Source of the DNA: Pseudofrankia saprophytica | GTDB taxonomy: Bacteria; Actinomycetota; Actinomycetes; Frankiales; Frankiaceae | DNA length: 64,000 nucleotides | Reading direction: 5' to 3' | Assembly: GCF_000235425.2 (NCBI RefSeq) | Contig: NZ_KI912266.1 | Span: forward strand, 736,273 to 800,272 | Part shown: piece by piece, positions 1 through 64,000 of the stretch | Position numbering within the stretch: position 1 is the first letter of the stretch | Layout: each line of letters starts with the position of its first letter | Program-made: the position numbers and the translations under genes | Notes under the pieces: model-generated | The model's database searches: none | What the model was told of the DNA's origin: nothing | What the model saw: the letters and a program-made list of their open reading frames with translations, nothing else

Positions 1-195
1 AACAGATTTCAGTGGTTCTCTTTTCGCGAGAAGCGAGCCGGCGACGAGCGACACTACAGCCGAACCATAGCCGATCAGCTGTTTCTGTGTACCGTCGACG
101 TCGAGGATCCTGCCACCGGCCACGGTGCCGACCAGGCCGGCCGCGAACGCCTGCCAGAGGATGAACGACCAGACGGTTGAGAGGATTGATCTCAC
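1..195 (-). CDS. Small membrane protein, 3' end cut by window edge
   Basis: This reading frame runs off the left edge, so only the first 65 codons are seen. It starts with GTG at 195, with an AAGGAA ribosome-binding site a few bases upstream. The N-terminal part has a hydrophobic stretch (about residues 4-28, including FILWQAFAAGLVG), then a polar loop, then a second stretch around residues 42-58 (AVVSLVAGSLLA). That suggests an inner-membrane protein with at least two helices. I do not recognise the family. It is transcribed away from the downstream lipoprotein gene's 3' end and could share a direction and transcript with it. Confidence 0.5.
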   Translation of the reverse strand, partial: MRSILSTVWSFILWQAFAAGLVGTVAGGRILDVDGTQKQLIGYGSAVVSLVAGSLLAKREPLKSV

Positions 196-374
196 CGGTG
201 TTCCTTTCGCATGAGGGTGAGGTCCGCGGTCCCGACGATGCCGTCACCCAGCTCTTCGCCGCGGGGCGTCACAGGGGGATCGTCGGTGCAGCTGGCTGAA
301 CTGGTGTCGCCCACGCCGGCACGGCCAACGGGAGACGTTCACGGGTCGGGCGCGGTCCGCCGCGCAGGCGCGGG

Positions 375-776
375 TCAGCGGGCGGGGCAGAGGGCGAACA
401 TGTCCAGTAGCGCAATGTTGTAGAGAACGGCCTGGTCGGCTGTCGAGCTACCCAGGCTGTAGCGCTGTCCCATCGAAGGCGTGACCATCTTCCAGCTGGC
501 GGCCATATCCGAGCAGTCAGCCTCGCCATCGCTGAGGATCTGCGCGTCGGTCTTACCCTCGGCGAGGTCGGGAAACTGTCGGCGAAACTGGCTGACGTAC
601 GTGGAGGTGTCGGCCGCGTCGCCGGTGTCGGCCGCGTCGCCACTGTCGGCCGTCGGACTCGCCGGCACTTGCGTCGTGACGGAAGAAGGTGTCGGACTCA
701 CGGCGGAAGTGGCGGCCGGTCGGCAGGCCGCCAACGACGCAATAGCCACGCCGATCAGGATGAGTCGCCGGTACAT
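375..776 (-). CDS. Small secreted lipoprotein, DUF732-like
   Basis: The product is 133 residues. It begins with a lipoprotein signal (MYRRLILIG, then the lipobox LAAC near residue 18), so the mature protein should be tethered to the outer face of the membrane. A Ser/Thr/Pro and Asp/Ala-rich linker follows, with a short repeat GDAADTGDAADT. The C-terminal region has Gly-x-x-x-Cys spacing and a terminal CP pair, as in the DUF732 family of small actinobacterial secreted proteins. The start is the ATG at 776, chosen because AAGGGGAAC lies just upstream and the signal peptide begins there. The function of the family is unknown. Confidence 0.65.
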   Translation of the reverse strand: MYRRLILIGVAIASLAACRPAATSAVSPTPSSVTTQVPASPTADSGDAADTGDAADTSTYVSQFRRQFPDLAEGKTDAQILSDGEADCSDMAASWKMVTPSMGQRYSLGSSTADQAVLYNIALLDMFALCPAR

Positions 777-1253
777 GGAGTTCCCCTTTCGTGCCGTTCG
801 CCGCGTGAACGTGCATGGTCTCCACAGCGGACTGACATTTGGTGTGGGCAGACGCCCGGCAGAGGACCGGTGCTGGGATCCGGTCGCGATATCCGGCCGT
901 TGTGTACGAGACGATCCTGTTCCACGGGGCCCAATCCCACGTCCTGCACGTGCCGACAATTCCGGCTACCACGAGCGCGGTACTCGAGGCCCGGCACCTC
1001 CGTAGCCGATGGCAGAGCCAGGGACCTGGTGACGGACACCGTTGGCAGGTATCACCGGCTTCGTCGCGAAGCCGGCCCGTCAGGGCCGTCGGCGGACGCA
1101 ATGAGGCCACACGCGAGCCGGTCGGGGCAAGCACCAGCCGTAGCAGGCAGTGGGTCGGTGTACCGCGTTGGTGGTACGCGGAGATGACGTCAGCGGGCGG
1201 GCGGGCGGGCGCGGCGAGCTACTGGCCGGACGGCACCGACCTACGTCCCGTCC
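777..1253. other. Intergenic region, no supported gene
   Basis: About 480 bases lie between the lipoprotein start and the 3' end of yaaA. All frames here carry arginine-rich translations typical of GC-rich non-coding sequence, and none has a credible ribosome-binding site. I see a short GGGC run (1194-1212) but no clear promoter or terminator. Confidence 0.5.
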
Positions 1254-2120
1254 TCACCCAGCCAGACGGCCGGCATCCGGTGGGTTCCAGCGGGAGATGA
1301 TGTCGAGGGCGGGCGCGGTGGCGGTACCGCGCGGCTCGGCGACGAGGCCGGCGGACTCGGCGACCTCGGCCACGTCGTCGGCGGTCTTCACCGGACGGCC
1401 GGCCGCTTCGGTGAGCAGCAGCGCTCGGGTCAGCAGGCCCTTCGTCTGCTTGGCCTGGTAGCTGAGCGGGCGGCGAACCCAGCGCCCGTCGACGAGTTTC
1501 TCGGTCAGCGCGCGCACGGGCAGCGCGCCCGACCGGAGCGGTCCGGAAAGGGTGGGCACGGTCGCGTAGTCCGACGAGCGCAGGTCCACGACGAGGTGCT
1601 CACCGACGGCGGCCGGGGTGGATACGAGCAGGTCTGGCAGGACCAGGGCGAGCCTCGCGCGCCAGAAGGTCGCGAGCACCGTCGGTGTGGAGCGGCCGCC
1701 CAGTCCGGGGATGGCCGCCGCCATGCCGACACGGTGGTCGGGCACCGGCTCGGCCGCGCCAATCAGGCCGAACGCGCCGTTGGAGACGAACAGCGCGCGG
1801 TCGGCCGCGGCCCGCGCGGCGGGCGGAAGCGTCGCTGGGGCCAGCGCCTCGTAGAGCACGCCCACGAACCGGTCAAGTGCCGGCCTTGTCGGCGCGTCCA
1901 GGATCGCGGCGTTGGCGGCCAGTTCCATCTCGGCCCGCGAGGCCGGCAGCCGGAACGCGACGATCGCAGCCGCCGGGTCGTCGCGGCAGAAGGCGGCGAC
2001 GGCCTGTGTCACCTCGGCACGGGCGGCCGCGAGCGGACCGTCGCCGAACCCGGCGACCCGCAGCGACGGCCCGTCGCCACCCTGGGTCTTCGCCTCGCTC
2101 GGCGGCAGCAGGATGCGCAC
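1254..2120 (-). CDS. yaaA: Peroxide stress protein YaaA family (DUF328/UPF0246)
   Basis: The 288-residue product begins MRILLPPSEAKT, the family signature. It carries the conserved central SNGAFGLIGAAEPVPDHR block and the late block SYQAKQTKGLLTRALL. Length matches the family (about 250-290). In E. coli YaaA lowers free iron and protects DNA and protein under hydrogen peroxide, and the fold binds DNA. Transfer of that role to this actinobacterium is an inference. The start is GTG at 2120, with GAGG about 12 bases upstream. The gene lies tail-to-head after the TetR gene at 2186 on the same strand, with 65 bases between, so it could be co-transcribed with it. Confidence 0.85.
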   Translation of the reverse strand: MRILLPPSEAKTQGGDGPSLRVAGFGDGPLAAARAEVTQAVAAFCRDDPAAAIVAFRLPASRAEMELAANAAILDAPTRPALDRFVGVLYEALAPATLPPAARAAADRALFVSNGAFGLIGAAEPVPDHRVGMAAAIPGLGGRSTPTVLATFWRARLALVLPDLLVSTPAAVGEHLVVDLRSSDYATVPTLSGPLRSGALPVRALTEKLVDGRWVRRPLSYQAKQTKGLLTRALLLTEAAGRPVKTADDVAEVAESAGLVAEPRGTATAPALDIISRWNPPDAGRLAG

Positions 2121-2185
2121 CTGTCCGACCTCACTTCCCGCTATCTGGGTGTCCCGATACGGATCACCTTCTCCCGCCCCGTGGA

Positions 2186-2842
2186 CTACCGGCGCGGCTG
2201 GTTCGAGGCGACCCGCAGACCGCTCCAGTAACCGGTGATGGCGGCCTTGAGCTCGCGAGTCACGGCGGGCCGGTCTCCAGGCGCCGCCGCGGCGATGACG
2301 GGCAGCACGCCGGCGAAGATCTGGAACGAGACGGTCGCGGCGAGGTGGCGTGCACCGAGAGCGAGATGCGGCGCGATCTCGCCGATCAGCACCTCGATCT
2401 GATCGCAGATCGACGCGTGCAGGGACCTGGTGGCCGTGGCCAGCTCCGGGGACAGACCGGCGCCCGCGAGCAGCGTGTTGGCCGCCGGGTGGGCGAGGTT
2501 GAACGCGACGACCGGGTCGACGACCCGCTCGACGAGTTCCGCCGTGGGCAGCGTGACGAGCTCGGGGCCGAGCAGGCCGGCACCGGCCGCGCCGAGGTGT
2601 TCGAGATAGCGCAGGGCGAGCGCCTCGACGATCGCCTGCTTGTTGGCGAAGTACTGGTACAGCGACCCGGGAGAGATGCCAGCCCGCGCCGCGATCAGGT
2701 TCGTCGTCACCGCGTCGTAGCCGACCTCGCTGATCGCGAGCTCGGCAGCGTCCAGGATCGACTCGGCGCGGCGGCGCCCGCGCTCCTGGCGCTTCGGGCC
2801 CGCCGCCGCCGCTGCCGCCGCCGGGTCACGTGTCGGTGTCAC
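2186..2842 (-). CDS. TetR-family transcriptional repressor
   Basis: The product is 218 residues. The N-terminal helix-turn-helix covers about residues 20-65, with SILDAAELAISEVGYDAVTT, then AARAGISPGSLYQYFANK, the TetR recognition-helix pattern. The rest is an all-helical ligand/dimer domain without a recognisable ligand signature. I place the start at GTG 2842 because GAGGAGG lies 8 bases upstream. The longer frame to 2965 would run into the promoter. The gene is divergent from the SDR gene at 2977, and an 8-4-8 inverted repeat sits between them, so it probably represses the SDR gene and itself. Confidence 0.85.
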   Translation of the reverse strand: MTPTRDPAAAAAAAGPKRQERGRRRAESILDAAELAISEVGYDAVTTNLIAARAGISPGSLYQYFANKQAIVEALALRYLEHLGAAGAGLLGPELVTLPTAELVERVVDPVVAFNLAHPAANTLLAGAGLSPELATATRSLHASICDQIEVLIGEIAPHLALGARHLAATVSFQIFAGVLPVIAAAAPGDRPAVTRELKAAITGYWSGLRVASNQPRR

Positions 2843-2931
2843 CGGCTCGCCCTCCTCGCGGCCAGGCCGCCAACGGGCCGCCACCATCATTGACGAACAC
2901 GAGCAATCACTCGTATTCTGCGTTCGCCCTA

Positions 2932-2951
2932 ATGCGAGCATTCGCTCGCAT
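2932..2951. promoter_or_regulatory. Probable TetR operator, 8-4-8 palindrome
   Basis: ATGCGAGC and GCTCGCAT form a perfect 8-bp inverted repeat around ATTC. It sits 25 bases before the SDR start and 90 bases before the divergent TetR start. Size and position fit a TetR dimer site, but binding is inferred. Confidence 0.6.
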
Positions 2952-2976
2952 CTCGACGTCGTCAAGGAGCGTCACC

Positions 2977-3798
2977 ATGACGAACGGCTCGACGGTACGT
3001 GGCCGGACCGCGATCGTGACCGGAGCGTCCAGCGGCATCGGCCGGGCGATCGCCGAACGGCTGGGAGCCGCCGGGGCCGCGGTCCACCTCGTCGGGCGGA
3101 CCGCCGAACCGATGGCGGCGTCCGCCGCCCGCATCGAGGCCGCGGGGGGTTCGGCGTCCGCCACCGTCCTCGACGTCCGCGATCGCGACGCGTTCGAGGC
3201 GCTGGTCGCCCGGGTCGCCGACGAGGCGGGCCGGCTCGACGTGATGGTCAACAACGCCGGGATAGCCGGCAACCGCCCCATCCTCGCCGAGGACGCCGAA
3301 ACCGCCCAGGAGATGCTCGACGTCAACGTGCTCGCGCTGCTGGTCGGCTGCCGCGCCGCCGTCGCCGCGATGCGCCGCACCGGCAGTGGCGGACACATCG
3401 TCAACATCTCTTCCACCGCGGTACTGCGCCCCGATTTCGGCGTCTATGGCGCCACCAAAGCCGCCGTCAGCTACCTGAGCGAGGGTCTTCGCCAGGAGCT
3501 CGAAGGCGACGACATCCGCGTCACCTCCCTGCTTCCCGGCGTCGTCGCGACCAACGCCGTCCGCAACTTCACCCCCGAGGTCATCGCCGGCATCGGAGCA
3601 CTGGCCGGCGCCGCCCTGGACGTCGTGCCAGGCCAGCGGCTCCCCGAAAGCGTCCTCGACGCCGCCCAGGCCGCGCTCGAAACCCACATCGCCCGGCCGG
3701 ATGACATCGCCGACGCGGTCCTCTACGTCCTGGGCACCCCGCTACGCCTCAACATCCCCGAGATCGTGATCCGCCCGGCCCAGACCATGAGCGTCTGA
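2977..3798 (+). CDS. Short-chain dehydrogenase/reductase
   Basis: The 273-residue product is a classical SDR. It has the cofactor motif TGASSGIG (about residues 16-23), the NNAG motif, and the catalytic Ser and Tyr-x-x-x-Lys (ISST, then YGATK). It should be a cytoplasmic NAD(P)-dependent oxidoreductase acting on an alcohol or carbonyl. The substrate cannot be read from sequence. The start ATG 2977 follows AAGGAG by 7 bases. The divergent TetR gene and the palindrome upstream suggest induction by a small molecule, possibly the substrate. Confidence 0.88.
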   Translation: MTNGSTVRGRTAIVTGASSGIGRAIAERLGAAGAAVHLVGRTAEPMAASAARIEAAGGSASATVLDVRDRDAFEALVARVADEAGRLDVMVNNAGIAGNRPILAEDAETAQEMLDVNVLALLVGCRAAVAAMRRTGSGGHIVNISSTAVLRPDFGVYGATKAAVSYLSEGLRQELEGDDIRVTSLLPGVVATNAVRNFTPEVIAGIGALAGAALDVVPGQRLPESVLDAAQAALETHIARPDDIADAVLYVLGTPLRLNIPEIVIRPAQTMSV

Positions 3799-4379
3799 AC
3801 GCGCTGGACCTGGCTACGTCCGCCACCGCCGGCCGTGAAGGAACGTTGCACGCCACGAATCCGCGCCGAGTCGAAACAGATCACGGCCCGGATCTCCCAC
3901 CGCCACCGGCTCCTCACCCAACGCTCAGCATCAGTCACAGTCGGACGCAGGGCCATCGCGATATGTATCTTTCTCGAGTTCTTCGCCGTTCTCGAAAGAA
4001 TCACGCGATGGCCGTCCAACGTCACGGACCATCACACCGACAAGTCGCCGGACGATCACACTCCGTACATCATGTCCGTGGACTCCACCCGGCGCTCGAC
4101 AGGGAGGGCCAACGGGATCCACAATGCGGGCCTACCTCGCGGGCTGTAGATCGGCAAGAGTCGCCGCCGCGTCGAGAGTCGCCAGGCCGAGAGCCCGCCG
4201 AGTCTCGTCATTGAGCGGAATGGTGCAGCGAGAGCTTGGGGGGCCGCCGTAGTGAAACCAATGATTCGCCTTCGGGGCGGTCGCCCGTGGTCGTGCACTT
4301 CTCCTTCCGACTGCCGACCGCCCGCTCATGGCTTCGCGGCTCCGCCGCACAACAGCGCATCCTGATGGGACGACAGTTG
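3799..4379. other. Intergenic region with one hairpin repeat copy
   Basis: Nearly 600 bases lie between the SDR gene and the substrate-binding protein. Apart from the hairpin element at 3951-4013 I see no supported gene. Minus-strand fragments around 3840-4015 (for example TDAERW and WRWEIRAVICFDSARIRG) look like scraps of a protein but are interrupted by frame changes. They may be remnants of a mobile element of unknown type. Confidence 0.35.
3951..4013. repeat. Hairpin repeat, copy 1 of 2
   Basis: The ends GGCCATCGCG and CGCGATGGCC are perfect 10-bp inverted repeats. The interior contains a second imperfect stem (CTTTCTCGAG / CTCGAAAG). A related copy lies at 25681-25744, downstream of another gene. 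The size, about 63 bases, and the dyad fit a REP/MITE-like element or a structured terminator. Two copies in this window are too few to name a family. Confidence 0.5.
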
Positions 4380-5642
4380 ATGATCTATCACTTACAGAAC
4401 CGGCGGGCCGCCGTCCTGGCGATCACTGCCGCATTGCTCGCGTTACCAGCGACACTGGCTGGGTGTGCCTCATCGGGTGCGCATGGATCCCAGACCGGCG
4501 CTTGCTCGACAAATGTTCCCGGGGTCACAGCCACATCCGTCAAGCTCGGGTTCATCTATCCTGACACCGGTCCCGCGGCACTCGTCGATGTGTTCAAGGG
4601 GGCTCGCGCCGGCGCCACGGCCCGCATTGACGAGCAGAATGACCGGGGAGGTGTCAACGGTCGTCGCATCGAACTCGCGTGGAGCGACGACCATTCCAAC
4701 CCGGATGCGTTCCTGCTGGCCACGCACCATCTGGTCGACTCCGAGAAGGTCTTCGGTCTCGTCATAACATCCGTCGTCATGGACAAAGCGGCCGGCTGGC
4801 TCGCGCAGGAGAACGTCCCGATCACCGGAACGGCCACCAGTGCGATCTGGAGCAAATACCCCAACCTCTTTCACTTCGGGAACCTGTACAACTCCGGCGA
4901 CACGTCCGTGTTCGGCGACTTCGTCAAGGCGCGCGGCGGCACCAAGGCCGTCATCGTCGTCGACCAGAACCAGGAGGTCACCCTGGATCTTGCCTCGCAC
5001 TTCGTGCCCAGCCTACAAAGTCGCGGAATCACGGTTGTCGCCTCGGTCTCCTACACCGCGGGAATCACCAGCCCGGACAGCGTCGCCGAACGAATCAAGG
5101 AGCTGGGCGCCGACACCATCATCGGCCTTGCCCAGACCGAACCCTTCATTGACGTCTACGCGGCGTCCAAGAGATCCGGAGTCAAGCTGAACGTCGCGCT
5201 GAACACCAGCGGCATCAGCCCTGAACTGCTCGCCCGGCGTGGCGGCGAGATGGCCGGTATGTCCGTCATGTCGACCATCGCCCCCCCGGGGTCCGCAGCC
5301 AGGAATGCCTATCAAGAGGCGATGACCACGTATACGCCCGAGGCGGTGGACCCGACCGAAGAACTCGCCATCGGTGGCTACGTCGCCGCCGACGACATGC
5401 TCCTGGGTCTGAAGCTCGCCGGCGCCTGCCCCACCCGCCAGACCTTCATCGACAGCCTCCGCGAGGTGGACAACTACTCGGCGGACGGCCTCATCGCCCC
5501 CGTCGACCACACGCGACCCAAGCAGCCGACGCTCTGCGAGGGCTTCATCACCGTCAACCAGGCCGGAACGGGCCTGGCGCCCGTGCCGCCCCCGGCCTCA
5601 CTCGCCCGCGACGGCTACTGGTGCGGATCTGCCCTCAACTGA
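4380..5642 (+). CDS. ABC transporter substrate-binding lipoprotein, Leu/Ile/Val-binding type
   Basis: The 420-residue product starts with a lipoprotein signal ending in the lipobox LAGC. It then has the periplasmic-binding-protein type I fold typical of branched-chain amino acid receptors (VKLGFIYPDTGPAA, then GGVNGRRIELAWSDD). It would capture a small molecule outside the membrane and hand it to an ABC permease, but no permease or ATPase genes are adjacent, so it is an orphan receptor here. The start is uncertain: ATG 4380 has GGGA 9 bases upstream, and ATG 4365 is also in frame. The ligand may be an amide, urea or aromatic compound as easily as an amino acid. Confidence 0.82.
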   Translation: MIYHLQNRRAAVLAITAALLALPATLAGCASSGAHGSQTGACSTNVPGVTATSVKLGFIYPDTGPAALVDVFKGARAGATARIDEQNDRGGVNGRRIELAWSDDHSNPDAFLLATHHLVDSEKVFGLVITSVVMDKAAGWLAQENVPITGTATSAIWSKYPNLFHFGNLYNSGDTSVFGDFVKARGGTKAVIVVDQNQEVTLDLASHFVPSLQSRGITVVASVSYTAGITSPDSVAERIKELGADTIIGLAQTEPFIDVYAASKRSGVKLNVALNTSGISPELLARRGGEMAGMSVMSTIAPPGSAARNAYQEAMTTYTPEAVDPTEELAIGGYVAADDMLLGLKLAGACPTRQTFIDSLREVDNYSADGLIAPVDHTRPKQPTLCEGFITVNQAGTGLAPVPPPASLARDGYWCGSALN

Positions 5643-5709
5643 CCCACCGCGACCCGCGTCCCCGTCCATAGCCCCGACGGTGCCGTCAAGCAGTTCCCCC
5701 GGGCGCGCA

Positions 5710-5840
5710 GGTCACCGCACCCGAATCGGCACGACAGCCGACATCTACGCCCACGTCTTCGACGACGTCCCACGCGGAACGGCCCGCAGCATGGACGGCA
5801 TCCTTCGACGAGCCAGCGACATCCTCCGAAGCGCCGAGCG
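5710..5840 (+). pseudogene. Tyrosine integrase C-terminal remnant
   Basis: The frame encodes GHRTRIGTTADIYAHVF followed by DDVPRGTARSMDGIL. That matches the end of actinobacterial tyrosine recombinases, where a conserved Leu-Gly-His and the nucleophile Tyr in the TADIYAHV-type block are followed by a helical tail. Everything upstream (arm-binding domain, catalytic Arg, Lys, His-x-x-Arg) is missing, so this is a scrap of a lost integrative element. Compare TTMDIYVDMVEDVSRDA in the intact integrase at 46509-47825. Confidence 0.6.
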
Positions 5841-5848
5841 CCCCCCGC

Positions 5849-8125
5849 CTACGGATGCCCGGTACGGACCAGCTCCTGTTCGTCCTCGGGCCGGCCGCCG
5901 TCGGACGAGCCGGCGCCCGCCGCCACGGGGACAGCCTCGGCGGCCGGTTCCACAGAGAAATGTGGCGTGACTCGGTCGAGCCATTTCGGGAGGTACCAGT
6001 TGGCCCTGCCGAAGATGTTCATCAGCGCGGGTACGAGCATCGTCCTCAGGATGAACGCGTCGAGGAACACGGCCGACGCCAGACCGGTGCCAAAGATCTT
6101 GATCGGCCGGCCCGGGCTGAGGAGGAAACCGAGGAAGACGGCGATCATGATCAACGCCGCGGCGGTGATGATGCCACCGGTCTCGGCCTGACCGATCGTC
6201 ACCGATCGCTTGTTGTCGCGGGTGTGCACCCATTCCTCGTGCATACGGCTGACGAGGAACACCTGGTAGTCCATTGACAGGCCGAACAGGATGGCGAACA
6301 GCATGACCGGCATCCAGGCGTCAATCGGTCCACCCGGTCCGGCGCCCATGCTGTCGGAGAGCCAGCCGTACTGGAAGATTGCCACAGCCAGACCGAACGA
6401 ACCCCCCGCGGCCAGCAGGTTCATCACCGCGGCGGTGGCCGGGATGACCAGGCTGCGGAACGCGATGAGCAGCAGTATGAATGACAGGCCAACCACGACC
6501 GTGATGAACAGCGGCATCTTGCGCCCCAGCACGGTTGCGAAGTCCACATTGATGGCCGTGCCACCGTAGGTGTAGATGCGGTTGGCCGTACCGTCGTACA
6601 ACGGCGGGAGAACGGTCGAGCGCAGGTGCCGGACCAGTGTGTAGGTCTTCTCCGACTGCGGCGACGTCGTCGTCTTGAACGTCACGAACGCGACGTCCTT
6701 GGTCAGCGGGCTCGTGCCCAGGCTGCCTGGGTCGACGCCCGGGACGGCCGCCAGAGCCTTCGACACGCGCTCCAGGTAAGCCGGTTCCGAGGCACCAGGG
6801 CCACTCACGACGGCTTCAAGGGCGGAGTTGTAACCAACGCCGAAGTCGGCGGAGATCAGGTCGTAGCCCGTGCGGGTGGTGGAATCCTTCGGATCGCTGC
6901 CCTGGTCGCTGGCGCCCAGCTGGAGCGACAAGAAGGGCAGAGCGATGACAATCATCACCGCGCCCGCGACGATCGCGACCGGAATGCGGTTTCGGGCGAC
7001 GAACTGCGACCACCGAGCCCAGAGCCCCACCGGCTGGTCGTCGATGAACTGGCCCGCCCGCACGGCCGCCCGGTGCCGGCGGGGCAGCACCTTCAGTCCG
7101 AACAGGCTGAGCAGCGCGGGCAGCAAGGTGAGCGAAGCGATCATGGTAAACCCGACCGCGAGCGCAGTTGCCACTGCCATGCCGTTGAAGAAGCTCACTC
7201 CGAGAGCGATGAGGCCAAGGATGGCGATGCACACGGTCGAGCCGGCGAATAGCACCGCGCGACCGGAGGTGTTGATCGCGCTGACGATGGACTCGGTGAC
7301 GGGCATTCCGCGCCGCAGGTTCCGGCGATGCCGGGTGACGATGAATAGCGCGTAGTCCACACCGACGCCGATCACCATCAACTCCGCCAGGTACGGAGTG
7401 ATATTGGACACGTTGATGGCGTGGGTAAGGATGTAGATGACGCCAAGGCCACTGACGAGCGCGGCCACCGCGCTGGCCAGCGGCAGCACCGTCGCGGCGA
7501 CGGTACGAAACACGATCGCCAGGATGATGAGCGCGGCGAGGAACCCGATGAGCACCGAGCTGCCCGAGCCACTGCTCTGCCCAATGCCCTGGAAGGCGTC
7601 ACCGGTGAACTCGACCTGCAGCTGGTCGCTGTTCAGGGTCTTCAGGTCGTCATAGACGTTCTTGAACAGGGCGGCGTCGTAGTGATCATTTTCCCAGGTG
7701 ACGGTGACCAGAGCCGTGGTGGAGCCGCGGGAGCTGTTGAGCAACGTCGGGTTTCCCGGACCTGCCGCGCCACTCTTCGAGCAGTCGATCGACTGCCACG
7801 GCGTCGCGATCAAAGCCACGTGATTGCCCGAGCCGCACAGCTTGACCAGAGCCGGTTGCAGCTGAGAGGGCGCCGCGGTGAACGCTCCGGCCCTGTCCTT
7901 GAGCACGACCGTGCCCGCCGCGCCGTTCTGGTTGTTCAGGCCCGCGTCCTTCAGCAGGTTCGCGACCGACGCGGTCTCCGTGTGCGGAAGGCTGAACGTG
8001 TCCTTGTAGGATGCCCCACCCATCGCGCCGGCGATGGCCTGCACCGCGATGACAAAGACAACCCAACCGACGACCACAAACCACCGGCGCCGGACAGCGA
8101 ACTCCGCGATCCCTTTCAACAGCAC
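5849..8125 (-). CDS. MmpL/RND-superfamily membrane transporter
   Basis: The product of about 758 residues has the MMPL architecture. There is one N-terminal helix (FVVVGWVVFVIAVQAIAG), a large extracellular loop, a five-helix bundle around residues 190-340 that includes GVGVDYALFIVTRHR, and a second loop. A second bundle has the partner motif FGLSMDYQVFLVSRM. The two GxDY/MDY motifs line the proton pathway in this family, which exports lipids, glycolipids or hydrophobic metabolites using the proton gradient. GTG 8125 is the farthest start. TTG 8119 has a better-spaced AGGAG and may be the true start. The gene is divergent from the small orphan at 8489. Confidence 0.88.
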   Translation of the reverse strand: MLLKGIAEFAVRRRWFVVVGWVVFVIAVQAIAGAMGGASYKDTFSLPHTETASVANLLKDAGLNNQNGAAGTVVLKDRAGAFTAAPSQLQPALVKLCGSGNHVALIATPWQSIDCSKSGAAGPGNPTLLNSSRGSTTALVTVTWENDHYDAALFKNVYDDLKTLNSDQLQVEFTGDAFQGIGQSSGSGSSVLIGFLAALIILAIVFRTVAATVLPLASAVAALVSGLGVIYILTHAINVSNITPYLAELMVIGVGVDYALFIVTRHRRNLRRGMPVTESIVSAINTSGRAVLFAGSTVCIAILGLIALGVSFFNGMAVATALAVGFTMIASLTLLPALLSLFGLKVLPRRHRAAVRAGQFIDDQPVGLWARWSQFVARNRIPVAIVAGAVMIVIALPFLSLQLGASDQGSDPKDSTTRTGYDLISADFGVGYNSALEAVVSGPGASEPAYLERVSKALAAVPGVDPGSLGTSPLTKDVAFVTFKTTTSPQSEKTYTLVRHLRSTVLPPLYDGTANRIYTYGGTAINVDFATVLGRKMPLFITVVVGLSFILLLIAFRSLVIPATAAVMNLLAAGGSFGLAVAIFQYGWLSDSMGAGPGGPIDAWMPVMLFAILFGLSMDYQVFLVSRMHEEWVHTRDNKRSVTIGQAETGGIITAAALIMIAVFLGFLLSPGRPIKIFGTGLASAVFLDAFILRTMLVPALMNIFGRANWYLPKWLDRVTPHFSVEPAAEAVPVAAGAGSSDGGRPEDEQELVRTGHP

Positions 8126-8488
8126 TCCTGCTCAGCGTCTGGCAACCGGCGAACGTCAGGCAGCGACGGCCGGTTCTGAATCAATCGCAGTCTCACACAC
8201 GCTCTCAGCCCACTGAAGTCTGGAACGGCAGAAGTGACAAGCATCCCGTCGGCCGCTGGACGCTCCGCCCACGCACCTTCATCCAATGTGGTCCGCGACA
8301 CACCATGGCCTGGCGGCTGACGACGATGCCCGACCCGGCTGCACGCTCTGGCAGCCGTCACGGACGGTGACCGCACGCCGGCCCACGCGCGCCAGGAAAA
8401 CCTCGACCGAATTCGATATCGAATCAAATGCGGTACAAACCGCGAACCACATAGCTGGTCAGGCGTGTGGCTGCGTAAGGATGGCTCC
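8126..8488. promoter_or_regulatory. Divergent intergenic region, promoters inferred
   Basis: These 360 bases separate the divergent MmpL gene and the gene at 8489. Promoters for both should lie here. An AT-richer stretch with the near-palindrome TTCGATATCGAA (8411-8422) is the only clear dyad and may be a regulator site. I cannot assign -35/-10 boxes with confidence. Confidence 0.35.
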
Positions 8489-8884
8489 GTGAACGAACAG
8501 CCTGTATTCGTCGATCCGTGGTGGGACCTCCGCGGAGGCGGACCTACCGAGCATCGGCAGCGTGAAGCCATGGCGAAGGAGCTTCGCGAGGAGGTCGCCG
8601 CCGGCCACCCGCTACATCGCCAGTCTTTCCAGGTCATTGCCCGCTCAGACGCCGCGGACGACATCGCCATCGAGTTGGCAACCGGCGGTTGGGCCCTGGT
8701 GCATCTCACCTGGCAACGCCCCGACAGACCTCCTTGGCCCTCGACCACCATCTACGACACCAGCAGCGCTCTCGAAGAAGCCCTCCGTTGGAGGTACTCG
8801 CCATCCTCGGGCAGGCCGCCGGTGAGCATTCTCGGGCGCCTCGGGCGCGTGTTGGAGCGTGATCTCACCGACGAACATGGCTGA
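8489..8884 (+). CDS. Conserved hypothetical protein, 131 aa
   Basis: GTG 8489 is preceded by AAGGA at 9 bases. The product contains ELREEVAAGHPLHRQSF, then ADDIAIEL, GGWALVHLTWQ and PPWPSTTIY. From memory I have seen similar short proteins with an AVVHLTW...PPWP block in actinobacteria, but I know no function. The protein is soluble, with no signal peptide or membrane helix. Its 3' end overlaps the end of the convergent double-TetR gene by 20 bases. Confidence 0.65.
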   Translation: MNEQPVFVDPWWDLRGGGPTEHRQREAMAKELREEVAAGHPLHRQSFQVIARSDAADDIAIELATGGWALVHLTWQRPDRPPWPSTTIYDTSSALEEALRWRYSPSSGRPPVSILGRLGRVLERDLTDEHG

Positions 8885-10115
8885 TGGGCAGGGCGATGCC
8901 ACGTAGCACGGTGTCGCGAGCGAGTTCGCGTGCGCCTTTGGTGCCCAGCTCATGAACGATGTTTTCGGGGGTCCATAGGAGCGAGAACACCGACCGGGCA
9001 CGCAGGTCGGTCGGCCAGTCCGCCAGCTTGAACTGACCCGCGTCGTCACCGGCCGCGAGCAGGAGCCTGACCTGCTTGAGCATCGCGGGGAACGACAGTG
9101 ACAGCTGTACCGTCGACGGCGGTGCCTGCTGGAGGGACAGGGCCTGAATCCGGTGCTCCTCGTGGAAACGGTCGAGGACGTTGATGGCGAACCACAGCAG
9201 GCTGTCCAGCTTTTCGATTGGTGATGCCGCCGTGCGCATGACCTGGTTCCATCCGTTGGCTACGGAGGAGGCATATGATCGCATGATCGTTCCGAGCAGC
9301 TCTTCTTTGGAGTCGAAGACGCGGTACAGGGCCGCCGAACCCAGTCCCGCGGCGGCGGCGACGTCGCGCATCGTGGTCGCGTCGAAGCCGCGTTTCGCGA
9401 ACTCGGAGCGGGCCGCACGGCGAATGAGTGCCTCCCGGCCAGCCGGTTCGGACTCCGTGGCTTCCCATTCCTCGATGAATCGTTCCGCCGTCCGGTGCGC
9501 CGCACTGTCTGTTGAGAATTCGCCGTCACGCGGGTCGACGGCGAGCCCATCGAGGATGATTCGACACTTCAGTTCTGGAACCCGACGGCCGTCCCGTGTC
9601 CTGTGGTAGACGCCGATGCCGACGTGGAGCATGCTCTGGCAGACGCGGTCGGCCAACATCTCGGCGTCCAGGTTCGCCCGAATATAGCCCCGGTCCTGGG
9701 CGGAGCGCAGAGTCCTCGACATCGCGGACTGAATGGGCAGCGGGGTGCGGCCTGTTGCCTCTCGTAGCTCCGGACGTGCGCTCGCGGGGGGTTCGAAATA
9801 GCTGAGGAGGAGCGCGGCGCGATGCCGGATGGCGCAGTGCGCAATCGCGGTGGAGAGGGTGATGATCGCTTCGTCGGGCTCCTGCTCGCCCGATTCTCCG
9901 TCGAGCGCCTCGGCCGCGATCCGGGCGAGATCCTCGTGGAAGCGCTCGAGCAGCTCGACGATTATTGCCTCTTTGGAGTCGAAGTGGTGGTAGAGACTTC
10001 CGGGAAGGATCCCGCAGGCGTCCGCGATGGTCTTGAGTGATGCGCGGACACCTGACTCCGCGAAGATCTTCGCCGCGGCGTCGAGGATCGCGTCCTTCCG
10101 CGATTCATTGCTCAC
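8865..10115 (-). CDS. Fused double TetR-family regulator
   Basis: The product is 416 residues, about twice a normal TetR. The first HTH covers about residues 5-52 (ILDAAAKIFAESGVRAS, then CGILPGSLYHHFDSKE). Its ligand domain runs to about residue 205. A second complete HTH starts near residue 225 (LIRRAARSEFAKRGFDATT, then AGLGSAALYRVFDSKEEL), followed by a second all-helical domain. Both HTH regions look intact. Such tandem fusions can act as pseudo-dimers on one operator. The start GTG 10115 follows GGAGGGG at a good distance. The target is unknown. The nearby P450/SDR cluster is on the same strand upstream. Confidence 0.85.
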   Translation of the reverse strand: MSNESRKDAILDAAAKIFAESGVRASLKTIADACGILPGSLYHHFDSKEAIIVELLERFHEDLARIAAEALDGESGEQEPDEAIITLSTAIAHCAIRHRAALLLSYFEPPASARPELREATGRTPLPIQSAMSRTLRSAQDRGYIRANLDAEMLADRVCQSMLHVGIGVYHRTRDGRRVPELKCRIILDGLAVDPRDGEFSTDSAAHRTAERFIEEWEATESEPAGREALIRRAARSEFAKRGFDATTMRDVAAAAGLGSAALYRVFDSKEELLGTIMRSYASSVANGWNQVMRTAASPIEKLDSLLWFAINVLDRFHEEHRIQALSLQQAPPSTVQLSLSFPAMLKQVRLLLAAGDDAGQFKLADWPTDLRARSVFSLLWTPENIVHELGTKGARELARDTVLRGIALPISHVRR

Positions 10116-10751
10116 CGAGTGCCCCTCCGACGACTTCCTCCTACTTCAATCTATTACGGTACCTGACACCGCGGCACCTGCTGCCCATCGTTGACGTGTG
10201 GTCGCTCGCCTCGGCCAGGCAGCCGACCCGCATCCCATGCCAGAGCGGTAGGTCGGCACCGTCCGTTCCGATGGCAGAGCATCGTGACCCTTGCATCAAT
10301 GAAGGCCTCGTAGAGGAGCACGGGCAACGGCGGGCGAAGATGGCTGGCCTTACGGATCGGCCCGGAGAACCGGGTAAGGCGAGCACCAGGCTCCTGAGCC
10401 GTTGCGACCGAATCGGCACGTTGAACGGCGGGTACACGAGATATCCGACGACGAAGAGCGAGCCGGCGGATGCCGTTCCGCCCATGGCCCCGACCTCACC
10501 CGGCCAAGAAATACTCGCGCCGCCAGCCAGTCGATGCCGACCCCAGTCAAGATGTAGCTGGTACTACCAGCTAGGAGGACAGCGTCGACTTCGCGAAGGG
10601 CTCGAGGTGAAACCATCACCAGGATGTCGGGAAGTGTGGGAGGTCCAGCCGGCACCACCTCTCCTGTCGACGTCTAAACCGCGCTCGTCTTCCTTGAAGG
10701 ATGTAGGTCCGACCTAAAGTCGTCGGCCGCCGCTGGACCTGGCGCGGTACG
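10116..10751. other. Intergenic region, possible decayed membrane protein on minus strand
   Basis: No intact gene is supported. On the minus strand one frame near 10510-10610 reads DAVLLAGSTSYILTGVGIDW and another near 10420-10480 reads AGSLFVVGYLVYPPFNVPIR. Joined across a frame change they would give a short protein with two hydrophobic segments, so a frameshifted membrane-protein remnant is possible. The evidence is weak. Confidence 0.25.
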
Positions 10752-12038
10752 TCACAACGGCTGGAAGTCGACGTGGATGGCGTCCAACCCGCGGAACACG
10801 AAGGTCGGCAGGTACTGGAACCGGCGGGCGCCGGCCGGGCCGTGCTCGGCCTCGGACAGTCTGATGTCCGCCATCCGGTCGAGCACCCGCTCCAGGGTGA
10901 CCCTGGTCTCCGCGCGGGCCAGTGGCTGGCCGATGCAGCTGTGCGCGCCGCGCCCGAACGCGACCTGCTCGCGCACGTTGTTCCGGTCGAGGGAGAATCG
11001 GTCCGGTTCCTCGAACCGCCGCGGGTCCCGGTTCGACGCGCCGGGCAGGAGCATGATCGTCGCTCCGGCGGGGACGTCGACTCCAGCCAGCCGGGTGCGC
11101 CGCCGCGCCATCCTGAAGTGGCTCTTGATCGGGCTTTCCAGCCGGAGCATTTCCTCGACGAAGACCGGGATCAGGTCGCGCTGCTCGCGCAGCAGCCGCT
11201 GCACGTCGGGGTGCTCCGCCAGGTGGCGCATCGCGAAGGCCATCAGCCGGACGGTCGTCTCCTGGCCGGCCGCGAAGACGAAGGACGCCTCCCGGGCGAG
11301 GACGGCCACATCGGGTCGTGACCCGTCGGAGAAACGCGCCGTGGCGAGGTGCGTCAGGATGTCGTCACGCGGGTTCTTCCGGCGGTCCTCCACGTAGTCC
11401 GCGAAGGCACCCTCGATGAACGCCAGGGGGTTGTCGACGAGCGCCTCCGGACTCTCTGTCACCACCGAGATCGAGGTCCTCTCGAAGCCCTTCCTGAACC
11501 GGGCCATGTCCTGTTCGGGCACGCCGAGCAGGTCTGCGATGACGAGTCCCGCGAACGGCCCGGCGTAGTCCCGTACGAACTCGCACCGACCACGGGAGAC
11601 GAAGCGGTCCAGTTGGACGTCGGCCAGCCGCCACATGAAGGCCTCGTTCTCCCGCAGGCGCCGCGGCGTGAACAGACCGGCCAGCAGGCCGCGGTAGGCG
11701 CTGTGCCGTGGCGGGTCCATGGTGACCATGAACTCGTGCATGGGCATCTGCTCACGGGACTGCTCGATCAGCTCTCCCGCGTCGTCGCCGTCCGGCATGG
11801 CGGGTAGGCCGGGAAAGGGGCCGGTCGGCGAGTTGCAGGAGGAGAACAGCTCCGCGTCCCGGTACACCTCCATCGCCTCGTCGTGGCCGGTGACGACGAC
11901 GACCCCGTGGTTCGGCTCGAGCCACACCGGCCCCTTCTCGGTACGGAGGAACTCGAAGTAGGGGTACGGATCGTCGACGATCGACGGGTCCGAGAAGAAG
12001 TCGACGCCCTCGAAAGGGGAGGCCGGCGCGCCTCTCAT
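10752..12038 (-). CDS. Cytochrome P450
   Basis: The 428-residue product is a soluble bacterial P450. The heme-binding loop FGRGAHSCIGQPLARAE supplies the thiolate Cys. The K-helix ExxR motif is EMLR. The I-helix reads FAAGQETT, with Glu where most P450s have Asp or Glu before Thr. It would mono-oxygenate a small hydrophobic substrate using an external ferredoxin and reductase, neither of which is encoded nearby. The start ATG 12038 follows AGGAGAGGAGA. It lies 191 bases after the SDR gene on the same strand, so the two may act in one catabolic or biosynthetic route. Confidence 0.92.
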   Translation of the reverse strand: MRGAPASPFEGVDFFSDPSIVDDPYPYFEFLRTEKGPVWLEPNHGVVVVTGHDEAMEVYRDAELFSSCNSPTGPFPGLPAMPDGDDAGELIEQSREQMPMHEFMVTMDPPRHSAYRGLLAGLFTPRRLRENEAFMWRLADVQLDRFVSRGRCEFVRDYAGPFAGLVIADLLGVPEQDMARFRKGFERTSISVVTESPEALVDNPLAFIEGAFADYVEDRRKNPRDDILTHLATARFSDGSRPDVAVLAREASFVFAAGQETTVRLMAFAMRHLAEHPDVQRLLREQRDLIPVFVEEMLRLESPIKSHFRMARRRTRLAGVDVPAGATIMLLPGASNRDPRRFEEPDRFSLDRNNVREQVAFGRGAHSCIGQPLARAETRVTLERVLDRMADIRLSEAEHGPAGARRFQYLPTFVFRGLDAIHVDFQPL

Positions 12039-12229
12039 TTGTCTCTCCTCTCCTGGCGGGCGACTGGCCCGCGACAGTGCGCCTGCGGGGTGACCGCGAG
12101 CACCTGGCACCTTGCGCCCGATGGACTCGATGAGCCGGGCGCGTCGCATATGGATGGGTCCGGCGGGCTGGTCCCGGCGACGTGTTCGCCGTCACCGGCA
12201 CCCGCGACGGGTAGAGATTCGTGGGGGTG

Positions 12230-13150
12230 TCAGGCGTCCTGCTCGCTCTGGCCGGACGGCACCGTCAGAGGCTTCAGGCGGACGGGATGGTCACGAAGTG
12301 CGCCGGGCCGCGGGACGCCCATCGCCCTGCCAGTCACCGCCCGGTAGAGCCGGGTCGGCATCAGCCGGCTGGCCAGGAGCACCATGCGCGCGTCGGTGCC
12401 CACGGCGCGGCGGGCGAGTGGCGCACTTTCCTCCAGCGCTCGCGCCAACGCCCGCGCGAAACGCTCGGGTGGTTTCGCCAGGCGCATCATCCGAGGCCCG
12501 CACTGGTCCAGCGCGGCGTGGTGCACCGCGTAGGGACCGTCGGTGTCAGCGTAGGTGCGGGTCTTCTCGAGGATGTCGGTCCTGAAGGTTCCGGTCACCA
12601 GAATGGTGACGCCGATGCCGAAGGGAGCCACCTCCCCCGCGAGAGCCTCCGCCCACCGTTCGGACGCGCCCTTGGCCGCCGAGTAGGCACTGATCGTCGG
12701 GATTCCCCGAACGCCGCCCACGCTGGACACGACGACGATCCGTCCGCGCCCCGCGGTCCGCATGGCAGGCAGCAGCGCCTGGGTGAGCCGCACCGGCCCG
12801 AAGAGATTGGTCGTGAAGGTCTGGAGCCACACGTCCGCCGGTGTCTCCTCGACACACCCCGCGCACGCGACGCCCGCGTTGTGTACGACGGCGTCCGGGG
12901 CGCCCACCGCGTTCTCGATCGCCCGGCCGGCGGCCATGATGGACCCCGGGTCATCCAGGTCCAGCCGCACGCAGGTCAGACGCGGGTCGTCCTCGTCGGC
13001 GCCGGTGGCCTCCCGCAGTCGCGCGAGTCCGGCGTCGGGTGACCGCATGGCGGCGACGACGTGCCATCCCCGCCGGTGAAGGTAGGTGGCCGACGCCAGC
13101 CCCAGACCTCGCGAGGCGCCCGTGACGACGACACTGCGCGCTTCAGACAC
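12230..13150 (-). CDS. Short-chain dehydrogenase/reductase
   Basis: The 306-residue SDR has the cofactor motif TGASRGLG near the N-terminus, HNAG in place of NNAG, and the catalytic pair VVSSVGG and YSAAK. The C-terminal extension (about residues 190-306) is longer than in the minimal SDR and resembles SDRs acting on lipids or retinol-like substrates. The start GTG 13150 has GGGGAGG 5 bases upstream. The upstream in-frame ATG 13177 has no ribosome-binding site. It sits in a same-strand run with the P450 and the binding protein. Confidence 0.85.
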   Translation of the reverse strand: MSEARSVVVTGASRGLGLASATYLHRRGWHVVAAMRSPDAGLARLREATGADEDDPRLTCVRLDLDDPGSIMAAGRAIENAVGAPDAVVHNAGVACAGCVEETPADVWLQTFTTNLFGPVRLTQALLPAMRTAGRGRIVVVSSVGGVRGIPTISAYSAAKGASERWAEALAGEVAPFGIGVTILVTGTFRTDILEKTRTYADTDGPYAVHHAALDQCGPRMMRLAKPPERFARALARALEESAPLARRAVGTDARMVLLASRLMPTRLYRAVTGRAMGVPRPGALRDHPVRLKPLTVPSGQSEQDA

Positions 13151-13258
13151 CACGACCTCCCCACCGTGGCCACCCATCGCGGCCGGACCCACCGGCGCTG
13201 TCAGCCGAGGGCATGGCGAGGCAGCGACCCGAAGGGGACGTGCGGTCATGCTCTCTCC

Positions 13259-13567
13259 TCAAGTCGGCCTTAGATTCTCGGACGGCGGCCGCAGGTGCGC
13301 GCGGGCGTCGGTTGCCTGTCTCGGAGTCAGGATCCGGTAGGCCGCGGCCGTCGTCGCATCATGGAGCAGGTAAGCACCCAGCTCGTCCCAGGCGCTGTCC
13401 ACGTCGTCGGCGACGAAGACCGCGGTGGGCGCGGCACGGTCCGGGAACTGCGCGATCCCGGGCTCGCGGCCATGCGCGCGGCACTCCGCCGTGTACAGCT
13501 CGCGTAGCCCAGGTCGGTCCGTGCGGTGGATGTCGTACCGGTCCGGGTCGGGGAATCGCGCCGGCAT
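13259..13567 (-). pseudogene. C-terminal fragment of a luciferase-like (LLM) monooxygenase
   Basis: The 102-residue frame starts at ATG 13567. It contains YTAECRAHGREPG, then FVADDVDSAWDELGAYLLHDA, the C-terminal signature of flavin-dependent LLM oxidoreductases. About 200 N-terminal residues, including the flavin-binding barrel strands, are missing, because the substrate-binding-protein gene ends 15 bases upstream. It is therefore a truncated relic, though it keeps an ATG and could still be translated by coupling to the gene before it. Confidence 0.6.
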
Positions 13568-13581
13568 GCTGACGGCGGCGC

Positions 13582-14694
13582 TCAGTCCTGGCCGAAGCGG
13601 TCGACGAGGTGCGAGTTCACGCCGTCCGGATCCAGCCGGCGAGCGACGAGGTAGCCGGCCCCCATCCAGCCGCGGCGGGTCCACTTGCCGAACGACAGAC
13701 GGGTCCCCGGGGCGCCGGACGCCGCGGGCACCATCTTGACCCGCTCGAGGGCCTCCTTGACGCCGCGTGGGCTCAGCGGATGGGCATCGGCGAACGCGTG
13801 CAGCAGCACGGTGGCGAGGTCGCGGTTGACCACCGGCACGCACCACTCCGGCCGCCGGCCATAGGCGGCCGCGTACTGGTCGAGGAAACGCTGGCCGACG
13901 AGGTTTCCCTCGTCGTACTGGTCGAGGCCGGTCCAGCCGAGGATCGCCTGCCACATGACGTCGTTGATCCAGGCGTTCTGGAATGCGGTCCCCATGAAGC
14001 GGGGCGGATCCCAGTCGAGCGCCGTCAGCGCCGGATTGATGAAGACGACACCGAAGCCGAAGCCGCAGTGCACGAGCGCTTCCGCCTTCGCCTCATGGAT
14101 CTTGCGGATTCCCGCCTGGACGTCCTGGGCGGTCTGAGCGGTCCACTCCTCGGCAACGATGCGGATACCCGCCGCGGCGCAGGCCTTGCGGAAGTTCCTG
14201 ATGTAGGACTCGCCGACCAATGACTGCTCGATGAGGCAGCCCACCGCGGTGTGGCCGCCCTTCGCAAGCAGGTGAGCCCAGAAGATCGGCTCGTCGGTCA
14301 GTGAGCCCTGCGGAAGCGAGAACGTCCACTCGCCCAACCAGTCGTCCGTCCCGGTCACACTGATCGCCGGCACGTGGAAACGCTGCTCGATCGCCTCCCG
14401 GGTCGGAACGCAGTTGTCGGTGATGGCGGGGCCGAAGACCGCCAGACATCCCTCGTCGACGAGCTCGCCATAGGCGTCGATCACCGCCTTGACGGAGCCC
14501 TTCGGCAGGCCCTCCACCTCCCGGAACACGATCTCCACCGGCCGGTCGATGAGCCCCTGCCTGCGGCCTTCCTCGAAGACCAGCTCGAAGGTCTGCGTCA
14601 GGTCGTCCCGCCGCTCCCGCGGGTAGCCGTCCGGAAGGCGGAAGTCGAACAGGTAGCCAAGCTTGATCGGCTCCGCGCTGCTCTCGTACGACAC
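13582..14694 (-). CDS. Periplasmic-binding-fold protein without a signal peptide
   Basis: The 370-residue product has the Leu/Ile/Val-binding type fold: IKLGYLFDF at the start, AVFGPAITDNC, VPAISVTGTDDWLGEW, then a C-terminal lobe with GYLVARRLDPDG. The start GTG 14694 has GGAGGACC immediately upstream. From it the protein begins with a polar stretch and no signal peptide or lipobox. It should therefore be cytoplasmic and may sense or carry a ligand for the neighbouring P450, SDR and LLM enzymes instead of feeding an ABC transporter. No permease is adjacent. It is divergent from the 15120 operon. Confidence 0.8.
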   Translation of the reverse strand: MSYESSAEPIKLGYLFDFRLPDGYPRERRDDLTQTFELVFEEGRRQGLIDRPVEIVFREVEGLPKGSVKAVIDAYGELVDEGCLAVFGPAITDNCVPTREAIEQRFHVPAISVTGTDDWLGEWTFSLPQGSLTDEPIFWAHLLAKGGHTAVGCLIEQSLVGESYIRNFRKACAAAGIRIVAEEWTAQTAQDVQAGIRKIHEAKAEALVHCGFGFGVVFINPALTALDWDPPRFMGTAFQNAWINDVMWQAILGWTGLDQYDEGNLVGQRFLDQYAAAYGRRPEWCVPVVNRDLATVLLHAFADAHPLSPRGVKEALERVKMVPAASGAPGTRLSFGKWTRRGWMGAGYLVARRLDPDGVNSHLVDRFGQD

Positions 14695-15119
14695 CGGTCC
14701 TCCTTCGCTGACGCGCAGGCGGCTGGCGCGTGCGCTCGTCGTCTGGTTGTTCGTCGCGCGATGCGGGGGGCGGCCCACCCTGATCTGTCGGCTGGTTCGT
14801 CAGGCCCGTTGGACGCGGGACCGCGCCGCGCGGCGAACGGGCTGGTGCCTCGACCGAGTTACCAAATATTAGTTCTCATCGGATGGTGTGTCCATGGCCG
14901 CCGTGGCGGCTCTCACGGAGCGCCGGGCCCGGCGAGACAGCCACGCCCCGTGACGCGCGTCGCCGCCACCCGTCGACCGCGACATCCCTCGACCGTCACC
15001 CTTCGCCCCTCTTTGCGCGAGCGAGTTCGCCACCGGTTGACAAGCGGTCGCCGTCACCGGGCCGGGCCTGCTAGCCTTCGGACCAAATTTTCGGTCCAAC
15101 GAACGGAGCTCGGAATGTC
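14695..15119. promoter_or_regulatory. Divergent control region
   Basis: These 425 bases separate the binding-protein cluster (minus) and the AveC-family operon (plus). They are mostly GC-rich, but two AT-rich sites share ACCAAATATT/ACCAAATTTT (about 14861-14870 and 15082-15091). The second lies in a dyad (see 15080-15097). A TTGACA at 15037-15042 could be a -35 box for the plus operon, but no well-spaced -10 is evident. Confidence 0.4.
15080..15097. promoter_or_regulatory. Probable operator, GGACC...GGTCC dyad
   Basis: GGACCAAATTTTCGGTCC is an 18-bp near-palindrome 22 bases upstream of the first gene of the AveC-family operon. The AT-rich centre within GC-rich surroundings and the position fit a repressor site. 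The repressor is not identified. Confidence 0.5.
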
Positions 15120-15416
15120 GTGGCCGACGCGGATCCCGCAAACATGCTGATCATCAACGACACGGCGAACCGGGACGAGCGGGCGCTCGACGGCCCCGAC
15201 CGGATCGACCTCCACCGTCCGGTGAACCATCACCGGAGCTCCGGCAAGGGCCCGTACTTACACGTCGGCGTGACGCTGGCCTGGATCAAGGGGCGCGTCT
15301 CGCTCGGGGAGGTCATGACGCACTGGCACGAATGGGAGACCGACAACGAGAGGGCCCGCACCGCGGGCACGTCGAGCGACCGGGGCCGGGCCGCGCTGCC
15401 CGCCCGGCTGGGCTGA
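15120..15416 (+). CDS. Hypothetical protein, first gene of AveC-family operon
   Basis: The 98-residue product starts at GTG 15120, about 10 bases after a CGGAG-type site. It is hydrophilic and charged, with HVGVTLAWIKGRVSLGEVM and HEWETDNERART. I do not recognise a family. It is followed 8 bases later by the 38-residue membrane microprotein and then the AveC-family gene, which points to a single transcript and a shared role. Confidence 0.55.
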   Translation: MADADPANMLIINDTANRDERALDGPDRIDLHRPVNHHRSSGKGPYLHVGVTLAWIKGRVSLGEVMTHWHEWETDNERARTAGTSSDRGRAALPARLG

Positions 15417-15424
15417 GGGGCGAC

Positions 15425-15541
15425 GTGGGCGCGCTCATCATGCTCGGCACACTGTTCGCCCTCGTCGCGCTCATCTACTTCGTGGTGCTGCGCTTCGACC
15501 CCGAAATGCGGCGCCCGCCGACGTCAGGGCATGACCGGTGA
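15425..15541 (+). CDS. 38-aa single-helix membrane microprotein
   Basis: GTG 15425 follows GAGGGG by 4 bases. The product has one strong transmembrane helix (LIMLGTLFALVALIYFVVL) and a short basic/polar tail. Its stop codon overlaps the GTG of the AveC-family gene in the sequence GTGA, so translation of the two is probably coupled. It may be a small partner subunit of the AveC-family membrane protein. Confidence 0.55.
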   Translation: MGALIMLGTLFALVALIYFVVLRFDPEMRRPPTSGHDR

Positions 15542-16488
15542 ACGACGGGCTGACGCCGGCGCTCGTGTTCGGCCAGGTGTTCGCCTACGCCGGCGGCGCG
15601 GCGTTCCTCGCGATCGGCACCTACCTCACCGTCCGCCGCCGGCGCCTGCACCCGCTCCTGCTCCTGTGCGTCTCCGCGATCTCGTTCTCCTGGATCGAGG
15701 CGCCGTATGACTGGGCGATGTACGCGCAGTTCGCACCCGCCTTGCCGCGCATGCCTTCGTGGTGGCCGCTGAACATGACGTGGGGCGGGCTGCCAGCGTC
15801 GGTGCCCTTGGGCTACATCGAGTACTTCGTGCTGCCCGCGCTCATCGGGGTGGCGGTCGAGCGGCGGCTGCGCGCGCGGTTCGGGTGGCGACGACCGGTC
15901 GGCCTCCTCACCGTCGGGCTCGTCGTCGGCTACATCTGGGCCCTGCTCTTCAACGGCGTCTTCGGTGTCCGCGCCGGCGTCTTCTACTACGGCCGCGTCA
16001 TCCCAGGTCTCGCGATGTTCGCGGGGACCAAGCACCAGTACCCCCTGTACGACGCCCTCGCGATGGGCGTGCAGATGATGGTCTTCACCTACCTCCTCGG
16101 CCGGACCGACGCCGAAGGCCGCACGATCATCGACACCTGGGCCCAGCGGAGGACGAAGACCCGCGCCCGCGCGGTCACGTTGTCCGCCGTCTCCGTAGTT
16201 CTGCTCGGCAACCTGCTGTATGGCGCGGTGTTCGCACCCCACCTCGTCACCAAGCTGAACGGCGACGTGACCGAGGGACCGACGACCGAGCTCTTCCCCG
16301 GCGTGTTGAACCAGCCCCTGCACGGCGGAGCAGGAGGCGGGCGGCCTGCCACCTGCTCGGGATCGGGAGCGGTCTGTGCCGGAAGCACTCGCGCCCAGGC
16401 CGCGAGACCACGTGCCTCGGCGGCGACGTCGGTGGGCGCGGAGGCGTCGTCCGCCTCGAAGTACCTGCGTGGCGTACAGCCGAGATAG
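15538..16488 (+). CDS. Spirocyclase AveC-family membrane protein
   Basis: The 316-residue product has about six to seven hydrophobic helices and the motifs of the AveC family: WIEAPYDWAMYAQF, then WGGLPASVPLGY, FNGVFGVRAGVFYYG and GTKHQYPLYDALAMG. AveC of avermectin biosynthesis is a bifunctional spirocyclase/dehydratase. Most family members in other actinobacteria are not tied to avermectin, so the reaction here is unknown. The last 60 residues are low-complexity (Ala, Ser, Gly, Arg) and unlike the rest, which may mean a late frameshift. The gene starts at GTG 15538, overlapping the upstream stop. Confidence 0.78.
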   Translation: MNDGLTPALVFGQVFAYAGGAAFLAIGTYLTVRRRRLHPLLLLCVSAISFSWIEAPYDWAMYAQFAPALPRMPSWWPLNMTWGGLPASVPLGYIEYFVLPALIGVAVERRLRARFGWRRPVGLLTVGLVVGYIWALLFNGVFGVRAGVFYYGRVIPGLAMFAGTKHQYPLYDALAMGVQMMVFTYLLGRTDAEGRTIIDTWAQRRTKTRARAVTLSAVSVVLLGNLLYGAVFAPHLVTKLNGDVTEGPTTELFPGVLNQPLHGGAGGGRPATCSGSGAVCAGSTRAQAARPRASAATSVGAEASSASKYLRGVQPR

Positions 16489-16738
16489 GACCTCCTTCGC
16501 TCCGAAGCACGGGCGGCGTTTCCACGAATGCGCTCCGGAAAATAATCAACTCCAGTCTCGACAGCGAGCCTGATTGCCTTCTCTACGAATTCCGCGGCAG
16601 CTTCCGTTTCACCAATAGATTCGAGGTAGGCGGACGCCGTCCGCTCCAGCCTGCCGGCTGACCTACCCGGTTGGCCACACCAGTATCTGTGGATTCGGGC
16701 GGCGTGACACAGCGTGTATCGCCCTCGCGGCCAAGGGA

Positions 16739-16878
16739 TTACGAGGGCCTCGACCTGTGCTCCGCCGATGTCCGTGGATGTCCGCCGATGCTGGTCATGG
16801 GCTCGACTTCATCCGCCCTGCTCCACCGCTGTCCACAGCCGTCCGCGCGCTTGGCTGACGTCCTGCCTTCCAGCCAAG
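16739..16878. repeat. attP-like module, copy at 16.7 kb
   Basis: A core TTACGAG (16739-16745; minus strand CTCGTAA, a Thr-CGT-like anticodon loop) is followed by hexamers CTCCGC, GTCCGT and GTCCGC at 16760, 16770 and 16780. A second set ATCCGC, CTCCAC, GTCCAC and GTCCGC starts at 16811, 16821, 16831 and 16841, so the two sets are offset by exactly 51. CTTGGCTG follows at 16850 and is inverted as CAGCCAAG at 16871. The geometry matches the copies at 26.3, 31.05, 33.05 and 34.13 kb. Confidence 0.6.
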
Positions 16879-16937
16879 CCAGTCGTGAACATTGCGTGGC
16901 CCGGTTCGAAGGCCGGTTGGCAGGGAGCATCGGGAAC

Positions 16938-17045
16938 GGGCTCCCTTAGCCGCCACAGCCAGATCTTGCCGGCAAGGCTGCCGGCGGCGAGGGTGTAGCC
17001 GTCCGGCGAGAACGCCACCGACAGCACGGAGTCGGTGGAGAGCAA
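16938..17045 (-). pseudogene. WD40-repeat fragment
   Basis: The minus frame reads LLSTDSVLSVAFSPDGYTLA, then AGSLAGKIWLWRL, a clear single WD40 blade (the VAFSPDG...LAAGS...IWLW pattern). Nothing before or after continues the propeller, and the frame runs into the attP-like module. It is a remnant of a larger WD40 protein, probably cut by an integration or deletion event. Confidence 0.6.
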
Positions 17046-17511
17046 GCCCCGCGGGACTTCCGCGGGGCAGCACTGGTCGATCTTTCTCGTCGACCTCATG
17101 AAGGACTTCCACACCGGACCACCCGAGACGCCGCCCGGTTCGCGAGGCGGCTCCCTTCTTCGAATCCGGGGTCCCGGTCCTTTGACCAGGAGAAACGAGA
17201 CGACCTCAGCCACCGGTGAGGCGGGAACGTCTTAGCAGCCCGTCTGGCGGTCGGAGGGCAGTAGTCAGATCCCCGCTATTCGGTAGATATTCCACTTAGA
17301 TCCCGCTAAGCTCGCCCGGCGGGGGCCCGGGACGACATGGCCACGGCCGGCGAGCCTTCTCCTGGATCCAGTGCGTCACATCGAGGAGCTCCGGATTTTC
17401 GGCAAGCCGTGGTTGTGGGTCCTGTGGTGTTCGCGACCCTCGGCCACGTCGGCCCACCGGACTCGCTCCCGCCTCCGTTTACCGCATCAACCACGAGCGA
17501 AGAGGGGTCCA

Positions 17512-18015
17512 ATGAGATTCAGGCGACTGGCGGCCGTCGGGGTGGCACTGGCGACTGCCTTCGGGGCGTCGATGCTGGCCGCTGCTCCTGCGTCGGCCGA
17601 CGGATACTGCGGCAAGGTCCTGACGGGTGGCTGGTCCGAGGTGAGGAAGAACGCTGACGGGTCGCCGTGGCATCCGATGTATCCAATGTCCTGGGATGGC
17701 AGGGTCGACACGGCAGCAGAGGTCGTCCTGTGGGCCAAGAGGTCCGGAGACGGCGCCGACCTCCTGATCCAGTTCCGCAACCTCCGGGCGAACAGCAAGA
17801 CCGGCGTGATCGGCAAGGTTGGCAGGAGCCAGGACGCGCAAGATCTCGGGATCACCGGCACCATCGGTGCGGCGCCCAACGGCGCCTGGTGCTCGAGTGT
17901 CGTCCACGCCCCCAGTTCGACCGGGACCTACATCTACTCGTCCCTCCTCTACTACGTGAACGGTGTGCCCTTCGGCGCCGGCCTCGATGGACTCATCAGG
18001 GTCTACTACGCCTGA
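17512..18015 (+). CDS. Secreted protein, unknown function
   Basis: The 167-residue product has a typical Sec signal peptide (MRFRRLAAVGVALATAF, cleavage after APASA near residue 28). The mature part has Cys at about residues 33 and 124, which could form a disulfide, and aromatic-rich beta-like stretches (GTYIYSSLLYYVNG). ATG 17512 follows GAAGAGGGG at a good distance. I do not recognise a domain. It stands alone, with a hairpin terminator downstream. Confidence 0.7.
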   Translation: MRFRRLAAVGVALATAFGASMLAAAPASADGYCGKVLTGGWSEVRKNADGSPWHPMYPMSWDGRVDTAAEVVLWAKRSGDGADLLIQFRNLRANSKTGVIGKVGRSQDAQDLGITGTIGAAPNGAWCSSVVHAPSSTGTYIYSSLLYYVNGVPFGAGLDGLIRVYYA

Positions 18016-18115
18016 TCGCTCGCTCGGAGGAGCCGCGCGCGTTCATCACGGGGACGGCCGCTGACCAGTTCGGAGCGCGCGCCCCGTGTCAGCGTCCGCC
18101 GAGCTGATCCGAATC

Positions 18116-18146
18116 GGACGCCCGCCAGCGCTGCCGGCGGGCGTCC
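18116..18146 (+). terminator. Terminator-like hairpin
   Basis: GGACGCCCGCC and GGCGGGCGTCC form a perfect 11-bp stem around a 9-base loop, about 100 bases after the secreted-protein gene. No T-tract follows, as is common in high-GC actinobacteria. Confidence 0.55.
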
Positions 18147-18601
18147 GTCCGTTTCCGCTCAGGCAGGGCCCGGATCCATCTGTCCGAGGGTCCCAAGCCT
18201 GAAAGCACCCGGCCTCACGCCGCCACCACCTACCTCGACGCCACGCACACCGACATCCCTGCACCCCCACGTTGAAACGGAAACTGGCCGGGCCCGGCCC
18301 GGCCCGGCCGGGCAGCGCCGCTGTCATCCAGGCTGACCGGGCACGGTGCCCTGCGGCCCGCCCAGCCGTGACGGGAGCGCCTGGATCACAGGGCCTGGAA
18401 CTGGTCGGCCCGGTCGTTGTCGCTGTTACCGACGTACGACGACTGGCTGTGAGCCGTCATCGTCCACCCCCGTAGTTGATGTTTTCGTAGAAACAGGGTG
18501 CTGCTGCACCGCGGGCGGGCCAGGCGGCGCGCGCAGGACCAGGTCATCGGTGTGGTGCGCGGCGGCGCCGCCGTCGGGTACGCGGCGCGCGGATCGGTCA
18601 G
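18147..18601. other. Intergenic region, nothing supported
   Basis: About 450 bases lie between the hairpin and the 3' end of the LysR gene. A CCGGGCCCGG-type run (about 18290-18315) could fold, but I see no gene, promoter or repeat family. Confidence 0.4.
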
Positions 18602-19513
18602 CTACGTGGCCCCCTGCGTGGGTTCGGGCTTACCGGCCGCCGGGCCGCCGAGCGTTCGAACGATGCGCGCGATCTCGGCGCGAGCCGGTGAGTCGGGCAG
18701 CCAGCGTGCCTCGTAGTCGATGGCGATCGGCGTGCCGTCCAGCACCACCGACCGGACCGGAACGCTGTCTGTCACCTTGCTGCCTGGCAGCAGCGCGGAG
18801 CCCAGGCCGAGGGTGACCCAGTCCTGGACGACGCGACAGTCGTCGGCCTTCCCCGGGTAGCAGGGCAACGGGATGCCGGCTGCGGCGAACAGCTCGCGGG
18901 TGAAGGGCGCCAGGCCGCAGCTGTCCGTCGGCAGGATCAGCGGCACCCTTGTGGTCTCTCGCAGCTCGATCGCCCCGCCGGCGTCTCGGTCCGCGCCACC
19001 ACCGGCGGTGGGCAGGAACACGATCGGCACCCGGGCCACCGTGGCTCGCGCGGCCTCGGGCGCGGCCAGGTTCGGCGGGCTGACCGCGGGCACCAGGACC
19101 AGGTCGAGCGCGGAGTCGGCGAGCTCGCGGTGCAGCTGCGCCATCGGGGCCGCCCGCAGTACCAGCTCCGTCCCGGCGACCTCGACGGCGCGGCCCAGCA
19201 GGTCGCGGTCCACCAGCGTCGACACGCCGACCCGCAGCGGCCGGGGTCCCTCCACCGCGGCCAGCCGGGCCTCCGCCCGGACGGCATCCAGCGCCTGGAC
19301 CGCGGCGTCGACCAGCGGCAGCATCCGCTTCCCGAACGAGGTCAGGCTCGTGCCACGGGTGGTTCGGTCGAACAGCCGGCCACCGAGCGTCCGTTCCAGC
19401 GCGGCGATCCCGTTGGACAACGCCGGCTGGGTGACCGCGCAGGCCCGCGCGGCGGCGCTGAACGACCCCTCCCGGACGACCGCCCTGGCGTACCTCAGGT
19501 GCGCCAGGTTCAC
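18602..19513 (-). CDS. LysR-family transcriptional regulator
   Basis: The 303-residue product has an N-terminal winged HTH (residues 1-60: RYARAVVREGSFSAAARACA, then TQPALSNGIAALERTLGG). A two-lobed effector-binding domain follows, with RVGVSTLVDRDLLG and SALLPG motifs. Length is normal. LysR proteins usually activate a divergent gene in response to a metabolite. The divergent gene here is the DinB/mycothiol protein at 19690, so that is the likely target. Confidence 0.85.
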   Translation of the reverse strand: MNLAHLRYARAVVREGSFSAAARACAVTQPALSNGIAALERTLGGRLFDRTTRGTSLTSFGKRMLPLVDAAVQALDAVRAEARLAAVEGPRPLRVGVSTLVDRDLLGRAVEVAGTELVLRAAPMAQLHRELADSALDLVLVPAVSPPNLAAPEAARATVARVPIVFLPTAGGGADRDAGGAIELRETTRVPLILPTDSCGLAPFTRELFAAAGIPLPCYPGKADDCRVVQDWVTLGLGSALLPGSKVTDSVPVRSVVLDGTPIAIDYEARWLPDSPARAEIARIVRTLGGPAAGKPEPTQGAT

Positions 19514-19689
19514 GACTGCTCATTCATGGCTGTTATGGCTCCATTCCGAGGTCGCGGCTACCGGCCCAGGCCGACGGAGCCTAGCTTCATTGCTGGCCAG
19601 CCGATATCTCGACGCTGGCACAGGGGTCCGGTCCAGCGTAGGTCCGGGCGTCGTCGAAGAAAACCATTACCTATGGCTTGGGAGCCGTC

Positions 19690-20286
19690 ATGACCTCGTA
19701 CGACATCCTCGTGGCCGCCGAGCATCGGTTGGTCGAGCTGATCGGGTCGTTCACTCGCGACGAGCTCGCCCGTCCCACCCCGTGCGCAGGCTGGGACGTT
19801 CGTGCCCTCGTCAGCCACACACTCGCCGGCATCGAGATCTTCGCCTCCACGGTGGACGGCGGCCCAGCACCGACCGCCGAGATGATGTTCTCCGGCACCG
19901 ACCTGCTCGGCGACGACCCGGCCGGCGCGGCGAAGCGGGCCGTTACCCGATCGCAGGCCGCGTGGGCCGACCTGGCCGACCCGGAACGCGAGCTGACCAC
20001 GATCCTCGGCCCGCTGCCAGCCGGTGAGATGCTCGCGATCAGCGCGTTCGCGACCGTCGTGCACGCCTGGGACCTCACGCTCGCCACCAACCGACCGGTT
20101 CGCGAACTGCCAGGCGACCTGCTCGCGCACGCCGACGACGTCGCCCGCCGGTACGTCCCGACGCTGCGCGCCGGCGACGACCACAGCCTGTTCCAGCCGG
20201 AGATCCCGGCCCCCGCGGACGCGAACCCTACGCAGCGACTGATGGCGTTCCTCGGCCGCGACCCGCTCTCCGACGCCGCTCGGTGA
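19690..20286 (+). CDS. TIGR03086-type DinB/mycothiol-dependent isomerase-like protein
   Basis: The 198-residue product starts at ATG 19690 after GGGAG. It has the N-terminal four-helix pattern of the mycothiol-dependent maleylpyruvate isomerase family (TPCAGWDVRALVSHTLAG) and the later HAWDLTLATNRP block. The His residues at 'SHT' and 'HAWD' plus an acidic residue would bind a metal. The family uses mycothiol as cofactor in actinobacteria. The substrate is unknown. Its divergent LysR neighbour suggests inducible expression. Confidence 0.75.
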   Translation: MTSYDILVAAEHRLVELIGSFTRDELARPTPCAGWDVRALVSHTLAGIEIFASTVDGGPAPTAEMMFSGTDLLGDDPAGAAKRAVTRSQAAWADLADPERELTTILGPLPAGEMLAISAFATVVHAWDLTLATNRPVRELPGDLLAHADDVARRYVPTLRAGDDHSLFQPEIPAPADANPTQRLMAFLGRDPLSDAAR

Positions 20287-20359
20287 CCGACGGCAAGCCG
20301 ACGCGGTCAACCAGCGCGACTGCCGCGGTGCTCGTGGCGGTCTCAGCAGGGCGTAGGTG

Positions 20360-20788
20360 CTACGCACGTGCGCCGTCCCGGCGCGGGTGCCACCACAACA
20401 ACGGCGCGATGAACACGACGGGCAGGGCGCAGGCTGTGCTCACCTGGCGGAAGGTGAGATCGCCGGTGGACAGGTAGTACAGCGTGGCCACCCAGTCGAC
20501 CAGCTGGACGAAGATCATCGTGTTGATCCAGGCGACGTGGCGGCGTGGCGCCCGCGATGCGACGAACATGCCGGCTGCGTAGCCGAGGAACCGTGCCGCC
20601 AGCATCACGTTGAGCCAGTGCGCCCAGGCGGGCGCGTCTGGTGTCAGGCCGAACAGGTGCCGCGCGATCGACGGCACCAGCAGGAAGAGCGCCCCGAAGC
20701 CGAGCTGCGAGGCGCCGATGACGAGGAGGCTGACACGCAACGGCGTGCTGGCTGTGTCGGTTCGTTCGAGCATGGTCGTCACTGTCAT
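20360..20788 (-). CDS. Small integral membrane protein
   Basis: The 142-residue product has four hydrophobic helices (LLVIGASQLGFGALFLL; WLNVMLAARFLGYAAGM; FVQLVDWVATLYYL; LPVVFIAPLLWW), like small DoxX/DUF4345-type membrane proteins. I cannot fix the family. ATG 20788 and ATG 20773 are both possible starts, neither with a strong ribosome-binding site. It is divergent from the HxlR regulator at 20856, 67 bases away, which makes it the likely regulated target. Confidence 0.65.
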   Translation of the reverse strand: MTVTTMLERTDTASTPLRVSLLVIGASQLGFGALFLLVPSIARHLFGLTPDAPAWAHWLNVMLAARFLGYAAGMFVASRAPRRHVAWINTMIFVQLVDWVATLYYLSTGDLTFRQVSTACALPVVFIAPLLWWHPRRDGARA

Positions 20789-20855
20789 GGGCGGGACCGT
20801 ACGGACGACCCAGACTGGGTTGTCAAATAGTGAAGCAGTATCAGAAAATGAACCA

Positions 20856-21269
20856 ATGGCGCTGACAAGGCAGGACGCTGCGGCGGCCAGCTGTGAGGAC
20901 GAGACCTGTCCGATCGCCCGAGCCGTCCGGGTGCTCGACGGCAAGTGGACCATGCTGATCATCCGGGACCTGCTCGGTGGGGTTCGACGGTTCTCCGAGC
21001 TGCGGGCCTCGCTGGTTGGCATCAGTCCGAAGACGCTCACAGACCGCCTCCGAGAGCTGGAGGGCGGCGGTCTGGTGACACGCACGGTCTACGCCGAGAT
21101 CCCGCCGCGGGTGGAGTACCGGCTGACCGAGACCGGCCGACGGCTGGGGCCCGTCGTGGACGCGCTCGCCGTCTGGGGTGCCGGCCTCGCTGACGGCCCA
21201 CGCGAGGCCGCGGGCACAGTCGGGACCAGAACGTCGGCGCACACATCCGCAGCCGGGCCGCAGGTCTGA
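20856..21269 (+). CDS. HxlR-family transcriptional regulator
   Basis: The 137-residue product has the HxlR/MarR-like winged helix. A conserved Cys lies near the N-terminus in ETCPIARAVRVLDGKWTMLI, followed by RRFSELRASL, ISPKTLTDRLRELE and the wing VEYRLTETGRRL. Family members with this Cys often sense aldehydes or thiol stress. It is divergent from the membrane protein at 20788 and probably controls it. The last 25 residues are disordered. Confidence 0.85.
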   Translation: MALTRQDAAAASCEDETCPIARAVRVLDGKWTMLIIRDLLGGVRRFSELRASLVGISPKTLTDRLRELEGGGLVTRTVYAEIPPRVEYRLTETGRRLGPVVDALAVWGAGLADGPREAAGTVGTRTSAHTSAAGPQV

Positions 21270-21408
21270 ATGTGGCCGTTCGGCCACGGGCGGATCCCCT
21301 CCGTGCCACCCGGGTCGACCGACAACACGGACTTGGCAACGCTTCGTATGCCGGGCTGTCCCGGTTGCCGTCGGTTTAATGTCGTTCGTCCCGTGAAATG
21401 GGACCGCC

Positions 21409-21819
21409 ATGGTTCATGGACCAGAGTGGGTCGACGCGGCACCGGTGGAGCGGTTCAGCCTTCCCGCCAGCGCGCGGTCGCCGGGCCAGGCGAGGGTTCG
21501 CCTCGGCCCGGTCCTGCGCCGGCTGGGGGTCGATGACGAGCTGGCCGACCTGGTCCTTCTGCTGACCAGCGAGCTGGTCACCAACGCCGTGCTGCACGGC
21601 CATGGTGAGCCCGTGGTGGAGGTGCGCGCGACGGTGGCGACGCTGTGGGTAGGAGTTGAGGACCCGGACAGCCGGTTGCCGCGGGTGCAGCAGGTCGACA
21701 GCGGCGCGCTGGGCGGGCGAGGGCTGCACCTGGTGGACAGCCTGGCCCGTGACTGGGGCGCGGAGCCGATCGCCGGGGATGGCAAGACGGTCTGGTTCCA
21801 CCTGGCGCGATCAGGCTAG
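21409..21819 (+). CDS. Anti-sigma-factor-type histidine-kinase-like ATPase (RsbW family)
   Basis: The 136-residue product is a stand-alone GHKL ATPase domain. The N-box is LTSELVTNAVLHG, and the G-boxes are WVGVEDPDSRLP and GGRGLHLVDSLA. Proteins of this type bind and inhibit sigma factors or phosphorylate anti-sigma antagonists. The gene lies 117 bases before a SpoIIE/PP2C phosphatase on the same strand, the usual partner in partner-switching stress-response modules. No sigma factor or STAS antagonist gene is next to it. Confidence 0.85.
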   Translation: MVHGPEWVDAAPVERFSLPASARSPGQARVRLGPVLRRLGVDDELADLVLLLTSELVTNAVLHGHGEPVVEVRATVATLWVGVEDPDSRLPRVQQVDSGALGGRGLHLVDSLARDWGAEPIAGDGKTVWFHLARSG

Positions 21820-21936
21820 GCCGTCGGTGGGAGTCCTCATCGGAGGGTTCTGACTGGCCCCGGCCGGAAAGATCAATCGGTGAGACGAATCGATTGCTGA
21901 CGGCGGGTGATATCGGTGCGGGATGGGGAGAGCCGC

Positions 21937-23127
21937 ATGCTCGGCGTGCTGCTGGACCTGGGCCGGCTGGCGGCCCTCGAGCAGCTGCCGGACATGATGG
22001 CCGAGCACGCCGCGGCCGTGGGGCTGGACCGGCTTGGGATCTACGTGTCGGACCTGCGTGGCGAGGTGCTGCGGGAACTGACCGGCCGTGGGCTGGACGC
22101 CGGTGAGGGTGGGGAGCGGTTCCGGGTCGACGGCACGCTACCCGGGCGGGCGTTCCGGGATGTCCGGACGCTGACCGGCGCGCCCGTCGGCGACACGGGG
22201 GCCGTGGTCCACTGGGCGCCCATTCTGGACGGGACCGAACGGCTTGGCGTGCTGCGCGCCGGACTGAGACCCGGTGACACCGACGCAGAGCGGGCGCTGC
22301 GTGACCTGGCGGCGCTCACAGGCCTGCTCCTGGTCAGCAAGCGGGGGGTCAGTGACTCCTATGCCCGGCTGGTACGCACACGGCCGATGACGGTCGCCGC
22401 GGAGATGCAGTGGCAGCTGATGCCGCAGACGTCGTTCGCCACTCGGGATGTCGTCGTCGGTGCCGCGATGGAGCCGGCGTACGAGTTCGGCGGTGACGCG
22501 TTCGACTACGCCGTGGCCGGGGATGTCCTGCACCTGGCCGTGTTCGACGCGATGGGTCACGACACCACCGCGGGGCTTGCCGCCAACCTGGCGGTCGCCG
22601 CGTGCCGCAGCCACCGCCGGGCGGGCGCCGATCTCGTCACGATCAGCCGGGAGATCGAACGGGTCCTGCTCGACCAATTCGACGCCACCAGCTACGTCAC
22701 CGGGATCATCGCCGACCTCGACACCACCACCGGGCTGCTGACGTGGATCAACCACGGCCACCACCCGCCGGTGGTCGTGCGCGGCGGCCGGTGGATCAGC
22801 GAGCTGCTCTGCCCGGCCGCGCACCCGCTGGGCACCGATCTCGGCCTGCCCGCGACCCTGTGCCGGGAGCACCTCGAGCCCGGCGACCGGCTGCTGCTCT
22901 ACACCGACGGCGTCACCGAGGCGCGCGACGCGTCCGGCCGCGAGTTCGGGCTCGGCCGGTTCGTGGACTTCGTCGTGCGCCATCACGCCGATGGTCTCGT
23001 GGTCTCCGAGACCCTGCGCCGACTGATGCGGGCGCTGCTCGACCACCACCACGGCCGGCTTCAGGACGACGCGACCGTGGTGTTCGTCGAGTGGCCGGGA
23101 GGCCACGACCGCAACACCAGGATCTGA
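21937..23127 (+). CDS. PP2C/SpoIIE-type serine phosphatase with N-terminal sensor region
   Basis: The 396-residue product has an N-terminal GAF-like region (about residues 10-135, LAALEQLPDMMAEHAAAVG), followed by the SpoIIE phosphatase domain. Metal-binding Asp residues appear in FGGDAFDYAV and FDAMGHDTTAG, and later in LYTDGVTEARD and LQDDATVVFVEW. It would dephosphorylate an anti-sigma antagonist and switch on a stress regulon, with the ATPase upstream as its counterpart. I chose ATG 21937 because GGGGAGA lies 5 bases upstream. A GTG at 21907 is also in frame. Confidence 0.85.
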   Translation: MLGVLLDLGRLAALEQLPDMMAEHAAAVGLDRLGIYVSDLRGEVLRELTGRGLDAGEGGERFRVDGTLPGRAFRDVRTLTGAPVGDTGAVVHWAPILDGTERLGVLRAGLRPGDTDAERALRDLAALTGLLLVSKRGVSDSYARLVRTRPMTVAAEMQWQLMPQTSFATRDVVVGAAMEPAYEFGGDAFDYAVAGDVLHLAVFDAMGHDTTAGLAANLAVAACRSHRRAGADLVTISREIERVLLDQFDATSYVTGIIADLDTTTGLLTWINHGHHPPVVVRGGRWISELLCPAAHPLGTDLGLPATLCREHLEPGDRLLLYTDGVTEARDASGREFGLGRFVDFVVRHHADGLVVSETLRRLMRALLDHHHGRLQDDATVVFVEWPGGHDRNTRI

Positions 23128-23353
23128 TCCGAGCGGCCAGCGGCCCCTAGGACGGCGCATCACCCGCGCCGAGCCGTGTATCTGGCTCGTCTGGCGGACG
23201 CCGTTCGGTCGCCCTGGCGGCGGCCTGGGGATGAATCGGTCACGGCGGGGAGGCAACGCGGAGGCCTGGGGCTTGGCGGTTCTCGCGCTCCGACGGTTTG
23301 TCCGCATGTCCCGGGGCAGGGGGATGGGCGGATCCGGATGGGGGGAGACCCCT

Positions 23354-23580
23354 GATGGCTGGCACTGCGGCCGAGATGACGACGCGAAAACCGGTCACGG
23401 GTGACACCGGAGACTCTGATCGACGACGCTGCCGAGCTGAGGCGGCTTCGCGCCGTGCGACGGCTTCCGGTCGTGAAGGGGGCGGCTCCGGTCGGCGTCG
23501 TCAGTCTTGGCGATCTGGCGGTCGAGGGCGATGAGGAGTCGGTGCTCGGCCAGGTCAGTGCGATGCCCGGCAACCGCTGA
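23354..23580 (+). pseudogene. CBS-domain protein with a frameshift
   Basis: ATG 23354 follows GGGGGGAGA and opens a frame reading AAEMTTRKPVT. The natural continuation (VTPETLIDDAAELRRLRAVR, then RLPVVKGAAPVGVVSLGDLA) is in a different frame from 23401 to the stop at 23580. Removing one G near 23398-23402 would join them into a CBS domain of about 75 residues. CBS domains bind adenosyl ligands. It lies 55 bases upstream of the ferritin-like pair and may once have belonged to that operon. A sequencing error is possible. Confidence 0.65.
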
Positions 23581-23635
23581 CTACCAGGTCGCCCTGGTAT
23601 GTCCAACCTAAGGGCGGCCGCCACGGGAGGACCTG

Positions 23636-24850
23636 ATGGGTTTCAATCCCTTGCAGGAGAAGGGCATTTCGCTCGACGACCAGGTGCGGAACTGGTCCGA
23701 GCTGAACGTCGAGCCGTATGACAAGGCCGACGTCGACCCGTACACCCGGTGCCGGGTGATCGCCATGAACGGCCTCGAAGTGGAGGCTGTGTTCTTCAGC
23801 CACCAGTTCAACCGGCACATCGACGTGCCCGAGGTGAAGGCGGCGCTGGCCGAGACCCGGGCGATCGAGCAGCAGCAGCAGAAGGCGGTGAACTGGCTGA
23901 TTCCGGGCGAGGAGACCACGCTGGAGGTGACGCTCGGCTACGAGCAGGAGGCCGTGGACCTGACGGCGTGGTTGGCCCGCTCCGAGCCGGACCCCTATCT
24001 GAAGCAGACCTACGACTTCGGCCTGCTGGAGGACTTCGACCACCTGTACCGGTACGCCAACCTCTACGAGCTGCTGGAGGGCAAGCAGGCCGAGGGCGTG
24101 GTGCGCCGGCTCACCGAGGTCATGCCGGGCCGGCCGACGGCGAACGAGCACCGGGATCCGCGGGACAACATCCGCAAGCACTACGACAAGCACACGGCGG
24201 ATCCGCGCAGCCGGCTGCACGCGTTGACGATCACGGCGGCCGAGCAGCAGACGATGAACTTCTACATGACGATCGGCAACCGGTACATGGAGCCGTTGGC
24301 CCGTGGCCTCTATGCCGAGATCGGCATGGTCGAGGAGGAGCACGTCACGCAGTACGAGTCGATGCTGGACCCGGCTGAGAGCTGGTTCGAGCAGCTGGCC
24401 CTGCACGAGTACAACGAGTGCTACATGTACTACTCCTTCGCCGCGCAGGAGACGCATCCTCGGATCCGCGACCTGTGGAACCTGCATCTGGGGATGGAGA
24501 TCGAGCAGCTGCGGGTCGCCTGCGAGCTGATGAAGCGCTACGACGGACGGGATCCGGCCGAGGTGCTGCCGGTCGAGCTGCCCGAGCCGGTGGTGTTCGA
24601 ACCGAACAAGGCCTATGTCCGCGACGTCCTGGCGACCCAGATCGACCTGACCAGTCTCGGGACCGGTTACGTGATGGATTCGCACAAGCGCTTCCAGGAG
24701 CGTCTCGCGACGGTCAACACGGGCGGTGTGCCCAGCGAGCAGGTCATCGACGAGCATCGCGCTGGTTTTGGGACGGACTACCGGATCGAGACGGAAGGCC
24801 CGCACCCGGTCGAACGGCTGCGCGGCGACGCCTTCACCCGCTCCCGCTGA
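23636..24850 (+). CDS. Ferritin-like-fold protein, 404 aa
   Basis: ATG 23636 follows GGGAGG. The helical region from about residue 190 carries carboxylate/His motifs of a di-iron four-helix bundle: TAAEQQTMNFYMTIGNRYME, then EIGMVEEEHVTQYE, LALHEYNECYMYYSFAAQE and HLGMEIEQLR. The N-terminal 120 residues (FNPLQEKGISLDDQ...WSELNVEPYDK) are unrelated and unknown. It likely binds two metal ions and may act in iron storage, oxidation or oxidative stress. It is followed 109 bases later by a second ferritin-like protein, so the two probably form one unit. Confidence 0.65.
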   Translation: MGFNPLQEKGISLDDQVRNWSELNVEPYDKADVDPYTRCRVIAMNGLEVEAVFFSHQFNRHIDVPEVKAALAETRAIEQQQQKAVNWLIPGEETTLEVTLGYEQEAVDLTAWLARSEPDPYLKQTYDFGLLEDFDHLYRYANLYELLEGKQAEGVVRRLTEVMPGRPTANEHRDPRDNIRKHYDKHTADPRSRLHALTITAAEQQTMNFYMTIGNRYMEPLARGLYAEIGMVEEEHVTQYESMLDPAESWFEQLALHEYNECYMYYSFAAQETHPRIRDLWNLHLGMEIEQLRVACELMKRYDGRDPAEVLPVELPEPVVFEPNKAYVRDVLATQIDLTSLGTGYVMDSHKRFQERLATVNTGGVPSEQVIDEHRAGFGTDYRIETEGPHPVERLRGDAFTRSR

Positions 24851-24959
24851 CAGGCCGCTTCCATTCACTGGCGACGCGTTTGCCCGCCCGCCAGGCGCAA
24901 CCGCCCCCCCGGGCGGGCGGACACGTCGGACATCCAGCTCCCGAGAGGACTGAGCAGCC

Positions 24960-25664
24960 ATGCCGATCACCGCCGTCCGCCCTGAGACCGGAGCCACCAT
25001 CAGGCCAGGACCGATGGTCACCGTCCTTCCGGAACGGGAGGTCGCCGAGGACCGCTACACCGACTTCGCCGCGGACAGCGGCCTGAACGGACCATTCCTG
25101 GCCGACCAGCTGTCCGCGTTCGTCACCCACGAACGGATGGGCATCAACCTCGTGCGCACCCTGCATGCCCGGTCCGACAACCCGGCCCTGCGCGCGCGCT
25201 ACGCGGATCTCGAGGGAGAGACACTGCGCGCCGTCGGCGTCTGGGAGACGCTGATCGGTCAGCTGGGCGGGAGCCACCAGTACGCCAGCCCCGCCGGCCG
25301 GGCGACCGAGAGCCTCGACACCAAGGCGATCGAGGCGCTGCTGCTCAGCGGATCGGCCGACCCGCTCACCTTCGAGCAGGCCGGACTGCAGGCCTACCTG
25401 AGCGCAGCGCAGCTATGCGCCGCGAACGTGGACCTGCTCCAGGAACTGACTCGCGAGGCGGACGACGGCCAGGCCCGCGCCGTGATGAGCGACGCCGTCG
25501 CCGCCTTGGCTCCGGTGGTTCGTGAACACGTCGACTGGGCCACGCGGACGCTGACCCGGACCGCCATCACCCAGGCCAAGCATCCGTTCACCCAGAAGAT
25601 CGCCCGGGCCGCCGAGCGGGCGACCGACAAGGTCCGGACGGCCTTCGGCGGCTCCCAGGACTGA
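24960..25664 (+). CDS. Ferritin-like-fold protein, 234 aa
   Basis: ATG 24960 follows GAGAGGAC. The product is helical, with AFVTHERMGINLVRTLHAR, YADLEGETLRAVGVWETLI and a later helix pair (LSAAQLCAANVDLLQEL). The carboxylate and His pattern resembles a ferritin-like bundle, though fewer metal ligands are obvious than in the upstream partner. It is probably co-transcribed with 23636 and could form a hetero-oligomer with it. A hairpin repeat begins 17 bases after the stop. Confidence 0.55.
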   Translation: MPITAVRPETGATIRPGPMVTVLPEREVAEDRYTDFAADSGLNGPFLADQLSAFVTHERMGINLVRTLHARSDNPALRARYADLEGETLRAVGVWETLIGQLGGSHQYASPAGRATESLDTKAIEALLLSGSADPLTFEQAGLQAYLSAAQLCAANVDLLQELTREADDGQARAVMSDAVAALAPVVREHVDWATRTLTRTAITQAKHPFTQKIARAAERATDKVRTAFGGSQD

Positions 25665-25680
25665 GAGTCCCCGGCCGCAC

Positions 25681-25744
25681 GGCCATCACGTGTTTCCTCC
25701 TTCTCGAGTTCTTGGTCGTTCTCGAAAAGGATCACGCGATGGCC
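25681..25744. repeat. Hairpin repeat, copy 2 of 2
   Basis: This copy matches 3951-4013 over almost its full length, including TTCTCGAGTTCTT, CGTTCTCGAAA and ATCACGCGATGGCC. The outer dyad GGCCATCACG/CGCGATGGCC has one mismatch. It sits directly after the ferritin-like gene and could serve as its terminator. Confidence 0.5.
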
Positions 25745-25942
25745 GTCCGCGGTCTTCCGCCGGATTGGCTGCAAACCTGGCTGCCCGAAGCGCTCGGGCT
25801 CACCATGTCGCCAGTTATCATGGTCACGATGCTCCCGTTACGGTTCAGCAGCAGTACGGGCAAGGCTGTTTAGCAGGTTGCGCGACGTCGGGCAGGGACT
25901 TGCCGCATGGTTGGTAGTCGATGATGGAAGGCAGAAGATCTG

Positions 25943-26209
25943 TTGACGGAATATCCGGTGGCGCGTCAGCATGATCCTCGGGACCCCTGGTCCGTATACC
26001 ACTTCTCACAATCGAATCCCAAGGGCGCTGGTCAGGGTGACATAAGCGCCCTGCTCCGGCGGGTCGCTGACTCGATTGATGCACTGGGCGAGGTTGACGT
26101 TCAGGACCTGATGATGCATACCGAGGTCACGGCCGACGGCGACTGGCACTCGATCACGGTCTATTACGAACGCGCCGACGAAGACCGCGGCGCTGAACCT
26201 ACGGATTAA
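25943..26209 (+). CDS. Conserved hypothetical protein, 88 aa
   Basis: The product reads WSVYHFSQ, then ISALLRRVADSIDALGEVDVQDLMMHTEV and DGDWHSITVYYER. From memory, similar small actinobacterial proteins share the pattern of a helix LLRRVADSI followed by two strands ending in VYY. The function is unknown. TTG 25943 or GTG 25958 could be the start, with GGAAGG about 12 bases before TTG. It is soluble and stands alone just before the 26.3-kb att-like module. Confidence 0.6.
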   Translation: MTEYPVARQHDPRDPWSVYHFSQSNPKGAGQGDISALLRRVADSIDALGEVDVQDLMMHTEVTADGDWHSITVYYERADEDRGAEPTD

Positions 26210-26274
26210 GTCCCCGCCGGCCGGCGCACGCCGTGCGCTGATCGTAGGGCCGACCACACATCGCGGCCGCCCGG

Positions 26275-26390
26275 TCGGGAGATCGTCCAGGGTGATCCGC
26301 GGAGGTCGGCAGTCGTCCGCCATACCTGGTCACGGTCCTGCCCACGTCCGCCGGCGGCGCTCATCCGTCGGTGCCCGCGGGCTTGGCTGT
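26275..26390. repeat. attP-like module, copy at 26.3 kb
   Basis: ATCCGC, GTCGGC and GTCCGC lie at 26295, 26305 and 26315. GTCCGC recurs at 26346, exactly 51 bp after the first hexamer. Degenerate hexamers follow at 26363 and 26373, then CTTGGCTGTACC at 26382, 9 bp after the last. The core position (26275-26281) reads TCGGGAG and has no clear tRNA T-arm beside it. The module is weaker than the one at 34.13 kb but keeps the spacing and the CGGGCTTGGCTGTAC end word for word. Confidence 0.5.
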
Positions 26391-26476
26391 ACCAGCCGAT
26401 CGTCCAGGAGCCTCACAGAAGCTGGGACTCGCCAGGGGTATGTAGAGCCGATCCGACCGTCCCGTACCCTGTCGCC

Positions 26477-26977
26477 GTGAGCATGATCGGGGAGTACCTG
26501 CGAGTCACACCGAGCCAGCTGGACCAGGCCGTCAAGGATCCCGAATGGGCACTCGATCTCGCCGAGACGGTTCGCGATTCACAGGACGAGAGCAAGCCAA
26601 CGCCAGCTGAGGCACTACATTTCAGTACCTACAAGACATGGGGTCTGCTCGCATTTTTGTTGCGGCGATCATCTTTCCCCGTAGATATCATCCACGGCGA
26701 GGAATGCTTCGCCGAAGATGAAGACTGGGGTTATGGACCTCCACGGTATCTGTCAGTGGAGCGGGTCAGGCTAGCGGCAGAGATCCTGCAGCAGACCACC
26801 TATGACCAGCTGATTCGGACGGTCACCCCCTCAGAAATCGCCAATGCCGACATTTACCCCCAAAGCGCGAACTCCGCGGACTCCCTAGAATGGGGGCGTG
26901 ACTATTTCATTCCCCTGACGGCCTTCTTCCAGGGAGCAGCCGCGGCCGGCCACGCGGTACTGGTCTGGCTCGACTGA
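26477..26977 (+). CDS. DUF1877 (YfbM-like) family protein
   Basis: The 166-residue product starts MSMIGEYLRVTPSQLDQAV and has HFSTYKTWGLLAFLL, a central EDEDWGYGPPRYLSVERV and a late GRDYFIPLTAFFQGAA. This is the DUF1877 layout, whose E. coli member is YfbM. The role is unknown, and members are often found next to toxin or mobile-element genes. GTG 26477 is the farthest start and ATG 26483 the alternative. GC content is a little lower than in the neighbours. It lies directly after the att-like module, so it may be cargo. Confidence 0.75.
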   Translation: MSMIGEYLRVTPSQLDQAVKDPEWALDLAETVRDSQDESKPTPAEALHFSTYKTWGLLAFLLRRSSFPVDIIHGEECFAEDEDWGYGPPRYLSVERVRLAAEILQQTTYDQLIRTVTPSEIANADIYPQSANSADSLEWGRDYFIPLTAFFQGAAAAGHAVLVWLD

Positions 26978-27135
26978 CCAAGCATGCAAAAGGCCTGCGT
27001 TACAGCTCAGGCCCACCAGGTGTGAAGTTACCACTCATCGGACGAGTTCCCACGGCGGCCCCGAAGCATCCAGCCGAAGTCCTCGGCGGGCCGCCCACTT
27101 CTCCTTGCCCGAGTGCCGCGACCGCCGATGGGCCC

Positions 27136-27774
27136 CTAGCGCCCGCTCTCATGATGTAGATCCGGGGCCTGCGCGGGCGCTGGTGCTACCCAGGTGAGCC
27201 ATCGGTGGAGGGTGCTGAAGTCGGCGTCGGTCAGGCCGTGGCCGGGGTCGACTCGGTGGAGCAGGGCCGGTCCTCGATGGTGTGCCGTGACCCACGTCCG
27301 GTCGGGGGAGGTGATCTCGTCGTCGACCCAGGCGAACGGGCGGCCTGCAGCCCAGGTGACCAGGGCGCGGGTTTTCCAGTGCAGGCCGTTGTGTTCATCC
27401 CATGCATCGAATTCGGACGGTTCCGGCCACGTCACGACGGCCAGTTCAGGCAGTCCGAGCCGCGGCGCGACGTAGTCGTTGGCGTCGGCCATCCACGTGG
27501 TGGCCCAGACAAGCTCACCCGGCAGGGCCGCCAGCCGGGGCCCGTGGCCGGAGTCGATCCTCGCAAGCAGCGGGTTCGCCCCCGATGACGCTGATCCGCA
27601 GCCGGGTCCCTGGCTCGGATAGGTGCCCGCCGGGGCGCCGAAGGGAATGAGTGGCCCGTCCACATCAAGGAAGATCAGCGGCTCGCCTACGGAGCTGTCC
27701 ACGCTCACACCATAGGGCTGATCGATGCGTTGAAGCCCCGAGCGGTAGGCCGTGGCTCGGGCTCCGATCTGCAT
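27136..27774 (-). CDS. HAD-domain hypothetical protein
   Basis: The 212-residue product carries the HAD motif I, LIFLDVDGPLIPFG (DxDG). A LVWATTWMADAN block resembles motif II (W-A-T-T/S-W), and FAWVDDEI supplies the late acidic residues. It is therefore a likely HAD-fold phosphatase of the small group seen in actinobacteria and phage. The start is unclear: ATG 27774 is farthest, and GTG 27708 or 27702 lie just before the conserved region. The last 25 residues are disordered. Confidence 0.7.
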   Translation of the reverse strand: MQIGARATAYRSGLQRIDQPYGVSVDSSVGEPLIFLDVDGPLIPFGAPAGTYPSQGPGCGSASSGANPLLARIDSGHGPRLAALPGELVWATTWMADANDYVAPRLGLPELAVVTWPEPSEFDAWDEHNGLHWKTRALVTWAAGRPFAWVDDEITSPDRTWVTAHHRGPALLHRVDPGHGLTDADFSTLHRWLTWVAPAPAQAPDLHHESGR

Positions 27775-28079
27775 CAGCCAGGCTCTCGCTCCCAGGGAGT
27801 CGGCCCTGGCGCGCCGGCTCGGTCAGACGGCGACGTTGGCGGTCAGGAAGTCGTTGAGGAGGCACACGATCCGCGGGCGAGAGCGGCCACAGGCATTTTC
27901 AACGAGAGTCAGCACTGAGAAATTTCAAGATGACTTACGTCCGTCCGTGAGTGTATGCAACGGTCGCCTGGTCCAGGTCGCGCCGCCGGCGGCATCCGCG
28001 TACGTCTACTTTCGTCCGTCGTCATTCGCGAACTTGACTGTCGGCACCGTATGGTCCAAGGTGGCACGTAGCTCGCCCT
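27775..28079. other. Intergenic region, nothing supported
   Basis: About 300 bases with lower GC than average lie between two minus-strand genes. No frame has good coding character. I see no clear hairpin. Confidence 0.4.
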
Positions 28080-28496
28080 CTAGTCGCCGCGCCGGCCCGC
28101 CGGAGGTGGCTGGTCCCCTACTGGAGAGGTGCCTTCCTCGGATCGTACGTCTTCGTCCGCTTCCTGCATCATTAGGCGATGCAGGTGTGCCCCAAAAACC
28201 GAACTCGCAAAAATTGCCGGCGGCGCCAAATTGCCTTCTAGAATCTTCAGCTCCTCAAGGGGCCAAAGAATTAGAGCGACAGCGCCGTAAGCTACGGCGA
28301 GGTACAGCATCCAACGAAGAATGAGTGCCGGGTGAGCCCGAAGAAACCGCGCTATCGCACGAGGCCCTATCATCTTCTTGAGGTCATCGCTAAGCAATTC
28401 GGCAGGCGTCCGGCGCCTTGGTCGCTCGCGATGCCGACCCGCGGGAGGTCCCGCGGAGCTCACTAGATCGCGGGTCCGTCCTCCGCGGCTTCTCAC
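28080..28496 (-). CDS. Possible small membrane protein
   Basis: The 138-residue frame has one clear transmembrane helix, ILRWMLYLAVAYGAVALILW, preceded by an Arg-rich cytoplasmic region and followed by a short second hydrophobic stretch (APPAIFASSVFGAHL) and an acidic tail. I see no conserved family. The start is uncertain, and an internal start near LLSDDLKKMI (ATG about 28370) may be correct. It lies between genes that look like mobile-element debris. Confidence 0.4.
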   Translation of the reverse strand: MRSRGGRTRDLVSSAGPPAGRHRERPRRRTPAELLSDDLKKMIGPRAIARFLRAHPALILRWMLYLAVAYGAVALILWPLEELKILEGNLAPPAIFASSVFGAHLHRLMMQEADEDVRSEEGTSPVGDQPPPAGRRGD

Positions 28497-28556
28497 GCTG
28501 CGAGCGTCCCACAGCCGCAGAAGGTTCGTAAGGAAGTGCCAGCGTTACGCCGGCCT

Positions 28557-28722
28557 GACTTCAGCGAGAGCGCGGGCACCCTCCTCGCCGAACTTCAGGT
28601 GACCCTCGTCCGCGGCGTGCAGGGGCTCATCGTCGGGTCGACGAAGAACCGCGCCGGGCACTGCGCGATCGCGCTGCCCGAGAAGTGCATCGACGTCCTC
28701 CCTCACACGCCGCGCCGGGCGG
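28557..28722 (+). pseudogene. Integrase fragment related to the intact integrase at 46.5 kb
   Basis: The frame reads DFSESAGTLLAELQVT, then RGVQGLIVGSTKNRAG and ALPEKCIDVL. The intact integrase has DFNESAGTLRVELQVT, RGVQGLIVGPTKSRAG and ALPGKCIDVL at the same places. Only about 55 residues, covering the region after the catalytic Arg, remain. The C-terminal His-x-x-Arg and Tyr parts are gone. It marks a second, older element of the same family near the present one. Confidence 0.75.
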
Positions 28723-28822
28723 TCGAGGTGCCGCCCTCGCAGGCCCCGGACGTGCACCCGACGGCGGTGACTCCCCGCAGCAGCAGCGCTGGACGGCGGT
28801 GACCAACTGAGCCAGTTGGGGC

Positions 28823-30625
28823 TCAGGCCGCGGTCGTGAGCTGGGCGGTGAGCGCGGGGTTGTCGATCTCGGCGGCGAGCCGCCGAGCCTCGGGCAGCGC
28901 GGCCGAGTCACCAAGCCGGTAGCGGTGCAGGTGGGCATAGGCGAGCAGTTCGCGCATTCCGGCGCCCCGCGCGAGCTCGGCGAGCTCATGGGTCAGCCTC
29001 GCGGCACGCGGCTCGTCGCAGCGCAGGAGCGCGTCGGCGATGGTGGCGTTCAGCGCCAGCCCATGGACCCACAGCGAGCTGTCCCGCGGCTGGTGCAGGC
29101 GGGCCGCCTGGTGAAACCAGGCACGCGCGGCGGCCTCGTCGCCGACGCCGGCGAACACCAGCCCCAGCCCGCGGGCCGCGAGTTCCTGCCAACAGGGGTC
29201 ACCGGTCTGGGACGCCGTCAGCCACGCCTGCTCGAATCCGTCGGCCGCACGGTCTACCTCGCCGGCGCGCAGATCAACCTCGGCCCGAAGCGCCAGCGGG
29301 AACGGCAGGAACGGAATCCACCGCTGCTCGCGGACGAGTTCCAGCGACCGGGCCAGCGTCGCGGCGGCCTCGGCGCCGTCAGCCCGCAGCAGATGCACCC
29401 GGCCCAGGTAGGCGCAGGTCCACGCCTGCTGCCGGGAATCGCCGGCCGACCGGGCGAGCTCCAAGGACTCGTCGAGGCAGGCGAACGCGGCGCGGTAGTC
29501 GGCGAGCTCGGTGGCCGCCCAGCCGAGCAGGCCGAGAACCGCGGCCCGCTCCGCGTCCGTTTCCGCCAGTTCCCGCGCGCTGGCCAGCCAGGTGCGCGCG
29601 CTCGCGTTCAGCCCGGCCCGGACGTCGATGAGCCCCAACTCCCGGTAGGCGGCCGACGCGGTGGACCGGTCGCCGGAGACCTCGGCCAGTTCCGCCGCCT
29701 CGCGCAGGGCCGCGACGGCCTTATCTGCCCGGTGCAGCGCGGTGCCGAGCGCGGTGAGTACCTGCGCTCGCAGCGCTCGGTCCCGGCCAAGAGCCGCCTC
29801 GGCGGCGGCCTGGCGCAGGTGGCCCAGTCCGGTGGCGACGGCGCCGGCGCTCGCGGCCGCCTGCCCTGCTCGCAGCAGGCTCACGGCGGCGGTCCGGTGG
29901 CTTCCTCGGGGAAGGGCGAGGGAGACCGCCGGAGCGACGACGGCCGGCGCCAGCGCGGCTCGCAGAGCCGGGGACGGTTCGGATCCCAGCTCACGGCGCA
30001 GCAGCGCCTCGCAGGCATCGGCCTGCCGCCGGGCCGCCGCGTGACTACCGATCGCGACCAGACCGCGCACGAGCAGTTCGTGGTTGCCCTCGACCAGCGG
30101 GTTTCGGGCCACCGCGGCCGAGGCGTACCGGACAGCCTCCTCACCCAGCCCATCAGCCAGCCGGGCCGACGCCACCGAGCGCAGCAGCGCCTCGTGTCGG
30201 GCGACCACCCGGTGACGCTCCGCCAGCAGCCACGCCTGGAACGCCGGACGGTCCTGGAGCTCGACGTTCTCCAGCAGTTCCCCGCCCAATTCCAGGAGCA
30301 CGGCGGGGTCGGCTGGCTCCGCGGCGAGCAGGTCCACGTCGACCGACACGCGACCGGTGAGCTGGGTACTGATCGGGTTGCCCTGGAAAGCGTCAGACTG
30401 GCCGAGAGCGCGGCGCAGCTCGCTCAGCGACCAGCGCAGCGCGCCGAGAGGGTCCTCCGCGGTGCCGAACAGCAGGTCCGCCAGGTGCCGCCGGCCCGGT
30501 GGACGCTCCGCCAGCAGCAAATAGCCCAGCAGCGCCCACGCCCTGCGCCCACGCGGTGGGAGGACGGTCCGGCCGCCCCGCTCGATCACCGGCTGCCCGA
30601 TCAACCGGATATGAAGAGTGCCCAC
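28823..30625 (-). CDS. SARP-type transcriptional regulator with BTAD and TPR-like domains
   Basis: The 600-residue product has an N-terminal OmpR-like winged helix (about residues 1-95: LIGQPVIERGG, then RRAWALLGYLLLAE and LRWSLSELRRALG). The bacterial transcriptional activation domain follows (about 100-245, ending ACEALLRRELGSEPSPALRAAL), then a long helical repeat region of TPR type. SARP regulators usually activate secondary-metabolism or adaptive genes, but no biosynthetic genes lie nearby. The start GTG 30625 is chosen because the winged-helix strand begins there. The frame extends to 30757 without support. Confidence 0.8.
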   Translation of the reverse strand: MGTLHIRLIGQPVIERGGRTVLPPRGRRAWALLGYLLLAERPPGRRHLADLLFGTAEDPLGALRWSLSELRRALGQSDAFQGNPISTQLTGRVSVDVDLLAAEPADPAVLLELGGELLENVELQDRPAFQAWLLAERHRVVARHEALLRSVASARLADGLGEEAVRYASAAVARNPLVEGNHELLVRGLVAIGSHAAARRQADACEALLRRELGSEPSPALRAALAPAVVAPAVSLALPRGSHRTAAVSLLRAGQAAASAGAVATGLGHLRQAAAEAALGRDRALRAQVLTALGTALHRADKAVAALREAAELAEVSGDRSTASAAYRELGLIDVRAGLNASARTWLASARELAETDAERAAVLGLLGWAATELADYRAAFACLDESLELARSAGDSRQQAWTCAYLGRVHLLRADGAEAAATLARSLELVREQRWIPFLPFPLALRAEVDLRAGEVDRAADGFEQAWLTASQTGDPCWQELAARGLGLVFAGVGDEAAARAWFHQAARLHQPRDSSLWVHGLALNATIADALLRCDEPRAARLTHELAELARGAGMRELLAYAHLHRYRLGDSAALPEARRLAAEIDNPALTAQLTTAA

Positions 30626-30633
30626 GGACCTAT

Positions 30634-30649
30634 GGTCCAGCCTTGGACC
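30634..30649. promoter_or_regulatory. Dyad upstream of SARP gene
   Basis: GGTCCA and TGGACC form a perfect 6-bp inverted repeat with 4 bases between, 9 bases upstream of the proposed SARP start. It could be an autoregulatory site or part of the leader. Confidence 0.35.
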
Positions 30650-30941
30650 ACGCCCGTCAGCCCGCCGCCATGTCCGGCCGGTGACAGAAACGACGCCAGC
30701 CCGCAACGGCATCAGCTGGCGCACTCTCGACGGGGGCGATGCGCCGAGGTACTCCAAAGATGGATTCGTGCATACTCTCGCCGCAGGTCAGGGTCACGCC
30801 CAGCCTCGCCGGGCCTGCAGCAGATCGCCGCCAGATTGGTCTCCGGACGGACGCCGTGAACCCGGCCTTCGGCCGCGAGGCGGGCGTCGCGCCGGGTGAC
30901 TGGCGGAGGAACGCGAACTGCAGTACGGACCCCGGAAAGTC

Positions 30942-31040
30942 CAGAGCCCCGCGCTGCCTTGCGGCTGCTGCGGGGCTCTGACCTGTCTCGACCAGACGTG
31001 CGCTCGGAGGGACTCGAACCCCCAACCTTCTGATCCGTAG
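30942..31040. repeat. Left attachment-site repeat (99 bp) with tRNA-Arg 3' half
   Basis: These 99 bases are identical to 47860-47958. They carry the tRNA-Arg 3' half, from the anticodon loop to the discriminator base (30999-31040), and the terminator hairpin beyond it. Identity stops abruptly after the anticodon loop: next base A here, T in the intact tRNA. This is the displaced chromosomal 3' end left by integration. Confidence 0.92.
30943..30979. terminator. Terminator hairpin in left att repeat
   Basis: AGAGCCCCGC and GCGGGGCTCT form a perfect 10-bp stem. This is the duplicate of the tRNA-Arg terminator at 47861-47897. It now also stands between the SARP gene and the element. Confidence 0.75.
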
Positions 31041-31053
31041 ACCTCGGCGGCCG

Positions 31054-31155
31054 GTCCACGGACGTCCGCAGACGTCCACCGGTCCAGGTCACGGCCTCGG
31101 CGACGTCCACCGACGTCCGCTGGCGTCCACCCCCGTTGCAGTACGAATGCAGTAC
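31054..31155. repeat. P-arm iterons of the present element
   Basis: GTCCAC, GTCCGC and GTCCAC lie at 31054, 31064 and 31074, and again at 31105, 31115 and 31125. These are two triplets at 10-bp spacing with a 51-bp offset. The first hexamer starts 14 bases after the tRNA anticodon loop (ends 31040). TTGCAGTAC then TGCAGTAC follow at 31135-31153, in the place where other copies have TTGGCTGTAC. Same-face spacing suggests cooperative binding by the integrase arm domain or an accessory protein. Confidence 0.65.
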
Positions 31156-31265
31156 GGCGGCCGGTCGGACGTTCGTCACGGAACGTTGCCAGGACGGACC
31201 GGATCGGCCCCAGGTTGGCGAAAACTGGTGGAGCGACTGCCCGATTGACCCCCATGCTTGCCGCG

Positions 31266-32576
31266 ATGAGCATCGAAGCCGAGGACATTCCACCAGCCTG
31301 GCATTACGCGTCGTACCGCAGCCTGCTCGGTGAGCTGCAACGAGGTCACGGCATCGCGGTAGTTCGACTGCGTGGCCAGCCTGAACATGCGCAAATAGTC
31401 TACGAGTGCACCAGCCGGGATACCCGTTGGGACTGGCAGGTCGACAATCGACGCGGTTATCTAGCCCGGCTGCTGCGTGACCTACGCCTCGATCTGGCTC
31501 CGCTGATCGCGCAGCTCCGCGCCTGCGGCCCCGACCGCCCCTGGCCACACCGGGATCCGACCAACGACGACAACCAGTTTCGTCTCACGGTCGGGATCCT
31601 CGAGACGCTGGCCCGCGCGGGCAACGCGCAGGCCAGCGAGGCGCTGCGTGGCTACGTCCGCGACGGGCTCCGCTGGGTCGAGGTGCTAGAGGTCATCAGC
31701 GAGGAATGGCCCGTCGAGTGGTGGGACGATCTTTGGGAGGCCGCCGCTGCCCGCCTTGACCTCGACGACACCACGCACCTGTTTCCCAGCGGCAAGCCTT
31801 GGCGACATTGGCGTGGCCGCGACCCCAGCCTCGATGCCCGCCTCGACGACGCCCTGCCCAACCGCTGCGACAGCCCAGCCACCGGGAACGATCTTACTGA
31901 AACGTCCGACGCCGATCTGATCGACCTCCTACGGGCACCGGACACAGATCGCGGCACCCTCGCAATGGCGCTGCGGCAGATTCGCCGCCGCGGCCATGCC
32001 GTACCGGAATTGCTCGAACTGGTCGAGCAGCTGAGAGCCGCTCGGGCCCCGGGCCTCACCCGCGCGCTGCACACACTCGGACCGCTCGTGGTCCCAGCCG
32101 CCCGAACCTGGGCCGCCGACTCCGACCACCCCCTGTTCCACGACGCCCCGGATCTCCTCGCCGAACACGGTGACGAACAGGACATCCCGACTCTCCTGAC
32201 CGCACTCGACCGCCTCGCCGACCAGTGGTGCGGCTACGACCAACTGACCGCGGGCCTCACCCGGATCGTCGCGGCCTTGCCACCGAACGCGCAGACGGAC
32301 ACCCGCGCCCTGCTCGTGCGCCGGCTGCGCTGGCTGGCCATCGCCTCGCCACATTCCTATGAACGGCCCAGTTACCTGCGCAGCCTGCTCCTTCTGGACT
32401 GGCAGCACACGCTGAACAACCTGCCGGCCTACCTTTTCGACTGCGAGCCGGAGGTAAGACAGCTAGCCGCCGAGAACATCCCGCTCACCGACAACGTGCG
32501 GAGCCTGCTGACTCTTCTGCGCGACGACCCCATCGAGGACGACGACGTCAAGCACGCCGTAGCACGCCGACTATGA
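31266..32576 (+). CDS. HEAT-repeat-like hypothetical protein (AICE cargo)
   Basis: The product of about 436 residues is helical. The N-terminal 100 residues are a separate domain (PAWHYASYRSLLGELQRGH...DTRWDWQVDNRRGYLARLLRDL). From about residue 120 there are paired helices, such as LETLARAGNAQASEALRGYV and LLAEHGDEQDIPTLLTALDRL, like HEAT repeats, ending with LTLLRDDPIEDDDVKHAVARRL. Such scaffolds bind proteins or nucleic acid. No enzyme motif is seen. The start is uncertain (ATG 31266 or 31254, no clear Shine-Dalgarno). It is the only gene between two att-like modules. Confidence 0.6.
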   Translation: MSIEAEDIPPAWHYASYRSLLGELQRGHGIAVVRLRGQPEHAQIVYECTSRDTRWDWQVDNRRGYLARLLRDLRLDLAPLIAQLRACGPDRPWPHRDPTNDDNQFRLTVGILETLARAGNAQASEALRGYVRDGLRWVEVLEVISEEWPVEWWDDLWEAAAARLDLDDTTHLFPSGKPWRHWRGRDPSLDARLDDALPNRCDSPATGNDLTETSDADLIDLLRAPDTDRGTLAMALRQIRRRGHAVPELLELVEQLRAARAPGLTRALHTLGPLVVPAARTWAADSDHPLFHDAPDLLAEHGDEQDIPTLLTALDRLADQWCGYDQLTAGLTRIVAALPPNAQTDTRALLVRRLRWLAIASPHSYERPSYLRSLLLLDWQHTLNNLPAYLFDCEPEVRQLAAENIPLTDNVRSLLTLLRDDPIEDDDVKHAVARRL

Positions 32577-32649
32577 CGGCCGGCCCAGCGAAGAGCCGTG
32601 CCGGTAGGGATCGATCCCCGCGAACAAGCCCCCATGACCGGCGATCCGC

Positions 32650-32813
32650 CTCGCGCTCGGACGGACTCAACCCGAGCACTTGATCCATAGTTTGATCTGG
32701 ATCATCCACGGACGTCCACAGCGGTCCGCCGGTGCAGGTCGTCGACCCGGGCGGCTCCATCGCGGTCCACAGTTGTCCGCAAGCGTCCATCGGCTCGCCT
32801 GTCACTTTGGCTG
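32650..32813. repeat. attP-like module B with degenerate tRNA-Arg core
   Basis: TCGCGCTCGGACGGACTCAA (32651-32670) and TGATCCATAG (32681-32690) mirror the tRNA-Arg core of the element with several changes. Hexamers ATCCAC, GTCCAC and GTCCGC start at 32704, 32714 and 32724, the first again 14 bases after the loop end. GTCCAC, GTCCGC and GTCCAT follow at 32765, 32775 and 32785 (offset 61, one helical turn more than elsewhere). CCTGTCACTTTGGCTGTCA at 32798-32816 nearly matches CCTGTCAACTTGGCTGTCA at the element's right end. Confidence 0.65.
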
Positions 32814-32910
32814 TCAGCGTCAACTCGGCGACCTCACGCCGCACTGGCGACTGACCTTCGGGTGGCTTGGGGACGCCGCGGCACGAGGCGGTGGCGTCCC
32901 CCGGACTCGG

Positions 32911-32971
32911 CCCGACTCGAACGGGCTGCCACCCTCTCCTAGTCGTGGGTGCGGTCATCCGGAGCCTCCGC
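32911..32971. repeat. Decayed att-like core C, tRNA T-arm visible
   Basis: GCCCGACTCGAACGGGC, read on the minus strand, is a perfect tRNA T-arm (GCCCG-TTCGAGT-CGGGC; 32910-32926). The spacing to CTCCTAG (32936-32942, minus-strand loop CTAGGAG) is right for an anticodon loop. ATCCGG at 32957 and CTCCGC at 32966 stand where iterons are expected. The anticodon-stem partner is absent, as in an att core that begins at the loop. Confidence 0.45.
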
Positions 32972-33029
32972 ACCTTGGGCGAGGACGATCAAAGCGTAAG
33001 GCATGACAGCGGTCTGATCGACCAGGAGA

Positions 33030-33138
33030 TTATGAGATCTTCCATGCCTCGTCCACCGACGTCCGCTGATGCTGGTTGCGGACACAGATCAGTCCGCCGA
33101 GCGCGGTGCTCGTCCGCAGTCGTCCACGAGTTTGGCTG
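33030..33138. repeat. attP-like module with Met-like core
   Basis: TTATGAG (33030-33036; minus strand CTCATAA, the tRNA-Met anticodon loop) precedes GTCCAC and GTCCGC at 33051 and 33061. The second set has GTCCGC and GTCCAC at 33112 and 33122, in register with a 51-bp offset. TTTGGCTG follows at 33131, 9 bp after the last hexamer. The tRNA T-arm is too decayed to confirm. Confidence 0.5.
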
Positions 33139-33167
33139 CAACCGTCCTCCCAGCCACCCAAGGCCCC

Positions 33168-33218
33168 GCAACAGGACTTGAAGCCTCCGCCGGAGATTTC
33201 CGACCTCCCGGTTACAAG
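33168..33218. repeat. tRNA 3'-half-like scrap D (Thr-TGT-like)
   Basis: On the minus strand CTTGTAA (33212-33218 complement) is followed some 30 bases later by a TTCAAGTCC T-loop-like block and GCGGGGC. This resembles a tRNA-Thr(TGT) 3' half with an insertion. No ordered iterons follow. Low confidence. Confidence 0.3.
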
Positions 33219-33391
33219 ATTTTCTTATTCCACCCTGGATGTTTACCGACATCTTTACAGTCCGCCGGTGCCTTACATGGTTCCACCGTAGCCCGCCGAC
33301 ATCGGCCGGTATTCACAGGTTTGGCCGCACGAATGATCATACCACCCTTCGACCCGCCGCCGCGATAACAAAAATTGCATCCGCACCGGAT

Positions 33392-33898
33392 TCAACGCTT
33401 GAGTTTTGAGTGCTCTTCACGCAGCATTCCACTACTATCCTTAATCCACCTTTTTCCGTAGAAGTCGGTAAAACGCATCACCCAAGAATAGTTCCAATCT
33501 CTATTTGTAAGACCCTTGATCGGAAAGATGCCCTCCGGTGTTCGATCCGCAATCTCGCCAGCCGAAATGCTCGGAAAATTGATCTCGGACCGCTGCGCGG
33601 AGTGACCAGGTGGCGTAGCAATCAGCGAAATAGTTACCTCAAAGAGCGGGTATGGAGATGTCTCATTATTTATTTGGATAGAAGTCGCTCCCCAGTGTCC
33701 ATCGTAGTCCCAGGGGGCCGTGAACACTACCGAAACGAGTCGAGCTTGAATTTTTTGAGCTTCAAGCTTTTCAGACCTGTCTTTTTCGGTGTCCGCCCTG
33801 TTTTTTTGCTGTTGCAGATATATTCCGGCAAATCCAGCGGTAACGCCGAATGCCTGAATCCAGGCGGGGACGTACTCTGCAACCGGTGTCATGAACAT
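33392..33898 (-). CDS. Membrane-anchored hypothetical protein (AICE cargo)
   Basis: The 168-residue product has an N-terminal transmembrane helix (residues about 8-28, YVPAWIQAFGVTAGFAGIYL). A charged, coiled-coil-like stretch follows (QQQKNRADTEKDRSEKLEAQ), then a beta-rich soluble domain with WDYDGHWGATSIQINN and NYSWVMRFTDFYGKRWIKD. It has no known catalytic motif. GC content is visibly lower than in the backbone, which suggests recent transfer. It lies between two att-like modules. Similar anchored small proteins occur in defence-rich islands, but that link is an inference. Confidence 0.65.
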   Translation of the reverse strand: MFMTPVAEYVPAWIQAFGVTAGFAGIYLQQQKNRADTEKDRSEKLEAQKIQARLVSVVFTAPWDYDGHWGATSIQINNETSPYPLFEVTISLIATPPGHSAQRSEINFPSISAGEIADRTPEGIFPIKGLTNRDWNYSWVMRFTDFYGKRWIKDSSGMLREEHSKLKR

Positions 33899-34317
33899 AT
33901 GCTAAGCGGCGTGCGCCTACGACGCGCGATGACTTTGAACCTAATACCATAGGAAAGAGGCGGTCTCCATGCTGGCGGGGCGAAACTGGACGGCGCCACA
34001 GCGTTCTGAATGCCTAGCGTCGGTAGTGTAAAACGGTCTCGAACCACCTGCGCCGCATTGCAACCCTAGTAGAGATAGAGCCAACGAGACTCGAACCTCC
34101 AACCCACCGATTACAAGATCGGCCCAGCTAGTCCGCTGACGTCCACGCTCGTCCGTCGATCCTAGTTACAGTCCCGCCCGCGTCCACCGCCGTCCGCCGG
34201 GGTTGACCGGTGTCCGCGGGCTTGGCTGTACGGATGGCTGTACCAGATGCGCCAACGGCTATCTTGAGCAAGCGAACTGACTGATCTTGAGGGTGGCGCA
34301 GTTGAGGTATGACCCTT
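33899..34317. other. Intergenic region containing att-like module E
   Basis: About 420 bases between two minus-strand cargo genes. The right two thirds is module E (34083-34245). The left third holds no visible feature beyond the promoter expected for the gene ending at 33392. Confidence 0.5.
34083..34245. repeat. attP-like module E, tRNA-Thr(TGT)-like core
   Basis: The core reads, on the minus strand, CTTGTAA (anticodon loop, 34111-34117), a 5-base gap, GGAGG and TTCGAGTCTCG, like a tRNA 3' half. Hexamers GTCCGC, GTCCAC and GTCCGT start at 34131, 34141 and 34151, the first 14 bases after the loop end. GTCCAC, GTCCGC and GTCCGC follow at 34182, 34192 and 34212 (51-bp offset). CTTGGCTGTAC at 34221 is repeated as TGGCTGTACC 12 bp on. 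It is the best-preserved copy without a partner repeat in the window. Confidence 0.65.
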
Positions 34318-35406
34318 CTACGCCGGTTCGGATCGATCCATGCCAGTAAGACGACGAATCACCTCAGGGGCATATCGAACGAACAATTCCACAGCGACTT
34401 CCACTGGGCCGTCCGCATCAAACTCCCCGGTTCCGTGAACACCATTTCGATACTTGTTGACTTCTTTAAATTTCTCGATATCCTCATTGGCAGTCTTCGG
34501 AAAGAATGTCAGCGCGACCGCCGCAAACTTGAATATGATTCCCCGATCTGGGTCGCGGGCCGGATTGCCCGAACTGTCAGATGGGAGCGGCCAGATCAGC
34601 TCTCGGACCGCCAAGCCAGAAAGAATAGACCCACCTTCATCCTCGAATCTAATCCTTTCGGCGATATCACCTCGAATGGAACCGAGAACCTTGTTTACAC
34701 ACATATCAATTCCGGCATAAGCCCACATCAATCGTTTGAATGGATCCCGTTCGCCCAGCACGAGAGATATCCATCGACCGATTGAAGATGCTGGACTCTT
34801 GCCGCTCTTCGGGAAGTAACTTTGAACGGACTTTAGATCTCCTAAGTCAAGGCTCTCGAAAGGTTTTTGAACTGACACCCTGGCTTGGCCTACTGAGAAC
34901 AACGGGATGGGGCGAGAAACATTCGGCCCGCACCGCACAAGTATCCCAGATTCTTCGATAAACTCAGAGAGGATTTCTGGGCCAAGTAGGCCAGCGAGGA
35001 CACCTGTAGCTAGGTCAAGGGTTCGGTTCCGAGCCTCGCGGCTGGAGTCAGCCGCTCGTCTCGCCGAATCGAAATCGAACCACCAGTCTTCAGATTCATC
35101 CTTCCCACTCCCGACAGAAATGTCCGAGCGTTCTTCCACCTTTATGCATACATAGATCCGTCCTTTCGTTCTCCAATCATCCGGCGCACTGTAGTCAGAT
35201 TCCACCTTTTTCGGATCGGAGAGACGGCCCAGGAAATAGAGAGCAGAACACTTAGCCCCAAGGATCTCGTCTGGCACCTCTCCAACTGTGACGCTTACAT
35301 GGCGGTGTTCGTGTTTGAACGAGATGCCATCCAACAATTGCGGCAGATCTTTATAGGTCTCGGCCGACCTGAAAATCCGGTACGTCCATAGGCTCGTCAT
35401 AACCAC
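34318..35406 (-). CDS. Large hypothetical protein with C-terminal HEPN-like motif (AICE cargo)
   Basis: The product of about 362 residues has an N-terminal half with beta-like stretches (HVSVTVGEVPDEIL, KGRIYVCIKVEE). The helical C-terminal half has KRLMWAYAGIDMCVNKVLG and KEVNKYRNGVHGTG. The RNGVHG motif in a helical context resembles HEPN domains (Arg-Asn...His), which in many defence and toxin systems are RNases, although the Arg-His spacing is one residue shorter than usual. The start GTG 35406 follows GGAGGGG. GC content is low for this genome. It is divergent from the Mrr-like nuclease at 35773. Confidence 0.6.
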   Translation of the reverse strand: MVMTSLWTYRIFRSAETYKDLPQLLDGISFKHEHRHVSVTVGEVPDEILGAKCSALYFLGRLSDPKKVESDYSAPDDWRTKGRIYVCIKVEERSDISVGSGKDESEDWWFDFDSARRAADSSREARNRTLDLATGVLAGLLGPEILSEFIEESGILVRCGPNVSRPIPLFSVGQARVSVQKPFESLDLGDLKSVQSYFPKSGKSPASSIGRWISLVLGERDPFKRLMWAYAGIDMCVNKVLGSIRGDIAERIRFEDEGGSILSGLAVRELIWPLPSDSSGNPARDPDRGIIFKFAAVALTFFPKTANEDIEKFKEVNKYRNGVHGTGEFDADGPVEVAVELFVRYAPEVIRRLTGMDRSEPA

Positions 35407-35772
35407 CGTCGCCCCTCCATCCGTCAACGCGGGCCGGTCCACCTGCTGCAAGTAGGTAGACCTTTACCTGAGCAGCGTACCGAAGGCGACAGTACATTGA
35501 GCGTCACACTGTCCGCATCTTGCGTCGCATTCAGTAATACGAATCGATGCCATCGGGTAGGGTGCCGCCATCCATCGGGACCGGCGACCAGGCATGGCCA
35601 GCGGGTCGGGATGGGCTCGAAGCTCGCGGCTGGAGGAATACCACATGATCAGCTCCGTCGTCCGCCACCGCCGACTTGTGTAGGTCACAGGTCTCACGAC
35701 AGTCGTGGCATCACCGCTCGTCCACGCCGTTGCCGTGCGCTAGAGTCCACATCACCTGGCTGGTACGTCATA

Positions 35773-36480
35773 ATGAGTGGCGTGGCGACCTGGCGCGACT
35801 ACCAAGAAGAGGCCGCAAAATTCTTCCGAAAAATCGGCCTGAGCGCCGAAACGGATGTACGCCTGCACGGCGTCAGAACCTTTCACGACGTCGATGTGGT
35901 CGTTCGCTCACACCATTTGGGGTTCGAGACATTGTGGCTAGTCGAATGCAAGCAATGGAACTCCCCAATTACGAAACTGCATGTTCTTGCGCTCCGCGAG
36001 ATCGTGTCAGACGTTGGCGCGGATCGTGGAATAATACTGGCGGAGAGCGGGTTCCAGAGTGGGGCGCTCGAGGCGGCCCGTCTTACAAATGTTCGGACGA
36101 CATCGCTCGCAGAATTAAGGATCAGCGCGAGCGATGATATCGGCCGAGCCCGCTTGCGTGAACTTCAAGATCGTATCAGCTCGTGTCGCGAGCGGTATTT
36201 CTCTCTCGGTAAGGAATTTCGTATCGAACAGGGACTGCGCCGGGAAGTCTTGATGCACTACGGGTACAGTGGTGATGAGGTTCTTCGCGCTGCGCGGCAT
36301 GCAGTCAATTCAGCATTGACAGGTTCTGCGCCGGATCAATTTGAGGCAATTTTGATGATGGGTCGGCCGAAGTTGTTCGCTTCTACGACTAACCCTATAG
36401 AGGTCGCAGACTTCGTCGATAACATAATTTCTGATCTTGAGAAAAAGCTAGATGCCGCCGAGTCGGCTCTGGAAGGTTAG
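35773..36480 (+). CDS. Mrr-type restriction endonuclease-like protein (AICE cargo)
   Basis: The 235-residue product has the Mrr PD-(D/E)xK core in residues about 10-110: RDYQEEAAKFFRKIG, then FHDVDVVVRS (catalytic Asp), LWLVECKQW (Glu-x-Lys) and ALREIVSDVGADRGIIL. Such nucleases cut modified or foreign DNA. The C-terminal 120 residues are helical and unknown. ATG 35773 lacks a strong ribosome-binding site, and the frame is open upstream to 35497. It pairs divergently with the HEPN-like gene, and both have lower GC than the AICE core. Confidence 0.75.
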   Translation: MSGVATWRDYQEEAAKFFRKIGLSAETDVRLHGVRTFHDVDVVVRSHHLGFETLWLVECKQWNSPITKLHVLALREIVSDVGADRGIILAESGFQSGALEAARLTNVRTTSLAELRISASDDIGRARLRELQDRISSCRERYFSLGKEFRIEQGLRREVLMHYGYSGDEVLRAARHAVNSALTGSAPDQFEAILMMGRPKLFASTTNPIEVADFVDNIISDLEKKLDAAESALEG

Positions 36481-36717
36481 CTACCTGCTTGGTTTATCGC
36501 GCCGATTCTGAGGGTCGGTGCCGTTATCGTCCCGGCCTGTACGATGATCCTCATCGGTGCGAGTGCTGCGACGCGCCGGGGAGCACGGCGCGCCAGCGCC
36601 GCGCGCATCCGCCGCGCGGCGCGGCGAAGCCTCTTGATCTCCAAATCGAGTAATTCGGCAACCTGCGGACCTGGTGGCGTACCCGTTCGGTCGGCGAGCG
36701 GATGACGGCACGGTGAT
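36481..36717. other. Junction between cargo and AICE backbone
   Basis: A GC-rich stretch with a CGCGCC/GGCGCG-rich dyad region (about 36575-36625). Base composition changes sharply here, from about 50 percent GC in the nuclease gene to the high GC of the backbone. No gene is supported. Confidence 0.4.
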
Positions 36718-37725
36718 GTGTGCGCTGAGCTGGAGGTTCGCTCGTCTGGGCTACGCGTTGACGAGCGGTCGGCTAGCGTTCGGCGGGTGGCTGGAGCCGA
36801 TGACGGGCGTGCGAACGGGCAGGCGTCGGCGGCTTCGCTCGATGTGGCTGCGGCCCGTCGTGTCCTTGTAGACGCCTGCGGCCTTGCATGGCTCGACCCG
36901 GGCGACGCGGGGCTGATGAGGCTTGGCGAGCACGCGGTGTTCCGACTTGCTGCGGCGCCTGTCGTCGTTCGGATCGGGCGGTCGGTGGCGTACCTCGAAG
37001 CGGCGCGGCGAGAGCTGGTCGTCTCGGAGTGGCTGACCGCTGGCGGGGTGCCCGTGGTCCAGACGGCTCGCGTGGCCGCCGCTCAGCCGCTCGTGGTCGA
37101 CGGTCGGGTAGTGACGTTCTGGGCGGCGGCTGGAACCGGCGACGACTACGGCTCCGCCGTCGAGCTAGCGGAGATTCTCCGGCGACTGCACGGGTTGGTC
37201 GCGCCGGTCGGCCTGGTACTCCCGGACCTCGATCCGTTCGCACGGGCCGACGCTCGTATCCGCGCTTCGACCGGGGTCGCGGACGAGGATCGGCGGTTCC
37301 TGCTCGACCGGGTGGCGGAGCTTCGGGAGAGGTACGCCGGGCTGTCGTTCGCCCTGCCGGTGGGGCCGGTCCACGGGGACGCGAACGTCGGGAACGTGCT
37401 GCGCGACGAGTCCGGGCGAGCGGTGCTGATCGACCTGGACGGCTTCGCGCGCGGTCCGCGGGAATGGGACCTGCTCCTGACCGCGATGTACGCCGACTCC
37501 TACGGCTGGCACAGCGCCGACGAGTACCGGGCGTTCGTCGACTGCTACGGCTTCGACGTCATGGCCTGGGACGGGTACCCCGTTCTGCGGGACGTTCGGG
37601 AAACGACGATGGTGATCTGGGTCGGTCAGAACGTCGGCGCAGAGCCTCGTGCGGCGGGAGAGTTCGCGAAGCGGATGGCTGCCCTGCGCTCGGGTGGGAG
37701 TCGGCGGGATTGGGCTCCGCTCTGA
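36718..37725 (+). CDS. Aminoglycoside-phosphotransferase-family kinase-like protein
   Basis: The product of about 335 residues has the APH fold. The nucleotide-binding lobe is VFRLAAAPVVVRIGRSVAYLEAARREL, with a catalytic loop GPVHGDANVGNVLRD (HGDxNxxN) and a metal-binding LIDLDGFARGPREWDLL. It phosphorylates an unknown small molecule. Actinobacterial AICEs often carry APH-like genes beside their regulators, so a resistance role should not be assumed. The start is unclear: GTG 36718 is farthest, and a later GTG at 36787 is possible. Confidence 0.78.
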   Translation: MCAELEVRSSGLRVDERSASVRRVAGADDGRANGQASAASLDVAAARRVLVDACGLAWLDPGDAGLMRLGEHAVFRLAAAPVVVRIGRSVAYLEAARRELVVSEWLTAGGVPVVQTARVAAAQPLVVDGRVVTFWAAAGTGDDYGSAVELAEILRRLHGLVAPVGLVLPDLDPFARADARIRASTGVADEDRRFLLDRVAELRERYAGLSFALPVGPVHGDANVGNVLRDESGRAVLIDLDGFARGPREWDLLLTAMYADSYGWHSADEYRAFVDCYGFDVMAWDGYPVLRDVRETTMVIWVGQNVGAEPRAAGEFAKRMAALRSGGSRRDWAPL

Positions 37726-37741
37726 AGGTGGCGCGACAGCG

Positions 37742-38008
37742 ATGATCGAGCAGTCTGGCCGAGGCGGCGAGATGACGGAGAACAGCACCGACGAGCTGAG
37801 CGAGATTCGAGCCGAGCGCGACGCGCTTCGCCGTGAACTCGGCGATCTTCGCGCACACCTCTGCGTAGCGTTGCGGCTCCTGCACCGTGGGCCTGGCCCT
37901 CAGGGAATCACGGTGCTGAGCGTCGCCAGTGATCGGGAGATCGTCGAGGCTGTCCGCCGGCTGGTAACCAACGCGACTCCCGCCTCATCCGAGGCACAGC
38001 ACCGTTAG
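37742..38008 (+). CDS. Small coiled-coil protein
   Basis: The 88-residue product has a helical segment ELSEIRAERDALRRELGDL, predicted to coil, then a short C-terminal region with VASDREIVEAVRRLV. ATG 37742 lies 17 bases after the kinase gene, with GAAGGTGG upstream, so the two are probably co-transcribed. ATG 37772 is an alternative. Function unknown. Confidence 0.5.
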   Translation: MIEQSGRGGEMTENSTDELSEIRAERDALRRELGDLRAHLCVALRLLHRGPGPQGITVLSVASDREIVEAVRRLVTNATPASSEAQHR

Positions 38009-38046
38009 CGGCGCAGGGAAACGACCGCGGAGTCGGCGATCGGGCG

Positions 38047-39471
38047 TCAGGCGGTAGCGGGCTGCCAGAGGCGGTGTTCGGCGGCCTGTTCGGTAAAGCG
38101 GCGGGCGATCGATGCGCGACCGACCTTGGCGAGTCGGCCGCGGAACTCGGTGACGTACTGGGCGCAGCGGGCTGACTTGAGCTGGTCGCCGATGCTCAAC
38201 GCCTGGAGAGCGACAGTGCAGGCGGGCTCGGGATCGCCGTGGTCGAGGTGGGCGTCGGCCAGCACCATGGCAGCGAAGAAGTCGGAACGGGCGAAAGTGC
38301 CGTCACTGCTGGCTTCGACGGAGCGGCCAGCCCAGGCGCGGGCGCCGGCGGCTCGGCCGAGGTCGCGGAAGCAGTGGCCGAACTCGGCTGACAGCTCGGC
38401 CTCGTCGAAGTAGGTGATCCACTCGGGGTCGTCATCCGGGTTGCGACGGGAGAACGCGGCCTCGGCCGCGGACAGGGAAGCGTCGCAGGCGGCGGCGTCG
38501 CGGTTCCCAGCGTGGGCGCGGGCTTCCATCGCATGGAACTGGGCGGTCATCGTCGCCGTGGCCACGTCCCTCGTACCGACCACGGCCGTACGCGCGAGAC
38601 ACGCCGCCTGGTGGAAGTCCCCAAGGAACGTGGCCTGGTGGCTCATCGCGGACAGGACGCTACCAGCGAGTCGGCGGTCGTTGGCGTGCTCAGCAAGGTG
38701 CAGGGCCTGCACGAGGTAGCGCTGTGCCAGCCCGTGGGTTCCGGCGTCGTATGCCATCCATCCGGCCAACAGCATCGACTCGGCAACGGTAGAGAACAGC
38801 CGCTCCCCCGTCGCGGCGTCGTACCGGCCGCGGAGCAGGGTAGCGACGTCGCCGGACAGGAAACTGATCAGACCGTGGCGGGCGTGGCCTCCGCCGTACC
38901 GGTTGTCCAGGCCGGCGAACATCGCGGTCGTCGCCTGCACAGCGGTGATGTCCGGGATGCCGACCCGGCGGTCGGAGCTGGGTTGGCGGGGCGCGCGGGG
39001 GCCGGTGTGCAACAGCCAGTCCAGCGCGGCTTCCGGCCACATCGTCGAGTCGGGCGCGGCCTGCTCGTTCGGCTGGTCGAGATCGGCGTGCCACAGCGTG
39101 GACAGGAAGTCGACGGTGTTCTCAACGCGCGGCCGTGCGGTGGGGACCTCGGGCAGGGTGAACGTCGGCTGTGCGGGCGTGGTGGTCTGGTTCGGGTCGG
39201 CGAGTCCGAGGCGTCCGGGCGGGATGCCGAGACCGCTCGCGAAGCGCTCGAAGAGCGCCAGGGTCTCCACGCGGCGCTTGCCCTGCATGATCCCGCTGAT
39301 GGTGGGCTGGCCGACGCCGATCATGCGGGCTAGCTGGGTCTGGGGGGCGCCGGTCCACTGCTGGTAGATCTTCAGCACCTGGCCCATGTCGCGCTCTGCC
39401 AAGGCCTTCGCCATGTCGGGGCGGTCCCACAGCTCGGGCGGGGGCTTGGGGGCGTCGCGATGTGGAGTCAT
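38047..39471 (-). CDS. XRE-type HTH regulator with TPR-like C-terminal domain
   Basis: The 474-residue product has an HTH at about residues 30-80 (QVLKIYQQWTGAPQTQLARM, then GVGQPTISGIMQGKRRV). A long helical repeat domain covers residues 160-470 (for example LVQALHLAEHANDRRLAGSV). This layout is common for regulators on actinomycete AICEs and plasmids. The repeats may bind a signal peptide or protein. The start ATG 39471 follows AGGAGCC. It is divergent from 39671 and probably controls the transfer/replication genes to the right. Confidence 0.8.
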   Translation of the reverse strand: MTPHRDAPKPPPELWDRPDMAKALAERDMGQVLKIYQQWTGAPQTQLARMIGVGQPTISGIMQGKRRVETLALFERFASGLGIPPGRLGLADPNQTTTPAQPTFTLPEVPTARPRVENTVDFLSTLWHADLDQPNEQAAPDSTMWPEAALDWLLHTGPRAPRQPSSDRRVGIPDITAVQATTAMFAGLDNRYGGGHARHGLISFLSGDVATLLRGRYDAATGERLFSTVAESMLLAGWMAYDAGTHGLAQRYLVQALHLAEHANDRRLAGSVLSAMSHQATFLGDFHQAACLARTAVVGTRDVATATMTAQFHAMEARAHAGNRDAAACDASLSAAEAAFSRRNPDDDPEWITYFDEAELSAEFGHCFRDLGRAAGARAWAGRSVEASSDGTFARSDFFAAMVLADAHLDHGDPEPACTVALQALSIGDQLKSARCAQYVTEFRGRLAKVGRASIARRFTEQAAEHRLWQPATA

Positions 39472-39670
39472 GGTCACGGCTCCTTGGTGCGGCGGGCCGA
39501 CGCGTGTTCGGGCCTGCACTGTTTGTCGCATTATCCACGGTCGGTATCCATTCGCGTACCTGTTCGTGCCGGCCGGGCGGCACAAGGCTGGCCGTCATGC
39601 CCGTCCTGCGGCTGTTCGCGCACGTAGGGCGGGTGATCGAGCCATGACCAGCAGGACAGGAGGATCACGA

Positions 39671-40168
39671 ATGACAGGTGACCCGACGGAACAAGAGGAC
39701 GGCGGCACCGCGATGCCGGTCGACGGCGAGCAACGACCTGCGGGTGTTCCTGACGCTGAGGGCGGCGTCTCCGCGCGGCCGTGGGCCGGGGACGACTGGG
39801 CGCTCGTCGTCGGCTCAGGCTCGGACCTGGCGGAGTTGTACGAGCAGATCGCCCGGCTTCCGACGGGTCTGGCGTTCGTCGAGGCGTTCGGGGATGTCGA
39901 CCTGGTCCTCGTCTACCGGCCGGCGGGTGAGCCTCGGTCACGGCGGGAACTGCTCGACGCGATCGCGGGCCGCGTCGTCAGCAACGGCGGGATGCTGGTC
40001 GGCTCGGACAGCTCCGACGCATGTCTCGGTGGTGAGCGGTTCATGACGTCTTCGGAGCGGGCCGCGTTCGCGGCCGGGCAGGCGGACGCGCTCAGTGCAA
40101 TGCGGCGGGCGCTGACAGGGATGCGCGGTCGGCGGAGCGGCGGGAACGCGGTGCCGGTGGCGTCATAG
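39671..40168 (+). CDS. AICE hypothetical protein with paralog at 45755
   Basis: The 165-residue product starts at ATG 39671 after ACAGGAGG. The core DLAELYEQIARLPTGLAFVE, then FGDVDLVLVYRP, is matched by DVGDLVAILADLPPDAFFTE and FGDIDVVLVFRH in the small gene at 45755. The two therefore share a domain of about 45 residues. The C-terminal part contains RFMTSSERAAFAAGQADALSAM. Function unknown. Its presence twice in one element suggests a role in the element's biology. Confidence 0.6.
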   Translation: MTGDPTEQEDGGTAMPVDGEQRPAGVPDAEGGVSARPWAGDDWALVVGSGSDLAELYEQIARLPTGLAFVEAFGDVDLVLVYRPAGEPRSRRELLDAIAGRVVSNGGMLVGSDSSDACLGGERFMTSSERAAFAAGQADALSAMRRALTGMRGRRSGGNAVPVAS

Positions 40169-40292
40169 GACCTGGCGTCGGACGGCTGACGGGCCGGACC
40201 TGCGGGCAATGCCTCGTGGGTTCGGCCCTCGCTGTTTCCGGGAGATCGGCGCTTCGCCGCTGGTCGGGGGCTGGCTGTCGTCCTGGTGGTGC

Positions 40293-40697
40293 CTACGCCG
40301 ACGTGAGATGACGAGCAATGCCGTCGATCCGCTGCTCGATGCGGAGCAGGACGGCAAGGATCTTGGCCTGGCCCTCGACCAGACCGGCGAACGCGTCCTC
40401 GGCGGACGTGCTCGGCGCGGAGGTGGCTCCCGGCGCGGGTTGACCGAGCAGGACTGACAGCAGATGGTCGGCTGGCCAGTCCAGCGCGCGGCAGACTGCG
40501 GCCAGCGTGGCGTCCTGGACGCGGCGGCGGCCGGCTCCGTGCTGCAACACGCGCAGCGTCGCGACCGACACTCCGGCCAGGTCCGCAAGTTCCTGTTGAC
40601 CGACTCTGCGGGCGGTCATCCGGGCATTGAGCGCCTGCGCGACGGCCCGCCAGTCCTCGCGCGGCGTGCGTACCGGCCGCTCCCCGTTCTTTACCAC
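40293..40697 (-). CDS. XRE-type HTH repressor
   Basis: The product of about 134 residues has an N-terminal HTH (residues about 15-70: AQALNARMTARRVGQQELAD, then LAGVSVATLRVLQHG and RVQDATLAAVCRALD). The C-terminal tail is helical (GQAKILAVLLRIEQRIDGIARHL) and probably dimerises. I place the start at GTG 40697, which may be leaderless. TTG 40736 is also in frame. It is divergent from the transfer operon starting at 40887, with a TATCCAA-CCA-TTGGATA dyad between, so it likely represses that operon. Confidence 0.7.
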   Translation of the reverse strand: MVKNGERPVRTPREDWRAVAQALNARMTARRVGQQELADLAGVSVATLRVLQHGAGRRRVQDATLAAVCRALDWPADHLLSVLLGQPAPGATSAPSTSAEDAFAGLVEGQAKILAVLLRIEQRIDGIARHLTSA

Positions 40698-40771
40698 AAA
40701 GCAAACAATATCGTTTCCGGGCTTAGGCGAGAACAACGCGACCTTACTACCTGCATTTCATCCAACGGCGC

Positions 40772-40788
40772 TATCCAACCATTGGATA
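40772..40788. promoter_or_regulatory. Probable operator, TATCCAA-CCA-TTGGATA
   Basis: A perfect 7-bp inverted repeat with a 3-base centre lies between the divergent XRE gene and the transfer operon. A related half site (CATCCAACG) stands 14 bp upstream. It fits an XRE dimer site. Confidence 0.55.
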
Positions 40789-40840
40789 CCCGCTCGACGA
40801 GCGCTCGGCGAGCGGCGCATCGTGTCCGTATCACCGAAGG

Positions 40841-40861
40841 CGCCCGGAACGTCCGGGCGCG
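40841..40861. other. GC-rich hairpin in operon leader
   Basis: GCGCCCGG and CCGGGCGC pair around AACGT, 26 bases before the first gene of the transfer operon. It may act as an attenuator or protect the leader. No T-run follows. Confidence 0.4.
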
Positions 40862-40886
40862 GGTGACTCCACGGAGGTGTGGCGCG

Positions 40887-41297
40887 GTGGCGATTCCTCG
40901 CAGGATTCCGGTGGCGTTCGGGGACGTGTTCCCGAACGGTGCGTACGTGCTCGGTGTGGAGCCGTCGAACGACTTCGAGAAGATGCGGGCGGGCGCGCCG
41001 GATCCGCAGGAGCTCGACAAGGAGACCGGCGTTCGCCTGTGGGTGGTTCGGATCATGGATGCGGATCCGACGGCGCGGACGGCGGAGCTGAAGGTGAAGA
41101 TCGCGGCGGAGGTGGCGCCGGTGCCACCGGACCCGATCCCGGGCACGCCGTTTCGGCCGGTGGAGCTGGTCGGGGTGCTGGTGATCCCGTGGGTGGACAC
41201 GAACGGGTCGCGGCCGCGGCAGATGTTCGCGCTGCGGGCCTCGGGCCTGCGGCCGGCTACCCCGCTGCCGGCTCGGCGCACCCAGGCGGCGGCGTGA
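40887..41297 (+). CDS. AICE conserved small protein, first gene of transfer operon
   Basis: GTG 40887 follows GGAGGTG. The 136-residue product contains PVAFGDVFPNGAYVLGVEPSNDFE and LDKETGVRLWVVRIMDADP, then KVKIAAEVAPVPPDPIPG and FRPVELVGVLVIPWVD. It looks beta-rich, possibly an OB-like or ssDNA-binding fold, but I recognise no signature. Small proteins of this type commonly precede the FtsK-like gene in AICEs. Its stop overlaps the next start in GTGA. Confidence 0.6.
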   Translation: MAIPRRIPVAFGDVFPNGAYVLGVEPSNDFEKMRAGAPDPQELDKETGVRLWVVRIMDADPTARTAELKVKIAAEVAPVPPDPIPGTPFRPVELVGVLVIPWVDTNGSRPRQMFALRASGLRPATPLPARRTQAAA

Positions 41298-41611
41298 GCA
41301 GCAAGCGCACGTCACCGACGCGTCTGTCGGCGCATCTGGCGGTCTGCGCTGGGGCGTCGGTCTCCGTCTACACCTATGACGACCGGTCGCCGATCCTGAC
41401 GCTGTCGACCGGGGACGTCACGGTCACGATCGCGCTGTCGACGACGGACCTCGACTCGACCGCGATGCGGTTCGCTCGGGACCTGGCGGACGCGGCGGCC
41501 CGGTTCGCCGAGAACTGCCAGCTTTTCACCGCAACCCCGAGCGCCACCGAGGCCGGCGAAACGTCCGGCCCGGCTTCGGCGGCGGTTCCGTCGATGTCGC
41601 GCGCGGCCTGA
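41294..41611 (+). CDS. AICE hypothetical protein, coupled to the gene before it
   Basis: The 105-residue product begins at GTG 41294, overlapping the upstream stop by four bases, so translation is coupled. It has a beta-like core (ASVSVYTYDDRSPILTLSTG, then DVTVTIALSTTD) and a helix RFARDLADAAARFAE, followed by a disordered tail. Function unknown. Position before the translocase gene suggests a role in transfer or replication. Confidence 0.55.
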   Translation: MSSKRTSPTRLSAHLAVCAGASVSVYTYDDRSPILTLSTGDVTVTIALSTTDLDSTAMRFARDLADAAARFAENCQLFTATPSATEAGETSGPASAAVPSMSRAA

Positions 41612-41739
41612 TAGCCGCGTTTTATCGCGGGTTTCCCGGGGCGCCGGTCTGAATCGGCGTCGGCGCCTCGGGGCCTGCCCTCTTTTCTCACGTTTCCTTG
41701 CCCTGGCTTTGCCCTGCCGTGAAACGGGTGGTATTCGTC

Positions 41740-43404
41740 ATGCCAAGAATCAACGGGGACCGCCGCATCCCGTCCCTACCCGCGCGCCACGACACGATCC
41801 GTGTACCGCTGTGGATGGTGCTCGTCGGCCTCGCGGCCCGGCTGTGCGGCCGGTTCGCGATGCTGCTCGTGCGACACCCGTTCACCGTCGCCGTCCTGGT
41901 CATCCTGACCGCGTTCTACCGGAGCACGGGCTTGCTCGGCCTGGCCGCGCTGGCCGGCGCGGTGCTGACGGTCGCGATCGTCTGGCGGCTGGTGCATCGG
42001 TGCTCGTTCGACCGGGCGGCCCGGTGGACCTGGGGCCGGCTCCGGTTCGTGGCCGTCTACCGCCGCAAGTGGCGGGCGGCGACCGTGCATTGCGGCCTGG
42101 CGATCCAGATCCCCGCCTCCAACGCGGAGCGGGTGACCTTTGACGAGTACTTCCCCCGTATCCGCGGCTTCCGCGCCTCGGTCGCGGTGGAGTCGCTGCG
42201 GGTGGAACTGCTACCCGGCCAGACTCCCGACGTCTGGGCGGAGCAGGCGGAGGCGCTGCGGCACATCTACCGGGCGCGGGCGTGCCGGGTCCGTGCGGAG
42301 CGGGTCGGGTTCGTCTGGGTCGACTTCTACCGCCGCGACCCGCTGGACACCGTCGTGCCCCCGGCGCCGCTCGATGGGCCGAACGCTCCGGGTGATCTCG
42401 AGAGCCTGCCGCTCGGCCGGCGGGAGGACGGCGCGCCGTGGCTGCTGCCGCTGCGCGGCTCCCATGTTCTGGTCGCCGGTGCCACCGGGTCGGGCAAGGG
42501 CTCGGTGCTGTGGTCACTGATCCGCGCCCTCGGCCCGGCCGTCTCCGCCGGACTCGCCGAACTGTGGGTCTGCGACCCCAAGGGCGGGATGGAGATGGCC
42601 GCGGGGGCGCCGATGTTCGCCCGGTTCGCCTACGACCTGCCCTCCATCGCCGACCTCCTCGACGACGCGGTAGCCCGCATGCAGTCCCGCGCCGACGGGC
42701 TGCGGGGTGTGTCCCGGCTCCATGTGCCGACCGTGGGCGACCCGCTGATCGTGGTCGTCGTCGACGAGATCGCCGCACTCACCGCCTACGCGACCGACCG
42801 CGATCTCAAGAAGCGACTGTCGGCCTCGCTGCCACTGCTGCTGTCGCAGGGACGGGCGCCGGGCGTGGTCGTGGTGGCCGCGGTCCAGGACCCGCGCAAG
42901 GAGACGCTGCCGTTCCGCGACCTGTTCCCGGTCCGGGTCGCGCTGCGCCTGGTCGAAGCCGATCAGGTCGACCTGGTCCTCGGCGCCGGCGCGCACGAGA
43001 AGGGCGCCCGCTGCGAAGACATCCCACCCGGCCAGCAGGGCACGGGCTACGTCGCCGAGGACGGCGGCGCCGAACCGATCCGGGTCCGCGCGTCCTTTCC
43101 CGATGACGCGGAAATCCGCCGGACCGTCGACCGTTACCGCGTCCCGGCCACCGGCTGGATACCAGAACTGCCGGCCATGCCTGTGCGTCCGCAGCTACCA
43201 GCGCCCGCCGTCTGGCCGGACGTGGTGGAGATCCTCCGGGCGCGCGGCTTCGGCGACGTCCTCGGCCTCGACCCGCCGGTCCGGCGGCGACGGCTCTCGT
43301 GGTCACGGCCCAAGGTGCGCGGCCGGCGCCCCGCTCCCCGCGGTCGGGCAGACGGCTGGGTTCCCGACCTGACCGAGTACGGCGACCCGTGGACCGACCA
43401 ATGA
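41740..43404 (+). CDS. FtsK/SpoIIIE-type DNA translocase (TraSA-like)
   Basis: The product of about 554 residues has two to three N-terminal transmembrane helices (PLWMVLVGLAARLCGRF; FTVAVLVILTAFYR; LAALAGAVLTVAIVW). A soluble domain follows, then the ATPase: Walker A VAGATGSGKGSVLWSLI near residue 260 and Walker B LIVVVVDEIAALTAY near 345. In AICEs this protein moves double-stranded DNA between cells. Start choices are ATG 41740, GTG 41719 and a farther one at 41698. Its stop overlaps the ATG of the initiator gene (ATGA), so the two are translationally coupled. Confidence 0.88.
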   Translation: MPRINGDRRIPSLPARHDTIRVPLWMVLVGLAARLCGRFAMLLVRHPFTVAVLVILTAFYRSTGLLGLAALAGAVLTVAIVWRLVHRCSFDRAARWTWGRLRFVAVYRRKWRAATVHCGLAIQIPASNAERVTFDEYFPRIRGFRASVAVESLRVELLPGQTPDVWAEQAEALRHIYRARACRVRAERVGFVWVDFYRRDPLDTVVPPAPLDGPNAPGDLESLPLGRREDGAPWLLPLRGSHVLVAGATGSGKGSVLWSLIRALGPAVSAGLAELWVCDPKGGMEMAAGAPMFARFAYDLPSIADLLDDAVARMQSRADGLRGVSRLHVPTVGDPLIVVVVDEIAALTAYATDRDLKKRLSASLPLLLSQGRAPGVVVVAAVQDPRKETLPFRDLFPVRVALRLVEADQVDLVLGAGAHEKGARCEDIPPGQQGTGYVAEDGGAEPIRVRASFPDDAEIRRTVDRYRVPATGWIPELPAMPVRPQLPAPAVWPDVVEILRARGFGDVLGLDPPVRRRRLSWSRPKVRGRRPAPRGRADGWVPDLTEYGDPWTDQ

Positions 43405-45113
43405 CCACCGTGGACCACGACGACACCGACCCCGGCGCGGCCAGTCCATCGACCGAGGAGCCGAGGCCTGGTTCACGGCTGGCCCGGATGCGCCAGCCAC
43501 TCGCCCGCCACGTCGTCGAAGCAGTCGCCGTCGAAGAGGGCGTATGCGTGCGGCCGGTGGCGCTACGCCGCGTCGACCTCGACACCGGCGAGACCACCCT
43601 CATCCCCGCACCCTGCGGCGCCACCCTCGCGAGCAAATGCCCGCCGTGTGCGGAGCGGGCGCGGCGGCTGCGGATGGCGCAGTGCAGGAGCGGATGGCAC
43701 CTCGACGACGAACCGCTGCCCGACCCTGATCCGCCGTCGGACGAAGCCAAGGACCTCTGCCGGCTGCGCGCCGATCTCGAAGCCCTCCGCAAAGAGTCCG
43801 AGCAAGCCGGCGACGCGGCCAACGTCGCCGACATCGACGGAGTGATCGGTCATGTCGACGAGGCCCTCGCCGAGCTCGGCGTACGCGGCAAGACAGCGCC
43901 GGACAACCGGGAACGGCCACGACGGATCCGCTCGACCCGGCGGCGACAGGACGCCGCGGACCTGCCTCGGCTACCCGTCGACAAGCGCACCATCGGCCGC
44001 ACCTACACCGCCCCGGACGGCACGACCTGGCGGCCCTCGATGTTCCTCACCCTCACCTGCGACACCTACGGCCGCGTCCTAACCGACGGCACACCCGTCG
44101 ATCCGGATTCGTACGACTACCGGCGGGCGGCGCGGGACGCGATTCACTTCGCGAAACTGATCGATCGGTTCTGGCAGAACCTGCGCCGCGCTGTGGGCTG
44201 GGACGTCCAGTACTTCGCGGTCCTGGAACCACAGCGACGGCTCGCCCCGCACCTACACGCCGCGTTCCGCGGAACCGTTCCCCGCATCGTGCTGCGCCAG
44301 GTCGCGGCCGCGACCTACCACCAGGTGTGGTGGCCGGCTACCGGCACGCCCGCATACGCGCCGGACGGTCCTGATCTGCCTACGTGGGACGAGCAGACGG
44401 GCAGCTACGTCGATCCGGTCACCGGGGCAGAGCTGGTCTCATGGGATGACGCGCTCAATGCCATCGGCCCGGACGACGAACCAGCCCATGTCGTCCGGTT
44501 CGGGCCGCAGATCCGCGCGGACGGCGTCACCGCCAACGGCGAGACCGCCGGGAAGTTGATCGGCTATCTGACCAAGTACCTGACCAAATCGTTGGATGGC
44601 TGCCACGCGGTCGAGACGGACCGCCAGCGGGCACACGTCGACCGGCTGGCGGCGGCGCTGCGCTATGAGCCGTGCTCGCCGATCTGCGCGAACTGGCTCC
44701 TGCACGGGATCGCGCCGAAGAACGCCCGGCCCGGCCTCGCTCCCGGCCGGTGCAAGGGCAAGACCCACCGGCGGGAAACGCTCGGCTTCGGCGGCCGGCG
44801 GGTCCTGGTCTCCCGCAAGTGGTCCGGCAAGACCCTCGGCGACCACAAAGCCGACCGGATCGACTTCGTCCGCGCCCAGCTCGAAGCCCTCGGCCACCGG
44901 CCCGACGACGGCAGTCCGGCAGAGCAGCCGGTCGCCAACTCGGCGAACGCGCCACGGCTGGCCTGGGAACTGGTCCGGCCCGGCGACCAGGATGCGCCCC
45001 GACGCGAACATCTGATCTTGCGCGCGATCGCGAACCGGCAACGCTGGCGCGCGCAGTTGATACCCCCGGACGCGACCGGACCCCCGGGCCGAGACCGGCC
45101 GTCCGCGGCCTGA
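43401..45113 (+). CDS. RepSA-type rolling-circle replication initiator
   Basis: The 570-residue product has a zinc-binding region (CPPCAERARRLRMAQC) near residue 78. The HUH-type initiator motifs follow: FLTLTCDTYG (motif 1), PHLHAAFRG (motif 2, His-Leu-His) and IGYLTKYLTKS (motif 3, with the catalytic Tyr region). It would nick the double-strand origin of the excised element and start rolling-circle replication. Length and layout match RepSA of pSAM2-like AICEs. It overlaps the translocase gene by 4 bases. Confidence 0.88.
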   Translation: MTTVDHDDTDPGAASPSTEEPRPGSRLARMRQPLARHVVEAVAVEEGVCVRPVALRRVDLDTGETTLIPAPCGATLASKCPPCAERARRLRMAQCRSGWHLDDEPLPDPDPPSDEAKDLCRLRADLEALRKESEQAGDAANVADIDGVIGHVDEALAELGVRGKTAPDNRERPRRIRSTRRRQDAADLPRLPVDKRTIGRTYTAPDGTTWRPSMFLTLTCDTYGRVLTDGTPVDPDSYDYRRAARDAIHFAKLIDRFWQNLRRAVGWDVQYFAVLEPQRRLAPHLHAAFRGTVPRIVLRQVAAATYHQVWWPATGTPAYAPDGPDLPTWDEQTGSYVDPVTGAELVSWDDALNAIGPDDEPAHVVRFGPQIRADGVTANGETAGKLIGYLTKYLTKSLDGCHAVETDRQRAHVDRLAAALRYEPCSPICANWLLHGIAPKNARPGLAPGRCKGKTHRRETLGFGGRRVLVSRKWSGKTLGDHKADRIDFVRAQLEALGHRPDDGSPAEQPVANSANAPRLAWELVRPGDQDAPRREHLILRAIANRQRWRAQLIPPDATGPPGRDRPSAA

Positions 45114-45154
45114 CCCGCCATCCGCTCCGACCCTCGCGCCCGGGAGAGACCGCC

Positions 45155-45346
45155 GTGACCAAGCTCCTACTGACCCCCGCAGAGGCAGCCGAACAACTCG
45201 GCCTCGGCCGCTCCACCGTCTACGAACTCCTCGCCACCGGCGAACTCGAATCCATCTGCATCGGCCGCGCCAGACGCATCCCCCACGACGCACTCCTCGC
45301 CTACATCGGCCGGCTCCGCGGCGGCCAGAACGGCACGGCGGCATGA
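45155..45346 (+). CDS. xis: Excisionase-like HTH protein
   Basis: The 63-residue product is a MerR/excisionase-type HTH: LLLTPAEAAEQLGLGRSTVY, then ELLATGELESICIGRARRIP and DALLAYI. GTG 45155 follows GGGAGAG. It lies between the initiator and integrase genes, the place of xis in pSAM2-like elements. It should bend attachment-site DNA and bias the integrase towards excision. Confidence 0.82.
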   Translation: MTKLLLTPAEAAEQLGLGRSTVYELLATGELESICIGRARRIPHDALLAYIGRLRGGQNGTAA

Positions 45347-45391
45347 CACGGGCTACGCCACAGCAGGCGCGCGGACCTCCAACGCCGATCG

Positions 45392-45592
45392 CTACCCGGC
45401 GTCGGCTGGTCCAAGGTCGGGCCGATGCTCGGCAATCCAGCGCTCGACGTCCTCCGCGCGCCAGATCCGGCCGGCGGCGAGATCGGCAACGGGCTTCGGG
45501 AACGTCGGGTCACTGCCGGCGATCTGGCTCACGCGCTGCCGGCTCACACCCAGCCGCTTCCCGACCTCGGCGGCCCCCATGAGGTGATGCAC
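45392..45592 (-). CDS. Small AlpA/MerR-like HTH regulator
   Basis: The 66-residue product reads HLMGAAEVGKRLGVSRQRVS, then PVADLAAGRIWRAEDVERWIAEH, another excisionase-like HTH but on the opposite strand to xis. A 16-bp perfect inverted repeat lies just upstream of its start (45604-45664), so it is probably autoregulated and may control the 45755 gene as well. It could be a second directionality factor or a repressor of the right-end genes. Confidence 0.65.
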   Translation of the reverse strand: MHHLMGAAEVGKRLGVSRQRVSQIAGSDPTFPKPVADLAAGRIWRAEDVERWIAEHRPDLGPADAG

Positions 45593-45603
45593 ACCAGAAC
45601 CGT

Positions 45604-45664
45604 ACTTGACGGTTGCCTACCCGGCATCCACACTCGACACCAAGGCACTAGGCAACCGTCAAGT
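45604..45664. promoter_or_regulatory. Operator pair: 16-bp inverted repeat around 29 bp
   Basis: ACTTGACGGTTGCCTA (45604-45619) and TAGGCAACCGTCAAGT (45649-45664) are perfect inverted repeats. Each arm contains TTGACG, a good -35 box, pointing rightwards on plus towards the 45755 gene and leftwards on minus towards the HTH gene at 45592. A regulator bound to both arms would control both promoters. Confidence 0.6.
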
Positions 45665-45754
45665 GCCTGAACGGAAAGGCGGTCCCGGCGGGTGCGCCAA
45701 CACCCAACCGGGACCTGAGACCCCACCCCTTGCATCCACAAGGAGCGAAGCCCT

Positions 45755-46051
45755 ATGCCCATTTTCTCTTCCGGAGGCTTTGGCGCGTGGCGCACCCCTG
45801 GTGACGACTCGCCGCTCGTCTCGACGCAGACGACCGACACCGGCCACGAGCTGACGATCCGCCCCGGCGCCGACGTCGGCGACCTGGTGGCGATCCTCGC
45901 GGACCTCCCGCCGGACGCCTTCTTCACCGAGCACTTCGGCGACATCGACGTGGTCCTCGTCTTCCGGCACCTGCCCGGCACCCCGGCGCTCGTACCCGCG
46001 GGCGTGGCGCCCTCGACGGACCCGGCAGCGGCAGGCGTCTCCCGCCCGTAA
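45755..46051 (+). CDS. AICE hypothetical protein, paralog of 39671 product
   Basis: The 98-residue product starts at ATG 45755 after AAGGAG. It contains LTIRPGADVGDLVAILADLP and EHFGDIDVVLVFRHLPG, matching the core of the longer protein at 39671-40168. N- and C-terminal regions are not conserved between the two. Function unknown. It follows the 16-bp inverted-repeat operator. Confidence 0.6.
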   Translation: MPIFSSGGFGAWRTPGDDSPLVSTQTTDTGHELTIRPGADVGDLVAILADLPPDAFFTEHFGDIDVVLVFRHLPGTPALVPAGVAPSTDPAAAGVSRP

Positions 46052-46299
46052 CGGCACCCCTGCCTGCACCACCCCCATTTTTCTTCCGTTCTCTGGCGGC
46101 CTTTCCAGCTGTCGGGGTGTCGGACGGGTCCAGGGTCGGCCGAAGGCCGATCGCGCAGCGACGCGCAGCGCCCTGGACGCGGCCGGCGCCCCGACAGACC
46201 CTCCTCCGCCCAGAGAACGGAACCCCAACCGGCACCCGGCAGCGGTAGACGCGCCCGGTGATCCGGTCCGCTCTCTTCCGGCAAGGAGCCGAACCGACC

Positions 46300-46509
46300 A
46301 TGCCCGAAAACACGCCCACCCCACCGCGCATCACCCCCGCGCAGGCGCTTCACGAACACCTCGACCGGGCCGCGCTCGGCCAGGGCGTCGGCTACCCGCA
46401 GCCCGACGGCGAAACGAAATTCGCCTGCGACATGGAAGACAGCCCGTACGGCTGCCCCTGGTGCGATCACTTCGAGTGGCCCGACGGCAACCCGCTGGAC
46501 GTGGCGTGA
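46300..46509 (+). CDS. Small Cys-containing protein, coupled to integrase
   Basis: The 69-residue product starts at ATG 46300 after AAGGAGCC. It contains ITPAQALHEHLDRAALGQGV, then FACDMEDSPYGCPWCDHFEW. The C...CPWC arrangement could bind a metal. Its TGA overlaps the integrase ATG in TGATG, so expression of the two is coupled. Confidence 0.55.
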   Translation: MPENTPTPPRITPAQALHEHLDRAALGQGVGYPQPDGETKFACDMEDSPYGCPWCDHFEWPDGNPLDVA

Positions 46510-47825
46510 TGGCCGCGCGCAAGGCACGCCGCGGCGATGGCGACGAGACGACCAACCAGGACTCGGTAGCCAGCACTGACACCGACCAGACCTCGACAGA
46601 ACGAACGCGGCGCAACCGCCGTGCACACGGCGAGGGTTCGGTGTTCTGGCGCGAGGATCGGAAGCGCTGGGTCGTCGAGATCGACTACGGCATCGTGAAC
46701 GGCAGGCGCAAGAAGGTACCGCGCTACTTCAAGACCCAAGAGGAAGCGATCGCGGCCCAGCAGGAGGCGCGGCAGGCTCAGGCCGACGGCGTCGCGAATC
46801 TTGACCGCCCCGCGCGGTTCGGCGACTTCCTGACGTACTGGCTCGACGAGGTGGTCATGCCGTCCGAGCGCGCGCTGTCCACGAAGTCCAGCTACCGCGA
46901 CAACGTCGAGAACCACGTCCGGCCCGGCCTCGGGAAGATCCGCGTCGTCGACCTCAAGCACGAGGACGTGCAGCGCTTCCTGAACGGCAAGGCGGTAGCC
47001 GGCTACAGCACGTCGACCATGCGCACCTTGCGGACGATCATCTCTCAGGCACTCGACGAAGCGGTCATCACGGAGAAGGCATCCCGCAACGTCGCGAAGA
47101 CGGTCCGCGTCCCCAAGGCCCGTAAGCCACGGCGTCAGGTCTCGGCGCTGAACCGTGACGATGGTCTCCAACTACTCGCGGCGGCTGAACCGACCCGGTT
47201 CTACGCGGTCTACGTCCTGCTCGCGATGGTCGGGCTACGACGCGGTGAAGTGCTCGCGCTGCGCTGGCGCGACTTCAACGAGAGCGCGGGCACCCTCCGC
47301 GTCGAACTCCAGGTGACCCGCGTTCGCGGCGTCCAGGGCCTCATCGTCGGGCCGACCAAGAGCCGCGCCGGCCAGCGGACGATCGCACTACCCGGGAAGT
47401 GCATCGACGTCCTGAAGACACACCGGCGCCACCTCGCGGCCGAACGACAGGCGGCCGGCAAGCGCTGGGAGGAGAACGGCTTGATCTTCCCCAACACCGT
47501 TGGTCGCTACCAGGAACCGCGCGCCCTGAACACGCACCTGGCCGCGCTGTGTAAAGAGGCGGGCCTACGCCACCTCGGCCCGCACGCCCTCCGCCACACC
47601 GCCGCGACCATGGCCTACGCCCTGGGCGTCGACTGGAAGCAGATTCAGGCGATGCTCGGCCACACGATGCTCTCGACCACGATGGACATCTACGTCGACA
47701 TGGTCGAAGACGTCAGCCGCGACGCGGCGACCAAGCTCGATGCCTGGTTCGACACGGCGGACGACGCCGAGGACCAGGAGGACGACGAGCCGAGCGACCC
47801 GGACGACAGGGCGGAAGCGGGCTGA
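46509..47825 (+). CDS. int: Tyrosine site-specific integrase
   Basis: The 438-residue product has a basic N-terminal arm-binding region (GSVFWREDRKRWVVEIDYG), a SAM-like core-binding domain (about residues 110-200) and the catalytic domain. Catalytic residues are visible: Arg in LRRGEVLALRW, Lys in TKSRAG, HALRHTAA, LGHTM and the nucleophile Tyr in TTMDIYVDM. The tail is acidic. It recombines the attP of the excised circle with the tRNA-Arg gene. It ends 34 bases before the 99-bp att repeat. A fragment of a close relative lies at 28557-28722. Confidence 0.93.
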   Translation: MAARKARRGDGDETTNQDSVASTDTDQTSTERTRRNRRAHGEGSVFWREDRKRWVVEIDYGIVNGRRKKVPRYFKTQEEAIAAQQEARQAQADGVANLDRPARFGDFLTYWLDEVVMPSERALSTKSSYRDNVENHVRPGLGKIRVVDLKHEDVQRFLNGKAVAGYSTSTMRTLRTIISQALDEAVITEKASRNVAKTVRVPKARKPRRQVSALNRDDGLQLLAAAEPTRFYAVYVLLAMVGLRRGEVLALRWRDFNESAGTLRVELQVTRVRGVQGLIVGPTKSRAGQRTIALPGKCIDVLKTHRRHLAAERQAAGKRWEENGLIFPNTVGRYQEPRALNTHLAALCKEAGLRHLGPHALRHTAATMAYALGVDWKQIQAMLGHTMLSTTMDIYVDMVEDVSRDAATKLDAWFDTADDAEDQEDDEPSDPDDRAEAG

Positions 47826-47837
47826 CAGTCCCTAGCC

Positions 47838-47855
47838 TGTCAACTTGGCTGTCAA
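47838..47855. promoter_or_regulatory. P'-arm motif at the right end
   Basis: CTGTCAACTTGGCTGTCA contains a direct repeat CTGTCA with 12-bp spacing and TTGGCTG. The same block, with one change, occurs at 32799-32816, and TTGGCTG occurs after most iteron arrays. It is a likely integrase arm site. Confidence 0.5.
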
Positions 47856-47859
47856 AGAG

Positions 47860-47958
47860 CAGAGCCCCGCGCTGCCTTGCGGCTGCTGCGGGGCTCTGAC
47901 CTGTCTCGACCAGACGTGCGCTCGGAGGGACTCGAACCCCCAACCTTCTGATCCGTAG
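47860..47958. repeat. Right attachment-site repeat (99 bp)
   Basis: Identical to 30942-31040. It forms the 3' half of the functional tRNA-Arg gene and its terminator, supplied by the element on integration. Confidence 0.92.
47861..47897. terminator. tRNA-Arg/int bidirectional terminator
   Basis: AGAGCCCCGC and GCGGGGCTCT form a 10-bp perfect stem with further pairing inside (GCTGC...). It lies between the converging integrase and tRNA genes and can stop both. Confidence 0.8.
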
Positions 47959-47989
47959 TCAGATGCTCTATCCGTTGAGCTACGAGCGC
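47917..47989 (-). tRNA. tRNA-Arg(ACG)
   Basis: The 73-base minus-strand gene folds as a normal cloverleaf: acceptor GCGCTCG/CGAGCGC, D-arm GCTC...GAGC, anticodon stem TCTGA/TCAGA with loop CTACGGA (anticodon ACG), and T-arm GGGGG-TTCGAGT-CCCTC. The discriminator is A and no CCA is encoded. ACG is read as ICG and decodes CGU/CGC/CGA. The 3' half comes from the integrated element and restores the sequence exactly. Confidence 0.95.
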
Positions 47990-48730
47990 ATCTTGCGGGT
48001 CCAGCGGTGTCGGCCGCTCCTAGCGGCTGACTGGAAGCAGCTTACAGCACGGACGGGGCGGCGATCGAACCGGTAGACGGGGTTCTCGGAGCCCAGGCCG
48101 GACAGGGATCTGATAGGCCTACGCGCCGGGAGCCTGCGGGGGTGACCAGGCGCGGCAGCGCCCAGGCATCTCCTTCGGGAGGTGTTCGACCTGTCGGCCG
48201 AGGCGGACCTGCGCGTCAGGCCGCTGGGCGGAGTGCCGCGCGACGGGTGGACGGGCGGACGGGCGGACGGGCGGACGACAGCGATGATCGCCGGGAGAGG
48301 GTAGATGATCGCCGCACCGGACGAGGTTCCGATGGCCGTTGCTGCCCATAAGGGGCGTGAGCGGAGACGGCCGCGCATCGCGGCGATGGGGACGGCGGTG
48401 GCTCCCAGGGACCATAGGGGATCGACTCCCAGGGACCATAAGGGATCGATAGGGCGACCGTAGTAAGGCACCGATCCCTGGCACCGGACGTTCGCCTTTC
48501 GGGACAAGAAGCCGGCAGCAATGAGGTTTCTTGCTCCGGCTTTCGTTAGGTGACGCCGCCCGTCCGACGATCATCTATTCGCGGCTGGATGATCCTTGTC
48601 AGGATTTCAGCATGAGGGCCCCACGAGAAGTGAGAGGCTTCGTGCCCATGCGCCATGCCGCCCGGCGAAGCCGTAACATCAGTTGCAGACTGGCGTTTTT
48701 GCCGGTCCGCGAGCGGGAGGAGCCGCGCAC
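47990..48730. other. Intergenic region with short tandem repeats
   Basis: About 740 bases separate the tRNA and tatA genes. No gene is supported. GGACGGGC is repeated three times at 48249-48272, and a 24-bp unit (CTCCCAGGGACCATA... with one change) is repeated twice at 48402-48449. The tRNA promoter should lie in the first 60 bases and the tatA promoter in the last 150. Confidence 0.5.
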
Positions 48731-49069
48731 ATGCCAGATCTGGGCGCACCGGAACTGATCATCATTGCGGTCGTGGTGCTGGTCCTGTTCGGCTCGAAGA
48801 AGCTGCCCGAGGCCGCGCGCTCGCTCGGACGCTCCATGCGCATCTTCAAGTCCGAGGTCAAGGCCATGGGCGACGAGGCCGCCCCGGCCGCCGCCCCGGC
48901 CGGGGCCACCCCGCCAGCTGCCACCCTGCCAGCCGCCATCGCGGCAGCCGCCGCGTCGCCGGCCGGCGATGCGGCCCCGGCGCCCGTCTCCACCACCGCC
49001 ACGGCCAGCCACCCCGTCGAGGCCACCAAGGCCGCCGCGGTGGCCGACAAGGCCAACAGCGCCAGCTAA
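48731..49069 (+). CDS. tatA: Twin-arginine translocase subunit TatA/E
   Basis: The 112-residue product has a short N-terminal transmembrane helix ([15 protein letters not shown]), the conserved [15 protein letters not shown] hinge and an amphipathic helix ([13 protein letters not shown]), followed by an Ala/Pro-rich tail. It oligomerises to form the Tat export pore for folded proteins. ATG 48731 follows GGGAGGAG. tatB/tatC are not adjacent, which is usual for actinobacterial tatA-like genes placed elsewhere. An upstream in-frame ATG at 48683 lacks support. Confidence 0.9.
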
Positions 49070-49222
49070 CTTCACGCCCGGAATGGCCGGCCGCCTAGCG
49101 CGACCGAACACGGCGCCTACGACGTGACGTCATCGATTCAGCTCGGCGAATCCAGCTCGGCGACCATCGCGCGCTCCGGCGACGTTCGCTCGCCCGACCG
49201 TCACCACGGAAGATCGCGACGA

Positions 49223-49273
49223 CTGTATCGAAATCCGAACTCCGAGCCCTCGCCAGTTCGGATTTCGATACAG
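49223..49273. terminator. 19-bp perfect inverted repeat
   Basis: CTGTATCGAAATCCGAACT (49223-49241) and AGTTCGGATTTCGATACAG (49255-49273) pair perfectly around a 13-base loop. It lies 150 bases after tatA. The stem is long and unusually AT-rich for this genome. It may be a terminator, a protein-binding site or a remnant of a mobile-element end. Confidence 0.5.
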
Positions 49274-49369
49274 AACCGACGATCAAGCTCCTGATGCGGC
49301 GGTGCCGCTGCGCAGTCCTGGCCAGAATCGCTTCCCCACAGCCGGTGGCACGCCCCACAACCCAGTAGC

Positions 49370-49509
49370 GGCTGACGGCTGACGGCTGACGGCTGACGGC
49401 TGACGGCTGACGGCTGACGGCTGACGGCTGACGGCTGACGGCTGACGGCTGACGGCTGACGGCTGACGGCTGACGGCTGACGGCTGACGGCTGACGGCTG
49501 ACGGCTGAC
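49370..49509. repeat. Perfect tandem repeat, GGCTGAC x 20
   Basis: Twenty exact copies of a 7-bp unit without a single change. All three frames remain open in part, but no ribosome-binding site suggests translation. Such perfection implies recent expansion by slippage, and copy number probably varies between strains. Confidence 0.95.
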
Positions 49510-50004
49510 GGCCAGGTCTACTGCCGTCGCTGCCGCCTCCGCCAACGTTCACTGGCAGCACGCAGCCGGTAGATCACTACCTTCGTGTTGCCGCGGTTGC
49601 GGATCCGACCAGATCGCGACTGTGGCGACACATCCGCGGCGATCATGGTCGCGGACCGAGCGGTTCCTGCCGCCACGGCACCACAACGCCCACGCCCGAC
49701 CCGCCCGCGTGCCCCCGCGCCCCCCGCACGCGCCCGCATGCGCCCGCGTGCGCCCGTCCTCGCCGGTGTCAGCGCTCGCCTCCAAGGCATCCGCGTGGAC
49801 GGCGCCCCCAGGGGAACTTCGTTCGAGGGAAGAACTTCGTTGCAGGGCAGCGTCCCACCTGGGCCGTGGCATCCGGTGGCGGCCAGGAACGCCAGCCAAG
49901 GAGACCAAGGTCGCGTTCCCGCCGGACGAGGTCTCCTTGACACGTCAGACTGAAACCACATTCTATTATGAGTACGTCCCGCTCACCAGACCAGGGAGGT
50001 GCCC
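49510..50004. other. Intergenic region before amidohydrolase gene
   Basis: About 500 GC-rich bases with no credible gene. CCCGCGTGCCCGCGC-type runs near 49700-49760 are low-complexity. The last 60 bases contain an AT-richer stretch (ACATTCTATTATGAGTACG, 49957-49975) likely to include the promoter of the next gene. Confidence 0.45.
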
Positions 50005-51219
50005 GTGGCCGCTCGGTACACGATCATCTCGGCTGACACCCACGCGGGTGCGAGCCATGAGACCTACCGCGAGTACCTCGACCCGTCGTTCAAGGAGGAC
50101 TTCGACGCCTGGCGCGGCAGGTACAAGAACCCGTGGAAGGACCTGCGTGACACCGACCTGAGGGTCCGCAACTGGGATGACGACCGGCGCGACCGCGACC
50201 AGCTCTCCCAGGGCGTCGTCGGCGAGGTCATCTTCCCGAACACGGTGCCGCCGTTCTACCCGGGCTTCGTGCTGTTCGCCGGGCCGCCGACGGCCGAGGA
50301 ATACCGCCACCGCCGCGCCGGCATCCACGCGCACAACCGGTGGCTTGCGGACTTCTGCGCCCGCAAGCCGGCACAGCGCGCCGGCGTCGGGCAGTTCTTC
50401 CTGAACGACATCGACGACGCCATCGAGGACATCACCTGGATCAAGGAGCATGGCCTGCGTGGCGGCGTGCTGCTGCCGAACGTGGCGCCCGATGTGAAGT
50501 GGGTGAAGCCGCTCTACGACCCGGAGTATGACCGGCTGTGGGCGGCCATCCAGGACCTGGAGATCCCGCTCAACCTGCACGGCGGCACCGGGTCGCCCAA
50601 CTACGGCCGCTACGCGGCCACCCCCGCGCTCATGATCAGCGAGGTGGGCTTCTACGGCATGCGGCCGTTCGTCCACCTGCTGCTCGCCGGCATGTTCGAG
50701 AAGTTCCCGCGGCTGAAGTTCGTCATCACCGAGTCGTCCGCGGCCGCCATCCCGCCGCTGCTCAAGCAGCTCGACGGCGTGCTGGAGAGCATCCGCGGCG
50801 GCGCGATCGGTGAGCTCAAATACCGCAAGGAGGACGCGATCCCGCGCTCGGCGACGGAGTACTGGCAGCAGAGCTGCTGGTCGGGGGCGAGCTTCCCCCG
50901 TCCCGCCGACATCGCCGCCCGCGACGTGATCGGGCACGACCGGTTCATGTGGGGCAGCGACTACCCGCACGACGAGGGCACGTCGCCGTTCACCCTGGAG
51001 GCCATCCGTCAGGTGCTGCACCACCTGCCCGAGGCCGAGGTGCGCGACATCCTGGCCGGCAACGCGGCGAAGCTCTACGACTTCGACCTCGACGCCCTCG
51101 CCCCGCTGGCCGCCGAACACGGCCCGACGGTCGAGGAGGTCGCCACGCCCCTCGGCGCCCTCCCGGAGAACGCGAACAAGGCCCTCCGCGACGCCCAGGC
51201 CCAGCTGGTGGCGGCCTAG
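50005..51219 (+). CDS. Amidohydrolase-2 family metal-dependent hydrolase
   Basis: The 404-residue product has the amidohydrolase-2 pattern: ISADTHAG at the N-terminus (Asp/His in place of the usual D-x-H), NLHGGTGSPNYGRYA and FVITESSAAAIPPLLKQLD, and the late WGSDYPHDEG with the catalytic Asp. Family members include decarboxylases and hydrolases of aromatic or cyclic substrates. The true substrate is unknown. GTG 50005 has GGGAGG 5 bases upstream, better than GTG 49999. A strong hairpin terminator follows. Confidence 0.85.
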   Translation: MAARYTIISADTHAGASHETYREYLDPSFKEDFDAWRGRYKNPWKDLRDTDLRVRNWDDDRRDRDQLSQGVVGEVIFPNTVPPFYPGFVLFAGPPTAEEYRHRRAGIHAHNRWLADFCARKPAQRAGVGQFFLNDIDDAIEDITWIKEHGLRGGVLLPNVAPDVKWVKPLYDPEYDRLWAAIQDLEIPLNLHGGTGSPNYGRYAATPALMISEVGFYGMRPFVHLLLAGMFEKFPRLKFVITESSAAAIPPLLKQLDGVLESIRGGAIGELKYRKEDAIPRSATEYWQQSCWSGASFPRPADIAARDVIGHDRFMWGSDYPHDEGTSPFTLEAIRQVLHHLPEAEVRDILAGNAAKLYDFDLDALAPLAAEHGPTVEEVATPLGALPENANKALRDAQAQLVAA

Positions 51220-51255
51220 TTCTCGGAGCCATCCAGCAGCAACAACTAGCCGACG

Positions 51256-51299
51256 GCCGTTGGCCCCACCGCCCAGGACTTGGCGGTGGGGCCAACGGC
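51256..51299. terminator. Strong hairpin terminator, 18-bp perfect stem
   Basis: GCCGTTGGCCCCACCGCC and GGCGGTGGGGCCAACGGC pair around an 8-base loop. It lies between the converging amidohydrolase and CPBP/hemerythrin genes and probably stops both. Confidence 0.8.
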
Positions 51300-51443
51300 A
51301 TGTCGCCGTCCCGGCCCCCAGCTGCGCTCGGTCTCGGCCGCGTTCCACCTCAACCGCGTTCCACCTCGACCGTCTCGGCCGCCTTCCGCCTTCCGCGTCG
51401 GTCTCCGAAGCCGGGCACCGGTCGGAGCGCACAAGCGTCCTGG

Positions 51444-53306
51444 TCAGCGGGCAGCGAGGGTCAGGAAGGTTCGGCGAGCCGCCCGGCGGGCCAGCCTGAC
51501 GACCAGCGGGCGGGCGATGGCCGGCATCTGCGCGGTGAGCCGGGCAAGACCGTCCGGCCCGGCAGCCTGCTCGATCATGCCCAGCGACAGCAGCACCTGG
51601 CGGGGCGAGAGTCTCACCGAGCCGCCCTGGCCGAGTTCGGACCATTCCTTCGCCGTGAGCAGCAGGGCGGCGAGCGGCACGACCTCGCCTTCCTCGTCGT
51701 CGAGATGCTCCTCCACGGTGACGTCCAGATCCTCCAGCAGACCCGCCAGCTTGTCGCGCGCCGCCAGGCCCGCGCCGGGCCGCCAGGCGGCGGCCGTCCG
51801 TCTGGCCTCCGCTGCGAGCCGGGCCACCGCGTCGTGCTGGTCCCGCGCCGCGACGACCATCGTGGCCGCGGCCGGCTCCCGCTCCGTGAGCCGGGGCCAC
51901 AGCACCCGGTCCTCGCCGGCGTGGTGCTCGTGCAGCAGGGTGAGGAGCAGTTCCAGGTGGTCCGCGACCGCGCCGGCCCGCCGGCTGTCGCCGGGCTGGA
52001 CATCACGGACGAGGTCGGGCAGCAGCCCGAGCTGGTGCCGGAACATCGCGTGCACGACGAACATGTCCGACGTGTCGATCACCCCGTCATCCGTCGGTGC
52101 GGAGCCGACCGGTGCGGAGCCGACCGGTATGGGGCTGACCTGTATGGGGCTGACCGACGAGTGAGCCGGCGTGCTGGCGTTCGACGCGGTGCCGCGGGTG
52201 GCCGCGACGACGACCCCGGCGGCCGAGGGCCGTAGTGGCGCCCGGCGCGCCCAGCACACCGCGGCGGCCACCGAGGTCGCCGCGAGCAGCAGCCCCGTCT
52301 CGGTGCCGAACCAGCCGGTGGCGGACCGGTCCACGGTCGCCGGGGCCACCACCAGGTAGAGGGTCGCGTTCACCGCGGCGTGCGTGACCACGACGGGCCA
52401 CAGCCCATACCGCAGCCGCTGCCAGGCCAGCGTCGAGCCCAGGGCGGTAAGCGCCACGGCGAACAGCGCCGCCGCGATGGGTGTGGGCACTCCATCCGGG
52501 GTGCCGCCCAGCACGATGATGATCGGAAGGTGGAAGGCCGACCAGATCAGGCCGCCGAGCAGCACCACCCGCGCAGGCGAGTTGCTGGTGGCCAGGTGTG
52601 GCAGCAGCACCCCGCGCCACCCGACCTCCTCCCCGACCGCGAGCAGGAGGTAGGGAAGACACCCGACGGTCACGCCGAGCAGGATGGCCAGCGCCGCCCC
52701 CGGCCCGGTTGGCAGCCCGTCGAGGTTGAAGCCGCCGGCGAGCTTCGCGCCGTCGAAGCCGCCGAGGCCGGTGAGCCACAACAGGATCCCGGCCAGCAGC
52801 GGGTAGGCGACGCCGTACGCCCAGGCGAGGCCAAGGGCACGCGCCGAGGTGCGGCGCCAGCCCCAGTCCCAGCCCGCGGAGCCGCGGCCATCCGGCCGGC
52901 GCCGTACCGACGGACGCTGTGCCGAAGGACGCCGTACCGGCAGACCCGCGACCGACAGACGCGCGACCGCCGCGCCCACCAGAGGCCAGGCCGCCTGGCC
53001 GTACATCGCCGCCTGCCCCAGCGCGGAGGCATCGCCGAGATGGCTGACATCGACGGACTGGTTCACCGCCACGCACGTGCTCGCGGCGGTGAGCCCGAAG
53101 GTGGTGGCGAGGAAGACGACCACCTCGCGGCGCGGACGCCGGCCGGTGGCTGCCTGGCCCTGTTGGGCGCGGCCGGCGGCCGACGCGACGCCAGGGCCGG
53201 AGCCGGCGGCCGGCGGGACGCCGGGGTCATGGATGAACGAGGCGCCGAGGTCGCGGGGCGACGGGTTCGGGCGCTGGGAGGCGGTGTCCGTTCCTGTATG
53301 GGTCAT
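51444..53306 (-). CDS. CPBP intramembrane protease fused to a hemerythrin domain
   Basis: The 620-residue product starts at ATG 53306. Residues about 60-410 are a multi-helix membrane domain with CPBP/Abi motifs: AVGEEVGWRGVLLPHL (Glu-Glu...Arg), SAFHLPI and VVTHAAVNATLYL. A linker with short repeats (SPIQVSPIPVGSAPVGSAP) leads to a hemerythrin-like domain, with HAMFRHQLGLLPDLV, LLHEHHAGEDRVLWPRL, ARDQHDAVARL and VEEHLDDEEGEVVPL supplying the His/Glu iron ligands. CPBP enzymes cut membrane substrates. Hemerythrins bind oxygen, NO or iron. An internal GTG before DTSDMF could also yield the hemerythrin part alone. Confidence 0.8.
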   Translation of the reverse strand: MTHTGTDTASQRPNPSPRDLGASFIHDPGVPPAAGSGPGVASAAGRAQQGQAATGRRPRREVVVFLATTFGLTAASTCVAVNQSVDVSHLGDASALGQAAMYGQAAWPLVGAAVARLSVAGLPVRRPSAQRPSVRRRPDGRGSAGWDWGWRRTSARALGLAWAYGVAYPLLAGILLWLTGLGGFDGAKLAGGFNLDGLPTGPGAALAILLGVTVGCLPYLLLAVGEEVGWRGVLLPHLATSNSPARVVLLGGLIWSAFHLPIIIVLGGTPDGVPTPIAAALFAVALTALGSTLAWQRLRYGLWPVVVTHAAVNATLYLVVAPATVDRSATGWFGTETGLLLAATSVAAAVCWARRAPLRPSAAGVVVAATRGTASNASTPAHSSVSPIQVSPIPVGSAPVGSAPTDDGVIDTSDMFVVHAMFRHQLGLLPDLVRDVQPGDSRRAGAVADHLELLLTLLHEHHAGEDRVLWPRLTEREPAAATMVVAARDQHDAVARLAAEARRTAAAWRPGAGLAARDKLAGLLEDLDVTVEEHLDDEEGEVVPLAALLLTAKEWSELGQGGSVRLSPRQVLLSLGMIEQAAGPDGLARLTAQMPAIARPLVVRLARRAARRTFLTLAAR

Positions 53307-53438
53307 GGGTCGACCGTCGTCGCGGTGCCTGGTATGGACCTGGTGACGTCCTGGTACGGACCTGGTGACGTCCCCTGGTACCGCGCTGCTGATGCCGACC
53401 GGCCAGACGCCCGCGGGCCGCGTCGCTACCGTGGCGCC

Positions 53439-56400
53439 ATGCGATTCGAGGTGCTGGGCGCCGTCACGGCGCGGGACCACCAGGATCGCGAGCTGGACCT
53501 GGGCACCGGCCGCGCGGCCACCCTTCTGGCGTTGTTGGTCGCGCAGCGGGAGGCTCCGCTGTCGCCGGCCCGGCTGGCCGACCAACTCTGGTCCGGGCGG
53601 CCGCCCGCGACCGCGGCCACGACCCTGCAGGGCTGGATCTCCCGGCTGCGCCGCCGGCTGGAGCCCGGTGTTCCGGCGGCGCGAGCCCAGCTGCTGGTCA
53701 CCAGATCCGTCGGCTACCAGCTGGTGCTGACCGACCCGGTGGGTCAGCTCGACGCCGCGGCGTTCCACCGGGACGCGGCGACGCTCGACGTACAGCTGAG
53801 AGCCGGCCGCCCGGATCTCGCCGCCGCGGCCGGGCGGGCCGCGCTGGCCCGGTGGCACGGCGACGAGCCCTATGGCGGCCTCCTGGACGAGGCGCTGCCA
53901 GAGGAACCGGGCCGGCTACGGGAGGAGCGGCGCCTCGTCACGGAGCGGTTGGCGCTCGCCCGGCTGGATCTCGGCGATCATGTCTCGCTGCTCGGCGAGC
54001 TGGCGGCCGCGGTGTCCGCCGAGCCGACGCGCGAGAGCCTGTGGGCGATGCGGGTGCTGGCGCTCTACCGGGCGGACCGGCAGGCGGACGCGCTTGCCGC
54101 GCTCACGCGCGTGCGCGGCCTGCTACGTGACGAACTGGGTCTCGACCCCGGCGCGACGCTGCGAGCCGTCGAGACCGCGGTCCGACGCGCGGATCCGGCG
54201 GCGGCGGCCCCGGGCTGGTGGCCAGGCCGGCGGCCGGTCGCCGACGCCGCCGGCAGGCCGACCGCCACCACCGGCGGGCCGGTCATCACGGTGCCGTCAT
54301 CCCGGCCGGTGTCACCGTTCGTCGGGCGGGCGGCCGAGCTGAAGCGGATGTCCACCGTCCTCGCCACGCTGCCAGCCGATGCCGATGCCGATGCCGATGC
54401 CGGGGGCGGGAGCGGGAGCGGGGGTCGGGGCGGAGCCGAGGCCGGGGCCCGGTCGCTGGTCGTGTCCGGGCCTGCCGGCGCAGGCAAGACCCGGCTGCTC
54501 GCGGAGCTGCTTGCGCCGTCGCCCAGCACCACCGCGCCGCCGGGGCTCGCGCGGCCGCGCTGGGTCCGCTGTCACCCGGGTGACGACGCCCCGCCCTACG
54601 ATCTGTGGCGGCGGCTGTTCCCGGAGCTGGCGGCACCGCCGGACGCCTCCACGCGGTCCTGGGCCTTCGCGGTCACGGCGGCGGTCAGCGCCGATGATCG
54701 CTCCAGCCATGCCCCCAGCGGCCGCGCGACGGTGATCGTGGTGGACGACCTGCAGTGGGCCGACGCCGCTTCGCTGCGGGTGCTGGCCATCGTGGTCCGC
54801 GAGCTCGCGGGACGGCCCGCGCTGTTCGCCGCCACGGTGCGCGACGACTATTTGGGCGGCGCCGGGGAGCCTGTCGGCGCGGAACGCTCCGGCGGAGACC
54901 GGAGCGACGACGATCCCGTCGTCGCCGCGCTCGGCGCGCTCGGGCGGCTTCCCGGCGACCACCTGCGCGTCGGGCCGCTCGCCCCGGCGGCGGTGGCCGA
55001 ATACGTGGCCGCGGTGGTGCCCGGCGCGACGTGGGACGACCCGGGCGCGGTCGCGGCGCTGGTGGCCGAACGCTGCGGCGGCAACGCCTTCTTCATGACC
55101 GAGCTCACCCGGCTCGTCGCCGCCGGCCGGCCCGCGGCCGACCTCCCGGAACGGGTGGTCGACGTCGTCAGCTCGCGGGTGGCCGAGCTGGGCGAACCGG
55201 CACGCGGGCTGCTGCGCGTCGCGGCCGTGCTCGGCGAGGACGTTCCTGCGGATGTCGCCGGGCAGGTCGCGGCGGTCGCCGACGCGGGCAGGCTGGACGA
55301 GGCTCTCGACGTCGCCGCGCGCGCCGGGCTCGTCGTCGACGAGCCCGGCGTGGTGCGTTTCGCGCACGCGCTGGTGCGGGAGGGGCTGGCGGCGCGCACG
55401 CCCCCGCGGGTTCAGGCCAGCTGGCATCGGCGGTGCGCCGACCTCCTCCAGTCCCGCGGCGCGGGCGTGCAGGCGGTGGCCGACCATCTGCTGCGCGGCG
55501 ATGATCCGCGCGCCGCCGCCGCCGCGCTCGCCGCCGCCTCGGCCGCGCTCGCCGTCGCGGACTTCGACGGCGCCGTCGGCTGGGCGCGCCGCGGGCTCGA
55601 ACGTGCCCCAGCCGCGGACGCGCCGCTGCGCGTTCGGCTCGGTCTGGCGGCCGGCAGGGCGCTGCGCCGTGCCGGCCGGCTCGCCGAGGCCGACGCCCTG
55701 CTCGCCGGCACCCAGGACGACGCGCTGCTCGCCGGCGAGGTGGATCTCGCCGCCCTGGCCGCGTTGGAACGATCGGGTGGGCCGGTCACCGGCTACTGGT
55801 CGATGGCCGGCGAGACATCCCCCGACCTGCGCGCGCTGCTCACCGTCGCGCGCGAACTGCCGGGGCTCGGGACGGCGGTCGCCGGCGCGCTGGACGCCGC
55901 GTGCGCCGCGCGGTTCGCGCTGGCGGGCGATGTGGAGCGCGCGCGACGCCATCTGGCCGCGGCCCAGGCGGCCTTCGACGCGACCACCGAACGGCCTCGA
56001 CCCGCGGCGGGCAATGGACCGTCCCCGTCCAGCCCGGCGGTGGAGGTCGGCCCGGGGGCCACCGCGTGGGCCAGCGCCGACCTCGCGGAGGTCCATGGCC
56101 TGGAGCAGATGGTGCTGCTCGCGCAGTTCCTGACCTGGTGGCTGCCAGACCTGGCGGTCCGGCGGCTGGCCGTGCTCGACCGGCTCGGCGAGCTCGCCGG
56201 TGACGACGTCGGCGCCCGGCTCACAGTCACCCACCTGCGGGCGCTGACCCTCCTGGAGCTCGGCGAGCTGGAAAGGGCGGACGGACAGGCGCGGCTGCTC
56301 GCCGCCACGGCGAGCCGTCTGCGCTACGACGACTTCACGTTGGTCGCCGCCTGGTGGCGGGCGATGCGTGACCTGATGTCCGGCCGGCTCGACGAGGCGA

Positions 56401-56987
56401 TCGAGGCCGCGGAGTCGGTGTTCTCGCCGTTGCTCGTGGCCTCCCCGGAGGCGGCGGTGGTGGCCCGCACCTCGGTCGAGGCGATCGGCGGGATGGTGGC
56501 CTGGGAGGGCGGCGCGCTGGCCGACATACTGCCCGGGCCCGAGGAAGCGCCGCCCACGGACCATGCCGGCTGGCTGATCGTCCGTGGCCTGGGGCTGGCA
56601 CAGGCCGGCCACATCGGCGACTCGCTCGCCGCCCTCGCGTCCGTCCTGCGGCCGGGCCTTCCCGCGCTCGGTTCCGGCCCGGTGGCCACGAGCTCGCTGA
56701 TCCTGTTGACGGAGTGGTGCTGGCACGCCCGGTCCAGCGCCCGCGCCCGTGAGTGGGCCCGGCCATTGCTCGACCGGGTGGAGGCGTGGGCCGACGCTGT
56801 CATCGTGTTCGCGCCCGGCGGCGTCTGCATGGGCTCCGGTCATCTCTACGTCGGCACGCTCGCCGCCATCCTCGGCGACCGTGAGCGCGCGCGGCGCGAG
56901 CTCGGCGCCGCGATCGCCGTCCACGAACGCCTCGACATGCCCCGGTTCGCGGCCCGCGCTCGCGAACGCGCGGAAGCGGTCGGCTGA
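53439..56987 (+). CDS. AfsR/SARP-type regulator with ATPase and TPR-like domains
   Basis: The 1182-residue product has a winged-helix DNA-binding domain (residues 1-95: RAATLLALLVAQREAPLSPA), then a bacterial activation domain (100-245, ending LRDELGLDPGATLRAVE). An AAA/STAND ATPase follows (Walker A SGPAGAGKTRLLAEL near 350, Walker B TVIVVDDLQWADAASL near 435), and a long helical repeat region. Asp/Ala and Gly/Ser stretches (DADADADAG) interrupt the linker before the ATPase. It should be an ATP-controlled transcriptional activator. ATG 53439 is chosen because the DNA-binding strand begins there. The frame runs open far upstream. Confidence 0.85.
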   Translation: MRFEVLGAVTARDHQDRELDLGTGRAATLLALLVAQREAPLSPARLADQLWSGRPPATAATTLQGWISRLRRRLEPGVPAARAQLLVTRSVGYQLVLTDPVGQLDAAAFHRDAATLDVQLRAGRPDLAAAAGRAALARWHGDEPYGGLLDEALPEEPGRLREERRLVTERLALARLDLGDHVSLLGELAAAVSAEPTRESLWAMRVLALYRADRQADALAALTRVRGLLRDELGLDPGATLRAVETAVRRADPAAAAPGWWPGRRPVADAAGRPTATTGGPVITVPSSRPVSPFVGRAAELKRMSTVLATLPADADADADAGGGSGSGGRGGAEAGARSLVVSGPAGAGKTRLLAELLAPSPSTTAPPGLARPRWVRCHPGDDAPPYDLWRRLFPELAAPPDASTRSWAFAVTAAVSADDRSSHAPSGRATVIVVDDLQWADAASLRVLAIVVRELAGRPALFAATVRDDYLGGAGEPVGAERSGGDRSDDDPVVAALGALGRLPGDHLRVGPLAPAAVAEYVAAVVPGATWDDPGAVAALVAERCGGNAFFMTELTRLVAAGRPAADLPERVVDVVSSRVAELGEPARGLLRVAAVLGEDVPADVAGQVAAVADAGRLDEALDVAARAGLVVDEPGVVRFAHALVREGLAARTPPRVQASWHRRCADLLQSRGAGVQAVADHLLRGDDPRAAAAALAAASAALAVADFDGAVGWARRGLERAPAADAPLRVRLGLAAGRALRRAGRLAEADALLAGTQDDALLAGEVDLAALAALERSGGPVTGYWSMAGETSPDLRALLTVARELPGLGTAVAGALDAACAARFALAGDVERARRHLAAAQAAFDATTERPRPAAGNGPSPSSPAVEVGPGATAWASADLAEVHGLEQMVLLAQFLTWWLPDLAVRRLAVLDRLGELAGDDVGARLTVTHLRALTLLELGELERADGQARLLAATASRLRYDDFTLVAAWWRAMRDLMSGRLDEAIEAAESVFSPLLVASPEAAVVARTSVEAIGGMVAWEGGALADILPGPEEAPPTDHAGWLIVRGLGLAQAGHIGDSLAALASVLRPGLPALGSGPVATSSLILLTEWCWHARSSARAREWARPLLDRVEAWADAVIVFAPGGVCMGSGHLYVGTLAAILGDRERARRELGAAIAVHERLDMPRFAARARERAEAVG

Positions 56988-57130
56988 CGCGGAAGCGGTG
57001 GCTGACGCGGTCCGGATCGGTTCCCCGAGCGCCGCGGCCCCGCGCCGGGACGGACGGGCGTGGCGCGGTGAACGGGCACGGATGGTCCAACCGGTTCGAC
57101 CGCGGGCGGGAAGCGCGGGAGACTCGGAGC

Positions 57131-58279
57131 GTGCAGTCTCCCGCGCTTCCCCGGTACGGCGAGGGTTCCTTGGCCGAGCTGGTGCCGGCATTGCTCGGCA
57201 CGGTCGGAGCCCCGGGTTTCACCGAGGCTCCCCGGCTTGGGCTGGGCGAGGCACGATCGGTCTGCCTGCTGCTGGTCGACGGGCTTGGGGACGAGCTGGT
57301 GGCCGCGAACGCCGACGTCGCTCCCACCCTGGCCGCTCACCGCTCCGCGGCCCTGACGACCTGCTATCCGTCGACGACCGCGACCAGCATCACCTCGATC
57401 GGCACCGGCCTCTCACCGGGCGAGCACGGGGTGGTCGGCTATCTCTGGGAGCCCTATCCGGGGGCCGAGGGGCTGTTGAACGCGCTGCGCTGGCAGTTCC
57501 AGGGCCGGGACAGCACGGCCTTGGACATCATCGTGCCCGAGCAGGCGCAGCCCGAGCTGACCGCTTTCGAGCAGGCCACCGCGGCCGGGATCTCCGTGAC
57601 CGTCGTCTCCCAGCCGCTCTACCGCGATTCGGGGCTGAGCCGGATGGCGCTGCGCGGCAGCCGCTTCTCCGGCGCGTCGACCTGGGGCACCCTGGTCGAA
57701 CGCGTCATCGAGGCGCTACGCGCGCCGGGATTCGTCTATGCCTACGTCAGCGACCTGGACACCACCGGGCACACGCTGGGTCCGGCGTCCGCCGGCTGGC
57801 GCGCACAGCTGGCGCTGGTCGACAGGCTGGTCGCGACGCTCACCGAGCAGCTTCCCGCCGACTCGATGCTCGTCGTCACGGGCGATCACGGAATGGTCAC
57901 CGTCACCGAGGACGACCACGTGAGCCTGGACGGGCGGCCGTCGCTGCTGGCCGGGGTGCGCGCGATCGGCGGCGAGCCGCGAGCCCGCTACGTCTACGCC
58001 CAGCCCGGCGCCGCCGGCGACGTCCTCGCCGCGTGGCGCGAGGGGCTCGGCGAGCACGCGTGGGTGGTATCGGCCGAGCAGGCGGTCGCGGACGGCTGGT
58101 TCGGTCCGAAAGTCACCGAACGGGCCATCCCCCGCCTCGGCGACGTCATCGCGGCGGCACGCGGCACCAGCGTGCTCGTCCGCCCCGACGTCGAACCCCG
58201 ACTGACCACCATGCGCGGCCACCACGGCTCCCTCACGCCAGCCGAACAGCTCATCCCCCTGATCCGTATCCGCGCCTGA
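57131..58279 (+). CDS. Alkaline-phosphatase-superfamily phosphodiesterase/nucleotide pyrophosphatase
   Basis: The 382-residue product has the type I phosphodiesterase pattern: VCLLLVDGLGDE (metal Asp), the nucleophile region CYPSTTATSITSIGTGLSPGEHG (Thr), YVSDLDTTGHTLGP, LVVTGDHGMV and a final MRGHHGSLTP with His ligands. Two zinc ions are expected. It would hydrolyse a phosphodiester or pyrophosphate bond. No signal peptide is seen, so it is probably cytoplasmic. GTG 57131 has GGGAG 9 bases upstream. GTG 57068 is farther out and less likely. Confidence 0.82.
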   Translation: MQSPALPRYGEGSLAELVPALLGTVGAPGFTEAPRLGLGEARSVCLLLVDGLGDELVAANADVAPTLAAHRSAALTTCYPSTTATSITSIGTGLSPGEHGVVGYLWEPYPGAEGLLNALRWQFQGRDSTALDIIVPEQAQPELTAFEQATAAGISVTVVSQPLYRDSGLSRMALRGSRFSGASTWGTLVERVIEALRAPGFVYAYVSDLDTTGHTLGPASAGWRAQLALVDRLVATLTEQLPADSMLVVTGDHGMVTVTEDDHVSLDGRPSLLAGVRAIGGEPRARYVYAQPGAAGDVLAAWREGLGEHAWVVSAEQAVADGWFGPKVTERAIPRLGDVIAAARGTSVLVRPDVEPRLTTMRGHHGSLTPAEQLIPLIRIRA

Positions 58280-58411
58280 CTCCTCCTCTCACGCCTCTCC
58301 TCCCGTGCCTCTCCTCCCGCGGGCAGGCAGACGCCGGGTCAGGTCGGCGGGACGCCGGAGTGCGTCACATCCAAGGTGAACGCGCGGGCCAAGACCGCTA
58401 GCGTTCTCGCC

Positions 58412-59320
58412 ATGACGACCTTGGGAGAGCGCGGGTCGACGGGCGACGGGTCGACGGACGGTCGCGTCGCGCGGTGGCGGTCGCCGCTGTTCACCCCGGC
58501 GAACCGGCCGGACCTGATCGCCAAGCAGGCCCGCTTCGGCGCCGACATCGTGATCGTCGACCTCGAGGACGGGACGCCGCTGGGCGCCAAGCCCGAGGGC
58601 CGCGAAGGCGCGGTCACCGCGGTGCCGAAGCTGCGGGCCGAGTTCGGCGGCGCGATCATGCTGCGGGTGAACGGCGTCACCGACGCGGAGAACTTCGACG
58701 CCGACCTGGACTGCTACGCGGCGCTCGACGTCGACGGCATCGTCGCGCCGAAGATCGAGACGGTGGAGGACGTCGACCGGCTCGACGAGGCGCTGCGCAC
58801 CCGCGGCGTGACCGACCGGTCGGTGATGTACGGGCTGGAGTCGGTCGCGGGCGTGCACCGGGCGGCCGAGGTGCTCGCCCACGCAGCCAGGAACGCCCGC
58901 GTCGACGCGGCGTACTTCGGTGCCGAGGACTTCATCGCCGATCTCGGCGGGCGGCGCACCCGGTCGAACGCCGAGGTGCTGTACGCCCGCTCGCAGGTGG
59001 CGATCGCCTGCCGGCTCGCCGGGGTCGTGGCGCTCGACCAGGTAACCACCACGATCAACGACCGGGAGCGGTTCCTGGAGGAGGCCTCGTTCGCCCGGGA
59101 CCTCGGCTACGGCGGAAAGCTGTGCATCCACCCGGGCCAGGTCGCGATGGCGCACGAGGCGTTCACACCGTCGCCCGAGGAGTACGACCGGGCACGCCGG
59201 CTGCTCGACGCGTACGACGAGGCGCAGCGCGAAGGGCGCGGAACGATCAACTTCGAGGGCGGCATGGTCGACACCCCGCTCGTCCTGCAGGCCCGGCGCA
59301 TCCTCGCCATCGGTGGCTGA
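58412..59320 (+). CDS. CitE/HpcH-type aldolase-lyase family protein
   Basis: The 302-residue product has the CitE-like TIM barrel: RSPLFTPANRPDLI, DIVIVDLEDGTP (metal Glu/Asp), IMLRVNG, VAPKIETVEDV, AYFGAEDFIADLG and GGKLCIHPGQV. Such enzymes cleave or form malyl-, citramalyl- or beta-methylmalyl-CoA thioesters. It lies tail-to-tail with an acyl-CoA dehydrogenase and MaoC hydratase, which suggests a shared acyl-CoA pathway such as a C4/C5 dicarboxyl-CoA route. The start ATG 58412 has no strong ribosome-binding site. Confidence 0.85.
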   Translation: MTTLGERGSTGDGSTDGRVARWRSPLFTPANRPDLIAKQARFGADIVIVDLEDGTPLGAKPEGREGAVTAVPKLRAEFGGAIMLRVNGVTDAENFDADLDCYAALDVDGIVAPKIETVEDVDRLDEALRTRGVTDRSVMYGLESVAGVHRAAEVLAHAARNARVDAAYFGAEDFIADLGGRRTRSNAEVLYARSQVAIACRLAGVVALDQVTTTINDRERFLEEASFARDLGYGGKLCIHPGQVAMAHEAFTPSPEEYDRARRLLDAYDEAQREGRGTINFEGGMVDTPLVLQARRILAIGG

Positions 59321-59374
59321 GGCGGTCCCGGTGGCGGGCGCGGAGCGTCCGCCACCGGGACACCGCCCGATCGG

Positions 59375-60541
59375 TCAGTAGGAGCGGGGCAGGCCGAGGA
59401 CGTGCTCGGAGATGTAGTTCATGACCATCTCCTGGGAGACCGGAGCGATCTTCATCAGCCGCGACTCGGCCCAGAAACGGCCCACCGGGTACTCCGTGGC
59501 GAAGGAGAAACCGCCGTGGGTCTGCATCGCCCGGTCCGCGGCGAAGAAGGCCGCGTCGGACGCCAGGAACTTCGCGGTGTTCGCGTGCTCCCCGCACGGA
59601 AGGCCCTGGTCGTAGCGCCAGGAGGCCTGCCGGATGACGAGCTCGGCGGCGGCGAGGCGCATGTGTGCCTCGGCCAGCGGGAAGGCGATCCCCTGGTTCT
59701 TGCCGATCGGGCGGCCGAAGACGACCCGCTCGTTGGCGTACTGGGTGGCGACGCGCAGCGCGGCCTTGCCGATGCCGAGCGCCTCGGCGGCGATGAGAAT
59801 GCGCTCCGGGTTCAGGCCGTCGAGCAGGTATTTGAAGCCCCTGCCCTCCTCGCCGACCAGGTCGGACCCGTCGACCCGCAGGCCGTCGTAGCGCACCTCG
59901 CAGGACCCGACGGCGTTGCGGGCGATCTTGTCGATCTGGTGGATGTCGACCTCGGGCCGGCGCAGGTCGGCGAGCAGCAGCGTCATGCCGTCCGTGCGCT
60001 TCCTGACCTCCTCCAGCGGCGTGGTCCGGACCAGCAGCAGCACCTTCTCGGCGACGTGGCCCTTCGTCGTCCACACCTTCTGGCCGTGCACGATGTAGTC
60101 GTCACCGTCGCGGACGGCGCGGGTGGTGATCGACGTCGTGTCGGTGCCCGCGTCCGGCTCGGTGACGCCGAAGGCGACCTGCAGCTCGCCGGTGGCGACC
60201 CGCGGCAGGTACTTCTCCTTCTGCGCCTGGGAGCCGAACTTGACGACCGGGTTCATGCCGAAGACGGAGATGTGCAGCGCGCTGGCGGCGTTCATCGCGC
60301 CGCCGGAGGCCGCGACCTCCTCCATCACGATGGAGGCCTCGGTGATGCCGCCACCGCCGCCGCCGAACTCCTCGGGGATGGCAGTGCCGATCCAGCCGGC
60401 CGCGGCCATCTCGTTGTAGAACTTCCACGGGAACTCGTGGTTCTTCTCGTGCTGGCGCCAGTACTCGGCGTCGAACCCCTTGCAGATGTCCCGCACGGCC
60501 TCGCGGATGGCGGTGTGCTCGGGCGGTTCCTCGAACTCCAT
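59375..60541 (-). CDS. Acyl-CoA dehydrogenase
   Basis: The 388-residue product has the three-domain acyl-CoA dehydrogenase layout: N-terminal helices (YWRQHEKNHEFPWKFYNEM), a central beta domain with the flavin-binding AFGVTEPDAGTDTTSI and VWTTKGHVA blocks, and a C-terminal helical domain with MQTHGGFSFATEYPVGRFW. It oxidises an acyl-CoA to the enoyl-CoA and passes electrons to an electron-transfer flavoprotein. It begins 10 bases after the MaoC gene on the same strand, so the two enzymes are one operon. Confidence 0.92.
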   Translation of the reverse strand: MEFEEPPEHTAIREAVRDICKGFDAEYWRQHEKNHEFPWKFYNEMAAAGWIGTAIPEEFGGGGGGITEASIVMEEVAASGGAMNAASALHISVFGMNPVVKFGSQAQKEKYLPRVATGELQVAFGVTEPDAGTDTTSITTRAVRDGDDYIVHGQKVWTTKGHVAEKVLLLVRTTPLEEVRKRTDGMTLLLADLRRPEVDIHQIDKIARNAVGSCEVRYDGLRVDGSDLVGEEGRGFKYLLDGLNPERILIAAEALGIGKAALRVATQYANERVVFGRPIGKNQGIAFPLAEAHMRLAAAELVIRQASWRYDQGLPCGEHANTAKFLASDAAFFAADRAMQTHGGFSFATEYPVGRFWAESRLMKIAPVSQEMVMNYISEHVLGLPRSY

Positions 60542-60551
60542 GGAGGCTCCC

Positions 60552-61013
60552 TCAGTCCGTCTCGTCCGCGGGCCGGCAGTGCATCAGCGCGGATCGGAAC
60601 GCGCGGCAGACCAGCTCGTCGTACTGGTTGTAGCCGTCGTGGCGGAACTCCACGATCCCGACGCCGGGGCGCGAGCTCGACAACCGCGCCTTGGTCACCT
60701 CGGTGATGACGTGCAGGGTGTCGCCCGCGAACATCGGCTTGGGGAACTCGATCGAGCCGAAACCCAGGTTCGCGACCGTGGTCCCAAGCGTCAGCTCCGG
60801 CACGGCGAGCCCGACGACCGTCGCGACCGTCATCATCGAGTTCAGCAGCGGCCGCCCGAACTCGGTCTTGGACGCGAACTCGTGGTCGAGGTGCAGCGGC
60901 TGGGGGTTCATCGACAGCGTGGTGAACAGCACGTTGTCGGTCTCGGTGAGCGTCCGGGTGATCGCGTGGTGGACGACCGTCCCGACCGGGAGCTCCTCGA
61001 ACCAGGAACCCAT
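60552..61013 (-). CDS. MaoC-type enoyl-CoA hydratase
   Basis: The 153-residue product is a hot-dog-fold hydratase with the MaoC signature: TETDNVLFTTLSMNPQPLHLD (catalytic Asp and His), then FGRPLLNSMMTVATVVG. Length fits a single-domain MaoC. It hydrates an enoyl-CoA, the next step after the acyl-CoA dehydrogenase encoded just downstream. MaoC of this group often pairs with mesaconyl/methylmalyl-CoA-type lyases, which fits the CitE-like gene beyond. Three 22-bp iterons lie 155 bases upstream. Confidence 0.88.
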   Translation of the reverse strand: MGSWFEELPVGTVVHHAITRTLTETDNVLFTTLSMNPQPLHLDHEFASKTEFGRPLLNSMMTVATVVGLAVPELTLGTTVANLGFGSIEFPKPMFAGDTLHVITEVTKARLSSSRPGVGIVEFRHDGYNQYDELVCRAFRSALMHCRPADETD

Positions 61014-61167
61014 TCTCCGGCTCAGCGCACTCGCCTCCTCAGGTTCGGTGCCGGGCCGTTCCGGCACCTGAGACCACACACGGGCTCACTACAGCACGCC
61101 GAGCGACCGTCGCGCCCCGAGAAGTGGCGCGTGCCGCCGCTCGTCCGGCTGGTCCCGCTCTCCCGAT

Positions 61168-61233
61168 CCGATAATTACCATCTCGCGAACCGGTAAGTAC
61201 CATCTCGCAGCCCGGTAGGTCCAGTCTCACGAT
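61168..61233. promoter_or_regulatory. Three 22-bp iterons upstream of MaoC operon
   Basis: Units start at 61168, 61190 and 61212 with the shared pattern CCG(A/G)TA...(A/T)CCA(T)CTC(G/A)C. The first two are close copies (TACCATCTCGC), the third diverged. A 22-bp period places all on one face of the helix. They probably bind a regulator of the acyl-CoA operon. Confidence 0.55.
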
Positions 61234-61259
61234 GCAGGTGGGCCCCGCCCGCGGCTCGG

Positions 61260-62294
61260 CTACGCGGCGGCGGCCGCGAGATCGGTGGCGGCGAGGTCGG
61301 TCGCGGCGAGGTCGGTCGCGGCGACCGAAAGGGCCGCGATCTCGGCGGCCGAGGCGTTGCCGCCCGTGACAACCACCGCGACGCGCTGGCCGGCGAAGTC
61401 ATCCGGACGAGCGAGGATCGCGGCGAGGGCCGCGGCTCCGGCGCCTTCGGCCAGTGTGTGCGCGTCGCTGGCGAGCAGGCGCTGGGCGTCGGCGATCTGG
61501 TCGTCGTCGACCAGGTGGAAGTCGGCGAGGCCGGTGCGCAGGACCCGTTGCGGCAGCTCGTAGCCACGGCCGGTGGCGAGGCCGCAGGCGTTGGTCCGGA
61601 TCGGGCGGCGCACGCACTCTCCGGACCGCCACGAGTCGTGCGCGGCCGGCGCCGACGATGACTGGACGCCGATCACCCGACATCGGGGCGCGAGCCGAGC
61701 GGTGACCAGGCTGGCGCCGGCAGCGCCGGTCCCGCTACCGATCGGGACGATCACCGCGTCGAGGTCGGGCCACGCCTCGACGACCTCGAGATACGCCGTG
61801 CCCACGCCGGCGATGAGTTCGGGAGTGTCACCGGGACTGACGAGCAGTTGGCCGCTCTCGGCGGCGATCTCCTCGGCGCGGGTCTGGGCCGCGGCCATGT
61901 CCGGGCCGTGCAGCTCGACGGTCGCGCCGAGGGCGCCCAAGGCCCGGACCTTCGAGGCGGCGGCGGTCGTCGGCATGACGACCGTGCACGGGGCGTCGAA
62001 GGCGGCGCTGGCATAGGCCATCGACTGGGCGTGGTTGCCGGTCGAGTAGGTGATGGTGCCGCGAGCACGCCGCTCGGACGACATGCCGGCAAGCAGCGTC
62101 AGCCCCCCGCGCACCTTGAACGCGCCGGTTGGCTGGACGTTCTCGTGCTTGACGTAGATCGTCACCCCGACGGCGGCGTTGAGCGCCGGGTAGGTCCACA
62201 TCGGCGTGGCGGGCAGATGGCCGGCCAGCAGGTCCCGGGCGGCGGCGATGTCGTCGAATGTCGGGAGGGCACGGGCGGCAGGACGGTCATCCAT
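61260..62294 (-). CDS. Threonine/serine dehydratase-like PLP enzyme
   Basis: The 344-residue product is a fold-type II PLP enzyme: KHENVQPTGAFKVRGG (Schiff-base Lys), TYSTGNHAQSMAYAS, the phosphate-binding IGSGTGAAG and VVVTGGNASA near the end. It deaminates threonine, serine or a hydroxy-amino acid to a keto acid. It has no ACT regulatory domain, so it is a catabolic type. The last 20 residues are a repeat (ATDLAATDLAATDLAAAAA). The start is ATG 62294 (TTG 62331 is close). It is divergent from a LysR gene. Confidence 0.85.
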   Translation of the reverse strand: MDDRPAARALPTFDDIAAARDLLAGHLPATPMWTYPALNAAVGVTIYVKHENVQPTGAFKVRGGLTLLAGMSSERRARGTITYSTGNHAQSMAYASAAFDAPCTVVMPTTAAASKVRALGALGATVELHGPDMAAAQTRAEEIAAESGQLLVSPGDTPELIAGVGTAYLEVVEAWPDLDAVIVPIGSGTGAAGASLVTARLAPRCRVIGVQSSSAPAAHDSWRSGECVRRPIRTNACGLATGRGYELPQRVLRTGLADFHLVDDDQIADAQRLLASDAHTLAEGAGAAALAAILARPDDFAGQRVAVVVTGGNASAAEIAALSVAATDLAATDLAATDLAAAAA

Positions 62295-62350
62295 GTCACC
62301 ATGGTCAGCCGCGGTCTCCCATTGGTCCAATGCCAGATTTCGGCTAGAAC

Positions 62351-62367
62351 TATCAACGACGTTGATA
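62351..62367. promoter_or_regulatory. LysR-type T-N11-A box
   Basis: TATCAAC-GAC-GTTGATA is a perfect 7-3-7 inverted repeat containing the LysR T-N11-A pattern. It sits between the divergent dehydratase and LysR genes, 11 bases before the LysR start. Confidence 0.7.
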
Positions 62368-62377
62368 TGTTGACCGG

Positions 62378-63457
62378 ATGCTGGACATGACCAGGCTGCG
62401 GGTGCTGGTCGCGGTCGCCCGGCACGGCTCGGTCACCGCCGCGGCTCGCGCCCTCCAGTACGCGCAGCCGTCGGTCAGCCACCACCTGGCCCGGTTGGAG
62501 GCGGAAACCGGCAGCCAGCTCGTCCAGCGCGTCGGCCGCGGGATTCGACTCACCGAAGCGGGCCGGGTGCTGGCAGAACGGGCGGAGGAGATCCTCGGCC
62601 GGCTGGACGCGGCCGAAGCGGAGCTCGCCGCCTACACCGGTCTGCGGGCCGGCCGGGTCCGTCTGGTCGCGTTCCCGTCGGCGCTCGGCACGTTCGTACC
62701 CGCGGCCGCGGCAGCGTTCGCCGCCGACCATCCCGGCGTCGAGCTGCGCCTCACCGAGGCCGAGCCGCCGGACGCCATCCGCCTGTTGCGGGCCGGCGAG
62801 GCGGACGTCGCCCTGCTCTTCGCCTACCGGGACCTGGCGCGGGATGAACACCCGGAAGCCTCGCCGCCCGGCGGCGGGCGGACCCCGGTCACGCAGGCAC
62901 CGACGCCCGCACCGGCACCCGCACCGGCACCGGCACCGGCACCGGCACCGGCGATGGTTCCGCGACCAACGCGGCCGACGCCGAACGAACGGCTGTCGCC
63001 TGACCCGACGTGGATCGAACCGGAGGACGACGGTCTACGCCGGATGACGCTGCTCACCGAGTCGATCTATCTGGTGACTCCGGCGGGCCTAGCGGGAGAC
63101 CGGTTGGCCGACCATCGCCACCGGCGCTGGATCGCGGGCTGCGAACGGTGCCGTACCGCGCTGCTGCGCTCCTGCGCCACCGCGGGATTCAGCCCCGACA
63201 TCGCCTTCACGACCGACGACTACCTGGCCGTCCAGGCGCTCGTCGCCGCCGGCCTCGGCGTGACCACCCTGCCCGGCCTGGCCCTCCAGGCGCATCGCCA
63301 TCCCGGCGTCCGGGCGAGCCGGCTGCCCGGCCAGACCCGCACGGTCAGCGCCGCCGTCCACGGCGAGCCGCCCGACCCGCCGGTCACCGCCGCGCTCCTC
63401 GCTCATCTCAGGGCCGCCACCACCGCCTGGGCGTCCTTCAACGTGACCAAGGACTAG
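62378..63457 (+). CDS. LysR-family regulator with an inserted Pro-Ala repeat
   Basis: The 359-residue product has an intact N-terminal HTH (RLRVLVAVARHGSVTAAARA, then SVSHHLARLEAETG). The effector domain is split by about 50 extra residues (from about 160) that include a PA dipeptide run, APAPAPAPAPAP, encoded by CGGCAC-type short repeats at 62906-62953. The second lobe continues with LLTESIYLVTPAG and GLGVTTLPGLAL. It probably activates the divergent dehydratase. The insertion makes the protein longer than the usual 300 residues. Confidence 0.82.
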   Translation: MLDMTRLRVLVAVARHGSVTAAARALQYAQPSVSHHLARLEAETGSQLVQRVGRGIRLTEAGRVLAERAEEILGRLDAAEAELAAYTGLRAGRVRLVAFPSALGTFVPAAAAAFAADHPGVELRLTEAEPPDAIRLLRAGEADVALLFAYRDLARDEHPEASPPGGGRTPVTQAPTPAPAPAPAPAPAPAPAMVPRPTRPTPNERLSPDPTWIEPEDDGLRRMTLLTESIYLVTPAGLAGDRLADHRHRRWIAGCERCRTALLRSCATAGFSPDIAFTTDDYLAVQALVAAGLGVTTLPGLALQAHRHPGVRASRLPGQTRTVSAAVHGEPPDPPVTAALLAHLRAATTAWASFNVTKD

Positions 63458-63505
63458 CACCGCCGCGAACATCCACGCGGCCTACCCACCCGCTCCCGAG
63501 CCGAC

Positions 63506-63551
63506 AGCCCGGCGCTGGTACCGGCCGTGGGGCCGGTACCAGCGCCGGGCT
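63506..63551. terminator. Very strong terminator, 21-bp perfect stem
   Basis: The arms 63506-63526 and 63531-63551 are perfect reverse complements (GGCGCTGGTACCGGCC and its partner) with a 4-base loop GTGG. It lies between converging genes and should stop both. Confidence 0.85.
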
Positions 63552-63575
63552 GCGTGCGCCGGGCTCGACGAGCCG

Positions 63576-64000
63576 CTAGCTCGCCGGCTTCGTCAGGTCG
63601 TAGACGGTCTGACTCCCGACGGTGACGGAAGTGAACGTCGCCTGGACCCAACTGGCGATCTGGGAGTTGGCACCGCCACCGCCGCCGAAGCCGCCACCGC
63701 CGCCGCCTCCACCGAGGTAGTAGTGGATCTTGCCGTCGGCGACGTACTGCTTGAACTGGTCCAGGGTGAGGACCTCGTCGCTTCCCGTGAAACCACCGAT
63801 CGCCATCACCGGAAGGCCGCCGGTGGCGAGCTCCAGCGACGCGGCGCTCTGCGCCGAGCTCACGGCGGCGACCCAGCGATACCCGTCGGATCCGCTGGTG
63901 AGGAGCTGGGTGACAGCGCTGTCGGCCTGCCCCTCCATGCCGCCACCGCCACCGCCGAGGCCGCGGTCCTGACCGGTCAGGTCGCCGTCCTGACCGCTCG
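63576..64000 (-). CDS. C-terminal part of a membrane glycosyltransferase (family 39-like), cut by window edge
   Basis: The frame is open to the right edge, and about 140 codons are seen. It contains ATGGLPVMAIGGFTGSDEVL, then LDQFKQYVADGKIHYYL, a Gly-rich stretch and SQIASWVQATFTSVTVG, ending YDLTKPAS. This matches the extracytoplasmic tail of actinobacterial YkcB/ArnT-like glycosyltransferases. The membrane part lies beyond the window. Confidence 0.75.
   Translation of the reverse strand, partial: SGQDGDLTGQDRGLGGGGGGMEGQADSAVTQLLTSGSDGYRWVAAVSSAQSAASLELATGGLPVMAIGGFTGSDEVLTLDQFKQYVADGKIHYYLGGGGGGGGFGGGGGANSQIASWVQATFTSVTVGSQTVYDLTKPAS

Follow-up and report, generated by a model that had tools for sequence, protein, structure and literature searches.

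Modules repeated in tandem in the genomes of Frankiaceae probably (we put the chance at about 0.64) mark cassettes without an integrase of their own, which would have been inserted by integrases acting in trans and have built up head to tail, as in CIME accretion but in a variant form and at an integron-like scale. The window, that is, the whole stretch of DNA that was analyzed, comprises 64,000 nt of Pseudofrankia saprophytica (GCF_000235425.2, NZ_KI912266.1, positions 736,273 to 800,272, forward strand). Each module consists of a tRNA-loop-like core, GTCCRC hexamers in 10-bp steps and a pair of short repeats. These modules are attP-like, as the original prediction had it, although they correspond to one half (the P′ side) rather than to a whole attP.

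Modules with this layout occur at 31.03, 32.68, 33.03, and 34.11 kb of the window, and the hexamers predicted at 10-bp steps after tRNA-loop-like cores were confirmed in all four places. Exact GTCC[A/G]C starts are at 31054/64/74 and 31105/15/25 in the 31.05 copy; at 32714/24 and 32765/75 in the 32.7 copy (plus the variants ATCCAC at 32704 and GTCCAT at 32785); at 33051/61, 33092, and 33112/22 in the 33.05 copy; and at 34131/41, 34182/92, and 34212 in the 34.13 copy. The second hexamer set had been placed at +51, or +61 in the 32.7 copy; this spacing stands, except that the 33.05 copy likewise has +61, with an extra hexamer at +41. The motif TTGGCTG lies 10 bp from the start of the last hexamer (33132, 34222), not 9 bp past its end as had been stated, and in the 32.7 copy it is 22 bp after 32785. 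The 31.05 copy lacks TTGGCTG and has its own pair, GCAGTAC at 31138/31149, a difference that proved meaningful; by its repeats this copy belongs to class R1, and the resident integrase to R2. The stack is real, but longer than four copies, given that a profile adds modules at 16737, 25739 (partial), 26273, 27921, and 33209-33335 (weak, Thr-like). Where a decayed core had been proposed at 32.92 kb there is indeed a tRNA T-arm-like remnant (32906..32960), but no arm sites were found there. The features of the window are as follows (strand in parentheses).

16737..16867 (+): further module, found by profile and overlooked originally
25739..25782 (+): partial module, end repeats alone, found by profile
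26195..26210 (+): Lys-like core site GAACCTACGGATTAAG, unoccupied here; its homologous counterpart in genome G003 (L030:6584) carries a Lys-class module
26273..27873 (+): unit whose end repeat is of T type (a single GGCTGTAC; unclassed by scoring), common to an array in genome G006
27921..28529 (+): unclassed module with its unit, which has a 79% homolog elsewhere in that G006 array
28527..28718 (+): fragment of an integrase gene (73% identity with the resident one)
30914..31040 (+): R1-class element, right end: a single GCAGTAC at 30920 and then a tRNA-Arg(ACG) 3′ half with terminator
31032..31160 (+): R1-class module with core GATCCGTAG, GTCCRC x3 + x3 and a GCAGTAC pair; the pair also stands beside R1 integrases
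31215..32576 (+): one large ORF of 453 aa that takes up most of the R1 unit
32682..32816 (+): R2-class module, left flank diverged tRNA-Arg-like; CTGTCA/GGCTGTCA repeats as beside the resident integrase
32906..32960 (+): tRNA T-arm-like remnant, from direct reading; also in G004 locus L056
33028..33150 (+): module with Met-type core, given no class by scoring (profile, class scoring)
33199..33335 (+): decayed Thr-like module (repeat D11; profile E about 1e-5)
33392..33898 (-): ORF of 168 aa without a family match
34098..34243 (+): Thr(TGT)-type module with the GGCTGTAC pair at 34224/34236 (profile, class scoring)
34318..35451 (-): ORF of 377 aa without a family match
41698..43404 (+): resident AICE, transfer gene of FtsK/SpoIIIE type
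43299..45113 (+): resident AICE, replication initiator RepSA
46461..47825 (+): resident AICE, class R2 tyrosine integrase
47835..47854 (+): repeat pair on the integrase side (P), GCCTGTCA-N4-GGCTGTCA
47916..47989 (-): tRNA-Arg(ACG), the integration target; exactly here DNA similarity with the corresponding locus of G005 and G006 sets in

With Int, Rep, and an FtsK-type Tra between two att sites, the resident element is an AICE by definition; no excisionase was identified in it. Comparison with two relatives did not reveal where the island begins on the left, since both of their contigs end, and Rfam gave no match in three loci. In G003, G004, and G006, several modules lie close to contig ends. 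The R1-class right end at 30914..31040 matches the integrase-proximal end of L040, a locus with an R1 integrase, at 91% over 127 bp, and 103 of 105 bases of the region match 47854-47958 beside the resident integrase; in sequence, its junction with the next module reads like an R1 attP. The 453-aa ORF, for which Pfam, PADLOC, and NCBIfam gave no match, has an 83% DNA homolog in G004 (L070), followed there by an R2 module. The left flank of the module at 33028..33150 carries a K2-class module instead in G004 (L056 10160-10542).

The end repeats sort the modules into seven classes (R1, R2, A, K2, M, F, and T), assigned by scoring that leaves 30 of 174 modules unclassified, three of them in the window. 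Six classes (R1, R2, A, K2, M, and F) match a repeat pair beside a tyrosine integrase that lies at one specific tRNA (tRNA-Arg in two cases, and tRNA-Ala, -Lys, -Met, and -Phe in one each), and in each of the six the core is identical to a tRNA segment and the same end repeats stand both on the integrase side and distally, the marks of an attP P′ half. It is because of this match that we take the modules to be P′ halves of the attP of actinomycete AICEs. For class T, no integrase with a matching pair was found; the one at tRNA-Thr(TGT) (L229) has no GGCTGTAC pair, and at 14 of 30 integrase loci none of the sought repeat pairs is present. That one arm-site architecture has been joined to different tRNA-type cores is supported by the profile and by the linkage to integrases and tRNAs. 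Since the classes have their own end repeats, this reflects a family of related integrases, six of them paired with a tRNA and a repeat, and not one retargeted integrase.

Chance can be rejected as the origin of the modules. GTCCRC-N4-GTCCRC (at most one mismatch) occurs 22 times in the window versus 6.5 ± 2.6 times in dinucleotide shuffles, with fewer than 22 in all 100 of them. A longer spaced pattern gave 13 matches (11 places) in the whole genome versus one in reversed sequence. Of the 11 places, three (C1:3688150, 3823107, and 7957713) lack profile support and are probably chance. A scored module caller returned 30 modules from the window plus 20 related loci, and none from block-shuffled or reversed copies. 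The profile found 172 modules at E<1e-5 in 80 sequences and none in the reversed control, the 80 sequences being partly dependent (L031 and L049 overlap, L066 and L077 have a common contig end, and L062 and L074 are two contigs of a single genome that hardly differ, with 99.9% identity over 3.3 kb), so that a few of the 172 modules and of the 102 units described below are counted twice. Thus the spaced model is not equally frequent in shuffled sequence, and the modules are linked to integrases and tRNA 3′ ends in other genomes, the two points on which the original prediction had staked itself.

The profile is positive in 30 of 35 Frankiaceae genomes versus 4 of 197 other sampled genomes of the phylum; a pattern scan of genome contigs picked up at least two Frankia contigs, most of the matches listed falling outside the family. 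Arrays hold up to nine modules each, and neighboring modules in the fetched loci are on the same strand in 100 pairs and on opposite strands in none. Classes differ in 61 of 68 classified neighbor pairs, so simple accretion at one site does not account for the arrays. Same-class neighbors are somewhat rarer than in shuffles (7 versus 12.2, P 0.05), a difference too weak to use.

DNA has accumulated between the copies, as predicted, in the form of short units (median 0.84 kb; range 0.15-3 kb). Among the 102 units shorter than 3.5 kb, none has an integrase match longer than 900 bp, three have integrase fragments, and none has RepSA or FtsK; whole nested AICEs are thereby rejected as the content of short units. 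The original prediction had left the choice between nested decayed AICEs and stepwise cassette capture, and the lack of a complete integrase in any short unit makes stepwise accretion of integrase-less units the better fit. A scored ORF is present in 32 of the 102 units and in none of the 41 shorter than 0.6 kb, by a score whose training set was seven GC-rich genes and which overlooks AT-rich ones. In seven units of 0.79-1.65 kb, a single ORF of 225-453 aa fills at least 75% of the length, and some single-ORF units have conflict- or defence-type domain matches. At locus L201, ~1-kb Arg-type units stand in tandem, each with a tRNA 3′ end and with Arg cores on both sides.

Other genomes contain some of these units again, with ends at cores and with different neighbors. 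The unit at 26273..27873 is 96.5% identical over 1573 bp to one in the G006 array, again between different neighbors, and the unit at 27921..28529 matches another unit of that array (79%), in a different order. Across 71 unit alignments, the right end is at a core in 14 (crude expectation 2.7) and neither end is in 46; eight of the 14 are at shared tRNA flanks, and the remaining six are weak by themselves. The Lys-like core at 26195..26210 is unoccupied and its G003 counterpart is occupied. The R1 end is 99% identical in G006 contigs C9 and C69 and stops after 345 bp, which looks like an insertion followed by a deletion.

T-arm-like sequence lies left of the core in 36 of 165 modules, versus a background of 0.7%. 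In five classes (n=24, 15, 8, 7, and 7), modules without a T-arm resemble the tRNA mainly between -1 and about -7/-9, as expected for sites chosen by an integrase. The pattern points to integrase selection and not to the even decay of a tRNA, and part of the conservation at -5/-6 may be ascertainment, because the first profile had six low-weight columns left of the core (-7 is outside them).

We suggest the following route. A module is the P′-side half of an AICE attP, carrying the core, the GTCCRC hexamers, and class-specific end repeats, and a unit would be a non-autonomous cassette with an attP-type end and no gene, one gene, or a few. Cassettes may circularize and integrate by means of integrases supplied in trans by resident or visiting AICEs, the target being either a tRNA gene or a short core site (ACC-N4 + 9-bp loop). 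Each insertion would leave, at its right-hand end, a hybrid core that could serve as attB when a further unit with the same or a similar core class arrives; arrays would in this way grow head to tail in one orientation. The stack in the window would be such an array, adjoining and partly inside an R2-class AICE at tRNA-Arg(ACG).

Support for the cassette reading comes from the class match between modules and the integrase side; from the profile modules, with none in reversed sequence and a 100:0 orientation; from short units without integrase, RepSA, or FtsK, some with a single ORF and conflict/defence-type domains; from the left half-site pattern in modules without a T-arm and the T-arm-like sequence in others; and from homologous units with core ends but different neighbors, together with the core that is vacant in the window and filled in G003. 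Reports that tandem and composite Frankia AICEs excise, as does one with a truncated integrase, add to it (PMC3218068). Counting against it are class T without a cognate integrase, the 14 integrase loci without sought pairs, the 46 alignments with neither end at a core, the low proportion of units with a scored ORF, the broken R1 end, and the prevalence of different-class neighbors.

Several of these adverse points would suit a different history, which we regard as unlikely though a serious competitor, in which AICEs of several classes inserted at the tRNA and at secondary sites in a tolerant region and were deleted down to a P′ end plus scraps, the genes being leftovers. Integrase fragments in three units, decayed modules at 33.2 and 25.7 kb, the 41 small units without a scored ORF, and the R1 end broken off after 345 nearly identical bp all fit such decay. 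It does not readily explain why no short unit kept a full integrase, RepSA, or FtsK, why several units are filled by one ORF, how a 1.57-kb unit came to be common to two genomes at 96.5% between different neighbors, or the tandem units of L201 with a tRNA 3′ end each; and random secondary-site insertion would not be expected to give a 100:0 orientation. Shuffling mainly through homologous recombination or duplication between similar arm regions, and not by integrases, is very improbable: arm regions are alike across classes (A1), but in clear cases the breakpoints coincide with the 9-bp core or lie no more than a few bp from it, on the upstream side of the arms, and the half-site to the left has an integrase-like pattern. 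Iterons and regulatory sites, too, typically have direct repeats in helical phase, but a reading of the present repeats as sites of that kind, with no tie to integration, is scarcely credible given their fixed place beside anticodon-loop cores, and we rejected it on the class-wise match to the integrase side.

The original statement that no described system has this layout was too strong, given the published descriptions of tandem AICEs and second att sites in Frankia (PMC3218068) and of CIME accretion (PMC5704250). CIMEs are att-bounded units that have lost integration and transfer genes, form tandem structures, and can be mobilized by an incoming element (PMC5704250); the arrays resemble them in their tandem units without such genes and, for the Arg-type units of L201, in cores on both sides, and differ from what that source outlines in their 0.15-3 kb units, up to nine modules, and several integrase/tRNA classes mixed at non-tRNA sites. 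The Frankia AICEs, from the same host family and with the same Int/Rep/Tra set, tRNA targets, and extra att copies, include Fean6303 with attL and attL2 at tRNA-Arg and the tandem Fean5518/5534, and excision was reported for tandem, single, and composite forms and for one with a truncated integrase (PMC3218068). They are, however, of kilobase scale with two or three att copies, and the portion of that text used here describes no small-unit arrays, class-specific repeats, or mixed cores (PMC3218068). In the open-licence PMC literature, judged by title and the start of the abstract, no paper on such arrays was found.

Other recombination systems offer partial parallels. Integrons consist of small head-to-tail units in one orientation with one recombination site each, the recombinase often being missing from the array, and the arrays described here are alike in these respects. 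In contrast to attC, however, the site is an attP-type arm region plus a tRNA-loop core, and several recombinase classes are involved; no attI-like platform was identified in the arrays, and the resident integrase scores 52.9 versus an integron-integrase cut-off of 265 bits. The sites are of AICE type, and by these two marks the arrays stand apart from classical integrons. The pdif (XerC/XerD) modules of Acinetobacter plasmids are also gene modules bounded by tyrosine-recombinase sites without a recombinase of their own; pdif sites are short Xer sites, unlike the ~150-bp arm architecture of AICE integrases. Tycheposons, which are tRNA-linked tyrosine recombinase elements of marine cyanobacteria with cargo, partial tRNAs, and a family-specific recombinase, resemble the arrays, going by their general description, in the tRNA link and the tyrosine recombinase.

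A broader proposal, to which we give somewhat less than even odds, is that Frankiaceae have a cassette capture system that is integron-like in function and derived from AICE integrases, in which integrases of at least six classes, acting in trans, move a gene together with a ~150-bp tRNA-loop attP half-site and gather such cassettes from different classes head to tail, conflict and defence genes included. If true, this would be a second route, beside integrons, by which a tyrosine recombinase pools small gene units in arrays. A class code of one repeat pair to one integrase and one tRNA makes arm recognition by integrases legible from sequence, and the short secondary core (ACC-N4 + loop) is a natural data set for the relaxation of integrase targets. 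Such capture, again if true, could account for part of the flexible gene pool of Frankia.

The modules described in the original prediction are real features of the sequence: direct reading of the window placed all four at the claimed positions, with hexamers in 10-bp steps, and a spaced pattern found 13 matches in the genome versus one in reversed sequence. Some of the spacings given in the prediction needed correcting. The window holds 22 hexamer pairs versus 6.5 expected, a count reached in none of 100 shuffles. Scored modules (30 in 21 sequences) were absent from block-shuffled and from reversed copies of the same sequences. A profile search adds the following modules in the window.

16737, module
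25739, partial module
26273, module
27921, module
33209-33335, module

A profile built from the sequence of 29 modules (named R1) matches 123 places in seven of the eight genomes of the genus (threshold 1e-3), 30 of 35 Frankiaceae genomes including the source genome (1e-6), and four of the 197 genomes sampled elsewhere in the phylum (1e-8, with stricter filters). At E<1e-5 there are 172 modules in 80 sequences and none in the reversed control, the 80 sequences having been picked for holding matches and not being fully independent. Within 3.5 kb, each of the 100 neighbor pairs lies in one orientation. The largest stacks comprise nine modules (G006:C69), eight (G006:C123), seven (the window), and six (G003:C134). 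Where both neighbors could be classed by their end repeats (30 of 174 modules could not), 61 of 68 pairs join different classes, and under the same classing three or more classes occur together in 15 loci. A search of three stretches covering 30-84 kb of G006:C69 around its array turned up no tRNA gene. Locus L201 (3810-6831, array orientation) has the most clear-cut array with one tRNA type: four modules ~1 kb apart, with a tRNA-Arg 3' end before each. Separately, stretches of six array loci (L036, L072, L031, L066, L067, and L034) contain internal 126-bp repeats.

Behind the hexamers, each well-kept module has two short repeats spaced 11-12 bp apart, a pair that varies with the core. We inspected all of the best 30 integrase loci of a search, the window's own included, and found the same pairs behind the integrase in 16.

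Integrase-side repeat pairs by class
R2: CTGTCA/GGCTGTCA, six loci, five with tRNA-Arg(ACG)
R1: GCAGTAC, three loci, one with tRNA-Arg(ACG) and two with the Arg 3' half only
tRNA-Ala(TGC): GGCTACA, three loci
tRNA-Lys(CTT): GGGTACA, two loci
tRNA-Met(CAT): GGCTGCC, one locus, plus L047
tRNA-Phe(GAA): TTGCCGTCA, one locus

The sixth R2 locus, L222, has no tRNA-Arg(ACG) in its short stretch, and L236, at tRNA-Arg(ACG), was left out of the R1 count as its GCAGTAC-like pair differs by one letter. The other 14 loci have none of the pairs sought; by eye, four of them (L241, L242, L243, and L247, at tRNA-Phe, tRNA-Arg(TCT), and tRNA-Arg(ACG)) share another pair, GTTGCTACA, and are perhaps a further class. 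The pair of the T modules is absent at L229, an integrase at tRNA-Thr(TGT), and class T therefore has no cognate integrase in this set. Because the same pairs are found behind integrases, the modules are, judged by sequence, P' arms (one half of attP) of actinomycete integrative elements (AICEs), and the repeat pairs would be putative arm-type sites of the integrase. Hexamer rows were not seen in the integrase-side stretches examined.

The window (G000:C1:736273-800272, in a 9.98-Mb genome of the Frankiaceae) includes an AICE of its own.

41.7-47.99 kb, AICE genes (FtsK-type Tra, RepSA, integrase) and tRNA-Arg(ACG)

This tRNA locus varies between genomes: DNA of G005 and G006 becomes similar to the window precisely at the tRNA, with differing sequence on its other side. 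The resident integrase is of class R2, the class of the 32.68-kb module but not of the 31.03-kb module. The 105-base stretch that has the core at 31040 as its end is identical to 47854-47958 at 103 positions. Next to the 31.03-kb module, on its left, come a lone GCAGTAC and a tRNA 3' half (91% to L040) that resemble an R1 element's integrase-side end, so the junction there has the appearance of a complete R1 attP lying between two R1 units in tandem. Upstream of the transfer gene, a GC-rich stretch of ~95 bp (36563-36672) recurs in 16 other loci at 78-94% identity and is possibly a cis-acting site of AICEs. A tRNA-Gly prediction at 43884-43981 is probably a false positive because it sits within the RepSA reading frame.

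No complete integrase turned up in the short DNA units between modules. The 102 units under 3.5 kb have a median length of 838 bp; with 13 integrases as queries, none gave an integrase match above 900 bp and three held integrase fragments, and neither RepSA nor FtsK was found in any of the 102. A scored ORF is present in 32. Seven units (0.79-1.65 kb) each have 75% or more of their length taken up by a single ORF (225-453 aa). A domain scan of the 76 longest unit ORFs gives candidate genes only: among the first 25 of 64 families, EAD1, HTH, Gp49, Mrr, SUKH-3, GIY-YIG, and TPR (the last in two of the 76 ORFs) have one to three members each, and transposase domains also occur. PIN and OLD/AbiEii-like AAA domains occur in single proteins, and few members match PADLOC candidates (PDC-M02A, two; PDC-S14, one; mREase_IV, one; first 25 of 106). 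In the window stack, none of the three ORFs has a match.

In 17 of 27 hits, a ~60-bp hairpin element (e.g., L064:9741-9814 and L213:1030-1103) follows a module core downstream at a distance of 132-232 bp, on that core's strand. Across 25 aligned copies it has 17 pairs, six with two-sided compensatory changes; directly behind it, sequences become unrelated. No Rfam match was found for the three loci searched. There are 21 copies in six of the eight genus genomes, and none in the window.

Some units recur with their ends at cores. Window 26305-27873 matches G006 L029:5490-7062 at 96.5%; in L029 the match ends five bases into an R1 module's core, where the window runs on with other sequence. A second unit of this array matches 27939-28529 (79%); this match opens 18-19 bases past the core start and closes 20 bases short of the following L029 core, and the two shared units stand in opposite order in the two genomes. 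In G004, a congener of G000, locus L056 matches 32682-33066 at 92%; the match starts at the first core base and reaches 37-38 bases into the following module, which has a Met-type core in the window and is of class K2 in G004. G003 L030 carries a Lys-class module at a site whose window counterpart, GAACCTACGGATTAAG at 26195, is unoccupied. In 71 unit alignments, the right end falls at a core in 14 (crude expectation 2.7), the start in 13, and neither in 46; eight of the 14 end at shared tRNA flanks, so only six count for non-tRNA units.

We favor, at a little under two chances in three, integrase-less units integrated in trans and accreted head to tail; the main rival is a graveyard of AICE ends. 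T-arm-like sequence occurs left of the core in only 36 of 165 modules (background 0.7%), including all four of L201, and in none of the modules listed for the dense arrays L029, L030, L059, L037, L056, and L061. Core sites are otherwise short: among modules lacking a T-arm, identity with the tRNA is high mainly from -1 to about -7/-9 and best at -5 to -7 (ACC), some ascertainment being possible as columns -1 to -6 entered the first profile at low weight. Beyond that, identity is mostly background, with single exceptions (e.g., -10 in small K and A sets). Such a short conserved stretch is the pattern expected if integrases chose secondary sites; from the decay of a tRNA end one would expect an even fading instead.

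Under accretion in trans, a unit would be integrated by an integrase encoded elsewhere, arrays would grow head to tail at the hybrid core left at the unit's right end, and classes could join if their cores are similar (Met GATTATGAG, Lys GATTAAGAG). Junctions between unlike cores, e.g., Met and Arg, stay unexplained by this mechanism. In Frankia, PMC3218068 reports that tandem and composite forms of AICEs are excised, as is one AICE whose integrase is truncated. AICEs and tRNA att sites (PMC3218068) and CIME accretion (PMC5704250) are already known components. At title and abstract level, the open literature searched yielded no arrays in which small units without an integrase share hexamers, carry class-specific end repeats, and mix core classes. 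Such arrays may be read as integron-like.
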